A stretch of DNA of 64,000 nt, from assembly GCA_021775875.1 (NCBI GenBank), contig JAJFHA010000002.1, positions 62,001 through 126,000 on the forward strand, given 5' to 3'. This stretch comes from Hyphomicrobiales bacterium. GTDB taxonomy: Bacteria > Pseudomonadota > Alphaproteobacteria > Rhizobiales > NORP267. Below the pieces are notes generated by a model, which worked only from the letters and a program-made list of their open reading frames with translations, was not told the DNA's origin and searched no databases. A program made the translations under genes and the position numbers. This document shows positions 1 to 64,000 of this stretch, piece by piece. Each line of letters starts with the position of its first letter. The stretch's first letter is position 1.

Positions 1-1
1 G

Positions 2-940
2 CGGGCAAAAGGTGGCTTCGGAGCAGTTATGACATGTGCGTCGCATGTACAGGCCGCCGGGCAAGGTTTCCCGGGGCAGTTGGGTATATTTTCCGACGAT
101 CATCTGCCGGGCTTGACCAGACTGGCCGCCGACATCAGGCAGGAAGGCAGTTTGGCCATCGCTCAGTTGCACCATGCTGGAATGCGCTCGCCACAGAAAT
201 TGATCGGCGTAGCGCCGCTATGTCCGTCGGCGGACGAAAAAACCGGAGCCCGGGAAATGACCACCGGCGAAGTAGAAGATTTGATCGCCGATTTTGTCGC
301 TGCTGCCAAACGGGCGGAACAAGCCGGTTTCGATGGCGTCGAGGTGCACGGGGCGCATGGATACATTCTGTGCCAGTTTCTCAGTCCGGACATAAACCGG
401 CGTGACGATAAATATGGCGGCTCGTTGAATAATAGAGCGCGGGCGATCTACGAGGTCGTTGCCGGTATACGTGAGAATTGCCGCGATGACTTTAATGTTT
501 CCGTCCGGCTATCGCCTGAGCGCTTCGGTATGCGCCTGAGCGAAGTCACTGCAGTTGCGCAAAAACTGATGAGCGACGGAGCGATTGATTTTCTTGATAT
601 GTCGTTATGGGATGTACGCAAGGAACCCGAAGAAGACGCGCACAAGGGACGCAACTTGATGAGCTACTTTACCGAGCTTGATCGGGGCAAAGTTCGTCTT
701 GGTGTGGCTGGCAAAATCTATGATGCCGAAACTGCCAATTGGTGCCTTGATGAAGGGTGTGATTTCGTTCTCCTTGGCCGGGGAGCCATTTTGCACCACG
801 ATTTTCCTGATCTGGTGCGCGATGATTCTACATTCAGGGCGGTCCAGCTACCTGTGACGGCGGAATATTTACGCGGCCAGGGCTTGGGCGACAATTTCCT
901 GGAATATATGTCAAGCTGGGAAGGCTTCGTAGCGGGCTGA
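2..940 (+). CDS. NADH:flavin oxidoreductase, Old Yellow Enzyme family (5' truncated by window)
   Basis: The frame is open from base 2 with no stop, so the gene starts before the window; the residues ahead of the first internal Met (RAKGGFGAV, then MTCASHV) fit the early part of an OYE barrel. Visible family marks are LHHAGMRS (substrate/flavin-facing histidine region), HGAHGYILCQFLSP with the following NRR and YGGS, and the FMN phosphate-binding segment FVLLGRGAI near the C-terminus. These FMN TIM-barrel enzymes reduce activated C=C bonds or demethylate small molecules using NAD(P)H. The substrate cannot be read from the sequence. About 313 residues are present, compared with roughly 360-400 for single-domain members, so perhaps 50-90 residues are missing. 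It ends just before a gene remnant on the other strand. Confidence 0.9.
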   Translation, partial: RAKGGFGAVMTCASHVQAAGQGFPGQLGIFSDDHLPGLTRLAADIRQEGSLAIAQLHHAGMRSPQKLIGVAPLCPSADEKTGAREMTTGEVEDLIADFVAAAKRAEQAGFDGVEVHGAHGYILCQFLSPDINRRDDKYGGSLNNRARAIYEVVAGIRENCRDDFNVSVRLSPERFGMRLSEVTAVAQKLMSDGAIDFLDMSLWDVRKEPEEDAHKGRNLMSYFTELDRGKVRLGVAGKIYDAETANWCLDEGCDFVLLGRGAILHHDFPDLVRDDSTFRAVQLPVTAEYLRGQGLGDNFLEYMSSWEGFVAG

Positions 941-1086
941 AGCCAAGGGGAGCACAGGGACCCGGTATGTTGACTGTGGATCAGAAGCAGGCATTTTGCG
1001 TGTCGAATTTTCTCTGTGAATGATGGTAAACCGGCTGAGCAAGCTTTGGTAACTTCCGGCCTGAACCGAACATTTGAAGTTTTTTG

Positions 1087-1318
1087 AACTTATCAGTCCA
1101 CTTTCCACAGGCTCGACGTGACCGATCGCTGCTCCGGAAATAACACCGCCAATCCCGCCCGCGATTGCTGCAACTATATAGGTTACAGCAATTTCAGTGC
1201 GCACCGAGGTGCCGGGATATTCGACACGCAGCTCGTTGTTGCGGATGGCCAGCGAGATGAGTCCGCGTTCAGAAGCGAAAAGGGTTCTGACCAAGCTGCC
1301 ATTGAACCAAAAATGGCC
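1087..1318 (-). pseudogene. Remnant of a livM-type ABC permease gene
   Basis: The minus-strand frame encodes about 75 residues (FNGSLVRTLF, then RNNELRVEYPGTSVR, then GGIGGVISGAAIGHVEP). They line up with the conserved C-terminal part of branched-chain amino acid ABC permease LivM; the intact LivM at 19925-20884 has KDNEIRVEYLGYSVAR and GGGLIAMALGQVDP at the same places. No ATG start exists: upstream the frame runs into a stop at 1343-1345, and downstream similarity ends near 1087 although the frame stays open to 911. A LivM is about 300-330 residues, so only an internal quarter survives. The remaining bases of the 941-1507 gap (941-1086 and 1319-1507) show no gene I can support. The fragment differs enough from the window's own livM to be a remnant of another transporter. 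Confidence 0.8.
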
Positions 1319-1507
1319 GCGTAATTCTAATAGCGGACCCCATTAAAAATGGGGGATTATCCTGGCACGCGCCAAAATAAACTTGCGGAACTGAATTCCC
1401 GTCTCATACCATACAAAGAAGCGATCCGAATGGAAAATTCGGCTCCAGGATGACAGCGATGGTCTGATTTTCCCGACCGATCCACCATATGCAAAGGATA
1501 TGAACGA

Positions 1508-1798
1508 ATGAGTACTTATATAATATTTGAGCAGGAAGAATGGGATTCTTCCTGGCGCGAGGCCTATGGAGCACCGACCGGTGCGTTGCTGAAAAAATAT
1601 GGTGGCAAGGTGCTTGCCGCTAGCCGTGAGGGTGAACGCATTGAGGGCGAGGGCAAGGCGCCGACGGTAACTGTTCTGATTGAATTTCCTGACCATGAAG
1701 CCGCAAAAGCATGGCATTCGGACCCCGAATATCAACCCTTGATCGAATTACGTAATACCGGGTCGAAAGCCGAAGCCCTGCTGTTTAACGGGGTGTAG
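1508..1798 (+). CDS. DUF1330 family protein
   Basis: A 96-residue protein starting MSTYIIFEQEEW, with an AAGGAT ribosome site ahead of the ATG. The pattern (an N-terminal beta strand, YGAPTGALLKKYGGKVLAAS, then VLIEFPDHEAAKAWHSDPEYQPL) is that of the DUF1330 family, a dimeric alpha-beta barrel fold of roughly 95 residues. The phrase AKAWHSDPEYQPL is its best-conserved part. No catalytic function is established for the family; members are often found near catabolic dehydrogenases. It stands alone on the plus strand and meets the Rieske oxygenase gene tail to tail. Confidence 0.85.
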   Translation: MSTYIIFEQEEWDSSWREAYGAPTGALLKKYGGKVLAASREGERIEGEGKAPTVTVLIEFPDHEAAKAWHSDPEYQPLIELRNTGSKAEALLFNGV

Positions 1799-1836
1799 GA
1801 CTTTCTCATTCATTCGACAATGTCGCCAGCGTAGTC

Positions 1837-2883
1837 CTAGCTCGAAGCGTTTACAGTTTCTTTTGCAATCATGTCGTCGATGAGACGGCGGGCACGCATT
1901 GAGCCTTCGTCAATATTCAAGTTGTGCAGCGGGCGGTTTTTGTCTTCATCCAGCATGATTTGCTGGGCTTCAACGACAACCAGATCCTCTAGGAAAATGT
2001 TTCCGTTGGCTTCCCGCAACAGCGTCGTAAGCGACTGATCACGAAGCTTGTAGTTGCGTACCAACGACCAGAAATACATGCAGGTATTGTCGGTCTCGGG
2101 CGTGATCGTGTTCAGCACCCGGCCATTGACGCCGTGGGACCGGTCTCCTTCCGGTGCGCCGGTGCCGGTCAGAGCCACACCCACATCGAGAATAATTGTG
2201 CAGGGGGGCTCGAACTCGATGATCTGCCAGCGGTCGACATTGCCCGGCTTGTCCAACTGGGTGCGCCAGAAAGGCGGTGCGTCGATATCTGTCATCCACC
2301 GCGACGATGTAACCTTGTTTTCGTTTTGGGTCGTTGTCATGGGTGTGTCGGCGACATGGGTATTCCCGATGCTGGTTGCGTGTACGAAAGTCTCGTGGGT
2401 CAGGTCCATCAAATTGTCGAGAAACAGTCGATAGTCACATTTAGCGCGCAAGGTTTCGCCGTCGCCGGCCCATTCGGGATCATCGTTCCAGTGAAAATCT
2501 GGAATGAGATTGGCATCGGCAAGTGCCGGATCACCGGGCCATATCCAGACAAGACGATATTTCTCGACGACCGGGTATGCGCGTACTTGCGCCTTTGGGT
2601 TCAACTTGTCCTGAGAGGGCATCCGGGTGCACTTGCCTTCGCAGTTGAAAGCGAGGCCGTGATATAGGCAAACAACTTCGCCGTCTTCTATACTGCCCAT
2701 CGAAAGAGGCAGCTGGCGATGCCAGCAGGCATCTTCAAGAGCTGCGACGGACCCGTCTGGCTTACGCCAAAATACAATCTTGTTGTTGCAAATCGTACGC
2801 GCCAGCGGTTCACGCTTTCCAACCTCGTGGCACCATGCGGCGGCATACCAGGCGTTCAGCGGAAATGTTCGGTTCTGGTCCAT
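1837..2883 (-). CDS. Rieske [2Fe-2S] aromatic oxygenase, VanA-like
   Basis: 348 residues, the usual length for vanillate O-demethylase-type (VanA/phthalate oxygenase group) terminal oxygenases. The Rieske cluster ligands are visible as C53-x-H55 (CWHR) and C72-x2-H75 (CLYHG). The mononuclear iron site is in DNLMDLTHETFVHATSIG, with the aspartates and two histidines placed as in the family. Such enzymes hydroxylate or O-demethylate aromatic acids with O2 and electrons from a separate reductase. No VanB-type reductase gene is in the window, so the partner must lie elsewhere. The neighbouring extradiol and gallate dioxygenases suggest a methoxy- or hydroxy-benzoate substrate; this is inference. 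Confidence 0.88.
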   Translation of the reverse strand: MDQNRTFPLNAWYAAAWCHEVGKREPLARTICNNKIVFWRKPDGSVAALEDACWHRQLPLSMGSIEDGEVVCLYHGLAFNCEGKCTRMPSQDKLNPKAQVRAYPVVEKYRLVWIWPGDPALADANLIPDFHWNDDPEWAGDGETLRAKCDYRLFLDNLMDLTHETFVHATSIGNTHVADTPMTTTQNENKVTSSRWMTDIDAPPFWRTQLDKPGNVDRWQIIEFEPPCTIILDVGVALTGTGAPEGDRSHGVNGRVLNTITPETDNTCMYFWSLVRNYKLRDQSLTTLLREANGNIFLEDLVVVEAQQIMLDEDKNRPLHNLNIDEGSMRARRLIDDMIAKETVNASS

Positions 2884-3024
2884 GGATAATCCCTCAATTA
2901 TGCCCGGTTCGCAAAAATTTGCTTCAGTCCTTCGCCACTTTGAGATTAACCAATTTTCCTTGGATGAAAAGTCGATATCTCCGCGAGTATGGGCACTTTG
3001 TTGGCGTTCTTGTTTGTTTCTGGC

Positions 3025-3837
3025 TTAGCCAAATTGAAATGCTGACTGGACCGAGCTTAAAACGGTATCGCCATAAGTTTTTTGGCCGGTGTCACTGCCA
3101 GCCAGGCCCACGATGACGTGAAGCGGCAGCAAATGTTCTTCGCGCGGATGGGCGTCACGCGCGGCGGGAGCCTGTTCCCAACCAATCAGGGCCTTGTTGC
3201 GGGCGTCCGGGTCCTGATCTGTCGCTGCTGTGGTGAGCCAATCATCGAAAATTTGCGATTCCGGGGCGGCCACATCGCCACCGCGCAAATTCTGCATCAG
3301 GGTTTTCATGTTGTGATAACTCAGGCCGCTACCGATGAACAAAATCCCCTCGTCACGCATGGGTTCGAGTGCTTTGCCAATCTCGATATGATGCGCAGGG
3401 TCCAGATCGGACCGCAGAGACATTTGGACGACGGGAATTTTGGCGTCCGGATAGGCGAGCAGCAGCGGGATGAAAACGCCATGGTCAAAACCGCGTTTCG
3501 AATCCTGCCGACTTTTGATGCCGTTCTCGGCCAGCAGGCTCGTGATCCGATCTGCCACTTCCGGCGCACCCGGTGCTGGATATTCAAGCTGATAGGTATG
3601 CTCGGGAAATCCGAAATAGTCGAACAGCATGTCGGGTGCAGGATTATTCTGGACGGTGACGACATCTTCTTCCCAATGGCCGGAGATCAAAACAATCGCT
3701 TTGGGCGTTGGGCCTATATCATCTGAAATTCCGCGTAAATATTTCGCCATTTCGTCCCACATTCCCGGTGGATCCCAGTCCATAAAAAAACAGGGCCCCC
3801 CGCCATGGGGAATGAATAATGTCGGCATTTTACGCAC
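3025..3837 (-). CDS. Class III extradiol dioxygenase, DODA/YgiD type
   Basis: 270 residues beginning MRKMPTLFIPHGGGPCFF. The IPHGGGP loop, LISGHWEE, the FDHGVFIPLLLAYPDAKIPVV segment and FIGSGLSYHNM give the zinc/iron histidines typical of the 4,5-DOPA dioxygenase (DODA) family, which is the LigB fold in a single-chain form. It opens catechol-type rings next to the hydroxyls, or in some members does related oxygen chemistry. The gene lies 141 bases upstream of the Rieske gene in the same orientation, which would let the two work in sequence (inferred). The exact substrate is not determinable from the sequence. Confidence 0.88.
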   Translation of the reverse strand: MRKMPTLFIPHGGGPCFFMDWDPPGMWDEMAKYLRGISDDIGPTPKAIVLISGHWEEDVVTVQNNPAPDMLFDYFGFPEHTYQLEYPAPGAPEVADRITSLLAENGIKSRQDSKRGFDHGVFIPLLLAYPDAKIPVVQMSLRSDLDPAHHIEIGKALEPMRDEGILFIGSGLSYHNMKTLMQNLRGGDVAAPESQIFDDWLTTAATDQDPDARNKALIGWEQAPAARDAHPREEHLLPLHVIVGLAGSDTGQKTYGDTVLSSVQSAFQFG

Positions 3838-3886
3838 TGCTTGTCTCCTAACCGGTTTGGTGCATGTCCAGGCTTCGCATTAGCCG

Positions 3887-4126
3887 CTATATGTTTTTAT
3901 GGGTGCCATCACACATCGGCCCATTGCCGGTCATTTTGCAGCCGCACAGATAGGCGGTCTTGGCTTCTTCCACCTGGAAAATAACCGGTTTGAAATCGGT
4001 TTCCTTGTGAGCGCCGTCACAAAAGGGCTGGTTTTTGCTCAACCCACAGGCACACCAGGCGTAATTTTTGTCGGCTTCGAGCTGAACCGCATAGGGCTCT
4101 TTTTGGGTGATCACTGGTTTCGTCAT
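3887..4126 (-). CDS. CDGSH-type iron-sulfur protein
   Basis: 79 residues from the ATG at 4126, which is preceded by an AGAGGAAT ribosome site; a longer open frame up to 4279 lacks one and adds unrelated sequence, so the short start is chosen. Two CDGSH cluster motifs are present: CACGLSKNQPFCDGAH and CGCKMTGNGPMCDGTH, each giving three Cys and one His ligand for a [2Fe-2S] cluster. Bacterial double-CDGSH proteins are small soluble redox or cluster-transfer proteins. It sits 49 bases upstream of the DODA-type gene on the same strand and is divergent from the gallate dioxygenase gene. A role as local electron or cluster donor is possible but not shown. Confidence 0.9.
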   Translation of the reverse strand: MTKPVITQKEPYAVQLEADKNYAWCACGLSKNQPFCDGAHKETDFKPVIFQVEEAKTAYLCGCKMTGNGPMCDGTHKNI

Positions 4127-4207
4127 GATAATTCCTCTTGTTGATTTCATCAGGCCCTGTTCACAGTGAACCATGTCCGTCATTACAGACGAAGCGTTTT
4201 GAATAAT

Positions 4208-4237
4208 GATATTGTCTATTATTCTGAGGTCAATATC
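4208..4237. promoter_or_regulatory. Inverted repeat in the CDGSH / gallate dioxygenase divergent region
   Basis: GATATTG (4208-4214) and CAATATC (4231-4237) form perfect 7-base arms separated by 16 bases, inside the 142-base gap between two divergent genes. It could be a regulator site or part of a promoter. The stretch 4209-4222 (ATATTGTCTATTAT) recurs exactly at 38955-38968. Confidence 0.35.
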
Positions 4238-4268
4238 CTCACCCATTTTCGAGGAACAGGAGAGATAA

Positions 4269-5549
4269 ATGGCACGCATTATCGGAGGTATCGGGGCTTC
4301 GCATTCACCAACTATTGGCTATGCCAAGGATACCAACAAGCAGGACGATCCGGCCTGGAAGCCAATTTTTGATGGTTTTGCCGAAGTGCGTGACTGGGTA
4401 CAGCGCAAGGATATCGATGTGCTGTTCATGATCTATAATGATCACATCACATCCTTTTTCTTCGATCATTATTCGACTTTCACGATGGGCATCGACGACG
4501 AATACAAACCGGCAGATGAGGGCGGGAGCCCGCGCGATGTGGCGCCTGCAAAGGGTAATGCGGGTCTGTCGCAGCATGTGGCGATGGCGCTTTCGGCTGA
4601 TGAATTTGATATGTCATTCTTTCAGGGAAAGCCGCTCGATCATGGTTGTCTCTCGCCGCTTTCCATGATGGGCGATGAAAATGGGCCGTGGCCGGGCTCA
4701 ATCATTCCTTTGCAGGTGGGGGTGTTGCAGCTGCCGATCCCAAACGCCAAACGGATGTGGAAGATGGGTAAATCTCTCCGCAAGGCGATCGAATCCTATC
4801 CGGAAGATTTGCGGGTGGCGATTGTGGCGACCGGCGGTCTGTCGCATCAGGTGCATGGCGAGCGGGCGGGTTTTATCAACGAGGAATGGGACGACGAGTT
4901 TCTCGAATTGCTCGAAAAAGACCCGCAGAAACTGGTCGACATGCGGTTGGCTGAATATGTCGTCAAAGGCGGCATGGAAGGTGCCGAGGTCATTATGTGG
5001 CTGATTATGCGCGGCGCATTATCAGACGACGTCAATCTCATTCACAAGCAGACCTACGCACCATCCGTAACCAATATCGCGACATTGGTCTTTGAAGATC
5101 TGGGCGGTGAGCCTGATCCAAAGGAGATCGAAGCTTACCGCGAACATATGGGTTACGAATTGGCGGGGGCTGATATGCTGGAAGGCACCTATCCATTCAC
5201 CCATGCGCGCAGCCTCGCCAATTTCCGCATCAACGGATTTTTGCATGACCTGATCAAGCCTGCCCATCGCGAGCGCTTTGTGAATGATTTCGATGCGCTG
5301 GCAGCGGAACGCGGACTGAGCGAAGAAGAGATCGATCTCATCAAAAGCCGTAAATGGATTGAAATGATCCGCCGCGGCGTGAGCTTCTTTGTCCTGGAAA
5401 AAATGGCCGCTGTGCTCGGTGTGCCGAACCCGGAAGTCTATGCCGCATTTCGTGGCGAGACGCTGGAAGAATTTCTGGCAACCCGGAAGGTGCCAATTAC
5501 ATATTCGGTCGCCGGTGGTGACAAGGTCCAGGAGATGGACAAGACGTGA
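4269..5549 (+). CDS. desB: Gallate dioxygenase (fused LigB-LigA type)
   Basis: 426 residues. Residues 1-270 are a LigB-type catalytic domain with iron ligands H12 (GASHSP), H59 (YNDH) and E240 (GAEVIMW), and catalytic H193 (GGLSHQ). Residues about 290-426 are a LigA-like domain (MGYELAGADMLEG... FLHDLIKPAHRERF). Protocatechuate 4,5-dioxygenases carry these as two chains, whereas gallate dioxygenases (DesB/GalA, about 420 residues) carry them fused. The enzyme would cleave gallate to 4-oxalomesaconate with Fe(II) and O2. The product enters the galB-ligK-ligU operon about 42 kb away. An AGGAGAGATAA ribosome site precedes the ATG. A 3-O-methylgallate or related substrate cannot be excluded. Confidence 0.88.
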   Translation: MARIIGGIGASHSPTIGYAKDTNKQDDPAWKPIFDGFAEVRDWVQRKDIDVLFMIYNDHITSFFFDHYSTFTMGIDDEYKPADEGGSPRDVAPAKGNAGLSQHVAMALSADEFDMSFFQGKPLDHGCLSPLSMMGDENGPWPGSIIPLQVGVLQLPIPNAKRMWKMGKSLRKAIESYPEDLRVAIVATGGLSHQVHGERAGFINEEWDDEFLELLEKDPQKLVDMRLAEYVVKGGMEGAEVIMWLIMRGALSDDVNLIHKQTYAPSVTNIATLVFEDLGGEPDPKEIEAYREHMGYELAGADMLEGTYPFTHARSLANFRINGFLHDLIKPAHRERFVNDFDALAAERGLSEEEIDLIKSRKWIEMIRRGVSFFVLEKMAAVLGVPNPEVYAAFRGETLEEFLATRKVPITYSVAGGDKVQEMDKT

Positions 5550-5675
5550 GGCGATTGCAAATCTGGGTCATGATAGCTAGAGCAGCGCTATCAGGGTGTG
5601 GGTGAACGCTGAATATCCCGGTATCAATGCTATTGTATATTGTTATTCTCGGGTTTTGAGTTAGAGGATGTTCAA

Positions 5676-6140
5676 ATGAGTTTTGCTGATACGATCAAGC
5701 GAATGACGGAAGCTGTTGTTAGCGGTGACGGGCAGGGGGTGGCGGCTTGTTTTACCGCTGACGGCACCTATCACGATGTTTTTTACGGGCCGTTCACCGG
5801 GGCGGATATTGCCGATATGGTGGACAATCATTTTCACCGTGACGGGACAAATTTTCGCTGGGACTTGCACGATGCTGTGGAGCAGGATGGCGTTGGATAT
5901 GTTCGTTACGTGTTCAGTTATGAATCCAAAATGGAACCATCAAAAGGCCGACGCGCCATTTTTGAAGGCGTTTCAATCTGCAGGATGGAAGGCGATTTGA
6001 TAACTGATTATACCGAAGTTGCGAACGCCGCCGTCGGGCTGCAATGTTTAGGGCTCACGCCTGACCGTGCCGCCAGATTTGCCGCCAAGCAAGAGACCGA
6101 ACTTAAAGCGCGGGATGAGGCCAAGGGCCATCTTGTCTGA
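5676..6140 (+). CDS. SnoaL-like / NTF2-fold protein
   Basis: 154 residues from ATG 5676, which has AGAGGA seven bases upstream; the frame stays open to 5640 but without a ribosome site. The N-terminal MTEAVVSGDGQGVAACFTADGTYHDVFYGPFTG and the later YVRYVFSYESK... RAIFEGVSICRMEGDLITDYTEVAN are the alpha helix plus curved sheet pattern of the SnoaL/NTF2 family. These small proteins act as isomerases, hydratases or ligand binders. It follows the gallate dioxygenase gene by 126 bases on the same strand, so it may act on a ring-cleavage product, but the actual reaction is unknown. The aldehyde oxidoreductase gene faces it tail to tail. Confidence 0.75.
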   Translation: MSFADTIKRMTEAVVSGDGQGVAACFTADGTYHDVFYGPFTGADIADMVDNHFHRDGTNFRWDLHDAVEQDGVGYVRYVFSYESKMEPSKGRRAIFEGVSICRMEGDLITDYTEVANAAVGLQCLGLTPDRAARFAAKQETELKARDEAKGHLV

Positions 6141-6178
6141 TTGCCCCTGACTGGATTTGAACATAGTACCAGAAACAA

Positions 6179-7903
6179 TCAGGTGCTGGTTTCGTATCCC
6201 ACCAGCTCTTTCATGTGTTCGTTGACATCGGCGCTGCGCAGGCCGGACACCTTGTTTGTGGGAGCCAACGGTTCGGTTGTGAAAAATTCCGGCAATTCAT
6301 CATCCGCCAGAGTGAACCCGGCCTGGATATTGAATTCGTGTTCAAGGCGCAACGCCTCGCGGCCCATTTCCAGAATATCATCAGGCTCCATACCGGCGTC
6401 ATGAGCGCTGTTGATGGCGTCGGCGATCAGGCGCAGATTTTCGTTTGTGACCGAGCGGCCGAAAATACACAGTCCGAGGGAATCCGCGACCGCTGTATTA
6501 ACCTGCATGTCGTAGCTTGCTGCCGCCATATCGGCGAGGCTTTTGCCCTTGCTTCTATAGGCGGGAACGTTACCGGCGGTATGGTCGGCGCCCTGGGCGG
6601 TGACCATCATTGAAATGGCCGTAACTTCGATCACCCGGGGGTCGTAGGCGCTGATGGCCTGTTTCTTGATTACGGGTACCCGTTTGACACCAAAATGTTC
6701 GCCAACGCGTGCTGTGCCACCGGCCAGCAATTTACCGCGCTCGTTAGCGGCGCGGAGGTCGTCAAAAACCGAAATCATGAAATCCTTGTCGCCAAATTCG
6801 CCTTCTCCGGCATCCATAAGGACACCGATTGTGGCCCCGACTTCGATGGTGTCGATGCCCAGATCATTGGCGAGATAATTCATTCGGGCAATGTCGTCCG
6901 GGTCGTACAGGCCGCAATTTGTGCCGAGCAGGCTGAGGGTTTCGTATTCAAGCGGCGACACCAGTTCGTTGCCGTCTTTATCCACGTAGATGTTGCTGCA
7001 TTTGATCAGGCATCCGGGCATACAGGCATGGGATACGTCGCCGCCGCGCCCGCCATTCTGTTCGTGGATGAAATCGCCGCCGACTTCAAGCCGACCTTCT
7101 TCCTTGGAAATGACCTGACCGGCAGTGAAATTCCGGGTCGGTAGGCCGCCAATATGATTGGTGAAATCGGCCATCACCGCAGTGCCGTATTTTTTCATGG
7201 TCTGCACAGGCTCGGATTCGTTCAGCAATTTGCCATATTGTTTGAGGCTGCCCATCATCCCCTTGCGATCATGGAGGGGCGGCATTTTATTCTTTTCAAC
7301 AATGATCGCCTTGACCTTTTTTGATCCCATTACGGCACCAACGCCGCCGCGAGCTGCCAGCCGCACCGGGCGGTTTTCATTGTCGCTGAAAGCGATGCCT
7401 GCCAACAGGCCCTGATATTCGCCGACCGGGCCGCACAAGCCGATGCTGACTTTATCGCCGTATTTTTCATGGAGCTTTTTTGCGGTTTCAATGTTGCCCA
7501 TGCCCATGAAGCCGTCTGCGGAATCGAATGTAATATCGCCGTCCTGCGGGATATGAATGATGACCCAATCATTTGAAGCACCGTTCAGGGTGAAACCGGC
7601 AATTTCCAATTGTCCGAGTGCAAACGCGAATGTGCCGCCGGAATTGGCTTCCTTGATGCCGCCGGTGAGCGGGCTTTTACACCCGACGCTGAGGCGATTG
7701 GCATTTGAGAAATTGGTGCCGGCAAAGGGACCGGCCGAGAATATCAGCGGGTTTTCAGGAGACAACGGGTCAACCTTGGCGACACCGGCTTCGAGCAGGG
7801 TTTTGGCGATGAAATGACGGCCTGCATGGCCAAGATCCTTGCCGCCAAGTTGCTCTTGCTTGATTGCCTGGTTTGCCAGATTGATATGTAGGTAAGTGCG
7901 CAT
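6179..7903 (-). CDS. Aldehyde ferredoxin oxidoreductase family (tungsten-type) enzyme
   Basis: 574 residues, slightly short of the usual 600-630. The N-terminal domain (GGKDLGHAGRHFIAKTLL, FSAGPFAGT, NRLSVGCKSPLTGG, then ANSGGTFAFALGQ) and RLAARGGVGAVMGSKKVKAI match the bis-pterin binding part of the family. The [4Fe-4S] ligands are CMPGCLIKC (C-x3-C-x3-C) and a later Cys in SLGLCIFG. The enzymes oxidise aldehydes to acids with ferredoxin or a small partner protein and usually contain tungsten. The gene is alone on the minus strand with AAGGG seven bases before the ATG. No ferredoxin-like partner gene adjoins it. Its location among O2-using enzymes is unusual. Confidence 0.88.
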   Translation of the reverse strand: MRTYLHINLANQAIKQEQLGGKDLGHAGRHFIAKTLLEAGVAKVDPLSPENPLIFSAGPFAGTNFSNANRLSVGCKSPLTGGIKEANSGGTFAFALGQLEIAGFTLNGASNDWVIIHIPQDGDITFDSADGFMGMGNIETAKKLHEKYGDKVSIGLCGPVGEYQGLLAGIAFSDNENRPVRLAARGGVGAVMGSKKVKAIIVEKNKMPPLHDRKGMMGSLKQYGKLLNESEPVQTMKKYGTAVMADFTNHIGGLPTRNFTAGQVISKEEGRLEVGGDFIHEQNGGRGGDVSHACMPGCLIKCSNIYVDKDGNELVSPLEYETLSLLGTNCGLYDPDDIARMNYLANDLGIDTIEVGATIGVLMDAGEGEFGDKDFMISVFDDLRAANERGKLLAGGTARVGEHFGVKRVPVIKKQAISAYDPRVIEVTAISMMVTAQGADHTAGNVPAYRSKGKSLADMAAASYDMQVNTAVADSLGLCIFGRSVTNENLRLIADAINSAHDAGMEPDDILEMGREALRLEHEFNIQAGFTLADDELPEFFTTEPLAPTNKVSGLRSADVNEHMKELVGYETST

Positions 7904-7994
7904 TATAAACCCTTCCCGAAATTTCCACGGCCAATATTGATTGATTTTATCTTATACTATTTTCGGTGTCTGCTACCGGAATTTATGCCCGAGA

Positions 7995-9200
7995 TCAGAT
8001 TCCAGAATGTGGTGAGGCCAGTTCTACGTTCAGGGCATCGTAGGAAAATAGCCAATCAGAGCGCTCAGAAGATATGTCCCGTTTGGCAAAGGCGGCCTTC
8101 AGCTCTTCGGTAGAATTCAAGTGGAAAAGCTTTTTGTTTGCACTCGATTCATTCACGATTCTGGTGGTCCGCTCGATCCGGCTGTTTTGATAGATTTGCA
8201 GACACTCACTGACATTATCGGAAGCTTTCAGCGCGCGTGCCAGAACCGCTCCGTCTTCAACCGCCATGGCCGCACCCTGGGCCATATAGGGCAGGGTGGC
8301 ATGGGCGGCGTCGCCGAGAAGGGTCGCTCTGTCTGTGCTCCAGTTTTTGATCGGCGGCCGGTTGTTCAGAGCCCAGCGAAAACACATATCATGGTCGGCG
8401 GCGTCCAGAATTTTTTGTATGTTCGGGTGCCAGCCCTCAAAATCCTTTTTCATGTCTGACCACGGATATTTGACCGTCCAACCTTCTTCAGACCATTCGG
8501 CATGATCCACCGCGCCAACAAAATTCAGCAATTCGCCCCGACGCAGAAAATAGACAACGGCGTGCTTACCCGGCCCGACCCAGATCTCGGTGATATGCTC
8601 CATGAAGTCGTTCGGCAGATCGCTCGTTGGCACCATAACGCGCCATGCAACCTGGCCGGTATATTCGGGGATTGTATCACCAGCAATTTGCGCTCGGACG
8701 GCGGATTTAATTCCGTCGGCACCGATTAAAATATCACCGCGCTCAGTTGTTCCATCGCTGAGTTTCAGAGTCACGCCCTGCGCGTCTTCGTCAAATCCGG
8801 TTACGGTTTTTCCCAGACGGATCAGGGATGGAGATAATTCCAGTGCTTTTTGAACCAGAACAGCATGCAGGTCGGCGCGATGAAACTGGAGGTACGGCGC
8901 GCCGTGTTTATTGCTATGAGCTTCGCCAAGGGGGATTTGCTGGAGTATTTCGGCGGTGTCAAAAATTTTGAATTCGTAGCGGAGCGGCTGTACTGCAATC
9001 TCTGCAAGTTTTTCCTTGAGACCCAGATATTCGAGGACCTGGACCGCGTTGGCGCTCAACTGGATGCCTGCGCCAACTTCACCCAATTCGGAGGCTTGTT
9101 CGAAAATCTCGACTGCAAATCCGGCACGCAAGAGGCACAAGGCTGCGGTGATGCCGCCAATGCCACCACCGGCTATCAGGACTTTCTCTTTGTTGTTCAT
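7995..9200 (-). CDS. FAD-dependent aromatic monooxygenase, salicylate/3-hydroxybenzoate hydroxylase-like
   Basis: 401 residues from ATG 9200 (TGAGGCG ribosome site); an open extension to 9251 is ignored. The three flavoprotein hydroxylase marks are present: VLIAGGGIGG (dinucleotide binding, residues 6-15), the DG motif GADGIKSAVR, and TLLGDAAHATLPYMAQGAA (FAD ribityl contact). Together they define a single-component NAD(P)H-dependent ring hydroxylase such as salicylate 1-monooxygenase or 3-hydroxybenzoate 6-hydroxylase. It is divergent from the acyl-CoA ligase gene at 9315, with 114 bases between the two starts. The exact ring position attacked cannot be told from the sequence. Confidence 0.88.
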   Translation of the reverse strand: MNNKEKVLIAGGGIGGITAALCLLRAGFAVEIFEQASELGEVGAGIQLSANAVQVLEYLGLKEKLAEIAVQPLRYEFKIFDTAEILQQIPLGEAHSNKHGAPYLQFHRADLHAVLVQKALELSPSLIRLGKTVTGFDEDAQGVTLKLSDGTTERGDILIGADGIKSAVRAQIAGDTIPEYTGQVAWRVMVPTSDLPNDFMEHITEIWVGPGKHAVVYFLRRGELLNFVGAVDHAEWSEEGWTVKYPWSDMKKDFEGWHPNIQKILDAADHDMCFRWALNNRPPIKNWSTDRATLLGDAAHATLPYMAQGAAMAVEDGAVLARALKASDNVSECLQIYQNSRIERTTRIVNESSANKKLFHLNSTEELKAAFAKRDISSERSDWLFSYDALNVELASPHSGI

Positions 9201-9314
9201 CACAAACGCCTCATTCCGTGGTGCTGGACCACATCCAATTGAAAATGTCACAATGGTGTAATTGGGTTTCGGGCCGATTGAAATGTAATCAATACCGATT
9301 GTGAAGGATTATTT

Positions 9315-10880
9315 ATGCCGATTATGTCACTTGAACCCCATGGTGTTGGCGAAGTTCATCCGCCATTTGAGACATTGGCAGAAATGTTCGACCATGTCGT
9401 TCAAACCACACCGGACGTGATCGCGTTGTGGGAAGCTGGACAAGCGGTAACCTACAAGCAGCTCGATGGCGCTGTGAAGGGGCTGGCGGCAGACCTTGTC
9501 GCTTTGGGAGCAACTGGCAACACCGTTGGATTGCTGGTTCCCAACGGGATTGTTTTTTCACTTGGCTATTTTGCAATCCTGTATGCGGGCGGGCTGCCAA
9601 CGCTATTGAATCCAGCTTATCCACCGGCGCAGTTGGTGCCGATACTGAAGGATGCCGCGCCTGAAATCGTTATCTGCACGGCGCAAACGGGTGAGACACT
9701 TGACGCTTTGTCTGAATCCGGCCTCACTTTGACAAATATTGTTTTGAGCGGATCAGCTAAAGAAATTGAAGATTTCTCGGCCCACGCAGTAGCGCCTTCT
9801 GATTTGCTGAATATCAACACAGATAGTCCGGGGGCATTGCTTTATACCGGCGGTACTACGGGTATTTCCAAAGGGGTGGAGCATACCCATGGCATGTTGG
9901 CGGATGCGGTTCGCGCGATTGAATGGATATGGCCTGCACGTGCGTCCGGCGAGGTTTGCCTCCCCATCGCACCGATGTTCCATATTTACGGCTTTCTGAC
10001 CGGTGTCCTGAACCCGGTTTATAATTGCGGCACCGTGATTATCCCGGGTGTCTTCAAACCGGATGAAATCATCGATCTGATCGCCACCCACAAAGTGACA
10101 ATGTTTGGCGGTGGTCCGCCAGCGGTCTACAGTGCGCTTTTGCAGCAATCTAATTTCGAAGGGGCAGACCTGTCAGCGCTTCGCGTTTGCCCAGGTGGCG
10201 GTGCGCCGTTTCCGGTGGAGCTTATCAATCGCTGGCGCAAGGCGACCGGGCTGACAATTCAGGAAGGCTATGGCATGACCGAAATGGCGCCGATTTCCGG
10301 AAATACGGATACCTTTGGTAACAAGCCCGGGACTGTTGGTATAGCTATCCCCGGATGCAGGGTGGAGGTCGCTGATCTCAATGACAAGGATAAAATCCTG
10401 CCCGTTGGTGGCGTTGGTGAAATCCGTTTTTCCGGTCCTTTCGCGATGAAAGGGTATCGAAACCGACCTGATGAAACCGCAGAGACCATCCATGACGGTT
10501 TCATCTATACCGGCGATATCGGCAAAATTGATGAAGATGGGTTTATTACCATCACGGATCGCAAAAAAGACGTTGTCCTGGTCAACGGCTTCAATGTGTT
10601 TCCGCGCGATGTGGAAGAGGTCGTCTTTACCCATCCGTCAGTTCAGAATGTTGGTGTCATTGGGGTTCCTGATCAGCGGTCGGGTGAGCGGATTGTTGTT
10701 TTCGTGGTGTCTGATCAGGGAGACAGCATTGCGCCGGAGCTCAAGGCATTGTGCGAAAAGGATCTTGCGCCGTACCAAAACCCGGCGGAATTTCGTTTTA
10801 TGAAAGAATTGCCTATAACGGCTGCCAACAAACTGGACCGGGTGGCGCTTCGTGAATTAGCCACAGAAACAACATCTTAG
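9315..10880 (+). CDS. AMP-forming acyl-CoA ligase (4-coumarate-CoA ligase-like)
   Basis: 521 residues, full length for class I adenylate-forming enzymes. The ATP loop is YTGGTTGISKGVEHTHG. The adenine motif is GYGMTEMAPI. The hinge and C-terminal part are YTGDIGKIDEDGFITITDRK and NGFNVFPRDVEEV, and the catalytic lysine lies in TAANKLDR. AAGGAT precedes the ATG at 9315; ATG 9324 is a second possible start. The enzyme activates a carboxylic acid, probably aromatic or phenylpropenoid given the neighbours, to its CoA thioester. It is divergently transcribed from the flavin hydroxylase gene. Confidence 0.88.
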   Translation: MPIMSLEPHGVGEVHPPFETLAEMFDHVVQTTPDVIALWEAGQAVTYKQLDGAVKGLAADLVALGATGNTVGLLVPNGIVFSLGYFAILYAGGLPTLLNPAYPPAQLVPILKDAAPEIVICTAQTGETLDALSESGLTLTNIVLSGSAKEIEDFSAHAVAPSDLLNINTDSPGALLYTGGTTGISKGVEHTHGMLADAVRAIEWIWPARASGEVCLPIAPMFHIYGFLTGVLNPVYNCGTVIIPGVFKPDEIIDLIATHKVTMFGGGPPAVYSALLQQSNFEGADLSALRVCPGGGAPFPVELINRWRKATGLTIQEGYGMTEMAPISGNTDTFGNKPGTVGIAIPGCRVEVADLNDKDKILPVGGVGEIRFSGPFAMKGYRNRPDETAETIHDGFIYTGDIGKIDEDGFITITDRKKDVVLVNGFNVFPRDVEEVVFTHPSVQNVGVIGVPDQRSGERIVVFVVSDQGDSIAPELKALCEKDLAPYQNPAEFRFMKELPITAANKLDRVALRELATETTS

Positions 10881-11003
10881 CCCTCAAGTAATGTTGAATG
10901 TGGGCCTTTTATGCGCGCATTTTTTGCTGTGAGCCGAGCCAGTTCGGGTCATGTTTTTGACCTGAAGCGGCCTGGATGTTCTTCAAACTTTACCTCTATC
11001 TTT

Positions 11004-11019
11004 TAATAAAGCTTTATTA
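11004..11019. promoter_or_regulatory. 16-bp perfect palindrome upstream of marR
   Basis: TAATAAAG followed directly by CTTTATTA, an uninterrupted 16-base palindrome in an AT-rich stretch 54 bases before the MarR-family start codon. MarR proteins bind short AT-rich palindromes near their own promoters, so this is a good candidate autoregulatory operator. A partial second copy of the half (ATAAAGCT) follows at 11019. Confidence 0.55.
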
Positions 11020-11072
11020 TAAAGCTAATTTTCAAATCTAAAATCCTGATCTGTTTATCCTGGAAATTGGTC

Positions 11073-11675
11073 ATGGAAGATGTCGATAGCAGGAAGGAAA
11101 GCGGGCAAGTGAAGCGGGCAATCAGGACTGACAAGGGGGACGTTTATTCAACGGCCCCTCTCACGGTATCAAGGGACGCGCTTCTTAAGCGCGGGTCGGA
11201 TGGGGATTTCCGTGTGATGGTTCACAACATGCTGGCATTTTCCACCAGGCTGGAAGCCGTGCGTTCCAGTTTCGGAACTCTGGTCGGATTATCGGGCATT
11301 CAATATACGGTGCTGATTTCGATCGCGCATCTTCAGGGTGAAGATGGCGTCGGGGTCAAAGCGATCGCCGATCATCTTTCTCTCAGCGGCGCGTTTGCCA
11401 CGATCGAGACCGGCAAGCTGGTCAAACTTGAACTTGTTGAAAAGCGGGTCAACCCGAATGACCGGCGGCGGGTCTTGTTGTCTGTGACCAAAAAGGGGAG
11501 CGCGTTGTTGGCCGGATTGGCGCCGGTGCAGAGGGAAGTGAATGACCTCCTGTTTGAAGCGTTGAATGACGAAACATTCGCACAATTGCTTCAGATTTCC
11601 CACGACCTGGTGGAGAATGCCGATAAGGCGGCCGCTTTTGCCGATTATCTTTCAGGGATGGGGGCAGGCAAATGA
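11073..11675 (+). CDS. MarR-family transcriptional regulator
   Basis: 200 residues from ATG 11073 (a TTG six bases earlier is the alternative). The winged helix is seen at GVKAIADHLSLSGAFATIETGKLVKLELVEKRVNPNDRRRVLLSVTKKG, where the DRR wing and following strand are typical of MarR. An N-terminal extension of about 40 charged residues precedes the fold, so the protein is longer than the usual 140-160. Its stop overlaps the start of the flavin reductase gene (ATGA). It therefore probably controls the reductase - monooxygenase - cupin - amidase operon, with an aromatic acid or its CoA ester as the likely effector (inferred). Confidence 0.88.
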   Translation: MEDVDSRKESGQVKRAIRTDKGDVYSTAPLTVSRDALLKRGSDGDFRVMVHNMLAFSTRLEAVRSSFGTLVGLSGIQYTVLISIAHLQGEDGVGVKAIADHLSLSGAFATIETGKLVKLELVEKRVNPNDRRRVLLSVTKKGSALLAGLAPVQREVNDLLFEALNDETFAQLLQISHDLVENADKAAAFADYLSGMGAGK

Positions 11676-12202
11676 GCAATCTGGAAAATTCCATGGACCT
11701 GATCGAGGCCTCAAGGGTTGAAGGTGCGGATTTGCGCAAGGCTTTTGGGCAATTCCCAACCGGGGTCGCGATTGTCTCAACCCGGACCAGCGAAGGCGAA
11801 GACCTTGGCATGACCATGAGTTCGTTCAGCTCGCTGTCTTTGACGCCACCTTTGGTGCTTTTTTCAATCGGACAGTACGCCAACAGCCTTGCCAAATGGC
11901 AGGCGGCGGACGTCTACGCGATCAATATCCTAAGCGATGATCAGCATTTATTATCTGAGCGATTTGCGCTTGCCTTGAGCGACAAATGGGCGGGTGTCGC
12001 ATTTGATCGCGGGCACGCCGATGTGCCGATTTTGCAGGAAACAGCGGCTTGCTTTGTATGCAAACCGTTCGCCCAGCATGAGAGCGGTGATCACATGCTT
12101 TTTATCGCTGAAATTATCCATGTGGCTGTCAACCATGAAGCGACCCCGCTGATTTTCTGTCAGGGGCGATACGGCGAAATACAGCCGCGATCCAAAACCT
12201 AA
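11672..12202 (+). CDS. Flavin reductase, HpaC-like (FMN-binding split barrel)
   Basis: 176 residues. LRKAFGQFPTGVAIVSTR, GMTMSSFSSLSLTPPLVLFSI and ANSLAKW are the flavin reductase domain signature; FCQGRYGEI closes the barrel. Such proteins use NAD(P)H to supply free reduced flavin to a partner monooxygenase. The start ATG overlaps the marR stop by four bases and the HpaB-type monooxygenase gene starts 18 bases after its end, so the pair is a two-component monooxygenase. Confidence 0.9.
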   Translation: MSNLENSMDLIEASRVEGADLRKAFGQFPTGVAIVSTRTSEGEDLGMTMSSFSSLSLTPPLVLFSIGQYANSLAKWQAADVYAINILSDDQHLLSERFALALSDKWAGVAFDRGHADVPILQETAACFVCKPFAQHESGDHMLFIAEIIHVAVNHEATPLIFCQGRYGEIQPRSKT

Positions 12203-12220
12203 AACACGAAGGAGAGGGAA

Positions 12221-13702
12221 ATGCTTAAAACCGGGAAACAACATACCAGCGAGCTTCAGGATGGGCGCCAGGTCTTTCTCAATGGGGACATTGTCGAGGA
12301 TGTAACGACCCACAAGGCCTATCGTAATGTGGTTGGGTCGGTTGCTAAATTGTACGATTTTCAAAGTGCGCCTGAAAATGTCGAGCATATGACATTTGAA
12401 ATTCCGGGCAGCAAAGAGCGCGCCAACCGGATTTGGCAATTGCCGCACACTTACGAAGACTTGGTTGAGAGGCGCAAAGCACTCGTGAGCTGGACCGAGC
12501 TTCACGGCGGGTTTTTGGGGCGTGCACCGGACCATGTGGCGTCGTGCATAGCTGGAATGTATATGGGCGTTGAGGTGTTTGAAGCCCACGACAAGGCTCG
12601 CGCCAAAGCGCTTTCCGATTATTATTGTTATGCCCGCGACAACGAACTTTATCTCACCTACGTCATCATCAATCCCCAGGCCGACCGGTCCAAGGCGGCG
12701 CACGAACAGGAAGATGAATTTCTGACGGCGGGTGTCGTTGATGAGGACGGTGAAGGCATTACCATTCGCGGTGCCAAGATGCTGGCAACCGGCGGGATCA
12801 TGGCGAATGAAGTGTTCGTTACTGTCATTCAACCTATGCAGGAAGCTGATAAGAAATACGCAATCTCATTTGCGATGCCGATGAATACCAGAGGATTGAA
12901 AATCCTCTCGCGCAAATCCTATGAGGAAAATGCCGGGTCGGTTTTTGATTATCCACTCTCAAGTCAGTTCGACGAGAATGATGCGGTTCTTTATTTCGAC
13001 GATGTGAAAGTTCCGTGGGACCGGGTATTCATCAATCAGGATGTGTCCATGTGTCAGCAGCAATTCCACGCGACCCCGGCGCATGTTTACCAGAATTATC
13101 AGGCGCAAGTCCGGATGATGGTGAAGATGCAGTTTCTGGTCGGCGTCGCGAAAAGCATCGCTGATACCAACGGGATCACCAACTTTCCGCAGGTGCGCGA
13201 AACCCTCGGCGTGCTGGCGGCGCAAGCGGCAAGCGTTGATGCGCTGGTTCATACGATGGAAGTGAAAGGATCGATGCGGGGCGCATATTTTATCCCCGAT
13301 CCGCATACGCTTTACGCCGCCCAGGTGCTGAACCAGCAGCTCTATCCGCAGATCATGACGACGCTGCGTGATCTGGCTGGTGGCGGCATGATCATGCTGC
13401 CATCGTCAGTTGATGATTTTGCCAATCCGGAAATGCGGGATCTGATCAATAAAACCCAGAAATCACCAACAAGAGATTCCGAGGGCCGGGTGAAACTGTT
13501 CAAGCTTGCATGGGATGCGGTCGGGTCGGAATTTGCCTCTCGCCACACCCAATATGAAATGTTTTATTCAGGTGCGTCGTTCGTTACCAAGAACCACAGC
13601 TTCAGAACTTATGAATGGGATCGCTCTGTCGCTCTTGTCGACAATATTTTAGATAGCTATTCGCTTGAAGACGAAATTGCGAACCTGTCTGATGCCAAAT
13701 AA
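12221..13702 (+). CDS. HpaB-type flavin-dependent monooxygenase (4-hydroxyphenylacetate 3-hydroxylase family)
   Basis: 493 residues, near the 480-520 of HpaB. Family features are AYRNVVGSVAKLYDF near the N-terminus, RKALVSWTELHGGFLGRAPDHVAS, YLTYVIINPQADRSK (the flavin/substrate region), GAKMLATGGIMANEVFV and VPWDRVFINQD. The fold is acyl-CoA dehydrogenase-like and uses reduced FAD or FMN plus O2 to ortho-hydroxylate phenols, for example 4-hydroxyphenylacetate or p-coumarate. GAGAGGGA lies seven bases before the ATG. The reducing partner is the gene just upstream. The natural substrate is not visible in the sequence. Confidence 0.9.
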   Translation: MLKTGKQHTSELQDGRQVFLNGDIVEDVTTHKAYRNVVGSVAKLYDFQSAPENVEHMTFEIPGSKERANRIWQLPHTYEDLVERRKALVSWTELHGGFLGRAPDHVASCIAGMYMGVEVFEAHDKARAKALSDYYCYARDNELYLTYVIINPQADRSKAAHEQEDEFLTAGVVDEDGEGITIRGAKMLATGGIMANEVFVTVIQPMQEADKKYAISFAMPMNTRGLKILSRKSYEENAGSVFDYPLSSQFDENDAVLYFDDVKVPWDRVFINQDVSMCQQQFHATPAHVYQNYQAQVRMMVKMQFLVGVAKSIADTNGITNFPQVRETLGVLAAQAASVDALVHTMEVKGSMRGAYFIPDPHTLYAAQVLNQQLYPQIMTTLRDLAGGGMIMLPSSVDDFANPEMRDLINKTQKSPTRDSEGRVKLFKLAWDAVGSEFASRHTQYEMFYSGASFVTKNHSFRTYEWDRSVALVDNILDSYSLEDEIANLSDAK

Positions 13703-13717
13703 AAAGGGGAATTTAAA

Positions 13718-14098
13718 TTGGCTATAAACAAAGAGCATAAAGAATTTCATCCGATTAGTATGGATGAGGGCTGGCACACGCCAGAGGGATATCCAGAAGG
13801 CATCCAACAGAAAATTCTTGCCGGTTCGCTGGATGAAGAAAGCAAAACCGGAAACCGCACGCGCCTGCTGCGCTTTGCCCCTGGTATTTTCACGACCGAG
13901 CCCTTCGTGCATGACTATTGGGAAGAGGTTTATCTCACCTCCGGTGATTTGACGGTTGGCAACGATGCTGACGGGAATGGCGGTGAATCTTTCTCGCCAA
14001 ACACCTATGCATGTCGCCCACCGGGGGCGTATCATGGTCCTTTCAAATCGGAAGGCGGCTGTGTGCTGCTTGAAATTCATTATTATGAAGAGGGATAA
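13718..14098 (+). CDS. Cupin-domain protein
   Basis: 126 residues from TTG 13718, with AAGGGG eight bases upstream; no ATG option keeps the N-terminus. The cupin motifs can be followed in FVHDYWEEVYLTSGDLTVG (first motif, with H and E metal ligands) and YACRPPGAYHGPFKSEGGCVLLEIHY (second motif with HGPF). It could be a small metal-dependent dioxygenase or isomerase, or a non-catalytic cupin of the anti-sigma ChrR type. The amidase gene starts directly after its TAA. As part of the monooxygenase operon it probably handles the hydroxylated product (inferred). Confidence 0.8.
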   Translation: MAINKEHKEFHPISMDEGWHTPEGYPEGIQQKILAGSLDEESKTGNRTRLLRFAPGIFTTEPFVHDYWEEVYLTSGDLTVGNDADGNGGESFSPNTYACRPPGAYHGPFKSEGGCVLLEIHYYEEG

Positions 14099-15442
14099 GT
14101 GTTGCGGACACTTCAGGAAGCAGCAGCTGCACTTGCAGCGGGCAAAGTAACAAGCCGGGATTTGACTCAAGGTTGTCTGGACCGGATCGATGACCCGGCG
14201 GGCGAAGGTGCGCGGGCGTTCATTTCGGTCAATGCAGACGCCGCATTGGCGCAGGCCGATGCGATGGATGCGCTACGAGCCGTCGGGGCTGAACCGTCGC
14301 CGTGGGCCGGGATTCCGATTGCGCTCAAGGATCTGTTTGATATTCGTGGTCAGGTAACGGCCGCCGGGTCTAAAGTCTTGGCGGATACTGCGCCTGCATC
14401 AGAAGATGCGCCTGTTGTATCCCGGTTGCGTCAGGCCGGGTTCGTCTTTGTCGGTCGCAACAATATGACCGAATTCGCGTATTCCGGGATCGGTATCAAC
14501 CCGCATTATGGCACCCCAAAAAATCCGTTTGACCGTGCTACCGGTCGGGTCCCGGGTGGATCTTCGTCGGGCGCTGCGGTCTCTGTTGCTGACGGTATGG
14601 CGCTTGCCGCTATCGGCACCGATACCGGGGGGTCGTGCCGGATACCGGCGGGATTTTGTGGCATCACCGGATATAAACCAACGGCATCCCGTGTCCCGCT
14701 TGACGGCGCGACGCCGTTATCTTCAAGCCTTGATTCAATTGGTCCGTTGGCGAATAGCGTTACCTGTTGCGCGGTGCTTGATGGCATTCTGTCCGGCAAT
14801 ACCGGACCGCTTCCAGCGCCACGGTCCCTTGACCAATTGCATCTGGGTGTGTTGCGGTCATTTGTGTTTGAAGATGCGGAAGACCATGTGGTGGCATCTT
14901 TTCAGGAGGCGCTTGAGGGCTTGTCCAAAGCCGGTGTCAAAATTACCTCGTTCAAAATTCCGGCGCTTTATGATTTGCCTGGGTTGAACAGTCAGGGTGG
15001 GATCGCTGCGGCGGAGGCCTATGCGTGGCATCAGGATATGGTTGAAGCGCGGGGAGGTGATTATGATCCGCGCGTTGCGGCACGGATCATGGCGGGCAAA
15101 GGCCAATCAGCCGAGGACTTCATTGCCCTGCTGGCGGCACGAAAAGCGATGATTGCTGAAGCTGACGCAGCAACTGCACCGTTTGATGCGGTTGTAATGC
15201 CGACGGTGGCGATTGCGGCACCGCCAATCGAATTACTGGCAGATGATGGCGAATTTGGGAAACACAATTTACTTGCCCTGCGCAATACGGCGGTCGGGAA
15301 TTTCCTGGACCGTTGCGCCATATCATTGCCGCTTGAGACCGGCAACGAGGCCCCCGTTGGTTTCATGATGATGGGTGAAACAGGGGGTGACCGGGGCTTG
15401 TTTGCGGCTGCGCTGGCAGTTGAATCCTGCCTGAACCAATAG
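14099..15442 (+). CDS. Amidase signature enzyme
   Basis: 447 residues from GTG 14099, immediately after the cupin stop with GAGGGAT upstream. The Ser-cisSer-Lys triad is in place: K in PIALKDLFDI, the Gly/Ser-rich GGSSSGAAVSVADG, and the nucleophile serine in DTGGSCRIPAGFCG. The fold runs to the end without gaps. Members hydrolyse small amides or transfer ammonia (GatA). The other Gat subunits are absent, so this is a catabolic amidase. It is the last gene of the marR operon; its role may be hydrolysis of an aromatic amide before or after ring hydroxylation, but this is conjecture. Confidence 0.9.
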   Translation: MLRTLQEAAAALAAGKVTSRDLTQGCLDRIDDPAGEGARAFISVNADAALAQADAMDALRAVGAEPSPWAGIPIALKDLFDIRGQVTAAGSKVLADTAPASEDAPVVSRLRQAGFVFVGRNNMTEFAYSGIGINPHYGTPKNPFDRATGRVPGGSSSGAAVSVADGMALAAIGTDTGGSCRIPAGFCGITGYKPTASRVPLDGATPLSSSLDSIGPLANSVTCCAVLDGILSGNTGPLPAPRSLDQLHLGVLRSFVFEDAEDHVVASFQEALEGLSKAGVKITSFKIPALYDLPGLNSQGGIAAAEAYAWHQDMVEARGGDYDPRVAARIMAGKGQSAEDFIALLAARKAMIAEADAATAPFDAVVMPTVAIAAPPIELLADDGEFGKHNLLALRNTAVGNFLDRCAISLPLETGNEAPVGFMMMGETGGDRGLFAAALAVESCLNQ

Positions 15443-15445
15443 ACC

Positions 15446-16147
15446 TCAGTCGTTGATTGGCAGGACTTCAATATCGTAGCCGTGGGATATTTTGCGCTCC
15501 ATGACCGGGTCTGAAATTTCAAACTCAAATCTCTCGGCTGGCTTGATGCCGCCGATTGCTGGCATGGTGCCGCAGAAAATGATATCGCCCTGCTGGAAGT
15601 CTTCGCCGTGCACTGACCTGAACTCCGCCAGAAGATCGTCCGGTGTCAGCATGCTGGCGACGCCGCCATCCTGATACAGGCAGCGTTCGCCGCCATCCAC
15701 TGCGTATGATTTCAACTGCAACTGATCCCAATGGGGCGCGACTTCGGCCATAGGCCATAACGTGTTGGCAATCGGTTTGTCGCACATATGTTTGGAAACC
15801 GTGATTCCATAAGTTTCGACTTCGCGGTCGGTATGGTCGGACCCGATGCCAACCCAAAGTGTGTCGTTATGGGCAAGCAGTATGAATTCTACTTCGCCAC
15901 TGGAAAAATTACCGGGTGATTGCATATGTTCGCGCTGGGTCAGTCGTTCAAATGAAGCCCGGTAAAATACAGGCGTCCGGCTAGGCCGTTTGATACCCAA
16001 TTCTTCAAGTTCGACTATATGCTCTTCCATCTTGGCCTTATTTCGCCCGGTCCAGCCTGCGATAAAAAGCCGGTTGATGACAATGTCTTCTTCGCGGGTC
16101 TCAGTTTTGCTGATCAACTGAAACGGAAATGTGATGTTGTTGCTCAT
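15446..16147 (-). CDS. DUF2848 family protein
   Basis: 233 residues. The opening FPFQLISKTETREEDIVINRLFIAGWTGRNKAKMEEHI and the later QGDIIFCGTMPAIGGIKPAERFEFEISDPV resemble the DUF2848 family. Its members look like distant relatives of fumarylacetoacetate hydrolase-fold proteins by the GDIIFCGT segment (the comparison is mine, not verified). No metal site can be assigned with confidence. It follows the duplicated HxlR regulator by 28 bases on the minus strand and probably shares its transcript. It meets the amidase gene tail to tail with three bases between them. Confidence 0.75.
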   Translation of the reverse strand: MSNNITFPFQLISKTETREEDIVINRLFIAGWTGRNKAKMEEHIVELEELGIKRPSRTPVFYRASFERLTQREHMQSPGNFSSGEVEFILLAHNDTLWVGIGSDHTDREVETYGITVSKHMCDKPIANTLWPMAEVAPHWDQLQLKSYAVDGGERCLYQDGGVASMLTPDDLLAEFRSVHGEDFQQGDIIFCGTMPAIGGIKPAERFEFEISDPVMERKISHGYDIEVLPIND

Positions 16148-16175
16148 TATATACCCATCTGGTTTTCAGAATTTT

Positions 16176-17147
16176 CTAGAATCCGGTGCCGCCAACGTCC
16201 CAGGTGTTCAGGACCTCGTCACAATGACTGCAAACGACGTTGGCTGAAAATACTTTGCCGCAATTTTTGTGATGCAGCAGGAGCGGTGGGCCATCTGTTC
16301 CGGCCTCCCATTTATCGGCCCAGGCGATCATGGTCAGATACGCGCCGTACAGGTCGGCGCCCATTTCGGTTTGCCGATAGCCAAATCTGTTATGTGTCTT
16401 TCCGTATTTTTCTTTCCTCAATAACCCGGCTTCAACAAGTTTCTTTAGCCGGTCTGCCAAAATGTTCGATGAGATTCCCAACCGTCTTTCAAACTCGTCA
16501 TATTTTCTTGTGCCGAAAAACGTTTCGCGCATGACCATGAAGGTCCATCTATCGCCGATGATATCCAGTGAGCGGCCAACCGAGCAGCCTTTATCGAGCC
16601 GTCGGCCGAGGGGCTTTTTTGATTTTCTGTTCTGCTTCAAAACTGGTTCAGCGTTCCATCCAGCGCCTGGACCATCCGAATAGGTCGCTTCATGGACGAG
16701 GATATCTTCGTTGCACTTTGAGCAAACAATGCGCGGGGTGATCCAGTGACCACATTTCTTGTGAAAAAGAGCAACCGGCGGAGTTTCATTTTCCCCTAAC
16801 AACCAGTCATCACCCCATTTCAAAAGAGCGAGCATAACCGGATATAACTCGGTCCCTTTTCTCGTGAAGCGATACTCATATCTGGTGCCACCGGCGCTAT
16901 AGGGGGTTTTCTTGAAAATACCCTCTTCTACAAGGCGTTTCAATCTGGCGGTCAGGGTTGCGCGCGAAATTTGAAGGTTGTTCTGGAGCTCTTCAAACTT
17001 ATGAACGTTGAATAACTGCTCTCGAATGAGAAGAAATGTCCAGCCATCCTCAATAATATCAAGGGTTCGGGCAACTGAACAATTTCGATATTTTGATATC
17101 CCGGCCCGCATATTCGTCTTTGTCCCGGCTAGATATTTGAATGCCAT
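16176..17147 (-). CDS. HxlR-type regulator with two complete winged-helix / Cys-cluster units
   Basis: 323 residues, about twice the HxlR family's length. Residues 20-150 and 187-315 are each a full unit. In unit one NCSVARTLDIIEDGWTFLLI opens the winged helix, ARLKRLVEEGIFKK forms the recognition part, and HKKCGHWITPRIVCSKC gives a Cys cluster (C132, C142, C145). In unit two GCSVGRSLDIIGDRWTFMVM, DRLKKLVEAGLLRK and HKNCGKVFSANVVCSHC (C296, C306, C309) repeat the plan. A basic linker (KQNRKSKKPLGRR) joins them. HxlR proteins normally dimerise to bind inverted repeats; this one may be a covalent dimer. The start at ATG 17147 has a weak ribosome site and ATG 17111 is possible. It likely controls the DUF2848 gene. 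Confidence 0.85.
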   Translation of the reverse strand: MAFKYLAGTKTNMRAGISKYRNCSVARTLDIIEDGWTFLLIREQLFNVHKFEELQNNLQISRATLTARLKRLVEEGIFKKTPYSAGGTRYEYRFTRKGTELYPVMLALLKWGDDWLLGENETPPVALFHKKCGHWITPRIVCSKCNEDILVHEATYSDGPGAGWNAEPVLKQNRKSKKPLGRRLDKGCSVGRSLDIIGDRWTFMVMRETFFGTRKYDEFERRLGISSNILADRLKKLVEAGLLRKEKYGKTHNRFGYRQTEMGADLYGAYLTMIAWADKWEAGTDGPPLLLHHKNCGKVFSANVVCSHCDEVLNTWDVGGTGF

Positions 17148-17632
17148 AAATACGTCTGCCAGGTCATTCTATCGGTTAAATTTTTCAACAAAATCAAGGT
17201 TTAAGTAATTTATAAAATTTTACCCGTATATCCCGGCTATCAATGCATCCTTCAAAGTGAAAATTCTGGGGTCGATTTTTACAAACGACTTGTGTTACTG
17301 AACTTAATGATTTACCCATTCAATAACAAAAGTTATCCGGTTTCGTCAAACACGCTATAAACAATTCGTTGGGGCGAATTTTTCTTGGACCGGGACTAAT
17401 TGAATCGCTTGAAACCGGATTGGAAATGATCCAAGATTTAATTTGATTGGTCGATTGAGCGAGATGTTGAGGGACGTTTCAAGTTTAAAAACATTCAATT
17501 TTCCTCATACTGCGTGCGACCGTAACAGGTGTAAATCTGTTGCTGACCAAGCAAGAATTGCCCAGGCCGGGTTTATAATGGCCTGTGTGAAAGAGCGGCT
17601 ATTGTGACTGTTCACTGACAAACAAGGGAGAA
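17148..17632. other. 485-bp intergenic region before the Liv importer
   Basis: The region lies between the divergent HxlR and substrate-binding protein genes. It is AT-rich near 17180-17230 and 17330-17460 and has no convincing reading frame or RNA gene. Promoters for both directions must be here, but I cannot point to boxes with confidence. Confidence 0.5.
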
Positions 17633-18955
17633 ATGTCGATGAATAAACGTCTTCTATCTTTAGGCAAGGGTATTGCCGTAATCGGGGCTGCGGCCACGAT
17701 GGCGATATCCGCTGTACCTGCTTATGCGCAGGAAACCATTTCGGCGGGGATCGTATCATTCCTGACCGGACCGGCTGCGGGACCGTTTGGTGTGCCTGGC
17801 CGTCAGGGCGCCGAACTTGTAATTGAAGCCATCAACGCGGGCACAATGCCAGCACCTTACAACAGTGCAGGGTTTGGTGGCGCACAGATGGAGCCGACCT
17901 ACTCTGACGAGTCTGGTGGTAATGCCAAGCAGGTTGCGGAATACCGGAATCTTGTTGAGAAACAGAATATGGATGTCATGATCGGATTTATTTCTTCCGG
18001 TTCATGCATGGCCATTGCACCGGTTGCTGAAGAATTGCAGCGCCTCACAATCATGTCCACGTGCGGCACGCCCCGTCTTTTTGAAGAAGGCGATTGGCAA
18101 TATACATACCGTACACAAGCCAATGCTGTTGGCGATTCAATAGCAGCAGCCTTGTATGTTCGTGAACATTTTGGTGATGAGAACGGCTTTACCGGGATCA
18201 ACCAGAATTATGCCTGGGGACAGGATTCCTACAAATTATTCGGTCTCGCGATGGAGCATTATAACCCAAGCATCGCGGCTTCGGACAATCCTCAGTTCCC
18301 GAAGATTTTTGCGGGCCAGTACGGCACCGAAATTTCTACGCTGGCGCTTGATGACGCTCATCTGGTTCATACCAGCTTCTGGGACGGCGACATCGAAGCC
18401 TTTGTAATCCAGGCGCTGGTGCGTGGCTTCTTTGATGACAAGCTGGTTGTCTCTGTGGTTGGTGCGTCCGCCGTGGACAGCCTCGGGAACCAGTTCCCGG
18501 ATGGAGTTGTGATGGGAACCCGCGGTGAAGTTGGTCTTCTTGTTCGCAACGCTGAGCCTGGTTCTTTGAATGAATGGTTCATCAACGCCTATAAAGAACG
18601 CTATGGCGCTTATCCGATGGGCCCGTCTTATCAGTATGCCCGTGCGGTTCTGTCGCTCAAAGTTGCGATGGACAAGGCTGCTGAAACTTCAGACGGTGTT
18701 CCGTCTCAAGACGAAATCATGGCAGCCATGAATGGCGCGACCTTCCAGTCGTTCGGTGGCGAGATAAGTCTTGCTCTGGGTGATGGCCATCAGGCGATCC
18801 ATCCTGTTGGATATGGCATCACGAAATGGGATAGCGAAGCTGGTGAACCTACGGTCACCGACGTTACATTCTATCCAAACGAGTGCCTTTATCCGCCAGC
18901 AGGTCAAACGTCCGCTGATTGGATGGCAGCCGGTATGCCTGGCTCAACCTGCTAA
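17633..18955 (+). CDS. ABC transporter periplasmic substrate-binding protein (Liv/urea-amide type)
   Basis: 440 residues with a Sec signal peptide (MNKRLLSLGKG, then a hydrophobic run, cleavage after AVPAYA at residue 32). The mature part starts ETISAGIVSFLTGPAAGPFG, which is the type I periplasmic binding fold used for branched amino acids and for aromatic acids. At 440 residues it is longer than classic LivK (about 370) and closer to amide or aromatic-acid binders. The transporter genes livHMGF follow on the same strand after a strong hairpin. The ligand is not evident; the catabolic genes downstream suggest an aromatic or heteroaromatic carboxylate (inferred). Confidence 0.9.
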   Translation: MSMNKRLLSLGKGIAVIGAAATMAISAVPAYAQETISAGIVSFLTGPAAGPFGVPGRQGAELVIEAINAGTMPAPYNSAGFGGAQMEPTYSDESGGNAKQVAEYRNLVEKQNMDVMIGFISSGSCMAIAPVAEELQRLTIMSTCGTPRLFEEGDWQYTYRTQANAVGDSIAAALYVREHFGDENGFTGINQNYAWGQDSYKLFGLAMEHYNPSIAASDNPQFPKIFAGQYGTEISTLALDDAHLVHTSFWDGDIEAFVIQALVRGFFDDKLVVSVVGASAVDSLGNQFPDGVVMGTRGEVGLLVRNAEPGSLNEWFINAYKERYGAYPMGPSYQYARAVLSLKVAMDKAAETSDGVPSQDEIMAAMNGATFQSFGGEISLALGDGHQAIHPVGYGITKWDSEAGEPTVTDVTFYPNECLYPPAGQTSADWMAAGMPGSTC

Positions 18956-18971
18956 TACCTGATCAAATATA

Positions 18972-19001
18972 CGGGGCGGTGAACTTCGTTTCGCCGCCCC
19001 G
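18972..19001 (+). terminator. GC-rich stem-loop between binding-protein gene and livH
   Basis: CGGGGCGGTGAA and TTCGCCGCCCCG form a 12-pair stem (one GU pair) with a six-base loop, beginning 17 bases after the stop. Only a short T run follows (TTTT at 19004). It probably protects the binding-protein mRNA from decay or partly terminates, raising binding-protein output over the membrane genes. Confidence 0.7.
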
Positions 19002-19028
19002 AATTTTCCCGCTAGGATTGGGCTGCAG

Positions 19029-19925
19029 ATGCAACTTTTTATTACTATTCTGATCGACGGGTTAACCTACTCTTCGTACCTTTTCATCGTCTCTGTCGGC
19101 CTTACTGTTATCTTCGGTGTGATGAAGATTTTGAATATTGCCCATGGCAGTTTTTTTGCCTGGGGCGCGTATGGCGCGGCTTATTCAATTGGTCTGGCGG
19201 CGAATGCCGGATTTCCAGCCTGGTTCGGGTTCATCCTGATCCTTTTGTCCGCCATTCTGGTTGGCCTCGTATTGGGAGTGATTATCGAGCGAGTCATTCT
19301 CCGCAAAATGTATGACCAGGAAGAGGTTGTTCTTGTCCTCGCGACCTTTGGCATCTTTTTAATATTGGAAGATCTTATTCTGCTGGTCTTCGGCGTTAAT
19401 CCCTTTTTCGCCTATCAACCGATGGCCTATCTGGGAAACATAAAACTTGGCGGTATTAGTCGCGATGTCTATTCGCTGACCCTGCTGGCGGCGGCGGCGG
19501 TAATCGCGATCGGCTGTTGGTACAGTCTGAACAAAACCAAGTGGGGTAATATCCTCGCTACTGTCATTTTTGACCGTGAGATCAGCTTGGCGATCGGGAT
19601 CAATGTTCAAGCGGTTTATACGGCGACCTTCGTGCTGGGCACGGCCCTTGGAGCTTTGGGGGGTGCGTATATTGCGCCCACGGTATCGGTGGCACCCGGG
19701 TTTGGTATCGACATTATCATTTTGAGTTTCGCCGTTGTGGTAATCGGTGGCCTGGGGTCAATCCCCGGCGCGGTGATCGGAGCCTTGATGGTCGGTATAT
19801 TGCGCGCCATCGCTGTTCATCAGATGCCGGAACTTGAATTGTTCGTTGTCTACGCCGTTATGGCGCTCGTTCTAATAGTACGGCCGGAAGGGCTGTTTGC
19901 CCCGGCCGTGGCCAGGAAAATCTGA
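19029..19925 (+). CDS. livH: Branched-chain-type ABC transporter permease LivH
   Basis: 298 residues with about eight hydrophobic segments. The family features are FIVSVGLTVIFGVMKILNIAHGSF near the N-terminus and the C-terminal IILSFAVVVIGGLGSIPGAVIGA, both near-invariant in LivH. It forms the inner-membrane channel with LivM. The last base of its stop is the first base of the livM start (TGATG, shared at 19925), so the two genes are translationally coupled. Confidence 0.92.
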   Translation: MQLFITILIDGLTYSSYLFIVSVGLTVIFGVMKILNIAHGSFFAWGAYGAAYSIGLAANAGFPAWFGFILILLSAILVGLVLGVIIERVILRKMYDQEEVVLVLATFGIFLILEDLILLVFGVNPFFAYQPMAYLGNIKLGGISRDVYSLTLLAAAAVIAIGCWYSLNKTKWGNILATVIFDREISLAIGINVQAVYTATFVLGTALGALGGAYIAPTVSVAPGFGIDIIILSFAVVVIGGLGSIPGAVIGALMVGILRAIAVHQMPELELFVVYAVMALVLIVRPEGLFAPAVARKI

Positions 19926-20884
19926 TGCGTTCAATATTATTTCAAGACAAGACGATTTTTTGGATGGGGCTTTGTTTTCTGTCCCTCGCAATCGCAGCTT
20001 TGTTTTTGCCCAACTGGATTGTGAACAACGTGATGTTCGGTCTTGCCCGCGGGCTGGCGGTGCTCGGGTTGATGCTGTTGTGGCGGACGGGTTTGGTCTC
20101 GTTCGGACATGCGCTTTATTTCGGCATTGGAGCTTACGGCGTTGCGCTTCTGGAGAAATATACCGGAACGACGGATATTTTCCTGAGGTTGATTTGCGCC
20201 GTTATAGTTTCGGCAATTGTCGGCTATCTACTCGGATTTATCCTGCGTGGTTACCGGGCGATTTTTTTCGCGATGTTGTCGCTGGCTTTTTCAATGGTCA
20301 TGTACGGCATTCTCGTGAAGATGGAAGTGTTGGGATCTACAGACGGATTTTCGGTCTCCAGGACCACCTTTTTTGGATGGGTTCCTGAATCCAAATATGC
20401 ATTATTGCTATCGCTGATTATTGTCTGCATGGCGTCTGCGGCATTTGTGCAGGTCTATCTGAAATCGAGCCTGGGCCAGTTATCTACGGCAATCAAAGAT
20501 AACGAAATACGCGTTGAATATCTGGGCTATTCGGTTGCAAGGGCGGTCCATGTAAAATACGTGATTTCCGCCATCATGGCTGGACTGGGAGGTGGGTTGA
20601 TTGCAATGGCTTTGGGTCAGGTTGATCCGGATTCCATGGTCAACTGGACCGTTTCGGGTGAGCTGGTTTTTATTACAATCATGTCAGGTGCCGGTAGCGT
20701 TGTAGCGCCATTCATTGGCGGGGTCGTTTTTGCTTTTCTGAGTACATACGCCTCGGAATTTATGCCTCATGCCTGGCAATTGGTGATTGGCGCCACATTG
20801 CTTGGAATTATATTCTTCCTGCCGGGAGGTATTTGGTCGCTGATTGAAAAACTCTGGAAAAGGGGGGAGCGTCACCATGGATAA
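19925..20884 (+). CDS. livM: Branched-chain-type ABC transporter permease LivM
   Basis: 319 residues, normal length. Visible are ARGLAVLGLMLLWRTGLVSFGHALYFGIGAYG at the N-terminus, then the cytoplasmic loop STAIKDNEIRVEYLGYSV that contacts the ATPases (its EAA-like part), and GELVFITIMSGAGSVVAPFIGG near the end. It pairs with LivH. The ATPase gene livG begins eight bases inside its 3' end. The pseudogene at 1087-1318 corresponds to the EAA-like loop region of this protein. Confidence 0.92.
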   Translation: MRSILFQDKTIFWMGLCFLSLAIAALFLPNWIVNNVMFGLARGLAVLGLMLLWRTGLVSFGHALYFGIGAYGVALLEKYTGTTDIFLRLICAVIVSAIVGYLLGFILRGYRAIFFAMLSLAFSMVMYGILVKMEVLGSTDGFSVSRTTFFGWVPESKYALLLSLIIVCMASAAFVQVYLKSSLGQLSTAIKDNEIRVEYLGYSVARAVHVKYVISAIMAGLGGGLIAMALGQVDPDSMVNWTVSGELVFITIMSGAGSVVAPFIGGVVFAFLSTYASEFMPHAWQLVIGATLLGIIFFLPGGIWSLIEKLWKRGERHHG

Positions 20885-21713
20885 TTCCCCGATTTTGCGT
20901 GTCACTGATTTGCATAAATCCTTTTCTGGTATTGTAGCCGCCAGCAATTTGAATGTTGATGTGGCAGAGGGTGAAATTGTCGGTGTGATTGGCGCCAATG
21001 GCGCCGGTAAAACCGTGTTTATCAATATGATCACCGGGTATCTCAAACCCAGCAGCGGAAAAATCGAGTTTGCTGGCAAGGACATAACCGGGATCGAGCC
21101 GCGCAACGCCACCCATATGGGTGTCTGCAGATCATTCCAGGTCAGTCAGGTCTTTATGACAATGTCCGTTCTGGAGAATATGCTTATCGCTTTGTCGGTC
21201 TCCAAGGACAGGGGCTTTTCCATTCTACAAGCCTATGACAGGCCTGAACTGATTGCTGAATGCGAACAGATTATGGCGCGTTATAATTTGTCTGAGTTTC
21301 GTGATCTTGAGGTGAGCACTCTGTCGCAGGGGGTGCGCAAGCTTCTCGATATTGCGATGGCGATTGTATCCGAACCCAAGGTTCTGCTTCTTGACGAGCC
21401 GACTTCGGGGGTATCGTCGGAAGACAAATTCCCGATCATGGATGTGGTCATTGGTGATTTGAAAAAAAGCGGTACTTCGGTTCTTTTTGTGGAACACGAT
21501 ATGGAAATCGTGGAACGCTATGTGGACCGGGTATTGGCATTCTATCAGGGTGAAATCATTTGCGATGCCCCGCCAGCCGAAGCGCTCAAAGATCCTAAAG
21601 TGATCGAATATGTGGTTGGTTCGGATCATGATCCGAAAAAACCAGCCAGGAAATCCACCAAAAAAACTGCCAGGAAACCGGCAAAAAAATCTTCAGGGGT
21701 CCGCCGTGCTTGA
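20877..21713 (+). CDS. livG: ABC transporter ATP-binding protein LivG with Lys-rich tail
   Basis: 278 residues from ATG 20877 (GGGGGGAG upstream); a longer frame from 20844 is rejected. Walker A is GANGAGKT; the signature helix is STLSQGVRKLLDIAMA (an SQG variant of SGGQ); Walker B is VLLLDEPTSGVS, and the H-loop is FVEHDME. Usual LivG proteins end shortly after the VIEYVVG-type helix. This one continues for about 30 residues of Lys, Ala, Pro and Arg (PKKPARKSTKKTARKPAKK and so on) coded by imperfect 24-base tandem repeats. The tail is not required by the family and may bind nucleic acid or anionic lipid, or may be harmless. Its end overlaps livF by eight bases. Confidence 0.9.
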   Translation: MDNSPILRVTDLHKSFSGIVAASNLNVDVAEGEIVGVIGANGAGKTVFINMITGYLKPSSGKIEFAGKDITGIEPRNATHMGVCRSFQVSQVFMTMSVLENMLIALSVSKDRGFSILQAYDRPELIAECEQIMARYNLSEFRDLEVSTLSQGVRKLLDIAMAIVSEPKVLLLDEPTSGVSSEDKFPIMDVVIGDLKKSGTSVLFVEHDMEIVERYVDRVLAFYQGEIICDAPPAEALKDPKVIEYVVGSDHDPKKPARKSTKKTARKPAKKSSGVRRA

Positions 21714-22350
21714 AATCAAGGATCTGAACGTTAATCTTGGCCCAGCGGAAATTCTGCGGAATGCCTCGATGGATATTGTCGGCGGGCAGACCGTTGGTTT
21801 GATTGGTCGCAATGGCGCCGGGAAAACCACTACGTTGCGTGCCTTGATGGGTTTGCTGAAAATCAAATCCGGCACAATTATGTTTGATCATATGGAACTA
21901 ACCAAGATACCAGCCCAAAAGCGGGCCCATCTGGGGATCGGTTATATGCCGGAGGATCGCCGTCTGGTTCCTCACTTGTCATCGGAAGAAAATATCAAAA
22001 CCCCGATTTGGTCGCTGCATATCCCTGATTGGGAAGACCGGTTGGAATGGATTTACAAGATCATCCCCGAGATGGAAGTGTTTCGGGACAGGGCATCTGC
22101 CAGCCTTTCCGGCGGCCAACAAAAGTTGGTGGCGCTCGGGCGTGCGCTGATGATTGGCAACAAAATGCTGGTTTTGGACGAACCGACCGAGGGCGTGGCA
22201 CCAGCATTGGCAAAACGGATTTCTGAAATTCTGCTGGATCTTAAATCTGACGGGGTTTCAATTATGATTTCTGAGTCCAATTTGCAGCATTGCGGCGATA
22301 TTCTCGACCGGGTTTTTTCAATCGAACGTGGTGTTATCAGCGAAGATTAG
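21706..22350 (+). CDS. livF: ABC transporter ATP-binding protein LivF
   Basis: 214 residues from GTG 21706, preceded by AGGGG. Starting at the earlier frame opening (21610) would add lysine-rich sequence that belongs to livG in another frame, so it is rejected. Walker A is GRNGAGKTTTLRALMG; the signature is ASLSGGQQKLVALGRALM, and Walker B is MLVLDEPTEGVAP. The EDRR in GYMPEDRRLVPHLS is typical of LivF. It is slightly shorter than the usual 233-237 residues. It completes the importer: binding protein, LivH, LivM, LivG, LivF. Confidence 0.92.
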   Translation: MLEIKDLNVNLGPAEILRNASMDIVGGQTVGLIGRNGAGKTTTLRALMGLLKIKSGTIMFDHMELTKIPAQKRAHLGIGYMPEDRRLVPHLSSEENIKTPIWSLHIPDWEDRLEWIYKIIPEMEVFRDRASASLSGGQQKLVALGRALMIGNKMLVLDEPTEGVAPALAKRISEILLDLKSDGVSIMISESNLQHCGDILDRVFSIERGVISED

Positions 22351-22543
22351 ACTGAGCGTCTTCTGCATTGATGGCCTGCCAGCGCACCGTTTTCACATAT
22401 TCTCGACAAGAATTTGCGCGGTGGGCGCGCATCATCGTGCTTCCGTATTTATATCCTATAACTTGCATTAATGAACTAATACTGATAGATTATAATATGC
22501 CGCATTTCAGGTTTCTGAAGTTTAGCAATTTGTCCTTTGAGGG

Positions 22544-22566
22544 GGGCCATTATCCGGCCCGTTTTT
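22544..22566 (+). terminator. Possible rho-independent terminator before the molybdenum hydroxylase genes
   Basis: GGGCC and GGCCC arms enclose a seven-base loop and are followed by G and five T, in the 254-base gap between livF and the FAD-subunit gene. The stem is only five pairs, so termination would be partial. It lies 39 bases before the next start codon and could act as an attenuator. Confidence 0.4.
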
Positions 22567-22604
22567 GTAGACGGAATTATGAATAGTCGAAAGGGATCAG
22601 TTTC

Positions 22605-23480
22605 TTGAAGCCTCCGATTTTCGACTATGTTAAAGTTTCTACTGTCGAAGAGGCGACGGCGATTCTTGCGGATTCGAGCAAGGAGGCTGTTGTGATCGCG
22701 GGCGGGCAAAGCCTGTTGCCGATGCTAAATTTTCGCCTCGCGGCGCCCGAAATCCTCGTTGATATTTCAGGAATTGAGGCGTTAAAATCACTGATTGAAC
22801 GGGACAACGTGGTTACCATCGGTGCCATGACCCGCCATGTTGATCTTGGCTCATCGCCGATTATCGCCAGGCATTTCCCGGTTATCACTAAAGCCGTAAC
22901 CCATATCGCCCATCTGGCGATCCGTAACCGGGGAACGATAGGCGGCAGCCTGTGCCACGCGGACCCGGCGGCTGAACTTCCCATGATGGCGCTGTTGCTC
23001 AATGCGGAGTTAATGGTTGCTGGCGGTAAAGGTCCGCGAACAATTGCGGCGAAGGATTTCTTTCAGAGTGCCCTGGAAACCGATATCCAGGAAGGGGAAT
23101 TGCTGGTGTCGGTCAGCTTGCCGCTATTGCCGCCAAATACCGGCTGGGGTTTTGAAGAAGTTTCGAGAAAATCCGGCGATTTTGCGTTGGCTGCGGTCAG
23201 TGCAATTCTTGTGGTCAATGACGGGGAGATTTCAGAGGCACGCATTGCAGTTGCCGGCGTAGATGAAACGCCAAGGCGGATGAACGGGGCTGAAGCAATG
23301 TTACGCGGCAAAATGCTGGACGATGATCATCTGACAGCGGTTTGTGAAACCATCCAAAGCGAGATCAACCCCGAAACCGATTTGCAGGCGTCATCCAATT
23401 ATCGGAGACACTTGATTGGGGTGTTGACCGCGCGGGTCTTGAAAGACGCGTTTGCGGGTGCAGGGGGGATATTTGAGTGA
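22605..23480 (+). CDS. Xanthine dehydrogenase/CO dehydrogenase family FAD-binding subunit (CoxM-like)
   Basis: 291 residues from TTG 22605 with AAAGGGA upstream. The FAD site is seen in VVIAGGQSLLPMLNFRLA and in RNRGTIGGSLCHADPAAELPM, both hallmarks of the medium subunit of molybdenum hydroxylases. The C-terminal CO dehydrogenase flavoprotein domain follows (YRRHLIGVLTARVLKDAF). The [2Fe-2S] subunit gene overlaps its stop (GTGA). It passes electrons from the FeS subunit to an acceptor. The operon also contains a metallo-beta-lactamase-fold gene and the Mo subunit. Confidence 0.9.
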   Translation: MKPPIFDYVKVSTVEEATAILADSSKEAVVIAGGQSLLPMLNFRLAAPEILVDISGIEALKSLIERDNVVTIGAMTRHVDLGSSPIIARHFPVITKAVTHIAHLAIRNRGTIGGSLCHADPAAELPMMALLLNAELMVAGGKGPRTIAAKDFFQSALETDIQEGELLVSVSLPLLPPNTGWGFEEVSRKSGDFALAAVSAILVVNDGEISEARIAVAGVDETPRRMNGAEAMLRGKMLDDDHLTAVCETIQSEINPETDLQASSNYRRHLIGVLTARVLKDAFAGAGGIFE

Positions 23481-23962
23481 CCCGGAAAGTACCAATCAAT
23501 GTCCGCGTGAATGGCACAAAATACGAGCGCATGGTGGAACCGCGCAGGCTATTATCCGATTTTCTCCGCGAAGACCTTGGCCTGACCGGAACCCATATGG
23601 GGTGTGAACACGGGGTGTGCGGAGCTTGCACGATCCTGCTCGACGGCGACAGTATCCGGTCTTGCCTGTGCCTGGCGATCCAGGCTGACAATGCCGAACT
23701 TACAACCGTAGAAGGGCTCGGCGATATCGAAGCCCTCAACCCGTTGCAGCAAAAATTCCGCGAGCATCATGCCCTGCAATGCGGTTTCTGCACGTCCGGT
23801 ATGTTGATGACGGTCACAGACATGCTCTCAAAGAATACGTCATTGACCGACGAGGAAATCCGCGAGGGCCTGTCGGGCAATCTCTGCCGTTGCACCGGGT
23901 ACCAGCATATTGTCGATGCAGTTCGGGACGCTGCAAAACAAGCTGGAGACGTGTCGTCATGA
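23477..23962 (+). CDS. Molybdenum hydroxylase [2Fe-2S] subunit (CoxS-like)
   Basis: 161 residues from GTG 23477. The plant-ferredoxin cluster motif is CEHGVCGACTILLDG with a fourth Cys at RSCLCLA, and the second cluster domain has HALQCGFCTSGMLM and GNLCRCTGYQHIV. Both [2Fe-2S] sites are complete. The length is typical (about 160). It is translationally coupled upstream to the FAD subunit and downstream (ATGA) to a hydrolase gene, an arrangement that separates it from its Mo subunit. Confidence 0.93.
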   Translation: MTRKVPINVRVNGTKYERMVEPRRLLSDFLREDLGLTGTHMGCEHGVCGACTILLDGDSIRSCLCLAIQADNAELTTVEGLGDIEALNPLQQKFREHHALQCGFCTSGMLMTVTDMLSKNTSLTDEEIREGLSGNLCRCTGYQHIVDAVRDAAKQAGDVSS

Positions 23963-24723
23963 AGATGAATATTTTATCCGGTGGCGAATTGCAGATGAAG
24001 AAGCACATCTATGTGCCGGATACAGAGGATCGTCTGGAGACGATTGAAATTCCGGTATCCTGCTATCTGCTGCGTCACCCTCAGGGAAATGTTCTGTTCG
24101 ATACCGGGTGCCACCCGTCGATTGCAACCGACCCGGCGGCGCGGTGGGGTGGGCTTGAAAGGGCCATGGTGCCAAAACACAGCCCCGGCCAGGACGTTAT
24201 TTCTGAACTTGGAAAGGTCGGGTTGCAGCCTGAAGATATCGACCTGGTCATAAATTCCCATCTTCATACTGACCATTGCGGGTGCAACGAATTTTTTATC
24301 AACGCGTCTTTCTTTGCTCATCAGAAAGAGCTTGAAACCGCCAGAGCCTCTGAAATTGACGGCAATGGCTATTTTCGGGCTGATTGGGATCATGCAACTT
24401 CATTTGAAGCGATTACAGCGCAAAAAGATGTTTTCAATGATGGCCGTATCATATTGATCCCGCTGCCCGGCCATACCGCCGGCATGATGTGCGCCCTTGT
24501 TAACTTAGATAGGGATGGCGCGTTTTTTCTGGCGTCCGATGCGGTCAGTCTGAAGATAAATCTGGACGAGGAAATGGTGCCAAAGAATACCTGGCAAGGT
24601 GATTTGCTGCTCAAATCCTATGACGAAATCCGAAAAATTGAGAGGGCCGGCGCTCAGATTATTTGCGGTCATGATGCTGAACAATTGGCGCATCTCAAAA
24701 GAGGGCTGGATGGATATGCGTAA
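23959..24723 (+). CDS. Metallo-beta-lactamase-fold hydrolase, N-acyl-homoserine lactonase-like
   Basis: 254 residues from ATG 23959, which overlaps the FeS-subunit stop; an earlier in-frame opening at 23779 is inside that gene and is rejected. The metal motif is SHLHTDHCG (HxHxDH), followed by the third His in LPGHTAG, Asp in FLASDAVSL and the last His in ICGHDAEQ: all five ligand positions for a two-zinc centre are there. VLFDTGCHPS and the length match the AiiA/AttM lactonase group. It is sandwiched between molybdenum hydroxylase subunits, so its target is more likely a lactone formed from the hydroxylated ring product than a quorum signal (inferred). Confidence 0.85.
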   Translation: MKMNILSGGELQMKKHIYVPDTEDRLETIEIPVSCYLLRHPQGNVLFDTGCHPSIATDPAARWGGLERAMVPKHSPGQDVISELGKVGLQPEDIDLVINSHLHTDHCGCNEFFINASFFAHQKELETARASEIDGNGYFRADWDHATSFEAITAQKDVFNDGRIILIPLPGHTAGMMCALVNLDRDGAFFLASDAVSLKINLDEEMVPKNTWQGDLLLKSYDEIRKIERAGAQIICGHDAEQLAHLKRGLDGYA

Positions 24724-24782
24724 AATCCAGCTGAATATCCGATGCTACATCGGTGCAACCGAAATTTTTGGGGGATTTCCGG

Positions 24783-27158
24783 ATGGACATTAATACCCGT
24801 CCGAAAATTATCGGTGCCCGGGTCCAGCGGCGAGAAGACCCGCGTCTGCTCACCGGAAATGGCGCTTTTGTCGATGACCGTCAGGTTCCGGGAATGCTGC
24901 ATCTGGCTTTCAGGCGCAGCGATTTCGGGCATGCCAAAATCCTCAAGATAGACACCGAAGAAGCTGCCAGTATGCCCGGGATTATTGGGATTTATACGGC
25001 CGAAACGCTCAATGAGATCACCAAACCGGTAATCGCTTTTTCAAATATGAAGGATTATCAGGCAACGCCGATCCGCGCGCTAGCACAAGATGTTGTGCGT
25101 TATGTGGGCGAACCGGTTGTGGTGGTGGTTGCTGAAAATCGCTATCTGGCGGAAGACGCGCTGAACGAAATTTTTATTGATTATGAGCCTCTGGAAAATG
25201 TGGTTGATCCGGAATATGCAGCGTCCGGTGATGCGGTATTGGTCCATGAAGACTTGAAATCCAATATTCTGGTGGCGCGCGAATTTGAGCGCGGCGAGGT
25301 GGATGAAGCCATGTCGTCGGCGGCCATTCGGGTGAAGGGGCGGTTTCGCTCACGAAGAAAGACGGCTGTTGCCATGGAGACCCGGTCTTATCTGGCGGAA
25401 TTTGAAAAAAGCAGCCAGTCGTTGACGCTGCATTCTTCTACCCAGATACCCGGCATAATTCGCGATGCTCTGGTGGATATTCTCGATATTCCGGGGCATC
25501 GTCTGCGGGTGGTTGCGCCGGATGTTGGCGGCGGGTTTGGCGGCAAGGCTTCGCTTTACCCTGAAGAGATCGTCGTCACTGCCTTGTCCAAATTATTGAA
25601 GCGTTCGGTCAAATGGACCAGCGACCGAATGGAAGATCTGATGTCGACCAGCCAGGCGTTTGATGAAATTATCGATGCTGAATTGGGGCTGGATAGCGAG
25701 GGCAATTTGCTCGCGTTATCCGCCGACGTGTTGGGCGATGTGGGGGCCTATTCGATCTACCCCTGGACCGCGGCGCTGGAACCAATTCAGGTTGTGAGTT
25801 TCATGCCCGGTCCCTACCGGCTTGCCAATTATCGGGGCAAAGTGCGGGGCGTTGCAACCAATAAACCGCCAACCGGTCCGTATCGCGGTGTCGGGCGGCC
25901 CGCTTCTACATTTGTTATGGAGCGGTTGATGGATATGGCTGCGGGTAAATTGGGAATGGACCCCGCAGAACTGCGCCTGAAAAATTTCGTTGTTGGGGAT
26001 GAATTTCCCTACCGGATCGGGTCTGGCATCGTCTGGGATAAGTCAGAATTTTCCGAATGTCTCAATAAAGCAACCGAGAAGCTTGATTATGAAACGCTTA
26101 GGGAGAAGCAACGCATTGCCAGATCGCAAGGCCGTTTGATGGGTATCGGCATCGCCTCATATGCTGAATTGACGGGGATCGGGTCGCGCATTTCAGCGGC
26201 CCCCGGAATGCCGATTAATACGGGAACCGAAACTGCCCGGATCAGGGTTGATTCATCCGGGTCGGTGATTGCCTATTTTGGTGTTGCGTCTCACGGCCAA
26301 AGCCTGGAGACGACTCTTGCTCAGGTGGTAGCGGAGGAAATGGGCGTCAAAGTCGAGGATGTTGAGGTTGTTCTTGGTGACAGCGCTGTGATGGCCCATA
26401 GCACCGGCACTTATGCCAGCCGTTCTGCTGTTCTGGCCGGTGGTGCAGGCACTCTGGCAGCCCGCGCTGTGCGTGAAAAAATTGTCGAAGCCGCCTCGCT
26501 TTTATTTGAAGTGCCAGCCGAAGAAATCGACGTCTATGACGGCCTGATCCATGTGTCCGGCACCAACAGGAAAATGGATCTGCGCGAACTGGCCCGCGCA
26601 GTTTATTCCGAAATGGGGCGCTTCACCAAAGAAGTGCGCGAGAATCTCGATCTGGAAGCGACCAAGCTTTACGATCCGTATTTCGGTACCACCACTTCGG
26701 CCTCCCATATTGCTGTGGTCGATATAGACCCTGAAACCTTCAAGGTGAAAATCGAACAATATGTGGTCTCGGAAGATTGTGGCCGGATGATCAACCCTTT
26801 GGTGGTTGATGGGCAGGTCCATGGCGGCGTGGCACAGGGCATCGGTGCAGCGTTGTACGAAGAGGTTATCCACGACGAAAATGGACAGGTGGTGACCGCC
26901 AGTCTGGTTGACTATCTAGTGCCGTCAAGTTGCGAAGTACCGACAATTGATGTGCTCCACGCAGATACGCGATCGCCGTCAACGATTGGCGGGTTTCGTG
27001 GCATGGGTGAAGGCGGAACGATCGGCGCACCGGCAGCGATCGCCAATGCTGTGGCCGACGCGCTGGCCCCGTTTGGCATTGAGATCAATGAAATACCGAT
27101 TTCACCCGAGCGGCTTTATCGTTTGATTGAAAAAGCAAGAAATTCGGAAAAGGATTGA
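24783..27158 (+). CDS. Molybdenum hydroxylase large (molybdopterin-binding) subunit
   Basis: 791 residues from ATG 24783 (GGGGGAT upstream). The first domain (GARVQRREDPRLLTGNGAFV, VRYVGEPVVVVVAENRYLAEDA) and the Mo-cofactor domains (DVGGGFGGK, GPYRGVGRPASTFVMERLMD, GVASHGQSLETTLAQV) are those of the xanthine dehydrogenase/CoxL family. The catalytic base Glu is in GFRGMGEGGTIGAP. PYRGVGR replaces the AYxCSFR loop of true CO dehydrogenase, so CO is not the substrate. It forms the third subunit with the genes at 22605 and 23477. The substrate is unknown, perhaps an aromatic or heteroaromatic acyl-CoA, given the CoA ligase downstream. Confidence 0.9.
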   Translation: MDINTRPKIIGARVQRREDPRLLTGNGAFVDDRQVPGMLHLAFRRSDFGHAKILKIDTEEAASMPGIIGIYTAETLNEITKPVIAFSNMKDYQATPIRALAQDVVRYVGEPVVVVVAENRYLAEDALNEIFIDYEPLENVVDPEYAASGDAVLVHEDLKSNILVAREFERGEVDEAMSSAAIRVKGRFRSRRKTAVAMETRSYLAEFEKSSQSLTLHSSTQIPGIIRDALVDILDIPGHRLRVVAPDVGGGFGGKASLYPEEIVVTALSKLLKRSVKWTSDRMEDLMSTSQAFDEIIDAELGLDSEGNLLALSADVLGDVGAYSIYPWTAALEPIQVVSFMPGPYRLANYRGKVRGVATNKPPTGPYRGVGRPASTFVMERLMDMAAGKLGMDPAELRLKNFVVGDEFPYRIGSGIVWDKSEFSECLNKATEKLDYETLREKQRIARSQGRLMGIGIASYAELTGIGSRISAAPGMPINTGTETARIRVDSSGSVIAYFGVASHGQSLETTLAQVVAEEMGVKVEDVEVVLGDSAVMAHSTGTYASRSAVLAGGAGTLAARAVREKIVEAASLLFEVPAEEIDVYDGLIHVSGTNRKMDLRELARAVYSEMGRFTKEVRENLDLEATKLYDPYFGTTTSASHIAVVDIDPETFKVKIEQYVVSEDCGRMINPLVVDGQVHGGVAQGIGAALYEEVIHDENGQVVTASLVDYLVPSSCEVPTIDVLHADTRSPSTIGGFRGMGEGGTIGAPAAIANAVADALAPFGIEINEIPISPERLYRLIEKARNSEKD

Positions 27159-27162
27159 ACCT

Positions 27163-27921
27163 ATGGATTTAGGTCTTGAAGGGAAAGTAGCTGTTGTGAC
27201 GGGTGCCGCCCGCGATGTGGGGCGGGATATTGCATTGGCGCTTGCGGCTGAAGGCGCAAAAATCGCGGTCAATTATCGTGGCTCTGAACAAGCTGCCAAT
27301 GAAGTTGTAGAGACAATAAAATCTAATGGTGGTGAGGCGATTGCCTATCAGGGGGACGTTGCGGATTACCAGTCGGTCCAGTCGATGACCGATAAAATCA
27401 TTAGCGATTTTGGACAAATTGATGTGCTGGTAAATAATGCAGGCCTCGTAACGCCCAAGCTGTTTCTCGAAACCAGCCCGGACGAATGGCACCAGCAGAT
27501 TGGCGTCGGGCTATACGGTGTAATCCATTGTTGTCACGCAATGGCGCCGCACATGGTGGCAAATAATGGCGGCCGGATCATATCGCTTGCCGGAGATTCC
27601 GCGCGAATTGGCGAATCCCGGCTTTCGATCACAGCAGCGTCGCGTGGCGGCGTTTTGACCCTGACCAAATCTCTGGCGCGGGAATTCGGCAGATCGAACA
27701 TTACAGTCAACGCGATTGCTTTGGGGTTGATTGAAACCGCCCATAGCGACAAGGCGTGGCTTGATAAATACCGGGACCGTATCGTCAAACAATATCCGTT
27801 GGGCCGGATCGGCGAGCCTGAAGATATTGGCCCAATGATTACGTTTTTAGCCTCAGAAAAGGCAAGCTGGATTACCGGTCAAGTGATGAGCATCAATGGC
27901 GGCTTCTGCATGCCTGGCTAA
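27163..27921 (+). CDS. SDR-family protein lacking the usual Tyr-Lys catalytic pair
   Basis: 252 residues from ATG 27163 (AAAGGAT upstream). The NAD(P) site VVTGAARDVGRDIA and the NNAG motif in VLVNNAG are normal, as is the C-terminal QVMSINGGFCMPG. Where classical SDRs have S...YxxxK, the sequence reads SITAASRGG: aligned with the usual YSASKGG, the Tyr is Thr and the Lys is Arg. The bases 27628-27645 code for these residues clearly, so it is not a frameshift. Either it uses other residues, or it binds cofactor or product without classical reduction. It lies four bases after the Mo subunit stop. Confidence 0.85.
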   Translation: MDLGLEGKVAVVTGAARDVGRDIALALAAEGAKIAVNYRGSEQAANEVVETIKSNGGEAIAYQGDVADYQSVQSMTDKIISDFGQIDVLVNNAGLVTPKLFLETSPDEWHQQIGVGLYGVIHCCHAMAPHMVANNGGRIISLAGDSARIGESRLSITAASRGGVLTLTKSLAREFGRSNITVNAIALGLIETAHSDKAWLDKYRDRIVKQYPLGRIGEPEDIGPMITFLASEKASWITGQVMSINGGFCMPG

Positions 27922-27958
27922 CGCCGCTTTATGATGGCATCCGTTTTGGGGAAATCTG

Positions 27959-29503
27959 ATGATTAGAACCGATCTTATCGCTTCCATTCCTGAATTACTA
28001 AACCGGCACGCTGCTGCGCGCGGTGAAAAAATTGCATTTGAAGACGCGACGGAGAAAATTACTTATGGGGAGCTTCTGAAATCCACCGCAAATCTGGCGG
28101 GTCATTTTGCCGATCTCGACTTGAAGGTTGGCGAAAGTGTTGCGTTGTTTCTGCCGAATTCCGTCCGGTGGGTGGAAACCTGTTTCGCTATTCTAAGAGC
28201 AGGTGGGGTTTGCGTCCCGATCAGTTATGACTCTACCAAAGCTGAAGTGCTGTACCGGCTTCAGGATGCGCAATGCAAAATTATTGTTTCCACGGCTGAG
28301 AAATCAGATCTGATCGCTGAAGCCAGAAATTCTTCGCCGTCCTTGAAATATATAATTCTGACGGGCGAAATCAGCGATCTGGGAAATGTGATTTCTTACG
28401 ACCGGCTTGGGGAAAATCTCTCGAAAACCCAACCGCGTGATCCGGAAGATATCGATTGTGTTTCCTATATTGTCTACACGTCCGGGACCACCGGACAGGC
28501 TAAGGGTGTGCTCTTAAATACGCGCGGGATGCTCTGGATCACGGCAGCATGCTGGGGGCCAATTACTAACATGTCCGAAGACGATGTGGTGTTGTCGCCT
28601 CTGCCGTTATTCCATTCATACGCACTCAACCTGTCGGTTCTGGCTATCCTCGCGCTTGGTGCCAGCGAATATATCATGGAGAAATTTTCCACAGACGAAG
28701 TGCTGGCTTTGGCGCGGGAAGGGCGGTTTACGGTCATTCCCGGTGTACCTACAATGTTTCATTATCTGCTGGAGCAATCCGGCGACAATTCCGGTCCCGG
28801 ACTAGCGGGCGTTCGCATGTGCGTCTCGGCGGGTGCCATTATGCCAGCGGCATTGAACGAACAGTTTGAAGCCCGGTTTGGAATTCCGCTTCTCGATGGG
28901 TACGGCATTACCGAAACCTCGACCATGGTGACGATGAACTGGCCGTCGGGTGGGCGTATCATGGGTTCTTGCGGCCTGCCTTTGCCGGGGTTGGCGGTGC
29001 GGTTGCTGGACCCGGATACCGGACAGGATGTAGAGACCGGTAAAGAGGGCGAATTGATCGTATCCGGTCCGAATGTGATGCTTGGCTATCATCAAAAAGA
29101 AGCTGAAACGGCGGCGGCGCTTAAAAACGGCTGGTATTATACCGGCGACCTGGCGGTATCCGACAAGCATGGCTTTTTGACTATCACCGGCAGATTGAAG
29201 GAACTCATCATCAGGGGCGGGCAAAATATTGCGCCAGCCGAAGTCGAAGACATCGTGAAGGAATGCGAGAGCGTTCTGGATTGCGCAATTGTCGGCATGC
29301 CCCACGAACATCTGGGCGAAGTGCCGGCTGCATTTGTTGTTGTGCGCGACGGTTTTGAAATTGGGCGCGAAGCGATCCTTGACCATTGCAAATCGCGCTT
29401 GTCAAAATACAAAATTCCAGCGGATATTTATGAAATTCAGGAAATTCCCCGGACCGGTTCGGGCAAGATCAAACGGTTTTTGCTGAAGGATATGATCGAC
29501 TGA
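27959..29503 (+). CDS. AMP-forming acyl-CoA ligase of the molybdenum hydroxylase locus
   Basis: 514 residues. The ATP loop is YTSGTTGQAKGVLLNTRG, the adenine motif GYGITETSTMVTMN, the hinge YTGDLAVSDKHGFLTITGRLK and the catalytic Lys in PRTGSGKIKR. It is a class I adenylate-forming enzyme of normal length. It is the last of the run that starts with the FAD subunit at 22605, and 63 bases separate it from the next molybdenum hydroxylase locus. It would load the substrate acid onto CoA before hydroxylation, as in the furoate and 4-hydroxybenzoate schemes (inferred). Confidence 0.88.
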   Translation: MIRTDLIASIPELLNRHAAARGEKIAFEDATEKITYGELLKSTANLAGHFADLDLKVGESVALFLPNSVRWVETCFAILRAGGVCVPISYDSTKAEVLYRLQDAQCKIIVSTAEKSDLIAEARNSSPSLKYIILTGEISDLGNVISYDRLGENLSKTQPRDPEDIDCVSYIVYTSGTTGQAKGVLLNTRGMLWITAACWGPITNMSEDDVVLSPLPLFHSYALNLSVLAILALGASEYIMEKFSTDEVLALAREGRFTVIPGVPTMFHYLLEQSGDNSGPGLAGVRMCVSAGAIMPAALNEQFEARFGIPLLDGYGITETSTMVTMNWPSGGRIMGSCGLPLPGLAVRLLDPDTGQDVETGKEGELIVSGPNVMLGYHQKEAETAAALKNGWYYTGDLAVSDKHGFLTITGRLKELIIRGGQNIAPAEVEDIVKECESVLDCAIVGMPHEHLGEVPAAFVVVRDGFEIGREAILDHCKSRLSKYKIPADIYEIQEIPRTGSGKIKRFLLKDMID

Positions 29504-29566
29504 AATTTTGGGCGTAAATTGGGCGTTGACGTCATTTGGCCGCAACAGGGATAGCGGGGAAATTCA

Positions 29567-32545
29567 GTGAAAAAGATTGCTGATAAAGTGTATGTTTCTC
29601 AGGCATTGGAACGTGTTGAAGACTCGGCTCTGCTTGCAGGTGCTGGCGTCTTTGCCGACGATATCGCGGTCGGTGCGCGGACCGGCCATGCGGCTTTTCT
29701 ACGCTCGCCTCACGCCCATGCGGACATAAATTCGATTGATATCAAGACGGCGGAAGCTTTGGACGGTGTCCACGCTATCGTTGTCGGTGAAGACCTTCGC
29801 GCCTGGTCGCGGCCTTTTATTGTGGGCGTCAAACAGCCGATGGAACATTGGTGTCTGGCGCAAGACCGGGTTCGTTATATCGGCGAACCGGTGGCGATTG
29901 TGGTCGCTGAAGATCGCTACATAGCGGAAGATGCGCTGGCGCTGATTGAAGTTGATTACACGCCCCTGAAGGCGGTGGTTGATCCGGAAATCGCGATCCT
30001 GAAAGACGCGCCGGTGCTGCACGAAGCGGTTGGCAGCAATCTCATCAGCGAGCGGAATTTTTCTTATGGCGACCCGGAAAAGGCGTTTAGGGATGCTGAC
30101 CGCATTGTCAGTATGAAAGTTCGCTATCCGCGCAATGCTTGCACCCCGATTGAGTGTTTTGTGGTCAATGCGGATTACGATGCTGCCGAGGATAATTATG
30201 ATGTATTGGCCAATTTCCAGGGGCCATTCAGCCTGCTCCCGGTGATGGCGTTGGCGCTCAATATCCCTGTCAACAAATTGCGGTTGCGGACACCGCCGGA
30301 TTCAGGCGGCAGTTTTGGCGTCAAACAGGCAATTTTCCCATATATCGTTGCGCTTTGTCTGGCATCGCGCAAGGCGGGGCGCCCGGTTAAATGGGTCGAA
30401 GACCGGCTGGAGCATCTGATGGCGGCGACTTCGGCCACAAACCGTGTCACCGAAATAGAAGGCGCGGTCACTAAAGACGGAGAATTGATCGGCCTGTGCT
30501 ACCGGCAACTGGAAGATTGCGGCGGGTATTTGCGCGCGCCGGAACCGGCCACCTTGTACCGGATGCACGGCAACATGACCGGGGCCTACAAGGTTCAGAA
30601 TTTGGCGATTGAAAACCGTGTCGTGCTGACCAACAAAACCCCCACCGGATTGAACCGCGGGTTTGGTGGGCCGCAGGTGTATTTCGCCCTTGAGCGGCTA
30701 ATGCACAAAATCGCGGTGGAGCTGAAGCTTGATCCTCTTGAAGTGATCAAGCGCAATCTGGTGGAGGCCAAGGATATGCCTTACCGGACGCCATCGGGGG
30801 CCTTGTATGATTCCGGTGACTATCGCAAAGCCGTTTTGGAAGCTTGCAAAAAAGGTAACCTTGAAGCGTTAAAGAAACGCCGCGATCAGGTGCGGGGCGC
30901 GGGTGGTCTTTACGGGATCGGCTATACAGCCATTGTCGAGCCCAGCATTTCCAACATGGGCTATATCAGTACGGCGCTGACCGCTTTGGAGCGTGAAAAA
31001 GCCGGGCCGAAAGATGGCGGTGCGGCGATGGCCACGGTTTCGGTGGATGCGTTGGGGTCGGTGTCGGTGACCATGGATTCGACCCCTCAAGGCCAGGGGC
31101 ATCGTACTGTTGCGGCTCAGGTGGTGGCAGATGTTTTGGGCCTGAAGCCTGCTGATATTCGGGTCGATGTCACTATGGATACGGCCAAGGATAATTGGTC
31201 GATCTCAGCGGGAAATTATTCGAGCCGCTTTGCCGGGTCGGTAGCCGGGTCGGTGCATCTGGCAGCGATTGAAATCCGTGACAAGCTTAAGCGCATGGCG
31301 CAAACGTCGCTCAATATAGCGGCTGATAAAGTGTCATTTTCAGATGGAAAATTTTCCGACGCTGACAATCCGGATAACGCCATTCAATTTCGCCGTCTTG
31401 CCGGGCAGGCGCATTGGTCGCCTGGATTGCTGCCGGAAGGCGATGTGCCCGGGTTGCGCGCCGCTAGTTCATGGACAATGCCTGAACTGGAAGCACCTGA
31501 CCCGGAAGACCGGGTCAACAGTTCCGGCGCTCACGGGTTTGTTTTCGACTATTGTGGTGTTGAAATTGACCGCGATACCGGCCGCGTGCGGCTTGATAAA
31601 TATGTGACGATGCACGATGCAGGCCGGTTGCTGAACCCGGCTCTGGTGGACGGGCAGGTCTATGGCGGCTTTACCCAGGCATTGGGGGCGGCTTTATTTG
31701 AGGAGCTTTCCTACACGGCTGATGGCACATTTCAGGCAGGGTCCATGGCTGAATATCTCATCCCCACTGTTGCTGAAACACCGGCTCCGGTCATCCTGCA
31801 TATGTCGTCGCCATCTCCGTTCACGCCGTTGGGTGCCAAGGGTGTTGGCGAAGGCAATTCCATGAGCACGCCGGTATGCCTCGCCAACGCGGTAGCCGAT
31901 GCGCTGGGGCGGGACGATATAGAATTGCCGCTCAAGCAATCCAAAGTGCGGGACTGGATTGGTATTCGCGAGACGCCTCCAACAAGCGGCGGGGCGGTCG
32001 CAACTCCTGTGGCCGATAAAGACGCCATTACCGGTCGCGGCGAATTGACGATCCGTCTCCCCGTTGAGCGTGTTTGGGATTTGTTGCTTGATCCGGAAAA
32101 TCTTGAAAAAGCGATCCCCGGTTGTCGGGAGTTGATTGTTGAAGGCGATCATTCGTATCGGGCCGACGTTTCGGTGGCGGTTGGACCGGTGCGCGGAGAT
32201 ATTGTCGCGCTGGTGAAGCTGTCCGATCTAGACCCATCCAAATTCCTGCGGCTTGGTGGTTCAGCCGATGGTCCGCTTGGGTCATCTACGGGGTCGGGCA
32301 CAATCCTGCTGACCGCAACTGGTGCAAATGGTGACGCCACAATTCTGCATTATGATTATAGCGTCTCTCTCTCGGGCAAGATCGCGGCGGTTGGCGGGCG
32401 GTTGCTTGGCGGGGCTATGAAAGTGCTTATCAAGCGTTTCTTCGAACGGTTTATCCGCATCGCAGCGCCTGAAACTGCACCCGCCGGATTTCCCCTGTTT
32501 GGATGGCTTGAAAATCTCTTGCGTGCGATCGGGATCAAGCGATGA
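29567..32545 (+). CDS. hmfA: Molybdenum hydroxylase large subunit fused to a CoxG-type domain; probable 2-furoyl-CoA dehydrogenase large subunit
   Basis: 992 residues from GTG 29567. Residues 1-800 are an XDH-family Mo subunit: RVEDSALLAGAGVFADDI, VRYIGEPVAIVVAEDRYIAEDAL, DSGGSFGVKQAIFPYIVALC, LNRGFGGPQVYFALERLM and GAKGVGEGNSMSTP with the catalytic Glu. Residues about 823-992 are a CoxG/SRPBCC domain (LTIRLPVERVWDLLLDPENL, AIPGCREL, ADGPLGSSTGSGT), normally a separate membrane-associated protein of CO dehydrogenase clusters. The following genes (FAD, FeS, CoA ligase, enoyl-CoA hydratase) reproduce the hmfABCDE order, so hydroxylation of 2-furoyl-CoA at C5 is the best guess. Biochemical identity is not proven by sequence alone. 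Confidence 0.7.
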   Translation: MKKIADKVYVSQALERVEDSALLAGAGVFADDIAVGARTGHAAFLRSPHAHADINSIDIKTAEALDGVHAIVVGEDLRAWSRPFIVGVKQPMEHWCLAQDRVRYIGEPVAIVVAEDRYIAEDALALIEVDYTPLKAVVDPEIAILKDAPVLHEAVGSNLISERNFSYGDPEKAFRDADRIVSMKVRYPRNACTPIECFVVNADYDAAEDNYDVLANFQGPFSLLPVMALALNIPVNKLRLRTPPDSGGSFGVKQAIFPYIVALCLASRKAGRPVKWVEDRLEHLMAATSATNRVTEIEGAVTKDGELIGLCYRQLEDCGGYLRAPEPATLYRMHGNMTGAYKVQNLAIENRVVLTNKTPTGLNRGFGGPQVYFALERLMHKIAVELKLDPLEVIKRNLVEAKDMPYRTPSGALYDSGDYRKAVLEACKKGNLEALKKRRDQVRGAGGLYGIGYTAIVEPSISNMGYISTALTALEREKAGPKDGGAAMATVSVDALGSVSVTMDSTPQGQGHRTVAAQVVADVLGLKPADIRVDVTMDTAKDNWSISAGNYSSRFAGSVAGSVHLAAIEIRDKLKRMAQTSLNIAADKVSFSDGKFSDADNPDNAIQFRRLAGQAHWSPGLLPEGDVPGLRAASSWTMPELEAPDPEDRVNSSGAHGFVFDYCGVEIDRDTGRVRLDKYVTMHDAGRLLNPALVDGQVYGGFTQALGAALFEELSYTADGTFQAGSMAEYLIPTVAETPAPVILHMSSPSPFTPLGAKGVGEGNSMSTPVCLANAVADALGRDDIELPLKQSKVRDWIGIRETPPTSGGAVATPVADKDAITGRGELTIRLPVERVWDLLLDPENLEKAIPGCRELIVEGDHSYRADVSVAVGPVRGDIVALVKLSDLDPSKFLRLGGSADGPLGSSTGSGTILLTATGANGDATILHYDYSVSLSGKIAAVGGRLLGGAMKVLIKRFFERFIRIAAPETAPAGFPLFGWLENLLRAIGIKR

Positions 32546-33360
32546 AACCTGCTCCTTTCACCTATTGCCGACCCGACAATGTGGAGCAGGTTCTGGACCT
32601 GCTGCGCCAACATGGCGGTGACTCCCGGATTTTAGCGGGAGGGCAGACCCTTATGGCGATGCTGAATATGCGCCTGGTGGAGCCGAAAATTCTGGTTGAT
32701 ATTTCCATGATGGAAGCGCTTCGCTTCATCCGGGTGGCTGACAATTATCTGGAAATTGGCGCGGCAGTTATTCAGGCGGACTTGCTGGCCTGGACTGACC
32801 TTGAACAATATGCACCGCTGATGGCGAAAGCTTTGCCATGGGTCGGGCACGCTCAAACCCGCAACAAGGGTACGGTATGCGGGTCCATCGCCCATTCTGA
32901 CCCAAGTTCTGAGATGCCACTTTGTCTGGCTCTGCTCGGCGGTGAAATTGTGTTGCGTTCAAAAACCAATCGGAGAATGGTCAAGGCTGCGGATTTTCAA
33001 ATTGGCACCTTGACGACAGCACGGCAGGAAGACGAATTGATCGAGGCAATTCGCATTCCGGTGCCTGCTGATGTTTCCAAATTTGCATTTCAGGAAGTTG
33101 CCATTCGCCACGGAGATTTCGCGCTTGTTGCGGTGGCTGCTTCTCATAGTCCTGATGGTATCCGGCTTGGCGTTGGTGGTGTTGCAGACCGTCCTGAGGT
33201 ACGGCATTGGGAGCATTTGCCAGAGGATGAAATTGATACGGCCCTCAATGATCTGGCTCATGAATTGGGCGGCTATGACGATATTCATGCCAGCGCTGGG
33301 TATCGGCGCGAACTTGTCCGAACAATTGGCAAAAGGGTAATTCTGGAGGTGATGGCGTGA
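32542..33360 (+). CDS. hmfB: Molybdenum hydroxylase FAD-binding subunit; probable 2-furoyl-CoA dehydrogenase FAD subunit
   Basis: 272 residues, ATG overlapping the previous stop. RILAGGQTLMAMLNMRLVEPKILVDI and TRNKGTVCGSIAHSDPSSEMPL are the two FAD-binding stretches of the medium subunit. SAGYRRELVRTIGKRVI ends the CO dehydrogenase flavoprotein C-terminal domain. It is distinct from the paralogue at 22605. The FeS subunit starts inside its stop (GTGA), giving tight coupling. Confidence 0.75.
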   Translation: MKPAPFTYCRPDNVEQVLDLLRQHGGDSRILAGGQTLMAMLNMRLVEPKILVDISMMEALRFIRVADNYLEIGAAVIQADLLAWTDLEQYAPLMAKALPWVGHAQTRNKGTVCGSIAHSDPSSEMPLCLALLGGEIVLRSKTNRRMVKAADFQIGTLTTARQEDELIEAIRIPVPADVSKFAFQEVAIRHGDFALVAVAASHSPDGIRLGVGGVADRPEVRHWEHLPEDEIDTALNDLAHELGGYDDIHASAGYRRELVRTIGKRVILEVMA

Positions 33361-33869
33361 TCGAATATGGCGCTGCCGACAGGGTGAAAGTGACCCTGAC
33401 CGTGAATAACGAAAGCCTGACAGGCTATGCGTCATCACGGATGTTGTTGAGCGATTTTATTCGCCATGAATTGGGCCTGACCGGCACCCATGTGGGCTGC
33501 GAACACGGGGTCTGCGGGGCCTGCACGATTCAGATTGACGGGCGGCCAGTGCGCTCCTGTCTGATGCTGGCGGTACAGGCTGAGGGCCGTGAAATTCAAA
33601 CGGTTGAGGGGCTGTCAGATAAAGGGACGCTCAATCGTCTGCAACAGGCATTTCGCAGTCATCACGCTTTGCAATGCGGCTTTTGCACTTCAGGAATCCT
33701 GATGTCGATGACAAATCTACTCAACGAAAATCCAACGCCTACGGATGACGAAATCACAGATATTTTGTCCGGGCATCTTTGTCGCTGCACGGGGTATGTG
33801 GGCATCGTGAAAGCGGTGCAAAGTCTGGTGCTGGAAAATATCGCGCGCGAAAACGGGGAAAACGCATGA
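33357..33869 (+). CDS. hmfC: Molybdenum hydroxylase [2Fe-2S] subunit; probable 2-furoyl-CoA dehydrogenase FeS subunit
   Basis: 170 residues from GTG 33357. CEHGVCGACTIQIDG, RSCLMLA, HALQCGFCTSGILM and GHLCRCTGYVGIV give all eight Cys of the two [2Fe-2S] clusters. The N-terminus is about ten residues longer than in the first locus. It overlaps the CoA ligase gene by four bases (ATGA), so all five genes of the presumed furoate unit are translationally linked or closely spaced. Confidence 0.75.
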   Translation: MIEYGAADRVKVTLTVNNESLTGYASSRMLLSDFIRHELGLTGTHVGCEHGVCGACTIQIDGRPVRSCLMLAVQAEGREIQTVEGLSDKGTLNRLQQAFRSHHALQCGFCTSGILMSMTNLLNENPTPTDDEITDILSGHLCRCTGYVGIVKAVQSLVLENIARENGENA

Positions 33870-35389
33870 AGAATTTGGGCGCGAGTTTTTTCGCCAGTGT
33901 CGAACGTCAGCCTGAGGCGTTGGCGATTGTTGACGGCAAGGTATGCCTTTCCTACGCTGAATGGCAGGACAAGGTATTGCGGCTGGTACAGGGGTTGCGC
34001 GATATAGGCCTTCAACATGGCAACCATCTGGTTGTTGCTCTGCGTAACCGCTGGGAAATGGCGACGCTTCATTGGGCTTGTCAGATATCCGGTATCATTA
34101 TCACACCGATCAATTGGCGTGCGAAAGCCGGAGAGATTGATTTCTATCTGGAGAATGCCGAGGGGCGAGCGCTGGCCTTCGAGCCGGCGACAGCAACAGC
34201 AATTGCGGGATCAAAACAAGCAGCAAACATTCCACGTATCGCGATTGGCGGTGCGGATGGGGGCACAATTTCGTTTGAAGCGCTTATCCAGAGCGACCCG
34301 GCGCCCATGGTCTCAGCGTGTGTGGGCGAAGATATTTCGCTTATGTTTTACACATCCGGCACAACGGGAAACCCGAAGGGTGTACCGCGCAAGCATAGTG
34401 CGGAGCGGACGGCATCGGTCGCGCATATTGCCCAGAACCAATATTGCTATGGCGAACGGGCGCTCGGCGTCATGCCGCTTTACCACACAATGGGCGTGCG
34501 CTCGCTGGTTGCCATGTCGTTGATCAACGGAACATTCGTTTGCTTGCCGGAATTCTCCTCCGATGTGGCGCTCGGCCTGGTCGAGGATTATGCGGTTACG
34601 AATCTGTATCTGGTGCCGACGCTTTTTCATGCCTTGTTGTCTGATCCGAATTTCAGCTCGGCACGGGTCAAGACCGTGCGAAAAATTGGCTTTGCCGGAG
34701 CTGCCATGACCGATGGGTTGCTGGCGCAAGTCAATGACGCTTTCAAGCCCGATCTGTTCGTCAATCATTATGGATCGTCGGAAATTTATACCTTCACGAT
34801 TTGCCCGGACGCCGTTGGCAAGCCGGGGTCGGCAGGTAAATCCGGCATCAACCAGCAAATCCGCGTGGTCCGGCTCGATGCGGAAGAACCGACTGAATTG
34901 GCGCAGATTGGCGAAGAAGGCCAGATCATCGCCAATCTCAATAATGATGAAGCGTTTGAAGGTTATTGGCGTCGCCCGGACGCCGACGCCAAGGGGTTGC
35001 GGTCTGGGTGGTATTTCACCGGAGATACCGGGTATCAGGACGAAGACGGTGATCTATTCGTGACCGGGCGGGTCGATGACATGATCATCACTGGGGGCGA
35101 AAATGTATCGCCAGGCGATATCGAATCCGTATTATCGCTGCACCCAAGCGTTAATGATGTGGCCATTGTCGGGTTGCCGGATGAGAAATGGGGTCAGATC
35201 GTGACGGCCTTTATTGAACGTACCGAGCCGATTGATCCGGAGGTGCTTGACGCCCATTGCAAGGCGTCGAACCTCGCCAATTACAAGCGCCCCCGGGCTT
35301 ACGTATTTGTGAAGCAATTGCCGAAATCACCAGTAGGCAAGCTTCTAAGACGGATGCTGAAAACCGGTGATTATGAGATTGAGATCTAG
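33866..35389 (+). CDS. hmfD: AMP-forming CoA ligase; probable 2-furoyl-CoA synthetase
   Basis: 507 residues from ATG 33866; the open frame back to 33779 lies inside the FeS gene and is rejected. The ATP loop is FYTSGTTGNPKGVPRKHS; HYGSSEIYTF takes the place of the usual YGxTE motif; the hinge is YFTGDTGYQDEDGDLFVTGR and the catalytic Lys sits in PKSPVGKLLR. Its position directly after the Mo, FAD and FeS genes and before an enoyl-CoA hydratase family gene matches HmfD of the furoate pathway. Another heteroaromatic acid is possible. Confidence 0.7.
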   Translation: MKNLGASFFASVERQPEALAIVDGKVCLSYAEWQDKVLRLVQGLRDIGLQHGNHLVVALRNRWEMATLHWACQISGIIITPINWRAKAGEIDFYLENAEGRALAFEPATATAIAGSKQAANIPRIAIGGADGGTISFEALIQSDPAPMVSACVGEDISLMFYTSGTTGNPKGVPRKHSAERTASVAHIAQNQYCYGERALGVMPLYHTMGVRSLVAMSLINGTFVCLPEFSSDVALGLVEDYAVTNLYLVPTLFHALLSDPNFSSARVKTVRKIGFAGAAMTDGLLAQVNDAFKPDLFVNHYGSSEIYTFTICPDAVGKPGSAGKSGINQQIRVVRLDAEEPTELAQIGEEGQIIANLNNDEAFEGYWRRPDADAKGLRSGWYFTGDTGYQDEDGDLFVTGRVDDMIITGGENVSPGDIESVLSLHPSVNDVAIVGLPDEKWGQIVTAFIERTEPIDPEVLDAHCKASNLANYKRPRAYVFVKQLPKSPVGKLLRRMLKTGDYEIEI

Positions 35390-35418
35390 AAAAAATTCAG
35401 AGAACAGGGAACCAGAGA

Positions 35419-36201
35419 ATGAGCGCAGATACCAGCTATGACGGTTTTTCAGTCGAGATTGATGAAGCGGCTTCACGCGCCGATATCATCCTGAACAGAC
35501 CGCCATACAATATTATCAAGATGGTCCAGCGCGAACAAATGCGCGGTGTATTTGAAGAATTGGATCGCAACGACGCGGTGCGCGTCATCGTGTTGCGGGC
35601 TGAAGGCAAGCATTTTTCCAGCGGCGGCGATATTGGCGGCTTCATGGAAGCAACGCCTGAAGCTGTATCCCATCTGGCGTTGCATGTGGCGGCGCCGGAG
35701 CGTTGCTCGAAGCCGGTCATTGCCGCGATCAATGGGTACGCCTTTGGGGTTGGGCTGGAATTGCCGCTGGCGTGCGATTTTCGCATCGTCACGGAATCGA
35801 CCCGTTTGGCATTGCCTGAACAAAAAATAGGCATGATCCCGGGTTCCGGCGGGTCCGCCCGACTTGATCGCATCATCGGTGTCGCCCGCACCAAAGATAT
35901 GTGTATGCGGGGCCGTCGGGTATCCGGCCGGCAGGCTTATGATTGGGGTATTGCCATAGACTGCGTCGCAGATGATCAATTGAAAAAAGCTACCGACGAT
36001 CTGGTAGCGGAACTGGTGCAAATCTCGCCGTTGGCACAACGGACGTTGAAATCGGTCTTGAACACCGCACAAAACGCCCCGCTTGATGTGGCCATCAAGA
36101 TTGAAGGCGAGGCCTATGGCCGACTTCGCGGGTCTGATGATTTTCGTGAAGGGGTAGAAGCGTTCCGCGAAAAGCGCACGCCTTTATTCAAAGGTAGCTG
36201 A
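35419..36201 (+). CDS. hmfE: Enoyl-CoA hydratase/isomerase family; probable 2-oxoglutaryl-CoA hydrolase of furoate pathway
   Basis: 260 residues, crotonase fold. The oxyanion hole is formed by HFSSGGDIGGF and GYAFGVGLELPLACDFR; the acid/base Glu region is ALPEQKIGMIPGSGGSARLDRI. Length and motifs fit crotonases in general. In the furoate pathway a crotonase relative (HmfE) hydrolyses the ring-opened thioester to 2-oxoglutarate. A plain enoyl-CoA hydratase is the alternative reading. A G/C-rich terminator follows five bases after the stop, on the opposite-strand orientation. Confidence 0.7.
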   Translation: MSADTSYDGFSVEIDEAASRADIILNRPPYNIIKMVQREQMRGVFEELDRNDAVRVIVLRAEGKHFSSGGDIGGFMEATPEAVSHLALHVAAPERCSKPVIAAINGYAFGVGLELPLACDFRIVTESTRLALPEQKIGMIPGSGGSARLDRIIGVARTKDMCMRGRRVSGRQAYDWGIAIDCVADDQLKKATDDLVAELVQISPLAQRTLKSVLNTAQNAPLDVAIKIEGEAYGRLRGSDDFREGVEAFREKRTPLFKGS

Positions 36202-36205
36202 ATGC

Positions 36206-36240
36206 AAAAAAAAAGGGCCGGGCGATTTTCACCCGGCCCT
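36206..36240 (-). terminator. Rho-independent terminator of the doxX transcript
   Basis: Read on the minus strand, an 8-pair stem (GGGCCGGG with CCCGGCCC, nine-base loop) is followed by nine T. On the plus strand the stem is present but lacks a T run, so it mainly stops the minus-strand DoxX gene and may slow the plus-strand operon ending at 36201. Confidence 0.88.
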
Positions 36241-36258
36241 GTCACATTATAAAACTGA

Positions 36259-36636
36259 CTATTTGTCGTTGATGGCCATTTTGCCGGGACCATTTGCAAA
36301 CAGCATCAGCATTCCGCCAGCAATTGCGATGTTCTTCCAGAAATGAATTGTCTGGCCTCTGTCACCAAAATCAAAGTGGAAGATCAGCGCGGTCAAAACC
36401 GTGAAGACAGCAATAGCGAGTGCTGTGTAGCGGGAAAAGAACCCGAGCATTATCAAAACACCACCGCCAAGTTCAAGCAAAATGACGAGCGGCAACAGCA
36501 TGCCGGGAATCCCTTTGGATTCCATATATCCTGCAGTTCCGTCATACCCGTTTATTTTGCCATATCCCATAATTACAAATATCAGGGCCAGCATAACCCG
36601 TCCTACCAGCTTGGCTGGGTCTCTTAGATTTTCCAT
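36259..36636 (-). CDS. DoxX family membrane protein
   Basis: 125 residues with four hydrophobic segments (PAKLVGRVMLALIFVIMGYGKI, then LLPLVILLELGGGVLIMLGF, YTALAIAVFTVLTALIF and NIAIAGGMLMLFANG). This is the DoxX/YphA pattern: GKINGYDGTAGYMESKGIP is the conserved loop after helix one. GGAGGA lies seven bases upstream of the ATG. Family members are small inner-membrane proteins, some linked to redox or oxidative-stress defence; the function here is not known. Confidence 0.88.
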   Translation of the reverse strand: MENLRDPAKLVGRVMLALIFVIMGYGKINGYDGTAGYMESKGIPGMLLPLVILLELGGGVLIMLGFFSRYTALAIAVFTVLTALIFHFDFGDRGQTIHFWKNIAIAGGMLMLFANGPGKMAINDK

Positions 36637-37019
36637 GATTGATTCCTCCGTATTTTTGTTACCCCATAAGATTCGAACAGATTAATGCTCCTAATGGGCG
36701 TTCTCTAATCACAAAGTTGTGCGTTTACAGATCGAAGTGGAAAAACAGAATCGGCCCCAAATGTTCGATTGCGCCCGCCAGATGCAAGATATTACCAAAA
36801 AGATCAGTTTTGTCACGTCGATTGGCTCATTGTTGGTTGTGCCTCACCTACCAGTCCCCGACTTGCTCTTTGTAGCCGCAAAACGTGTCATAGATGATTT
36901 TCAAGCCGATCTGATCGGCGCAGAACATTGGCTTTAGGCTTTGACATCAAGCAATTCTGATGAACGGTCGATGGTGTTTTCGGCGAGCCAGTCATCAACC
37001 TTCAGTGAAACAATATTGC
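36637..37019. other. 383-bp stretch between doxX and feruloyl-CoA synthase
   Basis: The 3' end of the synthetase gene meets the 5' side of doxX here, so the doxX promoter must lie in 36640-36760. A 72-codon open frame with a GTG start (36719-36937) exists on the plus strand, but it has no ribosome site and no family resemblance I can name. I treat the stretch as non-coding. Confidence 0.5.
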
Positions 37020-38888
37020 TCAGTCAATTTTGATGACGGTGCGGGGTGGTTTATCTGACAAAAGGCCGCCGATGAGATTGGCGCGGCGGACAAGTGTCGC
37101 GCCTTGATTGATATATCCCTTGTCGGTAATTTCGTCAGCATCGATCCGGGGCGGTTCGGCCATTAAAATGACGCGCTTTATGACCCTGCTGGAGCCACCT
37201 GCTGTGGCGTTAAAGTTGCTCAATGTTTCTGCAATATGAGTGCGAACTTTGGGGTCTTTTATAAGCGTCGCCATATCTGCGTCTGCGCCAAGACCGGAAA
37301 TTTCCTGACATCCGGTCAGAGATGGCCAGGCAAGAACGCCGAGAAAATCCTTGTTATGCCCACACACTACCAGATCCTGAAGAGCAGGGGCGCAGGCCGC
37401 TACAATGTCCGTTCGCAACAATCCTACATTGACCCAGGTGCCGGTGGATAATTTGAAATTTTCTGAAAGCCGACCGTCAAAGATCAGACCCTTTGACGGG
37501 TTGTCGGGGTCGAGCAGACGCATGGCGTCGCCGAATTTGAAAAATCCGTCTTCATCGAGACTTGAAGCCGTGAGGTCCGGGTCGCCTAAATATCCGGGCG
37601 AGATGGAAGGGCCTTTGGCGCGAATTTCCAGCTTGTCGCCCATGGGGGCCAGCTTGATTTCGCAACCCGGCATCGGTGCGCCCACATTGCCGAGCTGGCT
37701 GGCGTGCCAATGAGAGAAGGTCAGGGAGGGCGCGGATTCTGTTGTGCCGAACCCGGAGCTCATTGCGATACGTTCGCCGGTGGCTTTGAATGCCACATGC
37801 TCGATGCGGTCCCAAAGGTCCTGTGTTAAGGCTGCACCGGCGTACCAGATGAATTTGATATTCTTGAAGAATTTTTCCCGAAACGGCTTTTCGCGTTCCA
37901 GATGTGGCAGGAGAGAGGCAAACCCGGCGGGAACATTGAAATACATGGTTGGAGAGATATCGCGCAGATTTTCAAGGGTTTGATCGAACAATCCCGGCAC
38001 CGGTTTGCCGGTATCGATATAATAGGACCCGCCGTTGCAGAGCAGGGTATTGAACATGAAATTTCCAGCCGCCGTGTGGTGCCATGGCAGCCAATCCACT
38101 ACGACTGGCGGTTCGTCAGCAAGAAATTGCAACGTCTGGCTCGTCATTTGCTGATTGGCACAGAGCATACGGTGGGTGTTGATGACGCCTTTGGGGGTGC
38201 CCGTGGAGCCGGAGGTAAACATATATTTAGCGATATGGTCCGGGGTGACGTTGGCGAAAGCTTCATCAACACCGGGTCCGGGCGTCGCTGACAGAAGTTC
38301 GCTGAACAAGGTTGTTTCCAACCCTAGGACCGGGTTTTGCGCCACCACGATATCGGCGTTGCTTGTATCCAGAGCCTTCAATGCTTCTTCAAATTTTGCG
38401 CCGTCCTCGGCGAAAATCAGGCCAGGATTCAACAATTTCGAGATTGGTATCAGTTTGGAGAAATCCCGGCTTACCAACGAATAAGACGGTGAAACCGGAG
38501 ATGCCGGGATGCCCACTTGCATGGCGGCGATTGCCAGCAGGGCGAAATTTATGGAGTTTTCCGAGAGGATCATGACCGGGCTGGTATGGTCCAGCCTGCG
38601 ATCCAGCAGAAATTGCGAAATCGCGTCGCAAGCGGTTCTGGTCTCAGAATAGGTTATGGTGCGCCATCCGCCGCTGTCATCCCGTTCGCCAAGAAACACC
38701 TGATCAGGGCGCTGTTTGGCCCAGCCTCGCAGCCAGACGCCAATTTGGCGATCATAATCCAGAAGCGGGTCCTTAGACTTGAGAAGCATCCCGCCATCTG
38801 ACAACCGGGTGACCGCGACGGCAGATTTTGCCAGGGCAACCGGGCGGAGGGGTGCGGTCTCGATTTTTTTGGATTTATTGCTGGCCAA
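37020..38888 (-). CDS. fcs: Feruloyl-CoA synthase
   Basis: 622 residues. The ATP loop [20 protein letters not shown], the [20 protein letters not shown] segment, [12 protein letters not shown] and the [12 protein letters not shown] tail region are characteristic of bacterial feruloyl-CoA synthases (about 600-620 residues), which activate ferulate, coumarate and caffeate to CoA esters. The start read here is TTG 38888 with a weak ribosome site; the stop at 38892-38894 in the same frame excludes an earlier start, while a later Met (residue 34) is possible. An 11-base inverted repeat lies 33 bases upstream. The hydratase-lyase that would complete vanillin formation is not in the adjoining genes. 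Confidence 0.88.
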
Positions 38889-38920
38889 TTTTTATCGCTG
38901 TGTCCTGTGTCGTGAAGTCA

Positions 38921-38945
38921 TTTTACATGTTTTTAACATGTAAAA
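38921..38945. promoter_or_regulatory. Operator-like 11-bp inverted repeat between fcs and amidohydrolase
   Basis: TTTTACATGTT and AACATGTAAAA are perfect 11-base arms with a three-base spacer, in the 156-base gap between two divergent genes. The position, just upstream of the fcs start, fits a repressor site. Aromatic-acid MarR or TetR regulators bind such sites, but no regulator gene adjoins it. Confidence 0.65.
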
Positions 38946-39044
38946 AATTGCGATATATTGTCTATTATAGTTTGCGACCATTCCAAAAAACCGGGAATAC
39001 GTTTCGTGCTGAAGCGTAAAAAATCGAAAAATCAGGACGAAAAT

Positions 39045-39911
39045 ATGAATATTGATGATGTAATCGCGATTGATTTCCACACCCATGCCGAAGAGCCGTG
39101 CTGCCAGTCGCGTGATGATGGTTACAACGAATTTCATGCCGGGATGGGCGAATATTTTGGCTCCGGCCGGTCCTATCCGCCGGACATGCATGAAACGGCT
39201 GACTATTTTCGCGCCCTCAAAATTGCTTGTGTGATTTTTCCGGTCGACGCCGAACGCGAAACCGGGTTTCGCCGCTATTCGAACGAGGAAGTCGCAAAAA
39301 TTGCGGCGGAAAATGACGATATCATGATCCCGTTTGCCTCTATTGATCCGGCAAAGGGAAAAATGGGAGCGCGTGAGGCGCGGCGTCTGGTTCGTGAATT
39401 TGGCGTGCGCGGGTTCAAGTTCCACCCGACCATGCAGGGTTTTTACCCAAACGACAGAAGCGCCTATGTGCTTTACGAAGCGATTCAGGATGAAGGGGCG
39501 ATGGCGTTATTCCATACCGGCCAGACGGGTGTTGGATCCGGGATGCCGGGCGGCATGGGAATGCGGATCAAATATTCCAATCCGGTTTATCTGGATGATG
39601 TGGCCGTTGATTTCCCGGATATGCCGATCATCATGGCGCATCCCTCTTTCCCCTGGCAAGACGAAGCGCTCTCTATCGCTAGTCACAAGCCCAATGTCTA
39701 TATCGACCTGTCGGGATGGTCGCCGAAATATTTTTCCGAAAATCTGGTGCGTTATTCAAATTCGCTCCTGAAACACAAGGTTCTGTTCGGGTCGGACTGG
39801 CCGGCAATTACACCAGATAGATGGCTCGCGGATTTTGAGAAAATCAATATCAAGGACGAGGTTCGCCCGCTTATTTTGAAAGAAAATGCCCGTAAACTCC
39901 TTGGTTTTTAA
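39045..39911 (+). CDS. Amidohydrolase-2 family protein (ACMSD/gamma-resorcylate decarboxylase-like)
   Basis: 288 residues from ATG 39045 (AGGACG upstream); a longer frame from 38958 carries unrelated residues. The metal motif IDFHTHAEEP (HxH), GFKFHPTMQGFYPND, IIMAHPSFPWQDEAL and the FGSDWPA segment with the terminal metal Asp are those of the amidohydrolase-2 superfamily. Its members are decarboxylases or hydrolases of aromatic acids. Divergent from fcs, it may decarboxylate or hydrolyse a phenolic acid; the actual substrate is not readable. The exact stretch ATATTGTCTATTAT upstream is shared with the gallate dioxygenase promoter region. Confidence 0.8.
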   Translation: MNIDDVIAIDFHTHAEEPCCQSRDDGYNEFHAGMGEYFGSGRSYPPDMHETADYFRALKIACVIFPVDAERETGFRRYSNEEVAKIAAENDDIMIPFASIDPAKGKMGAREARRLVREFGVRGFKFHPTMQGFYPNDRSAYVLYEAIQDEGAMALFHTGQTGVGSGMPGGMGMRIKYSNPVYLDDVAVDFPDMPIIMAHPSFPWQDEALSIASHKPNVYIDLSGWSPKYFSENLVRYSNSLLKHKVLFGSDWPAITPDRWLADFEKINIKDEVRPLILKENARKLLGF

Positions 39912-40018
39912 GGTGACGTTTTAGATATTTTTGAGCCTTTCCTGTTCTCGTAAGGTCGTCTAATTGTACCTTGATATGAGTGTAGGGAAATTCAAATTCT
40001 TTGTAGTTGTGGTCGTTT

Positions 40019-40033
40019 ATGTATACATTTTGG
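40019..40033. promoter_or_regulatory. Operator-like element ATGTATACATTTTGG, copy 1
   Basis: A 10-base palindrome ATGTATACAT followed by TTTGG, 129 bases before the metF start. The identical 15 bases occur at 41933-41947. The dyad TGTATACA has the form expected for GntR/FCD regulators, and such a gene (41088) is co-transcribed with metF, so autoregulation is likely. Confidence 0.6.
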
Positions 40034-40161
40034 TCGATTTGAAGCTTGCTGCGCTAAGTTTTTCGCGTAGCATTGGTTTCCAATGCATCTAAGGATGTTG
40101 ATCAGGTGGAAACCGACCGTAGGCAAGTGTCGGTGCGCCTTTGGCTGAAGAGAAGTTCATT

Positions 40162-41091
40162 ATGATTTTATCACGTTTTAAGCCAAAAAAAGTAGGCGAA
40201 ATAACTGTGTCGCCGCAACAATTAGCGCCGCTATTGCAGGGAGCGTCGATTGAAGTATTGCCGCGCACTGCGGCCAAGATTGAGAGCTTTCCGGCCCTGT
40301 TGCCAAAAGGCACACGTGTATACATAGCGCATATTGACGGGACACCACTTGAAGAAATGGTTGCGACAGCGAAGCGCATTTCCGCTGACGGGTTTTCGGT
40401 TATGCCGCATTTCCCGGCCCGCCTGATCAAGGATGAAGCAACCTTGGCTGAATGGATCGCCCGGTATCAGGGGGAGGCTGGCGTTGAAGAAGCGTTGCTG
40501 CTGGCCGGTGGCCCTGCCAGGCAGGTTGGCGAATTGCACTCTTCAATCCAGTTGATGGAATCCGGTCTTTTCGACAAAGCCGGTTTCAAGCGGCTGCATG
40601 TAGCGGGGCATCCTGAGGGAAACAAGGATATAGACCCGGATGGGTCGACGACTAATCTCTCGGCGGCGTTGCAATGGAAGCAGGAATTTTCTGAACGTAC
40701 AGACGCCGAGATGGCGATCGTCACGCAATTTGTGTTTGACGCGGATCCGGTGATTGCCTGGGCACAAAGCCTGAAAGATATGGGCGTGGATATTCCAGTT
40801 CATGTGGGTGTGGCGGGACCTGCCAAATTACAGACCCTGATCAAGTTTGCCATGACTTGTGGTGTCGGGGCGTCCATTGGTGTTCTTAAAAAACGCGCGA
40901 TGGATGTGAAGCGGTTGTTATTGCCGTATGAGCCGACGGATGTTTTGAGCGGCCTTGCGGCCCACAAAGCGGCCAATCCAGACAGCAATATCGTGCAGGT
41001 GCATTTCTTTCCTCTTGGTGGCATCAAAGCCAGTGCGGGGTGGGTGGCTGAAAATGGTGGCGCGCCGGTGGTTGGCGCCAGCGCATCATGA
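40162..41091 (+). CDS. metF: Methylenetetrahydrofolate reductase-family protein
   Basis: 309 residues from ATG 40162 (a TTG at 40141 is less likely). The sequence has the MTHFR barrel features: YIAHIDGTPLEEMVATAKRISADGFSVMPHF, EALLLAGGPARQVGE, LHVAGHPEGNKDIDP, and ITQFVFDADPVIAWAQSL (as VTQFVFDAD), with PVHVGVAGPAKLQTL. It interconverts 5,10-methylene- and 5-methyl-tetrahydrofolate. Its place between the demethylase ligM and a regulator makes it the recycling step for the methyl group taken from vanillate or syringate, as known for sphingomonads. It ends inside the GntR gene start (ATGA). Confidence 0.85.
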   Translation: MILSRFKPKKVGEITVSPQQLAPLLQGASIEVLPRTAAKIESFPALLPKGTRVYIAHIDGTPLEEMVATAKRISADGFSVMPHFPARLIKDEATLAEWIARYQGEAGVEEALLLAGGPARQVGELHSSIQLMESGLFDKAGFKRLHVAGHPEGNKDIDPDGSTTNLSAALQWKQEFSERTDAEMAIVTQFVFDADPVIAWAQSLKDMGVDIPVHVGVAGPAKLQTLIKFAMTCGVGASIGVLKKRAMDVKRLLLPYEPTDVLSGLAAHKAANPDSNIVQVHFFPLGGIKASAGWVAENGGAPVVGASAS

Positions 41092-41816
41092 GCAAGGTAG
41101 GGGCAAATACCCATGCTACCAGAGCGCTTCTGGAATTGCGCGAACGCATTCTGACCGGCGAATTCGGTGTCGGAATGCGGCTTTACGAAGTGCCGGTTGC
41201 CGAACAATTGGAGATTTCCAGAACGCCGGTCCGGGACGCTTTTGCACGGCTCGCCGAAGAAGGATTACTGGATCGCTTGCCCGGTGGCGGTTATGCGGTC
41301 CGGACTTTCAGCGTTGAAGATGTGATCGACGCCATTGAGTTGCGTGGTGTGCTGGAAGGTATGGCAGCGCGGTTGGCGGCAGAGCGTGGTCCTGATCCGC
41401 ATCAGTTAGAGACCATGCAGAAGATAGTTGCCGAGATTGATAGATGTTTTTCCGGCGAAGATGTGAATATCGGCAGATACGCTGAATTGAATGCGGACTT
41501 TCACGAGGCGCTTGCGGTTGTATCCGGTAGCCGCACCATTCAACGGGAAATTGAACGGGCGACGAAATTGCCGTTCGCATCGCCCACGGCCTTTTTGCCT
41601 GAAAATGCGCGATATTTCCCGCAAACTCATTCATTCCGAAGCGCCCAGGAGCAGCACCGGGCGCTAACCGCTGCTATCGAAGCCCGGGAGGGAACCCGCG
41701 CAGAGGCGATTGCCCGGGAACATGCGCGGATCGCCCGGCACAATCTTGAATATGTCATTGGCGAGGATATCAATCTTGATCAGCATCTGCCTGGGTTGGC
41801 GTTGATCGTAAATTGA
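41088..41816 (+). CDS. GntR-family (FCD subfamily) transcriptional regulator
   Basis: 242 residues. The winged helix is at the N-terminus (LLELRERILTGEFGVGMRLYEVPVAEQL, then SRTPVRDAFARLAEEGLLDR), and the ligand domain is FCD-type, with AELNADFHEALAVVSGSRTI supplying the D and H metal ligands. FCD regulators sense organic acids. The ATG overlaps metF. Two copies of a 15-base element with a TGTATACA dyad flank this unit, at 40019 and just before ligM, making it the likely regulator of both transcripts (inferred). Confidence 0.88.
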   Translation: MSKVGANTHATRALLELRERILTGEFGVGMRLYEVPVAEQLEISRTPVRDAFARLAEEGLLDRLPGGGYAVRTFSVEDVIDAIELRGVLEGMAARLAAERGPDPHQLETMQKIVAEIDRCFSGEDVNIGRYAELNADFHEALAVVSGSRTIQREIERATKLPFASPTAFLPENARYFPQTHSFRSAQEQHRALTAAIEAREGTRAEAIAREHARIARHNLEYVIGEDINLDQHLPGLALIVN

Positions 41817-41858
41817 ATGTCTTTGGCAGATAATGAAATTCTGTATTTTAATACTTTA

Positions 41859-41868
41859 ATGTATGCAT
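41859..41868. promoter_or_regulatory. Degenerate operator half-copy ATGTATGCAT
   Basis: Differs in one base from the ATGTATACAT dyad at 41933-41942 and lies 65 bases upstream of it, ahead of ligM. It may be a second, weaker regulator site allowing cooperative binding. Confidence 0.35.
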
Positions 41869-41932
41869 GAAAACCGGAAAACTGCACAAAATCTGGGTAT
41901 ATCCTTGCTATTGTCAGAAAAAACGGGAATGT

Positions 41933-41947
41933 ATGTATACATTTTGG
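41933..41947. promoter_or_regulatory. Operator-like element ATGTATACATTTTGG, copy 2
   Basis: Exact repeat of the 15 bases at 40019-40033, placed 11 bases before the ligM start codon and overlapping the ribosome site region (TTTGGAGAAG). A bound repressor here would block ligM transcription. Confidence 0.6.
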
Positions 41948-41957
41948 AGAAGTTAGC

Positions 41958-43355
41958 ATGACACAGAAGAGTCTCGAAGACGTATTGAAAGCTAAGAATG
42001 ATACCGTTGGGTTGCTGCGGAATTCGCGGATCGGCATGTATGTGTATCCGGTCGTGGCACCGGAATTCACCAACTGGCGTGATGAACAGCGGGCGTGGCG
42101 GCATTCAGCCGTGTTGTTCGATCAATCCCATCATATGGACGAACTTTTGGTTGAGGGGCCGGATTCAAGGGCCTTTCTGGAAAGCCTGGCGATCAATTCT
42201 TTTGCGAATTTCCCGGTCAACAAAGCAAAGCATTTTGTTCCCGTGTCCCATTCGGGCCATGTCATTGGCGACATGATTATTTTCCACGAAACCGAAGGCA
42301 GCTATAATCTGGTCGGTCGCGCACCTACGGCAAACTGGATTTTGTATAACGCCCAACGCGGCAATTACGACGTGACGCTGAAACACGACCCGCGCTCGCC
42401 TTCGCGCCCTGATGGCAAGAAGGTCAATCGGGTTCATTACCGGTTCCAGATCCAGGGGCCGAATGCCGACGCTATTCTCGACAAGCTGAATGGCGGCCCG
42501 GTGCAGGAAATCAAATTCTTCAATATGGACTGGATCAATGTTGCAGGCCGCAAGGTCCGTGCATTGCGCCACGGTATGGCCGGAGCGCCGGGTCTTGAAC
42601 TTTGGGGCCCATACGAAGAAAAAGATGAAATCCACGCAGCCATTATGGAAGCTGCCGAAGGCCAGGACATGTATTTGGTCGGGGCGCGGGCTTATTCGAC
42701 TAATACGCTTGAATCCGGTTGGATACCGTCTCCACTGCCAGCTATTTATACAGGCGAAGAAATGGCCGGGTACCGCGAATGGTTGCCTGCTGCTTCGTAT
42801 GAAGCCACCGGCGCGATTGGCGGCAGCTTTGTCTCCAGCAATATCGAGGATTATTATACCAATCCATACGAGTTGGGATACGGCATCTATATCAAGAACG
42901 ACCATGATTATGTCGGCCGGGCGGCGTTGGAAAAAATGAAAGACCAGCCGCAGCGCAAGAAAGTGACCTTTGAATGGAATTCCGAGGATCTGGTCAAAAT
43001 CATCGCGTCGGCATTTGATCCTGGCGGCGAAAATTACAAATGGGTGGATTTCCCGCAGCCTAATTACGCGTCATCGAGTTTTGACCGGGTCATGAATGGC
43101 GACAAAGTGGTTGGCCTTTCCATGTTCAACGGCTTTAGCTTCAATGAACGCGCCATGCTGTCGCTTGGAATTGTCGACCCTGACGTTCAGGTCGGTGATG
43201 TGTTGACGATGATTTGGGGTGAGCCGGACGGAGGCACTGGAAAAACCTCGACCGAGCGTCACAAACAGGCCGAGATTCGGGTCAAAATTTCCCAGGTTCC
43301 TTATGCACGGGAAGCACGTGAAAATTATGCAGAGAGCTGGCGTACTAAATCTTAG
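41958..43355 (+). CDS. ligM: Tetrahydrofolate-dependent vanillate/syringate O-demethylase
   Basis: 465 residues, close to LigM (about 470) and DesA. The GcvT-like fold is read from VLFDQSHHMDELLVEGPDSRAFLESLAINSF, KHFVPVSHSGHVIGDMIIFHE, QGPNADAILDKLNGGP, and LELWGPYEEKDEIHAAIMEAA. The C-terminus RRKKVTFEW-type stretch (QRKKVTFEWNSED) and ALNERAMLSLG-like SFNERAMLSLG follow the family. It transfers the methoxy methyl group of vanillate, 3-O-methylgallate or syringate to tetrahydrofolate. metF next to it recycles the carrier. A GGAGAAG ribosome site precedes the ATG; the operator copy abuts it. Which substrate it prefers (LigM or DesA type) is not decidable by eye. Confidence 0.88.
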   Translation: MTQKSLEDVLKAKNDTVGLLRNSRIGMYVYPVVAPEFTNWRDEQRAWRHSAVLFDQSHHMDELLVEGPDSRAFLESLAINSFANFPVNKAKHFVPVSHSGHVIGDMIIFHETEGSYNLVGRAPTANWILYNAQRGNYDVTLKHDPRSPSRPDGKKVNRVHYRFQIQGPNADAILDKLNGGPVQEIKFFNMDWINVAGRKVRALRHGMAGAPGLELWGPYEEKDEIHAAIMEAAEGQDMYLVGARAYSTNTLESGWIPSPLPAIYTGEEMAGYREWLPAASYEATGAIGGSFVSSNIEDYYTNPYELGYGIYIKNDHDYVGRAALEKMKDQPQRKKVTFEWNSEDLVKIIASAFDPGGENYKWVDFPQPNYASSSFDRVMNGDKVVGLSMFNGFSFNERAMLSLGIVDPDVQVGDVLTMIWGEPDGGTGKTSTERHKQAEIRVKISQVPYAREARENYAESWRTKS

Positions 43356-43467
43356 TAACCGGTATTTAGGAACTTCCGGGAGCGCAAATGCTCCGGAGAA
43401 TTCCATGATTGGCGGACAACCAAAAAACCCTGTCCGTCTTTTTAGAGACTAATGGGAGGAATAAAAA

Positions 43468-44484
43468 ATGAACTTACAATTGATTTTTAAAGCTATGCAC
43501 GTTGGCCTGGCGGCCATTTGTATCAATGTCCTGATGATGGTTGCCGCTCAAGCCGAACCATTGAAGTTGGCGCATTTCGTGCCGCCAGCACATACATTTA
43601 CGGGCGCGATTGCTGATCCGCTGGTGAATGGTGTAAATGCTGCGACCGGTGGTTCACTCGAAATCCAGGTCTATCCCGGCGGTGAACTTGGCAAAGGCCC
43701 GGTTGAACAATATGTGCGCGCCGTAAACGGTGTTGCCGATATTACTTTTGGTTTGGCTGGATACACGTCCGCACAATTTCCGCTCTCCATGATCGTCGAG
43801 TTGCCTGGTGTCGTTGGCACGTCTGGCTTGGGTTATGAAGCGATCTGGAATGCTTACGAAGACCATCTGACCAGCGAATTTCCCGGCACCCGCCCGCTTG
43901 CCCTTTGGACCAGTGAGCCGATGGTTCTCATCATGAAGGAAAAAGAAATTCGTACTGTTGCGGATCTGGCTGGTCTGAAAATCCGCGTCTCCGGCGCGGT
44001 CCCGGCCCGGGTTATTGAAGCTCTTGGCGCAACGCCCGTTCATATGCCTGCGCCGGCAATGTATAACGCGCTGCAAACTGGCCTGGTAGACGGCATCATG
44101 ACCGGCTCCAGTGCTATCCATGACTTCCGACTGAGTGAAGTCGCCCAGTTCTATACAGAAGGTCCGGCCCTCGGTAACATTCTGTTCTTCCTGGTGATGA
44201 ACGAAGCCACTTACAATGCGCTGCCTGCAAACGAGCAGGCCGCCATTGACGCTAATTCCGGTCTTGAATTGTCCAAATCGGGCGAAGACAACTGGAACCA
44301 GGTTGCCAATGACACCATGGCAGCTCTCAGGGCAGATTCCAGCAAGACGGTTATCAGTCTGACGGGCGACGAAGCGGCGGCATTTGATGCCATCACTTTG
44401 GCAGTTCGTGATGCTGTTGTCAGCGAACTGGATGCCAAAGGTTTGGCAGCGTCCGCTGTATTGTCTGCGATGAGCGGACAATAG
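43468..44484 (+). CDS. TRAP transporter substrate-binding protein (DctP family)
   Basis: 338 residues with a signal peptide (hydrophobic run, cleavage after AQA at about residue 29), then EPLKLAHFVPPAHTFTGAIADPL. The TRAP binding-protein marks are VYPGGELGKGPVEQYVRAVNGVADITFG and RTVADLAGLKIRVSG, with the ligand Arg near the latter. GGAGGAA precedes the ATG. It is followed by small and large membrane subunits, giving a complete TRAP system beside ligM. Methoxylated or hydroxylated benzoates are the plausible cargo (inferred). Confidence 0.9.
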   Translation: MNLQLIFKAMHVGLAAICINVLMMVAAQAEPLKLAHFVPPAHTFTGAIADPLVNGVNAATGGSLEIQVYPGGELGKGPVEQYVRAVNGVADITFGLAGYTSAQFPLSMIVELPGVVGTSGLGYEAIWNAYEDHLTSEFPGTRPLALWTSEPMVLIMKEKEIRTVADLAGLKIRVSGAVPARVIEALGATPVHMPAPAMYNALQTGLVDGIMTGSSAIHDFRLSEVAQFYTEGPALGNILFFLVMNEATYNALPANEQAAIDANSGLELSKSGEDNWNQVANDTMAALRADSSKTVISLTGDEAAAFDAITLAVRDAVVSELDAKGLAASAVLSAMSGQ

Positions 44485-44502
44485 GCTGACGGAGACGCTG
44501 GT

Positions 44503-45012
44503 ATGTTTGATCGTACCCGAAAAATAGTCGACAGGCTGGTTGGCCTGTCGGCGCTTGTCGGGGCGCTTGCTCTGGTCATTACCGCAATGATTGTCATCAT
44601 TGATGTGATCGGCCGGTATTTTGGCAGTCCGCTTTATGGAGCACAGGATATCGTGCAGATGTCCGCGCTCTTTATCGTGTTTGGCGGGATGGCCTATTGC
44701 GAGCGTCGTGGTGGACATATCAGTGTCGATCTGCTGGAAGCTTCATTCAGCGCTTCATTCAACATAAAGCTCACGATCATTGGCAGCCTGTTGGGTGCAT
44801 TGGTCTTCGGGCTAATCGCTTGGCAGACGTTTGAAGCCATCAAGCTCTCACACATGCTGAATATGGCGACAAATATACTTTACTTGCCACGGGCGCCTTT
44901 TCAGTATGCGATTGGAACTCTGGCTGGAATTACCAGTCTGGCGATGGCTGTGACGGCTTTGGGGATTATTCTTGAAAAACCGGACAATGGTTCAGACAGT
45001 GCAGCGAAATGA
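44503..45012 (+). CDS. TRAP transporter small permease (DctQ family)
   Basis: 169 residues with four hydrophobic segments: LVGLSALVGALALVITAMIVIIDVIGRY, IVQMSALFIVFGGMAYCERR, then IGSLLGALVFGLIAWQTF and YAIGTLAGITSLAMAVTALGIIL. The GRYFGSPLYGAQDIVQM and RRGGHISVDLL segments are typical of DctQ. It overlaps the large-permease gene (ATGA). Confidence 0.9.
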   Translation: MFDRTRKIVDRLVGLSALVGALALVITAMIVIIDVIGRYFGSPLYGAQDIVQMSALFIVFGGMAYCERRGGHISVDLLEASFSASFNIKLTIIGSLLGALVFGLIAWQTFEAIKLSHMLNMATNILYLPRAPFQYAIGTLAGITSLAMAVTALGIILEKPDNGSDSAAK

Positions 45013-46313
45013 GTCCTGAATTCATTGGCCTTTTGGGGATAATCTCCCTGTTCTCGATGCTGGCGCTGCGTGTGCCGGTGGCGTTTGCCATGTTCATTGT
45101 CGGCCTTGTTGGCGTATCGGTGTTGAACAGCACAAAAGCCGCTTTGTCGCTGTTGGCATCTGAAAGTTTTACCTTGGCTTCGAGCCACGAATTGATCGTG
45201 ATTCCGCTTTTCATCCTGATGGGGAATGTCGCGACAGAATCCGGGATGAGCCGCAAATTGTATGACGCGGCCTATGCCATGATCGGGACAATCCGGGGCG
45301 GGTTGGCGTCGGCAACCGTGATTGGCTGCGCGGGGTTTGCGGCATTATCAGGATCATCGGTCGCGTCCGCCCTAACCATGGGGCGGGTGTCGTTGTCCGA
45401 GATGAAACGGTTCAATTATTCGCCGCGCCTTTCAACCGGGGCTGTTGCCGCGGGCGGCACGTTAGGCATTCTCATTCCGCCATCAACCGGATTTGTGCTT
45501 TACGCAATCCTGACCAGAGAATCTATTGGTCGGCTGTTTCTGGCCGGCGTTTTGCCGGGCTTGCTTTTGACTTTCATGTTTGTGATGTCGATCTGGATTA
45601 TGACCTTTTTCAAGCCAGAGCTGGGGCCTCCCGGTCCATCCAGAACATTGCGCGAAAAAATTAAAGCATCGCTCGGCGCTTTGCCAATCATGGTGATTGT
45701 TCTGATGACCATTGGCGGTATTTATTCCGGAATTTTCTCTCCCGTTGAGGCGGCTGCCGTGGGCGTCGGTCTCACCATTTTGGGCGGCACTTTGGCCGGG
45801 TCTTTGAATGTTGAAAAATTCGTCAATGCCTTGAAAGACAGCGTTTCAACTACCGCGACCGTCATGCTGATCCTGATTGCCGCCCATGTTATCGGACCGT
45901 TTCTGGCGCTCAGTCACATGCCAACTTTCGTCGGGGAATTTCTGACGTCGCTGGATATCGGCCGGTACGGCATCCTGGCACTGATCCTGATCACCTATCT
46001 GGTTTTAGGGTGTTTCATGGAAGGGTTCGCGATGATGGTTCTGACCCTGCCGATTTTCTTCCCCGTTATCGTATCCCTTGGGTTTGACCCGATCTGGTTT
46101 GGCGTTGTGGTGGTGATGGTGCTTGAGATGGGGTTGATAACGCCGCCTGTGGGGATCAACGTTTTCATAGTGAAATCGGTAGCGCCGGATGTGCCACTCA
46201 AGGAAATTTTTATCGGCGTACTGCCGTTTCTCATTGCGATGATCATCGCAATGATCTTTATCATCATGTTCCCGGCGATTGCCTTATATCTACCCAACAC
46301 AATGATTGGCTGA
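45009..46313 (+). CDS. TRAP transporter large permease (DctM family)
   Basis: 434 residues, around 12 hydrophobic segments. SPEFIGLLGIISLFSMLALRVPVAFAMF, the ASHELIVIPLFILMGNVAT region, AAGGTLGILIPPSTGFVLYAIL and GLITPPVGINVFIVKSVAPDVPL are conserved DctM features. It completes the TRAP operon started at 43468. A stem-loop with a T run on the other strand follows. Confidence 0.92.
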   Translation: MSPEFIGLLGIISLFSMLALRVPVAFAMFIVGLVGVSVLNSTKAALSLLASESFTLASSHELIVIPLFILMGNVATESGMSRKLYDAAYAMIGTIRGGLASATVIGCAGFAALSGSSVASALTMGRVSLSEMKRFNYSPRLSTGAVAAGGTLGILIPPSTGFVLYAILTRESIGRLFLAGVLPGLLLTFMFVMSIWIMTFFKPELGPPGPSRTLREKIKASLGALPIMVIVLMTIGGIYSGIFSPVEAAAVGVGLTILGGTLAGSLNVEKFVNALKDSVSTTATVMLILIAAHVIGPFLALSHMPTFVGEFLTSLDIGRYGILALILITYLVLGCFMEGFAMMVLTLPIFFPVIVSLGFDPIWFGVVVVMVLEMGLITPPVGINVFIVKSVAPDVPLKEIFIGVLPFLIAMIIAMIFIIMFPAIALYLPNTMIG

Positions 46314-46332
46314 TTGGCCCGGACTTTGCCTT

Positions 46333-46366
46333 AAAAAAAGACCGTGCCTGTTATCCAGACACGGTC
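46333..46366 (-). terminator. Rho-independent terminator of the lig operon
   Basis: Read on the minus strand, GACCGTG with CACGGTC arms plus an inner CTG/CAG pair set (one mismatch) is followed by seven T. It lies 31 bases after the ligB stop. On the plus strand the hairpin has no T run but follows the dctM gene closely. Confidence 0.85.
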
Positions 46367-46396
46367 CCTAAACTGATATTTGGAAATGTTTGACTA

Positions 46397-47245
46397 CTAA
46401 TCCGTGCATTCCATAAGCATTGTCCCGGCACCGGTGTTTGATATCGGGATATGGTAATTCTTGTGAAGCGGGGTGACCTTTTCGGTTAGTGCGCCGCGCA
46501 TCATCATCCACATCAGGAATTCGGTCCCTTGCGTGCCAGCCTGTCTGACCAGTTCCATGCGAGAGATTTTTGTCAGCTCCTCGGGCGCAGTTACAATTTT
46601 CTCCATGCACATCTCATCAAATTCCCTGTTGATGTGCCCGGCCCGTTCGCCATCAAGTTGATGTGACAGACCGCCGGTTCCAAGCACAACAACCTTGATG
46701 TCTTCCGGATAAGAGCGGATCGCCTTGCCAAGCGCCTTGCCGAAATTTAAGGCCCGGTTCAGGGTTGGAATTGGATGCTGGACCGTATTGGCGCTGATCG
46801 GGATCGCACGCGGCATTTCGGGATTATGCGGTGCGCCGGGCCAGAACAATTGCATCGGCACGGTAAAGCCGTGATCGACCGCCAGTTCCTGACAAGAAGC
46901 AATATCAAATTCGTCCGCAACCATGCCTTCAATAATATGCCAGGATAATTCCGGATCACCGGGGAAGGGGTCCAGTTTTGGAATGCCCCAGCCTTCGTCT
47001 TCGTTGATATATTCGTGCGCTGCGCCAATCGCAAAAGTCGGCATCTGGTTCAGGAAAAACCCAAGACCATGATCGTTGTAAATGTTGATGACAACATCAG
47101 GCCTTTCATCGTGGAGCCATTCGCGAATGGGCGGGTAGCCATCGAAAAATGGCTTCCAATAAGGCTCGTCAAACATTTCATTGGCAATGGCATTGCCAAC
47201 GGCGGGGATGTGGGATGTGGTTATTCCACCAATAATCCTGGCCAT
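46397..47245 (-). CDS. ligB: Protocatechuate 4,5-dioxygenase beta subunit
   Basis: 282 residues. The iron ligands fall at the positions known for LigB: H12 (TTSHIP), H59 (YNDHG) and E242 (GTEFLMW), with catalytic H195 in GGLSHQ. It would cleave protocatechuate to 4-carboxy-2-hydroxymuconate-6-semialdehyde together with LigA, whose gene ends three bases upstream. AAGGAGA lies nine bases before its ATG. It is the last gene of the minus-strand lig operon and has a terminator after it. About 40% of its residues look like the fused gallate enzyme at 4269 by eye. Confidence 0.93.
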   Translation of the reverse strand: MARIIGGITTSHIPAVGNAIANEMFDEPYWKPFFDGYPPIREWLHDERPDVVINIYNDHGLGFFLNQMPTFAIGAAHEYINEDEGWGIPKLDPFPGDPELSWHIIEGMVADEFDIASCQELAVDHGFTVPMQLFWPGAPHNPEMPRAIPISANTVQHPIPTLNRALNFGKALGKAIRSYPEDIKVVVLGTGGLSHQLDGERAGHINREFDEMCMEKIVTAPEELTKISRMELVRQAGTQGTEFLMWMMMRGALTEKVTPLHKNYHIPISNTGAGTMLMECTD

Positions 47246-47248
47246 GGT

Positions 47249-47608
47249 TCAGTCTCCTTGCCGCAATAATTTTTCTTTGAAAGCTTCAACGCTCATGCCG
47301 GTTTGCTGGGCGCCGACATCCTGCACACCGAGCTTGAATATCCCGGCAAATTTGGCGAGGTAATAAATGTTTCCGCCAGCTGCGATCAGCGCCAATACAT
47401 TCTTGTCACGGCACGCCTGCTTTTGCTCTTCATTGAGTTTAAATTTGTCGTGATAGGCTTCCGGGTCAGCAAGATATTCTTCGCGCGCCTCGGCAGAGTT
47501 GAACGAGAAGCACATTTTGTTGAGCGCATAACCTTTCATCGCCATTTTGCCGTCAAACAGGGTGGTGCCCGGTATCGACGTGTGAGAATCGAATTCGGTG
47601 ATTTCCAT
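47249..47608 (-). CDS. ligA: Protocatechuate 4,5-dioxygenase alpha subunit
   Basis: 119 residues, slightly short of the 139-residue LigA reference. GTTLFDGKMAMKGYALNKMCFSFN, the EEYLADPEAYHDKFKLNEEQK helix pair and GGNIYYLAKFAGI are the LigA fold that caps the LigB active site. The start shares one base with the ligI stop (TGATG), so it is translationally coupled to the upstream gene. Confidence 0.93.
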   Translation of the reverse strand: MEITEFDSHTSIPGTTLFDGKMAMKGYALNKMCFSFNSAEAREEYLADPEAYHDKFKLNEEQKQACRDKNVLALIAAGGNIYYLAKFAGIFKLGVQDVGAQQTGMSVEAFKEKLLRQGD

Positions 47609-48501
47609 CAGATTTCTCCTTGTGTGAGACCTTGATTCCAGTAAAGCCGCATCGGATTTTCAATCAATAGTGCCCGCTGTGCTGATTCCGATACGGCAAT
47701 TTTCGGGATGACATCGACCAGCATGCCATCGTCCGGCATGTGGGATTTCATATTCGGGTGGGGCCAGTCAGTGCCCCACAATACGCGGTCGGGAAATTGT
47801 TCAACCAGGGTCCGGGCGAATGGAATGACATCGTCATAGGGCGGCCCCTGAATTGTGAGCCGTTCGGGGCAGGACACTTTGGTCCAGAAGTTTTCATTCT
47901 CCGCCAACAGAGAAATGAATTGCTGGAAATCTTCGTGATCGACGCTTTTTGAAACATCGGGTCGGCCCATATGGTCAACGACCACGATGCCGGGCAATTG
48001 TTTCAGGAACGGGATCAGGTTCGCCAGATCAGGGGCTTCGAAATAAACTACGATGTGCCATCCGAGTTTGACCACGCGTTCGGCGATGCCAAGAAATACT
48101 TCCCGCGGGGTGGCGTCTACCAGGCGTTTGACGAAATTGAAACGGACGGCGCGAACACCGGCCTTGTCCATCATTTGCAATTCGTCGTCGCTAATGTCGG
48201 GGTCGACGATGGCGACACCACGCGCCAGATCACCGGCTGAATGCAGGGCGTCAACCAGGGCATCATTGTTGCGCCCGTGGCACGATGCCTGGACAATGAC
48301 ATTGCGCGAAAAGCCCAGGTGATCGCGGAGTGCGAACAGCTTTTCTTTCGACGCGTCGCAAGGGGTGTATTTGCGCTCCGGCGCGTAGGGAAATGCGATT
48401 GCCGGCCCGAACACATGACAATGGGCATCAACCGCGCCTTGCGGCGGGGTGAAAGCCGGTTTTGACGGGCTTGGGTGGAATGGTCTGTAGTCATCGTCCA
48501 T
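47608..48501 (-). CDS. ligI: 2-Pyrone-4,6-dicarboxylate hydrolase
   Basis: 297 residues from ATG 48501, matching the 293 of LigI; an earlier frame opening at 48540 lies in ligU. The metal motif VDAHCHVFGP (HxH), VIVQASCHGRNN, VVDHMGRPD and the LWGTDWPHPNM with metal Asp are the amidohydrolase LigI features. It hydrolyses 2-pyrone-4,6-dicarboxylate to 4-oxalomesaconate. The ribosome site is weak, so coupling to ligU (stop 14 bases upstream) is likely. Confidence 0.92.
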   Translation of the reverse strand: MDDDYRPFHPSPSKPAFTPPQGAVDAHCHVFGPAIAFPYAPERKYTPCDASKEKLFALRDHLGFSRNVIVQASCHGRNNDALVDALHSAGDLARGVAIVDPDISDDELQMMDKAGVRAVRFNFVKRLVDATPREVFLGIAERVVKLGWHIVVYFEAPDLANLIPFLKQLPGIVVVDHMGRPDVSKSVDHEDFQQFISLLAENENFWTKVSCPERLTIQGPPYDDVIPFARTLVEQFPDRVLWGTDWPHPNMKSHMPDDGMLVDVIPKIAVSESAQRALLIENPMRLYWNQGLTQGEI

Positions 48502-48514
48502 AATGTTTCTTTCT

Positions 48515-49570
48515 TCAGTGCGCGAACACAGTTCCATCAAACAGCTTGCGGGCGGTGCGCAGGATCGCGGTGCTTGTTACCGCACCATTATTATCAATTT
48601 CAGCGATGATTGTGGTTTCGCCGGTTGGGTGTTCAATTTGCAGATGCTTGGTAGTTCCGTCAGGAATTTCCGCCATATCTGCCGCTGGCGATCCGTCCAG
48701 CAGGCACGCGGTGGCGACACTGACCGCACCAAGGACACCGATTGAAGCGTGGCAGCGGTGAGGGATAAATGTCCGGGTGGAAATCGCGCCACCCTCTTTC
48801 GGGGCGCTGACCATGGTCATTTTGGGTACGGTTTTTTCCGCCACATCACCAAGGTTCATCATTGGCCCGGCAATGAGCCGAATGGCTTCCAGTTTCTCGC
48901 GCAAAACTGTATTGGCTTCCAGATCTTCGCGGGTCTCTGAACCGGAAATACCCATATCGGCGGCGCGGATCACGACGCACGGCATGCCGTTATCGATCAT
49001 GGTAACTTTGATGCCGTCGATAACATCCATCACGTTGCCGGTTGGCAGCAATGACCCGCAAGATGATCCGGCGGTGTCGCGAAATTCAATCGGGATCGGG
49101 CTTGAGGTGCCCGGTACGCCATCGATCCGGGCGTTGCCGGAGTAAGAGATTTTGCCACCGGGTGTTTCCACCATGGCCGTTGCGGTCAATCCGGTATTTT
49201 CCATGAAAATCGATACAGGTGTCATGCCATCGTGGGCCTCTACAAGACCGCGTTCAATGGCAAATGGCCCGACGCCAGCCAGAATATTTCCGCAATTCTG
49301 GGCGTCAGTCACGATCGCCTGATCGACAACAACCTGTAGAAACAAATAATCCACATCGACCCCACCGCGGGTGGATTTTTGCACTACAGCAACTTTGGAA
49401 GTGAGTGGGTCAGCCCCGCCCATGCCGTCTATCTGGCGCAGGTCTGGAGATCCCATGACAGACAAAAGAAAAGTGTCCCGCACAGATATATCCGGCGGCA
49501 AGTGGTGGGCCAAAAAATAGCCGCCCTTTGACGTGCCGCCGCGCATCCACATGCAGGGAGCTTCAGACAT
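48515..49570 (-). CDS. ligU: 4-Oxalomesaconate tautomerase/isomerase (PrpF family)
   Basis: 351 residues. The PrpF/diaminopimelate-epimerase fold is read from [53 protein letters not shown], and the C-terminal [19 protein letters not shown]. LigU in sphingomonads and GalD in pseudomonads isomerise or tautomerise 4-oxalomesaconate. The presence of galB rather than ligJ here would suit the GalD-like use. It overlaps ligK by eight bases. Confidence 0.9.
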
Positions 49571-50234
49571 ATTTCAGCCCCTTGTCAGCTAATTTCTGGC
49601 GCATGTCATAAATATCAAGACCCAGCTCGCCACTTTTAAGGCGCGCTCGTTTTTCGGCCTCGTTAGCTTCACGGGCGTGGGCTTTTTCAAGAACATCGGC
49701 TGCTTCTTCACGCCGCACGACGCAAACGCCGTCATCGTCGGCGACGATCACGTCGCCCGGGTTTACCAGCTCGTTGGCACACACCACCGGCACATTCACT
49801 GAACCTATGGTTTCCTTCACGGTGCCTTGGGCAAAAATTGCTTTCGACCAGACCGGGAAATTCATTTCGGTCAAATCGCTGATATCGCGCACACCGGCAT
49901 CAATGATCAAACCAACACATCCGTGCGCTTGTGCTGATGTAGCGATCAGGTCGCCAAAATAGCCGGAATTGGACGGTGAAGTTGGTGCCAACACCAGGAT
50001 ATCGCCCGGCTTGATTTGCTCAATCGCCACATGCAGCATCCAATTGTCGCAGGGAGGAGCGGAAATGGTTACTGCTGAAGCACCAAGTCGGACGCCAGTA
50101 TAAATCGGGCGCATGTGGGCGGCCAACAGCCCCTTGCGACCCTGCGCTTCGTGGACCGTTGCCACGCCGCATTCGCCGAGGCCTTTGATAACTTCCGGGT
50201 CGGCGCGTTCAGTATTCTGGACAACAACATTCAT
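49563..50234 (-). CDS. ligK: 4-Carboxy-4-hydroxy-2-oxoadipate aldolase
   Basis: 223 residues. [24 protein letters not shown] at the front, PGDILVLAP, and the RraA/HMG aldolase motif [21 protein letters not shown] with AGVRD giving the Mg2+ Asp and substrate Arg. The enzyme splits 4-carboxy-4-hydroxy-2-oxoadipate into pyruvate and oxaloacetate; the family also decarboxylates oxaloacetate. It shares ATGA with the upstream galB stop. Confidence 0.92.
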
Positions 50235-50968
50235 GACAATTCATCCACGGTCTGGGGAAAGATGGCCTGAAACCCTTCGGCATATTGGGCCGGGCGTCCG
50301 CCCGACATGCCGCCGGAATTGCGTCTGAAATGGTTGCCGCGATTTTCCGCGACATTGGTGTAATAATTCCAGAGATGCTCCTGGCCCTGCATACATTCAA
50401 TGGCCGCGCGTTTTTTGTCCCATACCTCGGTAATGTCCAGAAATACATTGGGTTTCCAAAGCATCTGTTCGGTCTGGTGAGGTTCAAACAGGTAAAGCTG
50501 GGGTGCGCCGAGAACTTTTTCGCCGGGGTTATGACCCCAGGCTTGCGCTATCATCCGGCATTCCATAGCGACTTCGGTGGTATACATATGATCGGTATTG
50601 TAGGGATCATATTGGGAATGCGACATCATAAATTTTGGCTGGACCGCGCGGATAACATCGACAAGACGGTATTTGGCATCGCGATCAAGATTGAGCGGAT
50701 AATCGCCGAGATCAAAGAATTGGATATCATGCACATCCAGTGCCTGGGCAGCGGCCTCGGCCTCTTTGCGCCGCTCGGTTTTTACCTTTTCAAGGGTCAT
50801 GCCTTCCTGCTTCCATAGCTTCGCGGATTCGCCGCGCTCGCCGTAAGACAGGCAGACAACTGTAACTTCGTACCCCTTTTTTTGATGCAGTGCGATTGCG
50901 CCTGCGGCACGCCAGACAAAATCTGCTGCATGGGCGCTGATCACCAAAGCCGTTTTTTTTCCGGTCAT
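50231..50968 (-). CDS. galB: 4-Oxalomesaconate hydratase, PIG-L-type
   Basis: 245 residues from ATG 50968, with AAGGGGA six bases upstream; a second ATG at 50983 has none. [19 protein letters not shown] replaces the usual AHPDD of PIG-L deacetylases; [12 protein letters not shown], the [18 protein letters not shown] zinc His region and [16 protein letters not shown] complete the GalB fold. GalB from pseudomonads hydrates the enol form of 4-oxalomesaconate to 4-carboxy-4-hydroxy-2-oxoadipate with Zn2+. It is the first gene of the lig operon and takes the place of the LigJ hydratase usual in sphingomonads. Confidence 0.88.
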
Positions 50969-51116
50969 AATTTTCCCCTTCAAATGATGCGTCCATCAAA
51001 TTGTATTATAGGTCGAGTTTAATCCAGACAGCAGGCGAAAACCCAATTCATTCTCTTGGCACGGTATAATTTTTTGATATAACTGCGAAAACTCAAGGGT
51101 CACGGTCGATCTGTTT

Positions 51117-52343
51117 ATGCAGTTCAAGTTTCCAAATATACGCCATCTGAATGCGTTCCATGAGGTCGTCAAACATGGCCGGATCAGCATTGCCGCTGAT
51201 CATATATTTCTGTCCCAGCCTGCGATAACGCAGGCGATTGCGAAACTTGAAAAATTCCTGAAAGTGGAATTGTTTGAACGCCAACCCGAAGGCATGTTTG
51301 TTACCGAAGCGGGTGAGATATTTGCCCGCCGGGTTGAGTTGACTTTGAATCACCTCAAAGCCGGCGCGGAGCTGGCGCGCAGGAAGGCATTGCGTGCCGG
51401 GCAAAAATCAACCGGTAGTTTTTACAACAAATTGACGGCGGTGCAGTTACGCACCCTGGTAGCGATGTCGGAAGTTGGAAATTTCAGTCAGGCGGCACGG
51501 AATATCGGAACCTCCCAGCCATCTGTTCACCGGACGGTAAAGGACCTGGAAAAACTGGCTGAAATCCGGTTTTTTGAAACGACCAGGAGCGGTATTTCTC
51601 TGACCCTGCCCGGGGAAATACTGGTCCATCAAATCCGGTTGGCGGCTGCGGAACTGCAACAGGGATACTATGAGATATCGGAATATCTGGGGCAGGATTC
51701 CACACGCATCCGGATCGGCTCATTGCCGCTGTCGCGCACCTCGATTTTGCCCGGCGCAATCGAGGCCTTTCTAAGTGAGAGTGGAAAAGGCATCCAGATC
51801 GTCAATATCGACGGGCCTTATGCTGAATTGTTGCGGGCGTTGCGATTTGGCGAACTGGATTTCATTATTGGGGCGTTGCGTAACCCGGAGCCTGCGGATG
51901 ATGTAGTCCAGGAACCTTTGTTCGAAGACCCGCTGGCAATTGTGGCCGGTGCTGGTCACCCGCTAACAAAAAGGACCAGGATATCGCTTGAAGATACGTT
52001 GGATTACCCATGGATCGCTCCACCAAAAGTGACGCCTTCAGGGTCGTATCTCTTTGAAATGCTGCGCATTCCTGAATTACCGAAGACGCCGGTCAGGATC
52101 GTCACCAGCTCTTTGGTGCTGGTGCGCGGGCTTTTGGCGCGGGGGGATTATGTGACCATTATGTCGCTCAACCAGATGAAGCTGGAACATGAACTCGGGT
52201 TGATTGCGGCGCTTCCTGTTGAGCTGGAAAATAACATGCGACCCATCGGGCTGACATTCAGAAAAGGCTGGCACCCGACACCTGCGCAATCAAGATTTCT
52301 CGATTTGGTCCGCGACCAGTGCCACGACAATGGGTATCAATGA
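51117..52343 (+). CDS. LysR-type regulator with two N-terminal HTH domains
   Basis: 408 residues, about 100 more than a normal LysR. Residues 8-72 are a full LysR winged helix (LNAFHEVVKHGRISIAADHI, then SQPAITQAIAKLEKFLKVEL). Residues 106-172 repeat it (TLVAMSEVGNFSQAARNIG, then SQPSVHRTVKDLEKLAEIRF). Residues 196-400 are the ligand-binding domain (IRIGSLPLSRTSILPGAIEAFL). Divergent from galB with about 148 bases between the starts, it is the probable activator of the lig operon, perhaps with protocatechuate or a pathway product as effector (inferred). The double HTH would let one chain contact two half-sites. Confidence 0.9.
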   Translation: MQFKFPNIRHLNAFHEVVKHGRISIAADHIFLSQPAITQAIAKLEKFLKVELFERQPEGMFVTEAGEIFARRVELTLNHLKAGAELARRKALRAGQKSTGSFYNKLTAVQLRTLVAMSEVGNFSQAARNIGTSQPSVHRTVKDLEKLAEIRFFETTRSGISLTLPGEILVHQIRLAAAELQQGYYEISEYLGQDSTRIRIGSLPLSRTSILPGAIEAFLSESGKGIQIVNIDGPYAELLRALRFGELDFIIGALRNPEPADDVVQEPLFEDPLAIVAGAGHPLTKRTRISLEDTLDYPWIAPPKVTPSGSYLFEMLRIPELPKTPVRIVTSSLVLVRGLLARGDYVTIMSLNQMKLEHELGLIAALPVELENNMRPIGLTFRKGWHPTPAQSRFLDLVRDQCHDNGYQ

Positions 52344-52453
52344 AACGCAAGCTATAGAAAAAATGAATGGCTTGATCCAGTAAACAATTTCGACTGAAAT
52401 GACGACTGTGATAGCTGTCTTGATCAGCGCGAACCAACCCGACCGGACTTTGC

Positions 52454-53401
52454 ATGGCCTCTGAAAATTCAAACACCAATCGACGATCTGTTGTTACGCT
52501 TTTGGGTTTTGGCGAAGCGGCGGCGGCCTTTGTTGCCGGGTGGCGCGAGGATAATCCGGATACGATCTTCAAGGCTTACGATATCAAGACCGACCATCAA
52601 GATGGCTCGGTGCGTGACGGGAAGCGGCGCGACTATGAACGGAATAATGTGGCAGGATGTGGCTCGCTTGTCGAAGCTGTTGAAGGCTCTTCACTTGTTT
52701 TCTCCCTGGTGACAGCCGACCAAGCCTATGCGGCTGCGGAATATGCTGCAAAAGCTCTGGGACCGAATACATTTTTTTTCGATTGCAATTCCTGCGCCCC
52801 GGGCACCAAGCAACGCTCAGCCGAATTGCTGATGAAATCCGGCATTTGTTATGTGGATACAGCTGTTATGTCGCCGGTTCATCCGAAATTGCACAAGTCG
52901 CCGATCCTGATCAGTGGCCCACACGCCGAAGATGGTTTGGAAATATTGACCGAACTGGGCATGGTCGCGCAAATGGTTGAAGGCGAGATTGGCCGGGCAT
53001 CGTCAATCAAGATGGTCCGCTCGATCATGGTCAAAGGTCTTGAAGCACTGGTTGCGGAATGCGTTTTGGCCGGGCACAAGGCCGGTGTTGACGACGTGGT
53101 TCTGGAGTCTCTGGAAAAATCTTATCCGGGGTTCGGGTGGAAAGACCGCGCCGGATACATGTTTGAGCGGATGATTGTTCATGGCAAACGGCGCGCTGCG
53201 GAAATGCGCGAAGTTGCGATTACGGTAGATGATCTCGGCCTCAATAACGGCATGGCGCGGGCGATTGTTGATTGGCAACAATCGATTGGCGACCTCGAAA
53301 TACCGGCTGCGGACATTAAGGATATGGATTTTTCCGAACGGGCAGAAACCATTCTGCAAAGTCTTGGTTTATCCGGTAACCCGAAAAACAAAAATATTTG
53401 A
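52454..53401 (+). CDS. NAD(P)-dependent dehydrogenase, 6PGDH-like with DUF1932
   Basis: 315 residues. VVTLLGFGEAAAAFVAGW is a Rossmann dinucleotide site near the N-terminus; FDCNSCAPGTKQR and VDTAVMSPVHPKLHKSPILISG belong to the beta-hydroxyacid dehydrogenase fold; the C-terminal helices (SIKMVRSIMVKGLEALVAECVLAG and on) are DUF1932. Its target would be a hydroxy acid or aldehyde derived from the ring-cleavage pathway, judging from its place 35 bases before ligC. The specific reaction is unknown. Confidence 0.8.
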   Translation: MASENSNTNRRSVVTLLGFGEAAAAFVAGWREDNPDTIFKAYDIKTDHQDGSVRDGKRRDYERNNVAGCGSLVEAVEGSSLVFSLVTADQAYAAAEYAAKALGPNTFFFDCNSCAPGTKQRSAELLMKSGICYVDTAVMSPVHPKLHKSPILISGPHAEDGLEILTELGMVAQMVEGEIGRASSIKMVRSIMVKGLEALVAECVLAGHKAGVDDVVLESLEKSYPGFGWKDRAGYMFERMIVHGKRRAAEMREVAITVDDLGLNNGMARAIVDWQQSIGDLEIPAADIKDMDFSERAETILQSLGLSGNPKNKNI

Positions 53402-53436
53402 ATTTTGGAATTGACCCAAAATCTGGAGGATTGGTC

Positions 53437-54387
53437 ATGAAGATTTGTGTGGCGGGCGCGGCGGGCGCTTTTGGACAAAAACATCTGGATGCGCTGGAGA
53501 AAATCGACGGGGTTGAAGTCACTTCGATTGTTGGCGGCGAACCGGATGATATTGAGGCCGTGGCTTCGGCTCGCAATATTGGCCATGCCACCAAGGATCT
53601 GGCCGAGAGCCTGACCCGGGATGACGTGGAGGCCGTTATTCTGGCGACCCCGACCCAGGCCCATGCGGCCCAGGCAATTCAATGTATGAAAGCCGGGAAA
53701 CATGTTCTGATCGAAATCCCGATGGCTGACAGTCTGGCGGATTCTCAGGAATTGGTGCGGGTTCAGCAAGAAACCGGATTGGTCGCCATGGTCGATCATG
53801 TGCGGCGCTTCAACCCGCCGCATCAATGGATCCACAGTAAAATTGCGTCGGGTGAATTGAACCTTCAGCAAATGGACGCGCAGACTTATTTTTTCCGCCG
53901 CACCAACATGAATGCACTTGGTTTGCCGCGTACATGGACAGACCATCTTTTGTGGCATCATGCTTGCCATACGGTCGATTTGTTTCAGTACCAGACCGGT
54001 GGCGGCGCGGCCGCGGAAGTGCTCGGCATGCAGGGGCCCAAGCACCCGGAACTCGGGATCGCGATGGATATGACTATCGGCCTGAAGGCATCGTCAGGGG
54101 CGCTCTGCACCCTCTCATTGTCGTTCAATAATGATGGACCGTTCGGCACCAATTTCCGCTATATCTGCGATAACGGAACCTATCTGGTGAGCTATGATGA
54201 TCTCTATGATGGCAACAACAACCAGATCGATCTGTCCGGCGTTGCAGTATCAAATAACGGGATTGAACTGGCGGACCGGGAATTTATTGCTGCAATCCGC
54301 GAAGGCCGGGAGCCGAACAGTTCGGTGGCGCAGGGTCTGTCCGCCATGGAAACCCTGCACAGAATTGAACAGATGATGGGCGCTTGA
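53437..54387 (+). CDS. ligC: 4-Carboxy-2-hydroxymuconate-6-semialdehyde dehydrogenase
   Basis: 316 residues from ATG 53437 (GGAGGA upstream). KICVAGAAGAFGQKHLDAL is the Rossmann NADP site; AVILATPTQAHAAQAIQCMKAGK with HVLIEIPMA and the WHHACHTVDLFQYQTGG segment are those of LigC within the GFO/IDH/MocA family. It oxidises the hemiacetal form of the LigAB product to 2-pyrone-4,6-dicarboxylate, the LigI substrate. The minus-strand MetE-like gene begins its stop at the next base, so the two genes abut tail to tail. Confidence 0.92.
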   Translation: MKICVAGAAGAFGQKHLDALEKIDGVEVTSIVGGEPDDIEAVASARNIGHATKDLAESLTRDDVEAVILATPTQAHAAQAIQCMKAGKHVLIEIPMADSLADSQELVRVQQETGLVAMVDHVRRFNPPHQWIHSKIASGELNLQQMDAQTYFFRRTNMNALGLPRTWTDHLLWHHACHTVDLFQYQTGGGAAAEVLGMQGPKHPELGIAMDMTIGLKASSGALCTLSLSFNNDGPFGTNFRYICDNGTYLVSYDDLYDGNNNQIDLSGVAVSNNGIELADREFIAAIREGREPNSSVAQGLSAMETLHRIEQMMGA

Positions 54388-55404
54388 TTAGAGCTTTTCT
54401 CTAACTAGTGCCGCGCCGGCACCAAGGGCCTGTAACTTGCCAACCGCGACATCGCGCAAAAGCGGGGCCAGCCCACAATTGGTGCAGGCGAGCATGCGTT
54501 CCGGGTCAACGAATTCCATCGCCTTCATCAAGGTATCAGCGACCTGTTCCGGGGTCTCTATATCGGTTGAAGCGACGTCGATGGCTCCGACCAATACGTC
54601 TTTGTCTTTCAGTAATCCGATCAGGTCCATCGGGACTTTTGAGTTGGCGCATTCAAGAGAAACCTGATCAATATCAGACGCGTTGAGGGCCGGGAAAATC
54701 TCTTCATATTGACGCCATTCAGAACCGAGCGTTTCTTTCCAGTCGATGTTAGCCTGAATGCCATAGCCATAGCAGATATGGACGGCGGTAGTACATTTCA
54801 GTCCCTTGCGCGCCACGTTCAGAGCGTCCACGCCCCATTCAACGGTTTCTTTCATAAAGGCGTTGAAGGCGGGTTCATCAAACTGGATCGTATCGACACC
54901 GAGCGCTTCAAGCTCTTTGGCTTCCTGATTGAGTAATTCGGCAAAGGCAATCGCCATATCAGCGCGGGTATCGTAATGGGCGTTGGCGATGGTATCGCAA
55001 ATCGTCATCGGGCCGGGCAGGGTAAATTTCAACCCGCCTTTCACATGAGGGCGCACAAACCGTATTTCATCTGAATGGATCGCGTATTTGCGGCTCACCG
55101 GACCCGTAACTGTCGGGACATCGACTACGTAACGGTCGTCGCGGATGCCCATTTTGGTTTTCTTGTCCCAGTCGATGCCGTCGCAATGTTCCAGAAAACC
55201 ATGGACGAAATGATCGCGAAATTGCTCGCCGCTGGAAACAATATCAATGCCTGCATCTTCCTGCTCTTTAATCCAGATCAGGGTGGCATCACGCTTGCCT
55301 TGTTCCAACTCCGCGCCTTCAAGGCGCCATGGCGCCCACAATGTCTCCGGCTCCGCCAGCCATGATGGTTTTGGAAGTGAACCTGCGACTGTGGTTTTCA
55401 GCAT
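54388..55404 (-). CDS. MetE-like cobalamin-independent methyltransferase
   Basis: 338 residues, the length of the C-terminal catalytic half of MetE. LKTTVAGSLPKPSWLAEPE at the start, FTLPGPMTICDTIANAHYD, DTIQFDEPAFNAFM, and the zinc ligands in VHICYG (H, C) and CTNCGL (C) are present. Such short forms transfer methyl groups from methyltetrahydrofolate or another donor to a thiol. Beside a folate-dependent demethylation locus it may consume the methyl groups released by LigM (inferred). It is divergent from the second DUF1932 gene. Confidence 0.85.
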   Translation of the reverse strand: MLKTTVAGSLPKPSWLAEPETLWAPWRLEGAELEQGKRDATLIWIKEQEDAGIDIVSSGEQFRDHFVHGFLEHCDGIDWDKKTKMGIRDDRYVVDVPTVTGPVSRKYAIHSDEIRFVRPHVKGGLKFTLPGPMTICDTIANAHYDTRADMAIAFAELLNQEAKELEALGVDTIQFDEPAFNAFMKETVEWGVDALNVARKGLKCTTAVHICYGYGIQANIDWKETLGSEWRQYEEIFPALNASDIDQVSLECANSKVPMDLIGLLKDKDVLVGAIDVASTDIETPEQVADTLMKAMEFVDPERMLACTNCGLAPLLRDVAVGKLQALGAGAALVREKL

Positions 55405-55589
55405 TTTCTATTCCTAAAGTTCAGGAGCATGGTTGAATTGCATATACACCTGAAATGTCATTTCCGGTCCATAGACAAAAAGGAAAATTGTTTGTTCCTG
55501 TAAATGTTGTCGGGCGGAGAAAAATCGATAATTATACGGCGTGTAAAATTCTTTTTGGGCCTCGGCTCACAATTTTTTGGGTTTTGATC

Positions 55590-56477
55590 ATGGCGCTTCC
55601 CGTTCTTGGAGTTCTCATGCCCGGTGATATGGGCAACGCCGTCGGCAGGGTTTTGCGCGAACATGGCCACCGGGTTCTGACCTGCCTCGAAGGGCGCTCT
55701 GATCGTACCAGAGGCCTGTCTGAAGCGGTCGGATTGGAAGATGCTGGTGATCTGAATGCGCTGGTCCGGGAAGTGGACATGATCCTGTCGATCCTGCCGC
55801 CTGCAAGCGCATTGTCGCAGGCGGAAGCTGTCGCCGACGCGATGGCGGCGACGGGGGCACATCTTGTATATGTGGATTGCAATGCAATCTCGCCGGAATT
55901 GTCGAAGCAGGTTGGTGTGGCGATTGAGGGCGCGGGCGGGGCTTATATTGACGCTGGCATTATCGGCACCGCGCCGGGTAAGGCAAAACCGCCGCGCTTT
56001 TATGTGAGCGGGGTGGATACATCCCCCATGGAAGCGCTGGACGGCAAGGGCATTGAGGTGATGGCGCTTGCTGGCGGCATCGGCGCGGCATCTGGCATGA
56101 AGATGTGTTACGCCGGGCTTACCAAAGCCAAATGGACCCTCCACACGGCTGTATTGATGACAGCGCAAAAACTGGGATTGAGCGAAGCGCTTTTGGAAGA
56201 GTTTGCCCACAGCCAGCAGGAAGAATTGAAATCCATGAAATTCATGGTTTCTCGTCTACCGGCTGATTCCGGGCGCTGGATTGGCGAAATGGAAGAAATC
56301 GCTGCGACGTTTCGAGATTCTGGCGTCCCGACAGGGTTTCACGAGGGAGCAACGGACATATTCCGGATTTTGTCTGAAACCCCGTTTGCCAGCGAGACCC
56401 GCGAAACAATCGATCCAAATCGTTCGCTGGAAGAGTCCCTCAAGGTTTATGTCGAGCATTTGCCTAAAGCGCCCTAA
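55590..56477 (+). CDS. NAD(P)-dependent dehydrogenase with DUF1932 (second paralogue)
   Basis: 295 residues from ATG 55590; the frame is open back to 55455, but the added residues are unlike the family. LPVLGVLMPGDMGNAVGRVL is the Rossmann site, YVDCNAISPELSKQV and IDAGIIGTAPGKAKPPRFYVSG the catalytic domain, and SGMKMCYAGLTKAKWTLHTAVL the DUF1932 helices. It is a distant relative of the protein at 52454. Its 3' end overlaps the alcohol dehydrogenase stop by three bases. The substrate is unknown. Confidence 0.75.
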   Translation: MALPVLGVLMPGDMGNAVGRVLREHGHRVLTCLEGRSDRTRGLSEAVGLEDAGDLNALVREVDMILSILPPASALSQAEAVADAMAATGAHLVYVDCNAISPELSKQVGVAIEGAGGAYIDAGIIGTAPGKAKPPRFYVSGVDTSPMEALDGKGIEVMALAGGIGAASGMKMCYAGLTKAKWTLHTAVLMTAQKLGLSEALLEEFAHSQQEELKSMKFMVSRLPADSGRWIGEMEEIAATFRDSGVPTGFHEGATDIFRILSETPFASETRETIDPNRSLEESLKVYVEHLPKAP

Positions 56478-57517
56478 AACTCCGTGATCATGGTCACGCC
56501 GGTTTCGGTAAATTCACCGAGCTGTTCCAGCACCTTGGCACCTTCCGCCAAATTGACCCGTTGCTTGATGAGTTTTTCCGGCTTTACTTTGCCGGATGTC
56601 ACCATCGCCATCATGTCGGGGAAAGTGTGCCCGGCCATGGCGTGACTGCCGATAATTTCCAGTTCATGCGCTACCACCCGGTCCATGGGGAGGGGCGGAT
56701 TATTCTCACCACCAAGCAGCAGACCGACCTGGATATGACGGCCCTGTCGGCGCAACGACAGGATCGAGTTGCGGCAGGTAAGGGGGCTGCCGAGCGCGTC
56801 GACCGAAACGTGAGTGCCTCCGCTGGATAAATCCATGATCGCTTCTGGGACATCGTTGGTCTTGAGGCCGTTGATTGTGTGGGCGGCGCCTGCTTCCTTT
56901 GCCAGCGCCAGCTTGTCGTCATCGATATCAATGGCGATCACGTTGGCACCCATGGCTTCAGCAATGACAATGGCAGAGAGACCAACGCCACCACAGGCAT
57001 GGATCGCGACCCATTGGCCCGGTTTGACTTCGGCTTGTTGCGCTATCACCCGGAAAGCAGTTGTGAAGCGGCATCCAAGGCTGCCGCCCACTTCAAAGGA
57101 TACTTCTTCCGGCAACGGTACCAGATTGGCGTCGGCATAGGGGACAGCAACATATTCGGCAAAAGAGCCCCATCCGGTAAAGCCCGGCTGGTATTGATCC
57201 GGGCAAACCTGATGCTGGCCGTCCAGGCAATAGCCGCAATGTCCGCACCCCGATACAACGGGGATGATGGCACGCATACCCGGTTTCCAGTTTCTAACGT
57301 CCGGGCCGACCGCTTCAATGATCCCAGCGCATTCGTGCCCCGGCACATGGGGCAAGGATTTGATATCGTCGTCATGGCCCATCCATGCGTGCCAGTCGCT
57401 GCGGCAAACCCCGTTGGCCATCACCTTCATCACCACGCCGTCGGCGGGAGGTGAGGGGTCCGGAACATTGTCCACATCAATCGAACCCTGGAATTCATGA
57501 AATAGGGCAGCGCGCAT
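56474..57517 (-). CDS. Zinc-dependent alcohol dehydrogenase
   Basis: 347 residues from ATG 57517 (GGAG upstream); the frame is open to 57613 but without a ribosome site. Catalytic zinc ligands are C in NGVCRSDWHAWMG, the H/E in VPGHECAGII, and a later Cys in SLGCRFTTAFRV; the structural zinc has four Cys in CGHCGYCLDGQHQVC. The NAD site is ACGGVGLSAIVIAEAMGANV. It is a full MDR-type enzyme oxidising an alcohol, for example an aromatic or short-chain alcohol. It is divergent from the second TRAP operon. Confidence 0.92.
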   Translation of the reverse strand: MRAALFHEFQGSIDVDNVPDPSPPADGVVMKVMANGVCRSDWHAWMGHDDDIKSLPHVPGHECAGIIEAVGPDVRNWKPGMRAIIPVVSGCGHCGYCLDGQHQVCPDQYQPGFTGWGSFAEYVAVPYADANLVPLPEEVSFEVGGSLGCRFTTAFRVIAQQAEVKPGQWVAIHACGGVGLSAIVIAEAMGANVIAIDIDDDKLALAKEAGAAHTINGLKTNDVPEAIMDLSSGGTHVSVDALGSPLTCRNSILSLRRQGRHIQVGLLLGGENNPPLPMDRVVAHELEIIGSHAMAGHTFPDMMAMVTSGKVKPEKLIKQRVNLAEGAKVLEQLGEFTETGVTMITEF

Positions 57518-58023
57518 TTTTTTCTCCACATTCAAAGCAAGATATGACCTGATAATATGGGCAGGCGTTGGTGACAATGTTTGATTCCAGAATTGGCCCG
57601 TAGGCGATGTCATGTGCTTTTATTGCGGGTGAGCGCATAGCAACAACTTCCAAACAAGATCAAAGTGAGGGACGGTTTATTTTTTGTAATTCATTCAGGT
57701 GACCCGGAAAAACTCTTTTTCCTTTTCTGAAAATCGACAATAAAATACGTTATGTATTTGTAAATATTACGGAAAATTCCCTTATTATCCTTTTGGACTG
57801 TTTCACATCAGCTTGCATCTGGCTTCAAGATTTATGACAGTCAGGGGGTAGGGGTAATTTCAGGCATTGTTTTGTCTGGAATCCGGTCCACCATGGTGCC
57901 GATGGGTGGGAATGCCGGTCAGGGAAAATCGATTTCTTTTCTTGAATTCCGACAAACAAAAAGATGGTGCCAGAAGCGAATTTTTTTGGTGCCGGGTATA
58001 AATTCAGTCAGGGAGAATTAGAA
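57518..58023. other. 506-bp intergenic region between adh and the second TRAP operon
   Basis: No gene is visible. It must hold the promoters of both divergent units. An inverted repeat AAATAC-gttat-GTATTT lies at 57743-57759 in an AT-rich patch, the best operator candidate. The open frame back to 57964 belongs to the binding-protein gene's leader. Confidence 0.5.
57743..57759. promoter_or_regulatory. Inverted repeat in the adh / TRAP intergenic region
   Basis: AAATAC and GTATTT, perfect six-base arms with a five-base spacer, in the AT-rich centre of the gap. It may be a regulator site, but six-base arms can arise by chance in AT-rich DNA. Confidence 0.3.
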
Positions 58024-59145
58024 ATGTCCAAAGATGGGAAATCCCCAATTTCACGACGCAAGTTCCTAAAAACAGGGGCAGCCAGCGTTGCTGGTGGTTC
58101 TGCTGTTCTTGCGATGCCAAGTGTGGCTATTGCTGCGCCGATCGTTCTGAAAGTTCAGGCTGCATGGGGCGGTGGTATCTTTCTTGAATTCGCGCAAGAT
58201 TATGTGAACCGTGTAAACGCCATGTCCGGTGGGTCTTTGAAGATTGACCTGCTTGGTGTTGGCGCTGTGGTGAAAACCGCTGAAATGCAAACTGCTGTTC
58301 ATAATGGTGTGCTTGATGGTGCGCATCTTGTGACCGCTTACTGGTATTCGAAAAGTCCGGTCGCTTCGTTGTTTGGCACCGGTCCATGCTTTGGCTGGAG
58401 CGCCAATGAATTGATGGGCTGGATCCAGTATGGTGGCGGTAAAGCGCTCTATAATGAATTGATGGAAAGCCTCCGTCTCGACATTGTTGGCTTCTTCTCC
58501 GGCCCAATGCCGGCTCAGCCGCTTGGCTGGTTCAATGAGCAAATCACGCAATCATCCCAGATGGTCGGCCTTAAATACCGGACCGTTGGTCTTGCTGCGA
58601 ACGTGCTGCAGGAAATGGGGATGTCGGTTGTTCAGCTTCCCGGCGGTGAAATTCAGGCAGCCATGAAGAGCGGCCTGATTGATGCTGCTGAGTTTAACAA
58701 TCCAACATCGGATAAAGATTTTGGCATGCAGGATGTGTCCAAGCATTATCATCTTGCCAGCTTCCATCAGTCTCAGGAATGTTTTGAGATCATCTTCAAC
58801 AAGGGCCTGTACAACAACCTGCCCTCAGAAGCGCAAGCCATCCTTGAACATGCTTCAGAAGCAGCTTCTGCCGACATGGCCTGGAAAGCGATGGAACGCT
58901 ATTCGCAGGATCTGGTGGCGCTCAAGGAAGAGCATGGTGTCAATGTTTACCGGACACCTGACAGCGTCATGGATGACCAGTTGAAGGCTTGGGATATCAT
59001 CGTTGATCAGTTCAACGCGTCTGACCCGTTCTTCAAGAAGGTGATTGAGTCCCAGCTCGAATGGGCCAAGCGCCATGGTGCATATTCGTTGAACAATTCG
59101 CCGAATTATCGTGGTGCTTACGAGCATTATTTCGGCGACCTCTAG
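58024..59145 (+). CDS. TRAP transporter substrate-binding protein with Tat signal (FcbT1/TakP-like)
   Basis: 373 residues from ATG 58024 (AGGGAG upstream). ISRRKFLKTGAASVAGGSAVLA is a twin-arginine signal (RRKFLK) with cleavage after AIAA or nearby. The mature protein shows VQAAWGGGIFLEFAQDYVNRVN, the VLDGAHLVTAYWYSKSP region, GFFSGPMPAQPLGWF and the ligand Arg in GLKYRTVGLAANVLQEMG. The Tat route and length match the mannitol/chloroaromatic or 2-oxoacid TRAP group. It is followed by a stem-loop, then the membrane subunits. Confidence 0.9.
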   Translation: MSKDGKSPISRRKFLKTGAASVAGGSAVLAMPSVAIAAPIVLKVQAAWGGGIFLEFAQDYVNRVNAMSGGSLKIDLLGVGAVVKTAEMQTAVHNGVLDGAHLVTAYWYSKSPVASLFGTGPCFGWSANELMGWIQYGGGKALYNELMESLRLDIVGFFSGPMPAQPLGWFNEQITQSSQMVGLKYRTVGLAANVLQEMGMSVVQLPGGEIQAAMKSGLIDAAEFNNPTSDKDFGMQDVSKHYHLASFHQSQECFEIIFNKGLYNNLPSEAQAILEHASEAASADMAWKAMERYSQDLVALKEEHGVNVYRTPDSVMDDQLKAWDIIVDQFNASDPFFKKVIESQLEWAKRHGAYSLNNSPNYRGAYEHYFGDL

Positions 59146-59180
59146 ACGCTTCCAATAGGCGTTAACGATCCAAAGTGGAT

Positions 59181-59208
59181 CGGGGCGGCACGATTATGTG
59201 TCGCCCCG
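59181..59208 (+). terminator. GC-rich stem-loop between TRAP binding-protein gene and small permease
   Basis: CGGGGCGGCAC and GTGTCGCCCCG pair over 11 positions with one GT wobble around a six-base loop, 36 bases after the stop, without a T run. Like the stem at 18972 it follows a binding-protein gene and precedes membrane subunits, so it probably sets their mRNA ratio. Confidence 0.7.
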
Positions 59209-59269
59209 GCTTGCCTTAATTGTGCATGCGCTTACCATCCAATTAAATTTCCTGTCAGAAGGTGCGGAA

Positions 59270-59875
59270 ATGGACCGGATACCGAATTATATCGACAGTT
59301 TGACCACATGGGTCGGCAAGGCTTTTGCCTGGTGCATCGTGATTTTGACCTTTTCCACCCTTTACGAAGTGGTGGTCCGCTACGCATTTAATGACCCCAC
59401 GACGTGGGCGTTCGATATGAGCGTGCAAATGTATGGCGCGCTATTCATGATGACCGGCGCGTATGCCCTCGGACAGGGGGCCCATGTGCGCGGTGATGTG
59501 GTGTACCGGTTGCTGCCATTGCGGGTGCAGGCGAGCATTGATCTGACACTTTATATCCTGTTTCTGATTCCGGGTATGCTGGCCCTGATATTTTATGGAT
59601 ACGGTTTTGCCGAGGATTCCTGGTTTTACCGGGAAGTGAGCTGGAACAGCCCGGCACGTATTCAGATTTATTTTTTCAAAACCCTTATCCCGATTGCCGG
59701 ATTTCTTGTCCTGTTGCAAGGCATCGCGGAAATTATCCGCTGCATTCACTGCATCAAGCATGGTGCCTGGCCGGTCCGGCTTCATGATGTGGAAGAAACT
59801 GACGCGATCCTGATGCGTGAGCAGATGGAACTTCGCGAACAGGAAGAATTTCACAAGGCGAGGGCAGAGAAATGA
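59270..59875 (+). CDS. TRAP transporter small permease (DctQ family)
   Basis: 201 residues from ATG 59270 (AGAAGG-like site upstream); the longer frame from 59198 overlaps the hairpin region and is rejected. Four hydrophobic helices are visible, with VVRYAFNDPTTWAFDMSVQMYGALFM and GAHVRGDVVYRLLPLR as DctQ features. The C-terminal 30 residues are charged (EEFHKARAEK), longer than in the paralogue at 44503. It overlaps the DctM gene by four bases. Confidence 0.88.
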   Translation: MDRIPNYIDSLTTWVGKAFAWCIVILTFSTLYEVVVRYAFNDPTTWAFDMSVQMYGALFMMTGAYALGQGAHVRGDVVYRLLPLRVQASIDLTLYILFLIPGMLALIFYGYGFAEDSWFYREVSWNSPARIQIYFFKTLIPIAGFLVLLQGIAEIIRCIHCIKHGAWPVRLHDVEETDAILMREQMELREQEEFHKARAEK

Positions 59876-61221
59876 CCGATCCTCAACTTGCCATTGTCAT
59901 GCTCGGCCTTTTCATTTTCATAGTGATGCTGGGCTTCCCGATCGCCTTTACCCTTGTCGCCATGGGCCTCGGGTTTGGCTATTACGCCTATTACGATCCG
60001 TTGCGCATGAGTTCGCTGTTCGACAATCGAATATTTGATTTGTTCGTGCAAAATACCTTCTCGGTGATGTCGAACGATGTTTTGGTCGCGGTGCCGTTAT
60101 TTCTGTTTATGGGATATGTGGTTGAGCGTGCAAAAATCGTTGACCGATTGTTTTTCTCAATCCAGTTGGCGGCCCGCAATGTGCCGGGTTCGATGGCGGT
60201 TGCTGCATTGGCGACCTGCGCCGTATTTGCAACTGCAACCGGCATTGTCGGCGCGGTTGTAACGCTTATGGGTATGTTGGCATTTCCGGCAATGCTGAAA
60301 GCGGGGTACGAGCATAAATTCGCGGCTGGCGTGATCTGCGCGGGTGGTTGTCTGGGTATTCTCATTCCGCCTTCGATCATGCTGATTGTTTATTCGGCAA
60401 TTGCTGAAATTTCACCGTTGCGGCTTTACGCGGCGGCTTTGTTTCCGGGGCTGTTGCTTGCCAGTTTCTACATGATTTATGTGGTCGGGCGGGCTGCCAT
60501 GAACCCGACAATTGCACCTAAACCGCGCGAAGAAGACATTCCAACATTTCGTGAATTGATTGTTGCATTGTTGACTTCGTTCGTACCGCTTGCAGTTCTG
60601 ATTTTGAGTGTTCTGGGAGCGATCCTTATGGGCTTTGCGACCCCGGCGGAAGCCGCCGGTGTTGGTGCTGCCGGTGGTTTGTTGCTGGCCGCGATCTACC
60701 GGAACCTGACATGGATACGGCTCAAGGAAGCCGTCTATCTGACGGCGAAAACCTCCGCCATGGTGTGCTGGTTGTTTATCGGGTCATGGACCTTTGCGTC
60801 GGTGTTTTCCTATCTTGGCGGGCACGATCTTATCCACGAATGGTTCCTGGCCATGGATATGGGAACGGTTTCATTCCTGATCCTGGCCCAGACCATCATC
60901 TTCATACTTGGGTGGCCGCTTGAATGGACCGAGATCATTATCATCTTTGTCCCGATCTTCCTGCCCATGCTGGATACATTCGGGGTTGATCCTTTATTCT
61001 TCGGCATCCTGGTGGCGCTGAACCTGCAAACGTCGTTCCTGACCCCTCCGATGGCGATGGCGGCTTATTATCTGAAAGGCGTGGCGCCGTCATATATCAA
61101 GCTGGCGGATATTTTCCTCGGGATCATGCCGTATCTGGCGATCGTGATCTTCACGATGGTTCTGCTGTATAACTTCCCGGAAATTGCCCTTTGGCTTCCG
61201 GACTATCTGTTTGGGAAATAA
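59872..61221 (+). CDS. TRAP transporter large permease (DctM family)
   Basis: 449 residues, some 12 hydrophobic helices. LAIVMLGLFIFIVMLGFPIAFTL, NDVLVAVPLFLFMGYVVERAKI, CAGGCLGILIPPSIMLIVYSAI and SFLTPPMAMAAYYLKGVAPSYI are conserved DctM segments. It ends five bases before the amidase start, so the amidase is part of the same transcript and may act on the imported compound. Confidence 0.92.
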   Translation: MTDPQLAIVMLGLFIFIVMLGFPIAFTLVAMGLGFGYYAYYDPLRMSSLFDNRIFDLFVQNTFSVMSNDVLVAVPLFLFMGYVVERAKIVDRLFFSIQLAARNVPGSMAVAALATCAVFATATGIVGAVVTLMGMLAFPAMLKAGYEHKFAAGVICAGGCLGILIPPSIMLIVYSAIAEISPLRLYAAALFPGLLLASFYMIYVVGRAAMNPTIAPKPREEDIPTFRELIVALLTSFVPLAVLILSVLGAILMGFATPAEAAGVGAAGGLLLAAIYRNLTWIRLKEAVYLTAKTSAMVCWLFIGSWTFASVFSYLGGHDLIHEWFLAMDMGTVSFLILAQTIIFILGWPLEWTEIIIIFVPIFLPMLDTFGVDPLFFGILVALNLQTSFLTPPMAMAAYYLKGVAPSYIKLADIFLGIMPYLAIVIFTMVLLYNFPEIALWLPDYLFGK

Positions 61222-61225
61222 CCGA

Positions 61226-62581
61226 ATGAGTGACGAGCAGAAAAATGATCCAGGTGTGGCAGCTTCGGGCGACTCCGCTTTGGAGCTGGCCGCTGCCCTT
61301 CGCGAAGGGCGGTTGAGTTCGGTCGAACTAGCCGATGCTTGCCTCAATCATATCGCGGCTCATGAAGATGATATCCTTGCCTGGGCGTGTCTTGATCCAA
61401 AAATTTTCCGCGAGCAGGCGGAAAATGCGGATAAAGCCCGCGCTCGCGGGCAACCGCTCGGGGCCCTTCACGGGCTTCCTGTCGGCATCAAGGACATCAT
61501 CGATGTAGCCGGGATGCCGACCACGTATAATTCGCCGATCTATTCAGGCCGTCGGCCTGTTGAAGATGCGTCGATGATCTCTCTGTTGCGGGAAGCTGGC
61601 GCGGTCATAGCGGGCAAAACGGTCACCACCGAATTTGCGTTGCTGGAGCCATCGGAAACACGCAATCCCCACGATGTGAAGCACACACCGGGTGGCTCTT
61701 CCGCAGGATCGGCAGCGGCCGTGGCGGCGGGCATGGTCCCGTTGAGTATCGGCACCCAGACCGGTGGATCGGTGATCCGCCCGGCTTCTTTTTGTGGGGT
61801 CTACGGGTTTAAGCCGTCGCACGGTCGGATTTCCCGCCACCGGGTTCTGCGCCATTCCAGCTACCTGGATACGATTGGCGTCTTTGCCCGTACCCTTGGC
61901 GATATGGCTTTGATTGCAGACGTCTTGATGGCGTACGATTCACGCGATCCTGATATGCGGATGACAGGACGGGCGTCGATAGCGGAAATCATGGCTGAGG
62001 ATTCGCCGGACGAACCCAAATTTGCCTTTGTGCGTTCCCCGGTCTGGGACGAAGCTGAGGACAGCACCAAGGAAGCCTTTCGCGAACTGGTGGAGCATCT
62101 GGGTGAGCGGGTTGATCTGGTGACATTGCCGACCTCATTCGACTATGCCAGCGAATATCATCGCCGGATCATGGATGCGGATATCGCCCGGCAATTCGAG
62201 AAAGATTTTTCTGATCATAACGACCAGCTTAGCGATAGCGTCAAAGAGATTATCGAACGTGGGCGAAAAGTATCGGCTGTAGAATATATTGAAGCGGTTG
62301 AGAGTATTGCCGGGCTGAACGATATTCTTGAACTGATGCTCGAAGATTATGATGCAATTATAACGCCATCAGCTCCGGGCGAAGCGCCGGAAGGGTTTGA
62401 GACCACGGGCAATCCGGCATTTTGTAAAATCTGGACCCTGTGCGGGGTTCCGGCAATTAACCTGCCGATCCTTGAAGGACCAAAAGGGTTGCCGCTTGGG
62501 GTGCAATTGGTGTCCCACAAAGATGATGATGCCCGTCTGTTCCGGACGGCGCGCTGGCTTTTGAATTCTCTGGAGGCTTAG
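61226..62581 (+). CDS. Amidase signature enzyme (second)
   Basis: 451 residues from ATG 61226, just after dctM; an earlier frame opening at 61184 is inside it. GLPVGIKDIIDVAGMPTTYNS carries the catalytic Lys, GGSSAGSAAAVAAGM the cis-Ser, and GTQTGGSVIRPASFCG the nucleophile Ser. It is a paralogue of the enzyme at 14099, with low similarity by eye. The transporter upstream suggests an amide taken up from outside; its product is not identifiable. Confidence 0.9.
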   Translation: MSDEQKNDPGVAASGDSALELAAALREGRLSSVELADACLNHIAAHEDDILAWACLDPKIFREQAENADKARARGQPLGALHGLPVGIKDIIDVAGMPTTYNSPIYSGRRPVEDASMISLLREAGAVIAGKTVTTEFALLEPSETRNPHDVKHTPGGSSAGSAAAVAAGMVPLSIGTQTGGSVIRPASFCGVYGFKPSHGRISRHRVLRHSSYLDTIGVFARTLGDMALIADVLMAYDSRDPDMRMTGRASIAEIMAEDSPDEPKFAFVRSPVWDEAEDSTKEAFRELVEHLGERVDLVTLPTSFDYASEYHRRIMDADIARQFEKDFSDHNDQLSDSVKEIIERGRKVSAVEYIEAVESIAGLNDILELMLEDYDAIITPSAPGEAPEGFETTGNPAFCKIWTLCGVPAINLPILEGPKGLPLGVQLVSHKDDDARLFRTARWLLNSLEA

Positions 62582-62585
62582 ATCA

Positions 62586-62777
62586 ATGGATACAGTTCTT
62601 TCCACAATTATCGGGGCGGTGATTTTTCTGGCTTTTGTGATCGGGCTTGCCGTTTCAATTGGCTCGTTACCGTTTGCAATCATTGTCGCTTTTGTGAGTG
62701 CCATGATGCTGTTAGATTTTTATCAAACTGGGCGGGATGCCTTGAAGAAAAGACAGAATGGTAATTCAGCCAGCTAG
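62586..62777 (+). CDS. Small membrane protein
   Basis: 63 residues: LSTIIGAVIFLAFVIGLAVSIG and PFAIIVAFVSAMMLLDFY form two hydrophobic segments, followed by a charged tail ending KKRQNGNSAS. It sits five bases after the amidase stop and probably belongs to the same transcript. No family is recognised; it may assist the transporter or be unrelated. Confidence 0.6.
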   Translation: MDTVLSTIIGAVIFLAFVIGLAVSIGSLPFAIIVAFVSAMMLLDFYQTGRDALKKRQNGNSAS

Positions 62778-62815
62778 AATTCTGGCGGAACATAAATTCC
62801 AAAATGGAGCGCAGC

Positions 62816-63505
62816 ATGGGTGCTGACAACAAACTCAAAGTACGGGCATGCGTTTTTGACGCTTACGGGACTTTGTTCGATTTTGCCGCTGCGGCGGGAA
62901 CCTGCCGCGATGCGCTCGGCGACAAAGCGGACGCGCTGTCCATTCTGTGGCGCGACAAGCAGCTTCAATATACCTGGTTGCGCGGGTTGCAGGGGCTGCA
63001 TACGGATTTTTTACAGGTGACCACCGATGCCCTTGATTTCAGCCTGGATACACTTGGTATCAGCGATACGGCGTTGCGCGACCGGCTGATCGGTTTGTAT
63101 CGGACGCTGGATTGTTTTCCGGAAGTACCTACCGTTCTGCGCCAGTTAAAAGATGCCGGATTTGTGACCGCGATCCTTTCAAACGGGTCGCCTGATATGT
63201 TGATGGATGCAGTCAATGCGGCCGGACTTGGTGATGTTCTGGATCATGTTTTATCGGTTGAAGATGTGGGCGTGTTCAAGCCGCACCCGAGCGTTTATCA
63301 AATGGCGGTTGATCGGGTTGGCGTCCCGGCAAGTGAAATTTCGTTCCAATCCTCAAATGCCTGGGATGCCCATGCCGCATCGGCATTTGGTATGAAAGTG
63401 GTTTGGTGTAATCGCTATGGCCAGCGTAGCGAACGGCTGCCCGGCAAGCCTGACCATGAAATTACCACGTTGGCGGATTTGCCGGTCTTGTTGGACCTCG
63501 GCTAG
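62816..63505 (+). CDS. Haloacid dehalogenase type II (L-2-haloacid dehalogenase-like)
   Basis: 229 residues from ATG 62816, with GGAGCG seven bases upstream; ATG 62804 is also possible. The nucleophile Asp is in VFDAYGTLFD; the Ser/Thr motif is ILSNGSPDML; the Lys region is DVGVFKPHPSVYQMA, and the acid residues are in FQSSNAWDAHAASAFG. All four HAD motifs and the cap (residues 20-90) match type II 2-haloacid dehalogenases, which replace the halogen of L-2-haloacids by OH. Family members with other 2-substituted acids exist. Confidence 0.88.
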   Translation: MGADNKLKVRACVFDAYGTLFDFAAAAGTCRDALGDKADALSILWRDKQLQYTWLRGLQGLHTDFLQVTTDALDFSLDTLGISDTALRDRLIGLYRTLDCFPEVPTVLRQLKDAGFVTAILSNGSPDMLMDAVNAAGLGDVLDHVLSVEDVGVFKPHPSVYQMAVDRVGVPASEISFQSSNAWDAHAASAFGMKVVWCNRYGQRSERLPGKPDHEITTLADLPVLLDLG

Positions 63506-63610
63506 CGTTTGGCGAAATAAATTCGGAATTGCGTCTGCCGACAGGGCATTCCATGATATTGATTATTCAGGGTACGGACCCTGAACGAAGTCAGTTTCAT
63601 TGTGACGATC

Positions 63611-64000
63611 ATGTCTACTTTAACGCCTGTTTTCGTAATCAAGGATCTTACGAAAATATACCAGACCGGGGATGTAATCATTCATGCCCTGCGCGGCGCA
63701 TCTGCAACCTTTTATGAAGGCGAGTTGGCGGTCATGTTGGGGCCGTCTGGCAGTGGCAAATCAACTTTTCTCAATATCGTTGGTGGGCTGGATACAGCAA
63801 GTTCAGGAACGGCACGGTTTGGTGATCTTGAACTAACAAGCTGCAACGAAGCAGCGCTGACTAAATTTCGGCGCGACCATGTGGGGTTTGTCTTTCAATT
63901 TTATAATCTCATTCCCAGTCTCACGGCGCGTGAAAATGTTGCCCTTGTAACTGAAATTTCCCGCAATCCCATGAAGCCGGAAGATGCCTTGAGCATGGTT
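63611..64000 (+). CDS. ABC transporter ATP-binding protein, MacB/LolD type (3' truncated by window)
   Basis: 130 residues are present before the window ends; no stop is reached. [39 protein letters not shown], Walker [10 protein letters not shown] and the Q-loop [18 protein letters not shown] are visible; FYNLIP is typical of MacB/LolD-type exporters with a separate permease. The signature and Walker B fall outside. A plain ribosome site is not obvious before ATG 63611. It begins 106 bases after the dehalogenase and appears to start a new operon. Confidence 0.88.

Follow-up and report, generated by a model that had tools for sequence, protein, structure and literature searches.

Why should a gene for an MBL-fold hydrolase of the lactonase family lie inside a molybdenum (Mo) hydroxylase operon, and which compound would such an operon serve? 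These questions arise from a 64,000-nucleotide stretch of a Hyphomicrobiales genome, referred to here as the window, in which the initial annotation had described, behind a Liv importer, the order FAD subunit, FeS subunit, MBL hydrolase, Mo subunit, SDR and CoA ligase, with the MBL gene translationally coupled to the FeS gene. Inspection of the window confirmed the gene order, the coordinates and the importer (Table 1). The coupling was found as well, with the ATG of the MBL gene overlapping the FeS stop codon (tcATGA) and the MBL protein starting at 23959, as compared to 23779 in the mechanical ORF. A 4-base overlap also joins the FAD and FeS genes, and the tandem-HxlR gene likely encodes the regulator of the module.

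Table 1. Features of the operon and of neighboring genes in the window.
Feature	Position	Strand	Remarks
Tandem-HxlR transcriptional regulator	16176..17147	-	PF01638, two stretches; upstream of operon
LivKHMGF ABC importer	17633..22350	+	translations
Liv substrate-binding protein	17633-18955	+	part of LivKHMGF importer
Liv permeases	19029-20884	+	part of LivKHMGF importer
Liv ATPases	20844-22350	+	part of LivKHMGF importer
FAD subunit, Mo hydroxylase 1	22605..23480	+	TTG start; NCBIfam glyceraldehyde DH beta 265 bits, cut-off 350 not reached
2Fe-2S (FeS) subunit, Mo hydroxylase 1	23477..23962	+	NCBIfam glyceraldehyde DH gamma 229 bits, cut-off 290 not reached
MBL-fold lactonase-family hydrolase, 254 aa	23959..24723	+	PF00753
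Mo subunit, Mo hydroxylase 1	24753..27158	+	PF20256/PF02738/PF01315
SDR-fold protein without S-Y-K triad	27163..27921	+	ATG start within ORF 27127
Acyl-CoA ligase (ANL family)	27959..29503	+	PF00501 298.6 bits
Mo subunit fused to CoxG, second operon	29567-32545	+	
FAD subunit, second operon	32542-33360	+	
FeS subunit, second operon	33357-33869	+	
CoA ligase, second operon	ORF 33779-35389	+	
Crotonase with both Glu, second operon	35419-36201	+	

Relatives of the MBL gene, which belongs to a common family, were collected in one GTDB scan, which returned 273 stretches, the best 80 of which were fetched as loci. As the scan patterns (HxDHCGCN and an MKM start) were derived from six Mo-linked MBL sequences, the invariance of MBL residues 103-110 is partly built in, and these best 80 of 273 loci may lean towards the Mo-linked MBL family. 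Because the ORF caller fuses or skips genes where the GC content is high, the presence of each gene was scored by tblastn under identity thresholds, by which diverged copies can be missed. Many of the loci are partial contigs, many of the genomes are MAGs, and the loci are not independent. Among the best 80 of 273, related Mo or FeS genes were present in 60 loci (Mo presence, counted under two rules, gave 60/80 each with differing sets, L064 versus L084), and both neighbors of the MBL gene in the order FAD-FeS-MBL-Mo were adjacent to it in 46/80. FeS and MBL genes were both present in 57 of the 83 other loci (80 GTDB, 3 plasmid), adjacent in 50 of these 57, and joined by the 4-base overlap in 39 of the 50 adjacent cases. 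Within the 60 Mo/FeS-bearing loci (from the best 80 of 273), relatives of the CoA ligase were detected in 42, of a crotonase in 41 and of HxlR in 41, while 36 contained some Liv/SBP part, the Liv genes adjoining the module in loci L037-L039. The CoA ligase, which was not seen in genome G040, is frequent in the module but not universal. A complete annotated operon occurs in Aminobacter SR38, and an MBL relative is found on 56 plasmid records, 42 of them from Rhizobium. Paucimonas lemoignei and Herbaspirillum lusitanum P6-12 are, like Aminobacter sp. SR38, culturable non-pathogenic carriers. The FAD/FeS/MBL/Mo/SDR/CoA-ligase set is a conserved module carried by many proteobacteria; the neighborhood analysis that had been proposed as a test of the link between the MBL gene and the Mo-hydroxylase genes leaves that link standing, and a chance neighborhood is ruled out by this conservation together with the recurrent overlap. 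The MBL gene is also kept without this Mo enzyme in 8 of 12 genomes tested, and none of five loci with distant MBL relatives (28-39%; 15-19 kb read; twelve found below 48%) carries it beside a Mo hydroxylase.

Directly after the module, a second, separate Mo-hydroxylase operon spans 29567-36201 on the + strand. Its relatives stand beside the first module in L080 and partly in L116, and it possibly encodes a companion pathway.

Mo hydroxylase 1 has the make-up of the xanthine dehydrogenase family: an FAD, a 2Fe-2S and a Mo subunit, MoCo-binding domains and, in the window, the loop GFRGMGEGG, whose Glu has a role in Mo hydroxylases. The pattern GxRGxGExG was present in 55 and P-Y/F-RGVGR in all of the 59 Mo1 sequences read, some of them incomplete. 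The closest solved relative of the Mo subunit is the large subunit of quinoline 2-oxidoreductase (1t3q, 569 bits). The MBL protein combines the MBL fold with a dinuclear site of the type HxHxDH...H...D...H, and its metal ligands H101, H103, D105, H106, H172, D194 and H238 were present in 57/57 sequences (103-110 lying within the search pattern). Its AF2 model (pLDDT 95.7) gave the AHL lactonase AhlX as best PDB match (Z 36.5, rmsd 1.6, 252 aligned).

Two further enzymes have lost residues on which their families depend. The SDR had been described as atypical, and rightly so, as its catalytic Ser, Tyr and Lys positions are all changed. Alignment to FabG 3sj7 revealed loss of the Ser-Tyr-x3-Lys triad in 62/62 sequences (Ser to Gly in 62, Tyr absent in 62, Lys to Arg in 60 and to Gly in 2), while the AF2 model (pLDDT 88.5) keeps the FabG fold (TM 0.90). 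Judged by these residues, the protein is predicted to be incapable of acting as a classical dehydrogenase. The operon crotonase of the relatives lacks, in 48/48 cases, both Glu residues presumed to be catalytic in enoyl-CoA hydratase (first position His in 46 and Gly in 2, second Ala in 43 and Ser in 5).

A 4-hydroxybutyrate-level product is indicated by two types of accessory genes, or tails, which never occur together. A tail was present in 32 of 63 loci, being Fe-alcohol dehydrogenase (Fe-ADH)/SSADH in 25 and 4-hydroxybutyryl-CoA dehydratase in 7, with neither type in 31 and both in none (0.023 under independence of the loci, which does not hold). The assignment of the dehydratase tail in some relatives relies on similarity to solved enzymes and on Cys/His motifs: the AbfD-like gene L118:22924-24480 reaches 797 bits with 6vjr, as compared to 574 with 1u8v, and has kept CFQRC and CYHRRSYVC, whose Cys/His serve as ligands in AbfD. 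The SSADH of L042 passes TIGR01780 (733 vs cut-off 646); the Fe-ADH of L043 stays under the cut-off for 4-hydroxybutyrate DH (257 vs 500), with a higher ErcA score (298 vs 550). The window operon itself has neither a crotonase nor a thioesterase nor a tail beside it. Other contigs of the same genome hold an Fe-ADH at 60% and an SSADH at 63%, with AbfD matches of 23-25% only, and the sister genome G002 has an Fe-ADH of 39% and an SSADH of 38% only. In 20 searched genomes whose module lacks a tail, an Fe-ADH relative was present elsewhere in 3 (E <= 1e-110), AbfD in 1 (E <= 1e-120) and, at these thresholds, neither in 16. The expectation that each genome would carry one tail type or the other was not borne out. 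The window also contains an HpaB-like gene (12221-13702) that looks like a monooxygenase (278 bits to 9lft, 106 to 6vjr); a monooxygenase role for all HpaB-like genes near the module was ruled out, the Bradyrhizobium one being a relative of 4-hydroxybutyryl-CoA dehydratase.

The reading that we favor, tentatively and at a little under an even chance, is that the operon serves the breakdown of an O-heteroaromatic (furan-type) carboxylic acid, with the MBL enzyme opening a lactone made by the Mo enzyme. We infer every reaction and the substrate as follows. The Liv importer would take up the ring acid, the CoA ligase would activate it, and the Mo-FeS-FAD hydroxylase would place a hydroxyl group on the ring carbon beside the ring oxygen, giving a product that would tautomerize to a lactone for hydrolysis by the MBL enzyme. 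In most relatives, the crotonase without hydratase glutamates may act next, for which decarboxylation is proposed. The C4 product would lie at the 4-hydroxybutyryl-CoA/succinate-semialdehyde level; where a tail is present, its final conversion could fall to Fe-ADH together with thioesterase and SSADH, or else to 4-hydroxybutyryl-CoA dehydratase. 3-Furoate, the acid expected after side-chain removal from furanoterpenoids and limonoids, is the substrate that we infer to fit the atoms best, with every carbon accounted for: 3-furoyl-CoA would be converted to 2-hydroxy-3-furoyl-CoA (lactone tautomer), then reduced, perhaps by the unusual SDR, and lactone opening would yield 2-(2-hydroxyethyl)malonyl-CoA, which would lose CO2 to give 4-hydroxybutyryl-CoA. 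The bolder claim of a first 3-furoate (furan-3-carboxylate) pathway, with the MBL enzyme as the lactone-opening step and the SDR re-tooled away from alcohol/ketone chemistry, is one we consider improbable as a whole. In favor of the furan reading are the conserved gene order and overlap, the intact lactonase fold and metal site, the frequent CoA ligase and crotonase, the mutually exclusive tails with their dehydratase and SSADH scores, the Fe-ADH and SSADH on other contigs of the window genome, and the parallel with the known 2-furoate route in its CoA, Mo and lactone steps. Counting against it are the SDR without its triad, the genomes that keep the MBL gene without this Mo enzyme, the loci and genomes with neither tail, the low Fe-ADH and SSADH identities in G002, the window operon with no crotonase, thioesterase or tail beside it, and the L043 Fe-ADH under its cut-off. 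The carrier Xanthobacter tagetidis uses thiophene-2-carboxylate according to excerpts of PMC6624754, which could favor a sulfur ring.

Substituted furan, thiophene and pyrrole acids had all been offered as substrates in the initial annotation; among these, a lactone-forming furan-type CoA route fits best, while thiophene and pyrrole are less likely than an oxygen ring, given that 4-hydroxybutyrate or succinate semialdehyde is what the tails process and that no enzyme for nitrogen or sulfur chemistry was seen among the recurrent genes. A ring acid with N or S (pyrrole, thiophene or pyridine acid), the MBL enzyme opening a lactam, thiolactone or CoA thioester, is a somewhat unlikely alternative. 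It draws on quinoline 2-oxidoreductase as the nearest solved Mo subunit, on the presence of the module in X. tagetidis and Burkholderia IMCC1007, the latter a user of fusaric acid (excerpts of PMC10293998), and on thiolactones being hydrolysable by lactonases (excerpts of PMC12258673), but the tails act on a hydroxy or aldehyde C4 acid, and no amidohydrolase, deaminase or sulfur enzyme was seen among the recurrent genes.

Unlikely, too, is a repair function, in which the MBL enzyme would reopen gamma-butyrolactone cyclized from 4-hydroxybutyryl-CoA of the pathway, like BlcC/AttM of Agrobacterium, and the ring acid may differ. AttM is indeed the best NCBIfam match of the MBL protein, and the Fe-ADH or SSADH in 25/63 loci resembles blcABC. 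However, the AttM score of 141 bits misses the cut-off of 390, and the MBL gene lies between the FeS and Mo genes even in loci without Fe-ADH and SSADH. Also lost is a Tyr located three positions beyond the metal Asp and presumably catalytic in AHL lactonases: this position holds S in 32, A in 18, P in 5, C in 1 and T in 1 of 57 sequences and Tyr in none, as compared to DAVY in the aligned AHL lactonase structure 6cgy.

A CO dehydrogenase (CODH) or aldehyde oxidoreductase is a very improbable identity for the Mo enzyme. Its best NCBIfam scores are to glyceraldehyde DH (663 bits) and then to the CODH models NF040766 (639) and TIGR02416 (523), but the cut-offs of 790, 950 and 991 are all missed, and on these both enzymes were ruled out. 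The motif PYRGVGR, on which CODH had initially been excluded, is present in the Mo subunit and replaces the cysteine loop of CODH, and the companions are a CoA ligase and a lactonase. Scarcely credible is a quorum-quenching N-acyl homoserine lactonase placed here by chance, since the fold matches to AHL lactonases (Z 33-36) and the name given in plasmid annotations are opposed by the conserved FeS-gene overlap (39/50), the catalytic Tyr missing in 57/57 and the missed cut-offs for AttM, AhlS (117 vs 475) and AiiA (105 vs 375). A vitamin B6 route was ruled out, with the MBL protein (103 bits vs 325 for 4-pyridoxolactonase NF047925) and the SDR (179 vs 325) both under their cut-offs and the SDR triad lost.

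In the excerpts of open-licence PMC literature covered, we recognized no description of this gene set or of a 3-furoate pathway. In the plasmid records seen, the core carries no annotation beyond 'xanthine dehydrogenase family' and 'N-acyl homoserine lactonase family', labels that could mislead surveys of quorum quenching and CO oxidizers. Through the module, a step of furan-acid breakdown that lacks an assigned gene becomes accessible to genetics, as do an SDR and a crotonase, each without its usual catalytic residues.

Among known systems, quinoline 2-oxidoreductase shares the most closely related solved Mo subunit, and we know of no lactonase or CoA-ligase partner for it. Vitamin B6 degradation in Mesorhizobium pairs 4-pyridoxolactonase with the SDR pyridoxal 4-dehydrogenase, and our MBL protein resembles the former in fold (Z 32.8) and in having an SDR neighbor; unlike these enzymes, both proteins miss the NCBIfam cut-offs and the module SDR lacks catalytic residues. 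The gamma-butyrolactone operon blcABC/attKLM of Agrobacterium comprises an MBL lactonase, SSADH and Fe-ADH, as do many relatives of the module, but is not known to have a Mo hydroxylase or a CoA ligase, and the MBL protein stays under the AttM cut-off. With the 2-furoate pathway hmfABCDE of Cupriavidus basilensis HMF14, in which lactone hydrolysis has no assigned gene according to excerpts of PMC6678421, the module shares, in gene content only, a CoA ligase and a Mo-dependent acyl-CoA hydroxylase (dehydrogenase) whose product can be a lactone. Unlike the hmf operon as described in those excerpts, the module embeds a lactonase and has an altered SDR, and its relatives also carry CoxG, the altered crotonase and C4 tails. 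If the 3-furoate reading is true, the MBL enzyme would, by opening the lactone, carry out a step for which the known 2-furoate route offers no gene.

The operon at 22605-29503 (module 1, with Mo1 as its Mo subunit) contains every gene listed in the initial annotation, namely FAD and FeS subunits, an MBL-fold lactonase-family hydrolase (MBL), Mo subunit, SDR and CoA ligase, and the genes of the claimed Liv importer were found upstream. The suggested coupling of MBL to the FeS gene is consistent with the gene layout, in which the ATG of MBL overlaps the FeS stop codon; the start at 23779 of a mechanically called ORF was rejected in favor of this ATG.

Features of module 1 and its surroundings (window positions)
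Feature	Position	Strand
Tandem-HxlR regulator	16176-17147	(-)
FAD subunit, Mo hydroxylase 1	22605-23480	
FeS subunit, Mo hydroxylase 1	23477-23962	
MBL	23959-24723	
Mo subunit, Mo hydroxylase 1	24753-27158	
SDR	27163-27921	
CoA ligase	27959-29503	
Second Mo-hydroxylase operon, downstream of module 1, with own CoA ligase and crotonase	29567-36201	

The second operon further encodes FAD and FeS subunits and a fusion of the Mo subunit with a CoxG domain, and its relatives adjoin module 1 at locus L080 and partly at L116. An amidase and a convergent DUF2848 protein (14099-16147) lie beside the HxlR regulator, with a DUF2848 relative (48%) near the module in L058 (9554-10162). An HpaB-type monooxygenase and a flavin-reductase-like ORF, the latter named by eye, occupy 11672-13702, and L079, L082 and L116 have HpaB relatives (54-56%) in the vicinity of the module. 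The window genome (3.1 Mb) has a rich Mo-hydroxylase set (eleven MoCoBD_1 matches).

Analysis of 150 related genomes revealed, beyond the window genome itself, five close MBL relatives at 48-86% identity, each next to FeS and Mo genes, with some of the contigs being truncated; for distant relatives (28-39% identity), none of five fetched loci had a Mo neighbor. A GTDB scan of one genome per species located MBL relatives in 273 stretches; judged by record titles, the hosts belong to the Alpha-, Beta- and Gammaproteobacteria. Among the best 80 of these 273, MBL was adjacent to FeS in 47, to Mo in 47 and to both in 46, a Mo1-like stretch occurred anywhere in the locus in 60, and the neighborhood comparison proposed in the initial annotation returned Mo or FeS genes in 60 under stricter identity limits. 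When three plasmid regions were included (83 loci), FeS and MBL co-occurred in 57 and were adjacent in 50, with a 4-base overlap in 39 of the latter. Phylogenetically, the MBL relatives form one group with the distant lactonases outside (support 99/96), and absence of the Mo neighbor requires seven changes on this tree. MBL relatives were also present in 56 plasmid records, including 42 from Rhizobium; among the Rhizobium records listed (NZ_CP006987 and others), many stem from bean nodules, an origin that may hint at a plant-derived substrate.

A complete module is annotated on plasmid pSR7 of Aminobacter SR38, comprising an HxlR-type regulator, Liv, CoxG, crotonase, FAD, FeS, MBL, Mo, SDR, CoA ligase, Fe-ADH, thioesterase and SSADH, and variants reside on Bradyrhizobium elkanii and Rhizobium etli plasmids. 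Across the 60 GTDB loci that carry a Mo or FeS gene, we detected SDR (55), CoA ligase (42), crotonase (41), HxlR (41), any part of Liv/SBP (36), thioesterase (29), CoxG (26), Fe-ADH (21), SSADH (19) and AbfD (6); in L063, CoxG and crotonase are fused into a single 490-residue protein. Two alternative endings of the module (tails) were distinguished in these loci plus three plasmid regions (63 in total): Fe-ADH or SSADH in 25, AbfD-like genes in seven, both in none and neither in 31. The chance of zero overlap is 0.023 if loci are assumed independent, which in fact they are not; the AbfD label requires five changes on the tree. The L118 protein labeled HpaB is by sequence a relative of 4-hydroxybutyryl-CoA dehydratase/vinylacetyl-CoA isomerase, matching solved structures at 797 and 574 bits, and the L042 aldehyde dehydrogenase scores above the SSADH cut-off, so that two mutually unrelated endings would use up one 4-hydroxybutyrate-level product. 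The L038 version pairs weakly with that of the window (81/82), and its locus encodes Fe-ADH (58%) and a thioesterase (54%). Other contigs of the window genome encode Fe-ADH (60%), SSADH (63%), CoxG (53-54%) and a crotonase (47-49%) with its two Glu changed to Gly and Ala; AbfD was not found in this genome.

Other results speak against the pathway reading. Searches at E <= 1e-110 (Fe-ADH) and 1e-120 (AbfD) covered 20 genomes whose module lacks a tail, namely that of L114 and those of 19 out of the 31 Mo loci without a tail on the tree. A strong Fe-ADH relative was encoded elsewhere in three, AbfD in one and neither in 16, and the best Fe-ADH and SSADH of the sister genome reached only 39% and 38%. 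MBL lacked a neighboring Mo or FeS gene in 20 genomes, 12 of which were searched for Mo1; an orthologue (60-61%) was located elsewhere in four and was absent in eight, and therefore MBL also occurs without the Mo1 hydroxylase. Among MAGs of one group, most of them Alcaligenaceae, MBL lies by a thioesterase and a PaaY-like, hexapeptide-repeat gene, and neither of two genomes searched from this group (L060, L068) holds a Mo enzyme of the Mo1 type. In L056, L060 and L061, MBL adjoins a hotdog thioesterase and a PaaY-like protein. Afipia MBL copies (L045:3241-10762, L064:3296-10762) belong to a different cluster with acyl-CoA dehydrogenase, SDR, CoA ligase, crotonase and a CoA-transferase-like ORF, named by eye.

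All MBL metal ligands are invariant (57/57), and S, A, P, C or T replaces the AHL-lactonase Tyr; both Cys of the adjacent HCGCN are invariant too, but this motif belonged to the search pattern. The AF2 model (pLDDT 95.7) matched AhlX with Z 36.5 and an rmsd of 1.6 A over 252 residues. Mo1 sequences carry P-Y/F-RGVGR in 59/59 and the Glu loop in 55/59, some being truncated. Alignment of 62 SDR sequences to FabG showed the triad Ser as Gly and the catalytic Tyr as V, A, G, T or K throughout, and Lys as Arg (60) or Gly (2), with a TGxxRDVG glycine motif in nearly all of 33 sequences. The SDR model keeps the FabG fold (TM 0.90), with pLDDT < 50 at residues 146-149 within the changed region. In 48 crotonases of related modules, the first Glu is His (46) or Gly (2), the second Ala (43) or Ser (5), and one Tyr is invariant; the crotonase of the window's second Mo operon retains both Glu.

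We propose that a ring acid would be activated to its CoA thioester and hydroxylated beside the ring oxygen by the Mo hydroxylase, that the product would tautomerize to a lactone hydrolyzed by MBL, and that a C4 unit would finally be released. The carbons of 3-furoate, a putative substrate, could yield 4-hydroxybutyryl-CoA given double-bond reduction and loss of the C2-derived carboxyl, with the altered SDR as candidate reductase for the ring double bond and the altered crotonase as candidate decarboxylase. A simpler explanation would be that MBL merely reopens gamma-butyrolactone arising from 4-hydroxybutyryl-CoA. The module itself is real, widely conserved and probably catabolic, its ring-acid substrate being putative. 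Compared with known systems, MBL missed the curated cut-offs for AHL lactonases and 4-pyridoxolactonase, and Mo hydroxylase 1 those for CO dehydrogenase; the module represents a variant of CoA/Mo-hydroxylase ring-acid pathways that, as far as we found, was previously undescribed.
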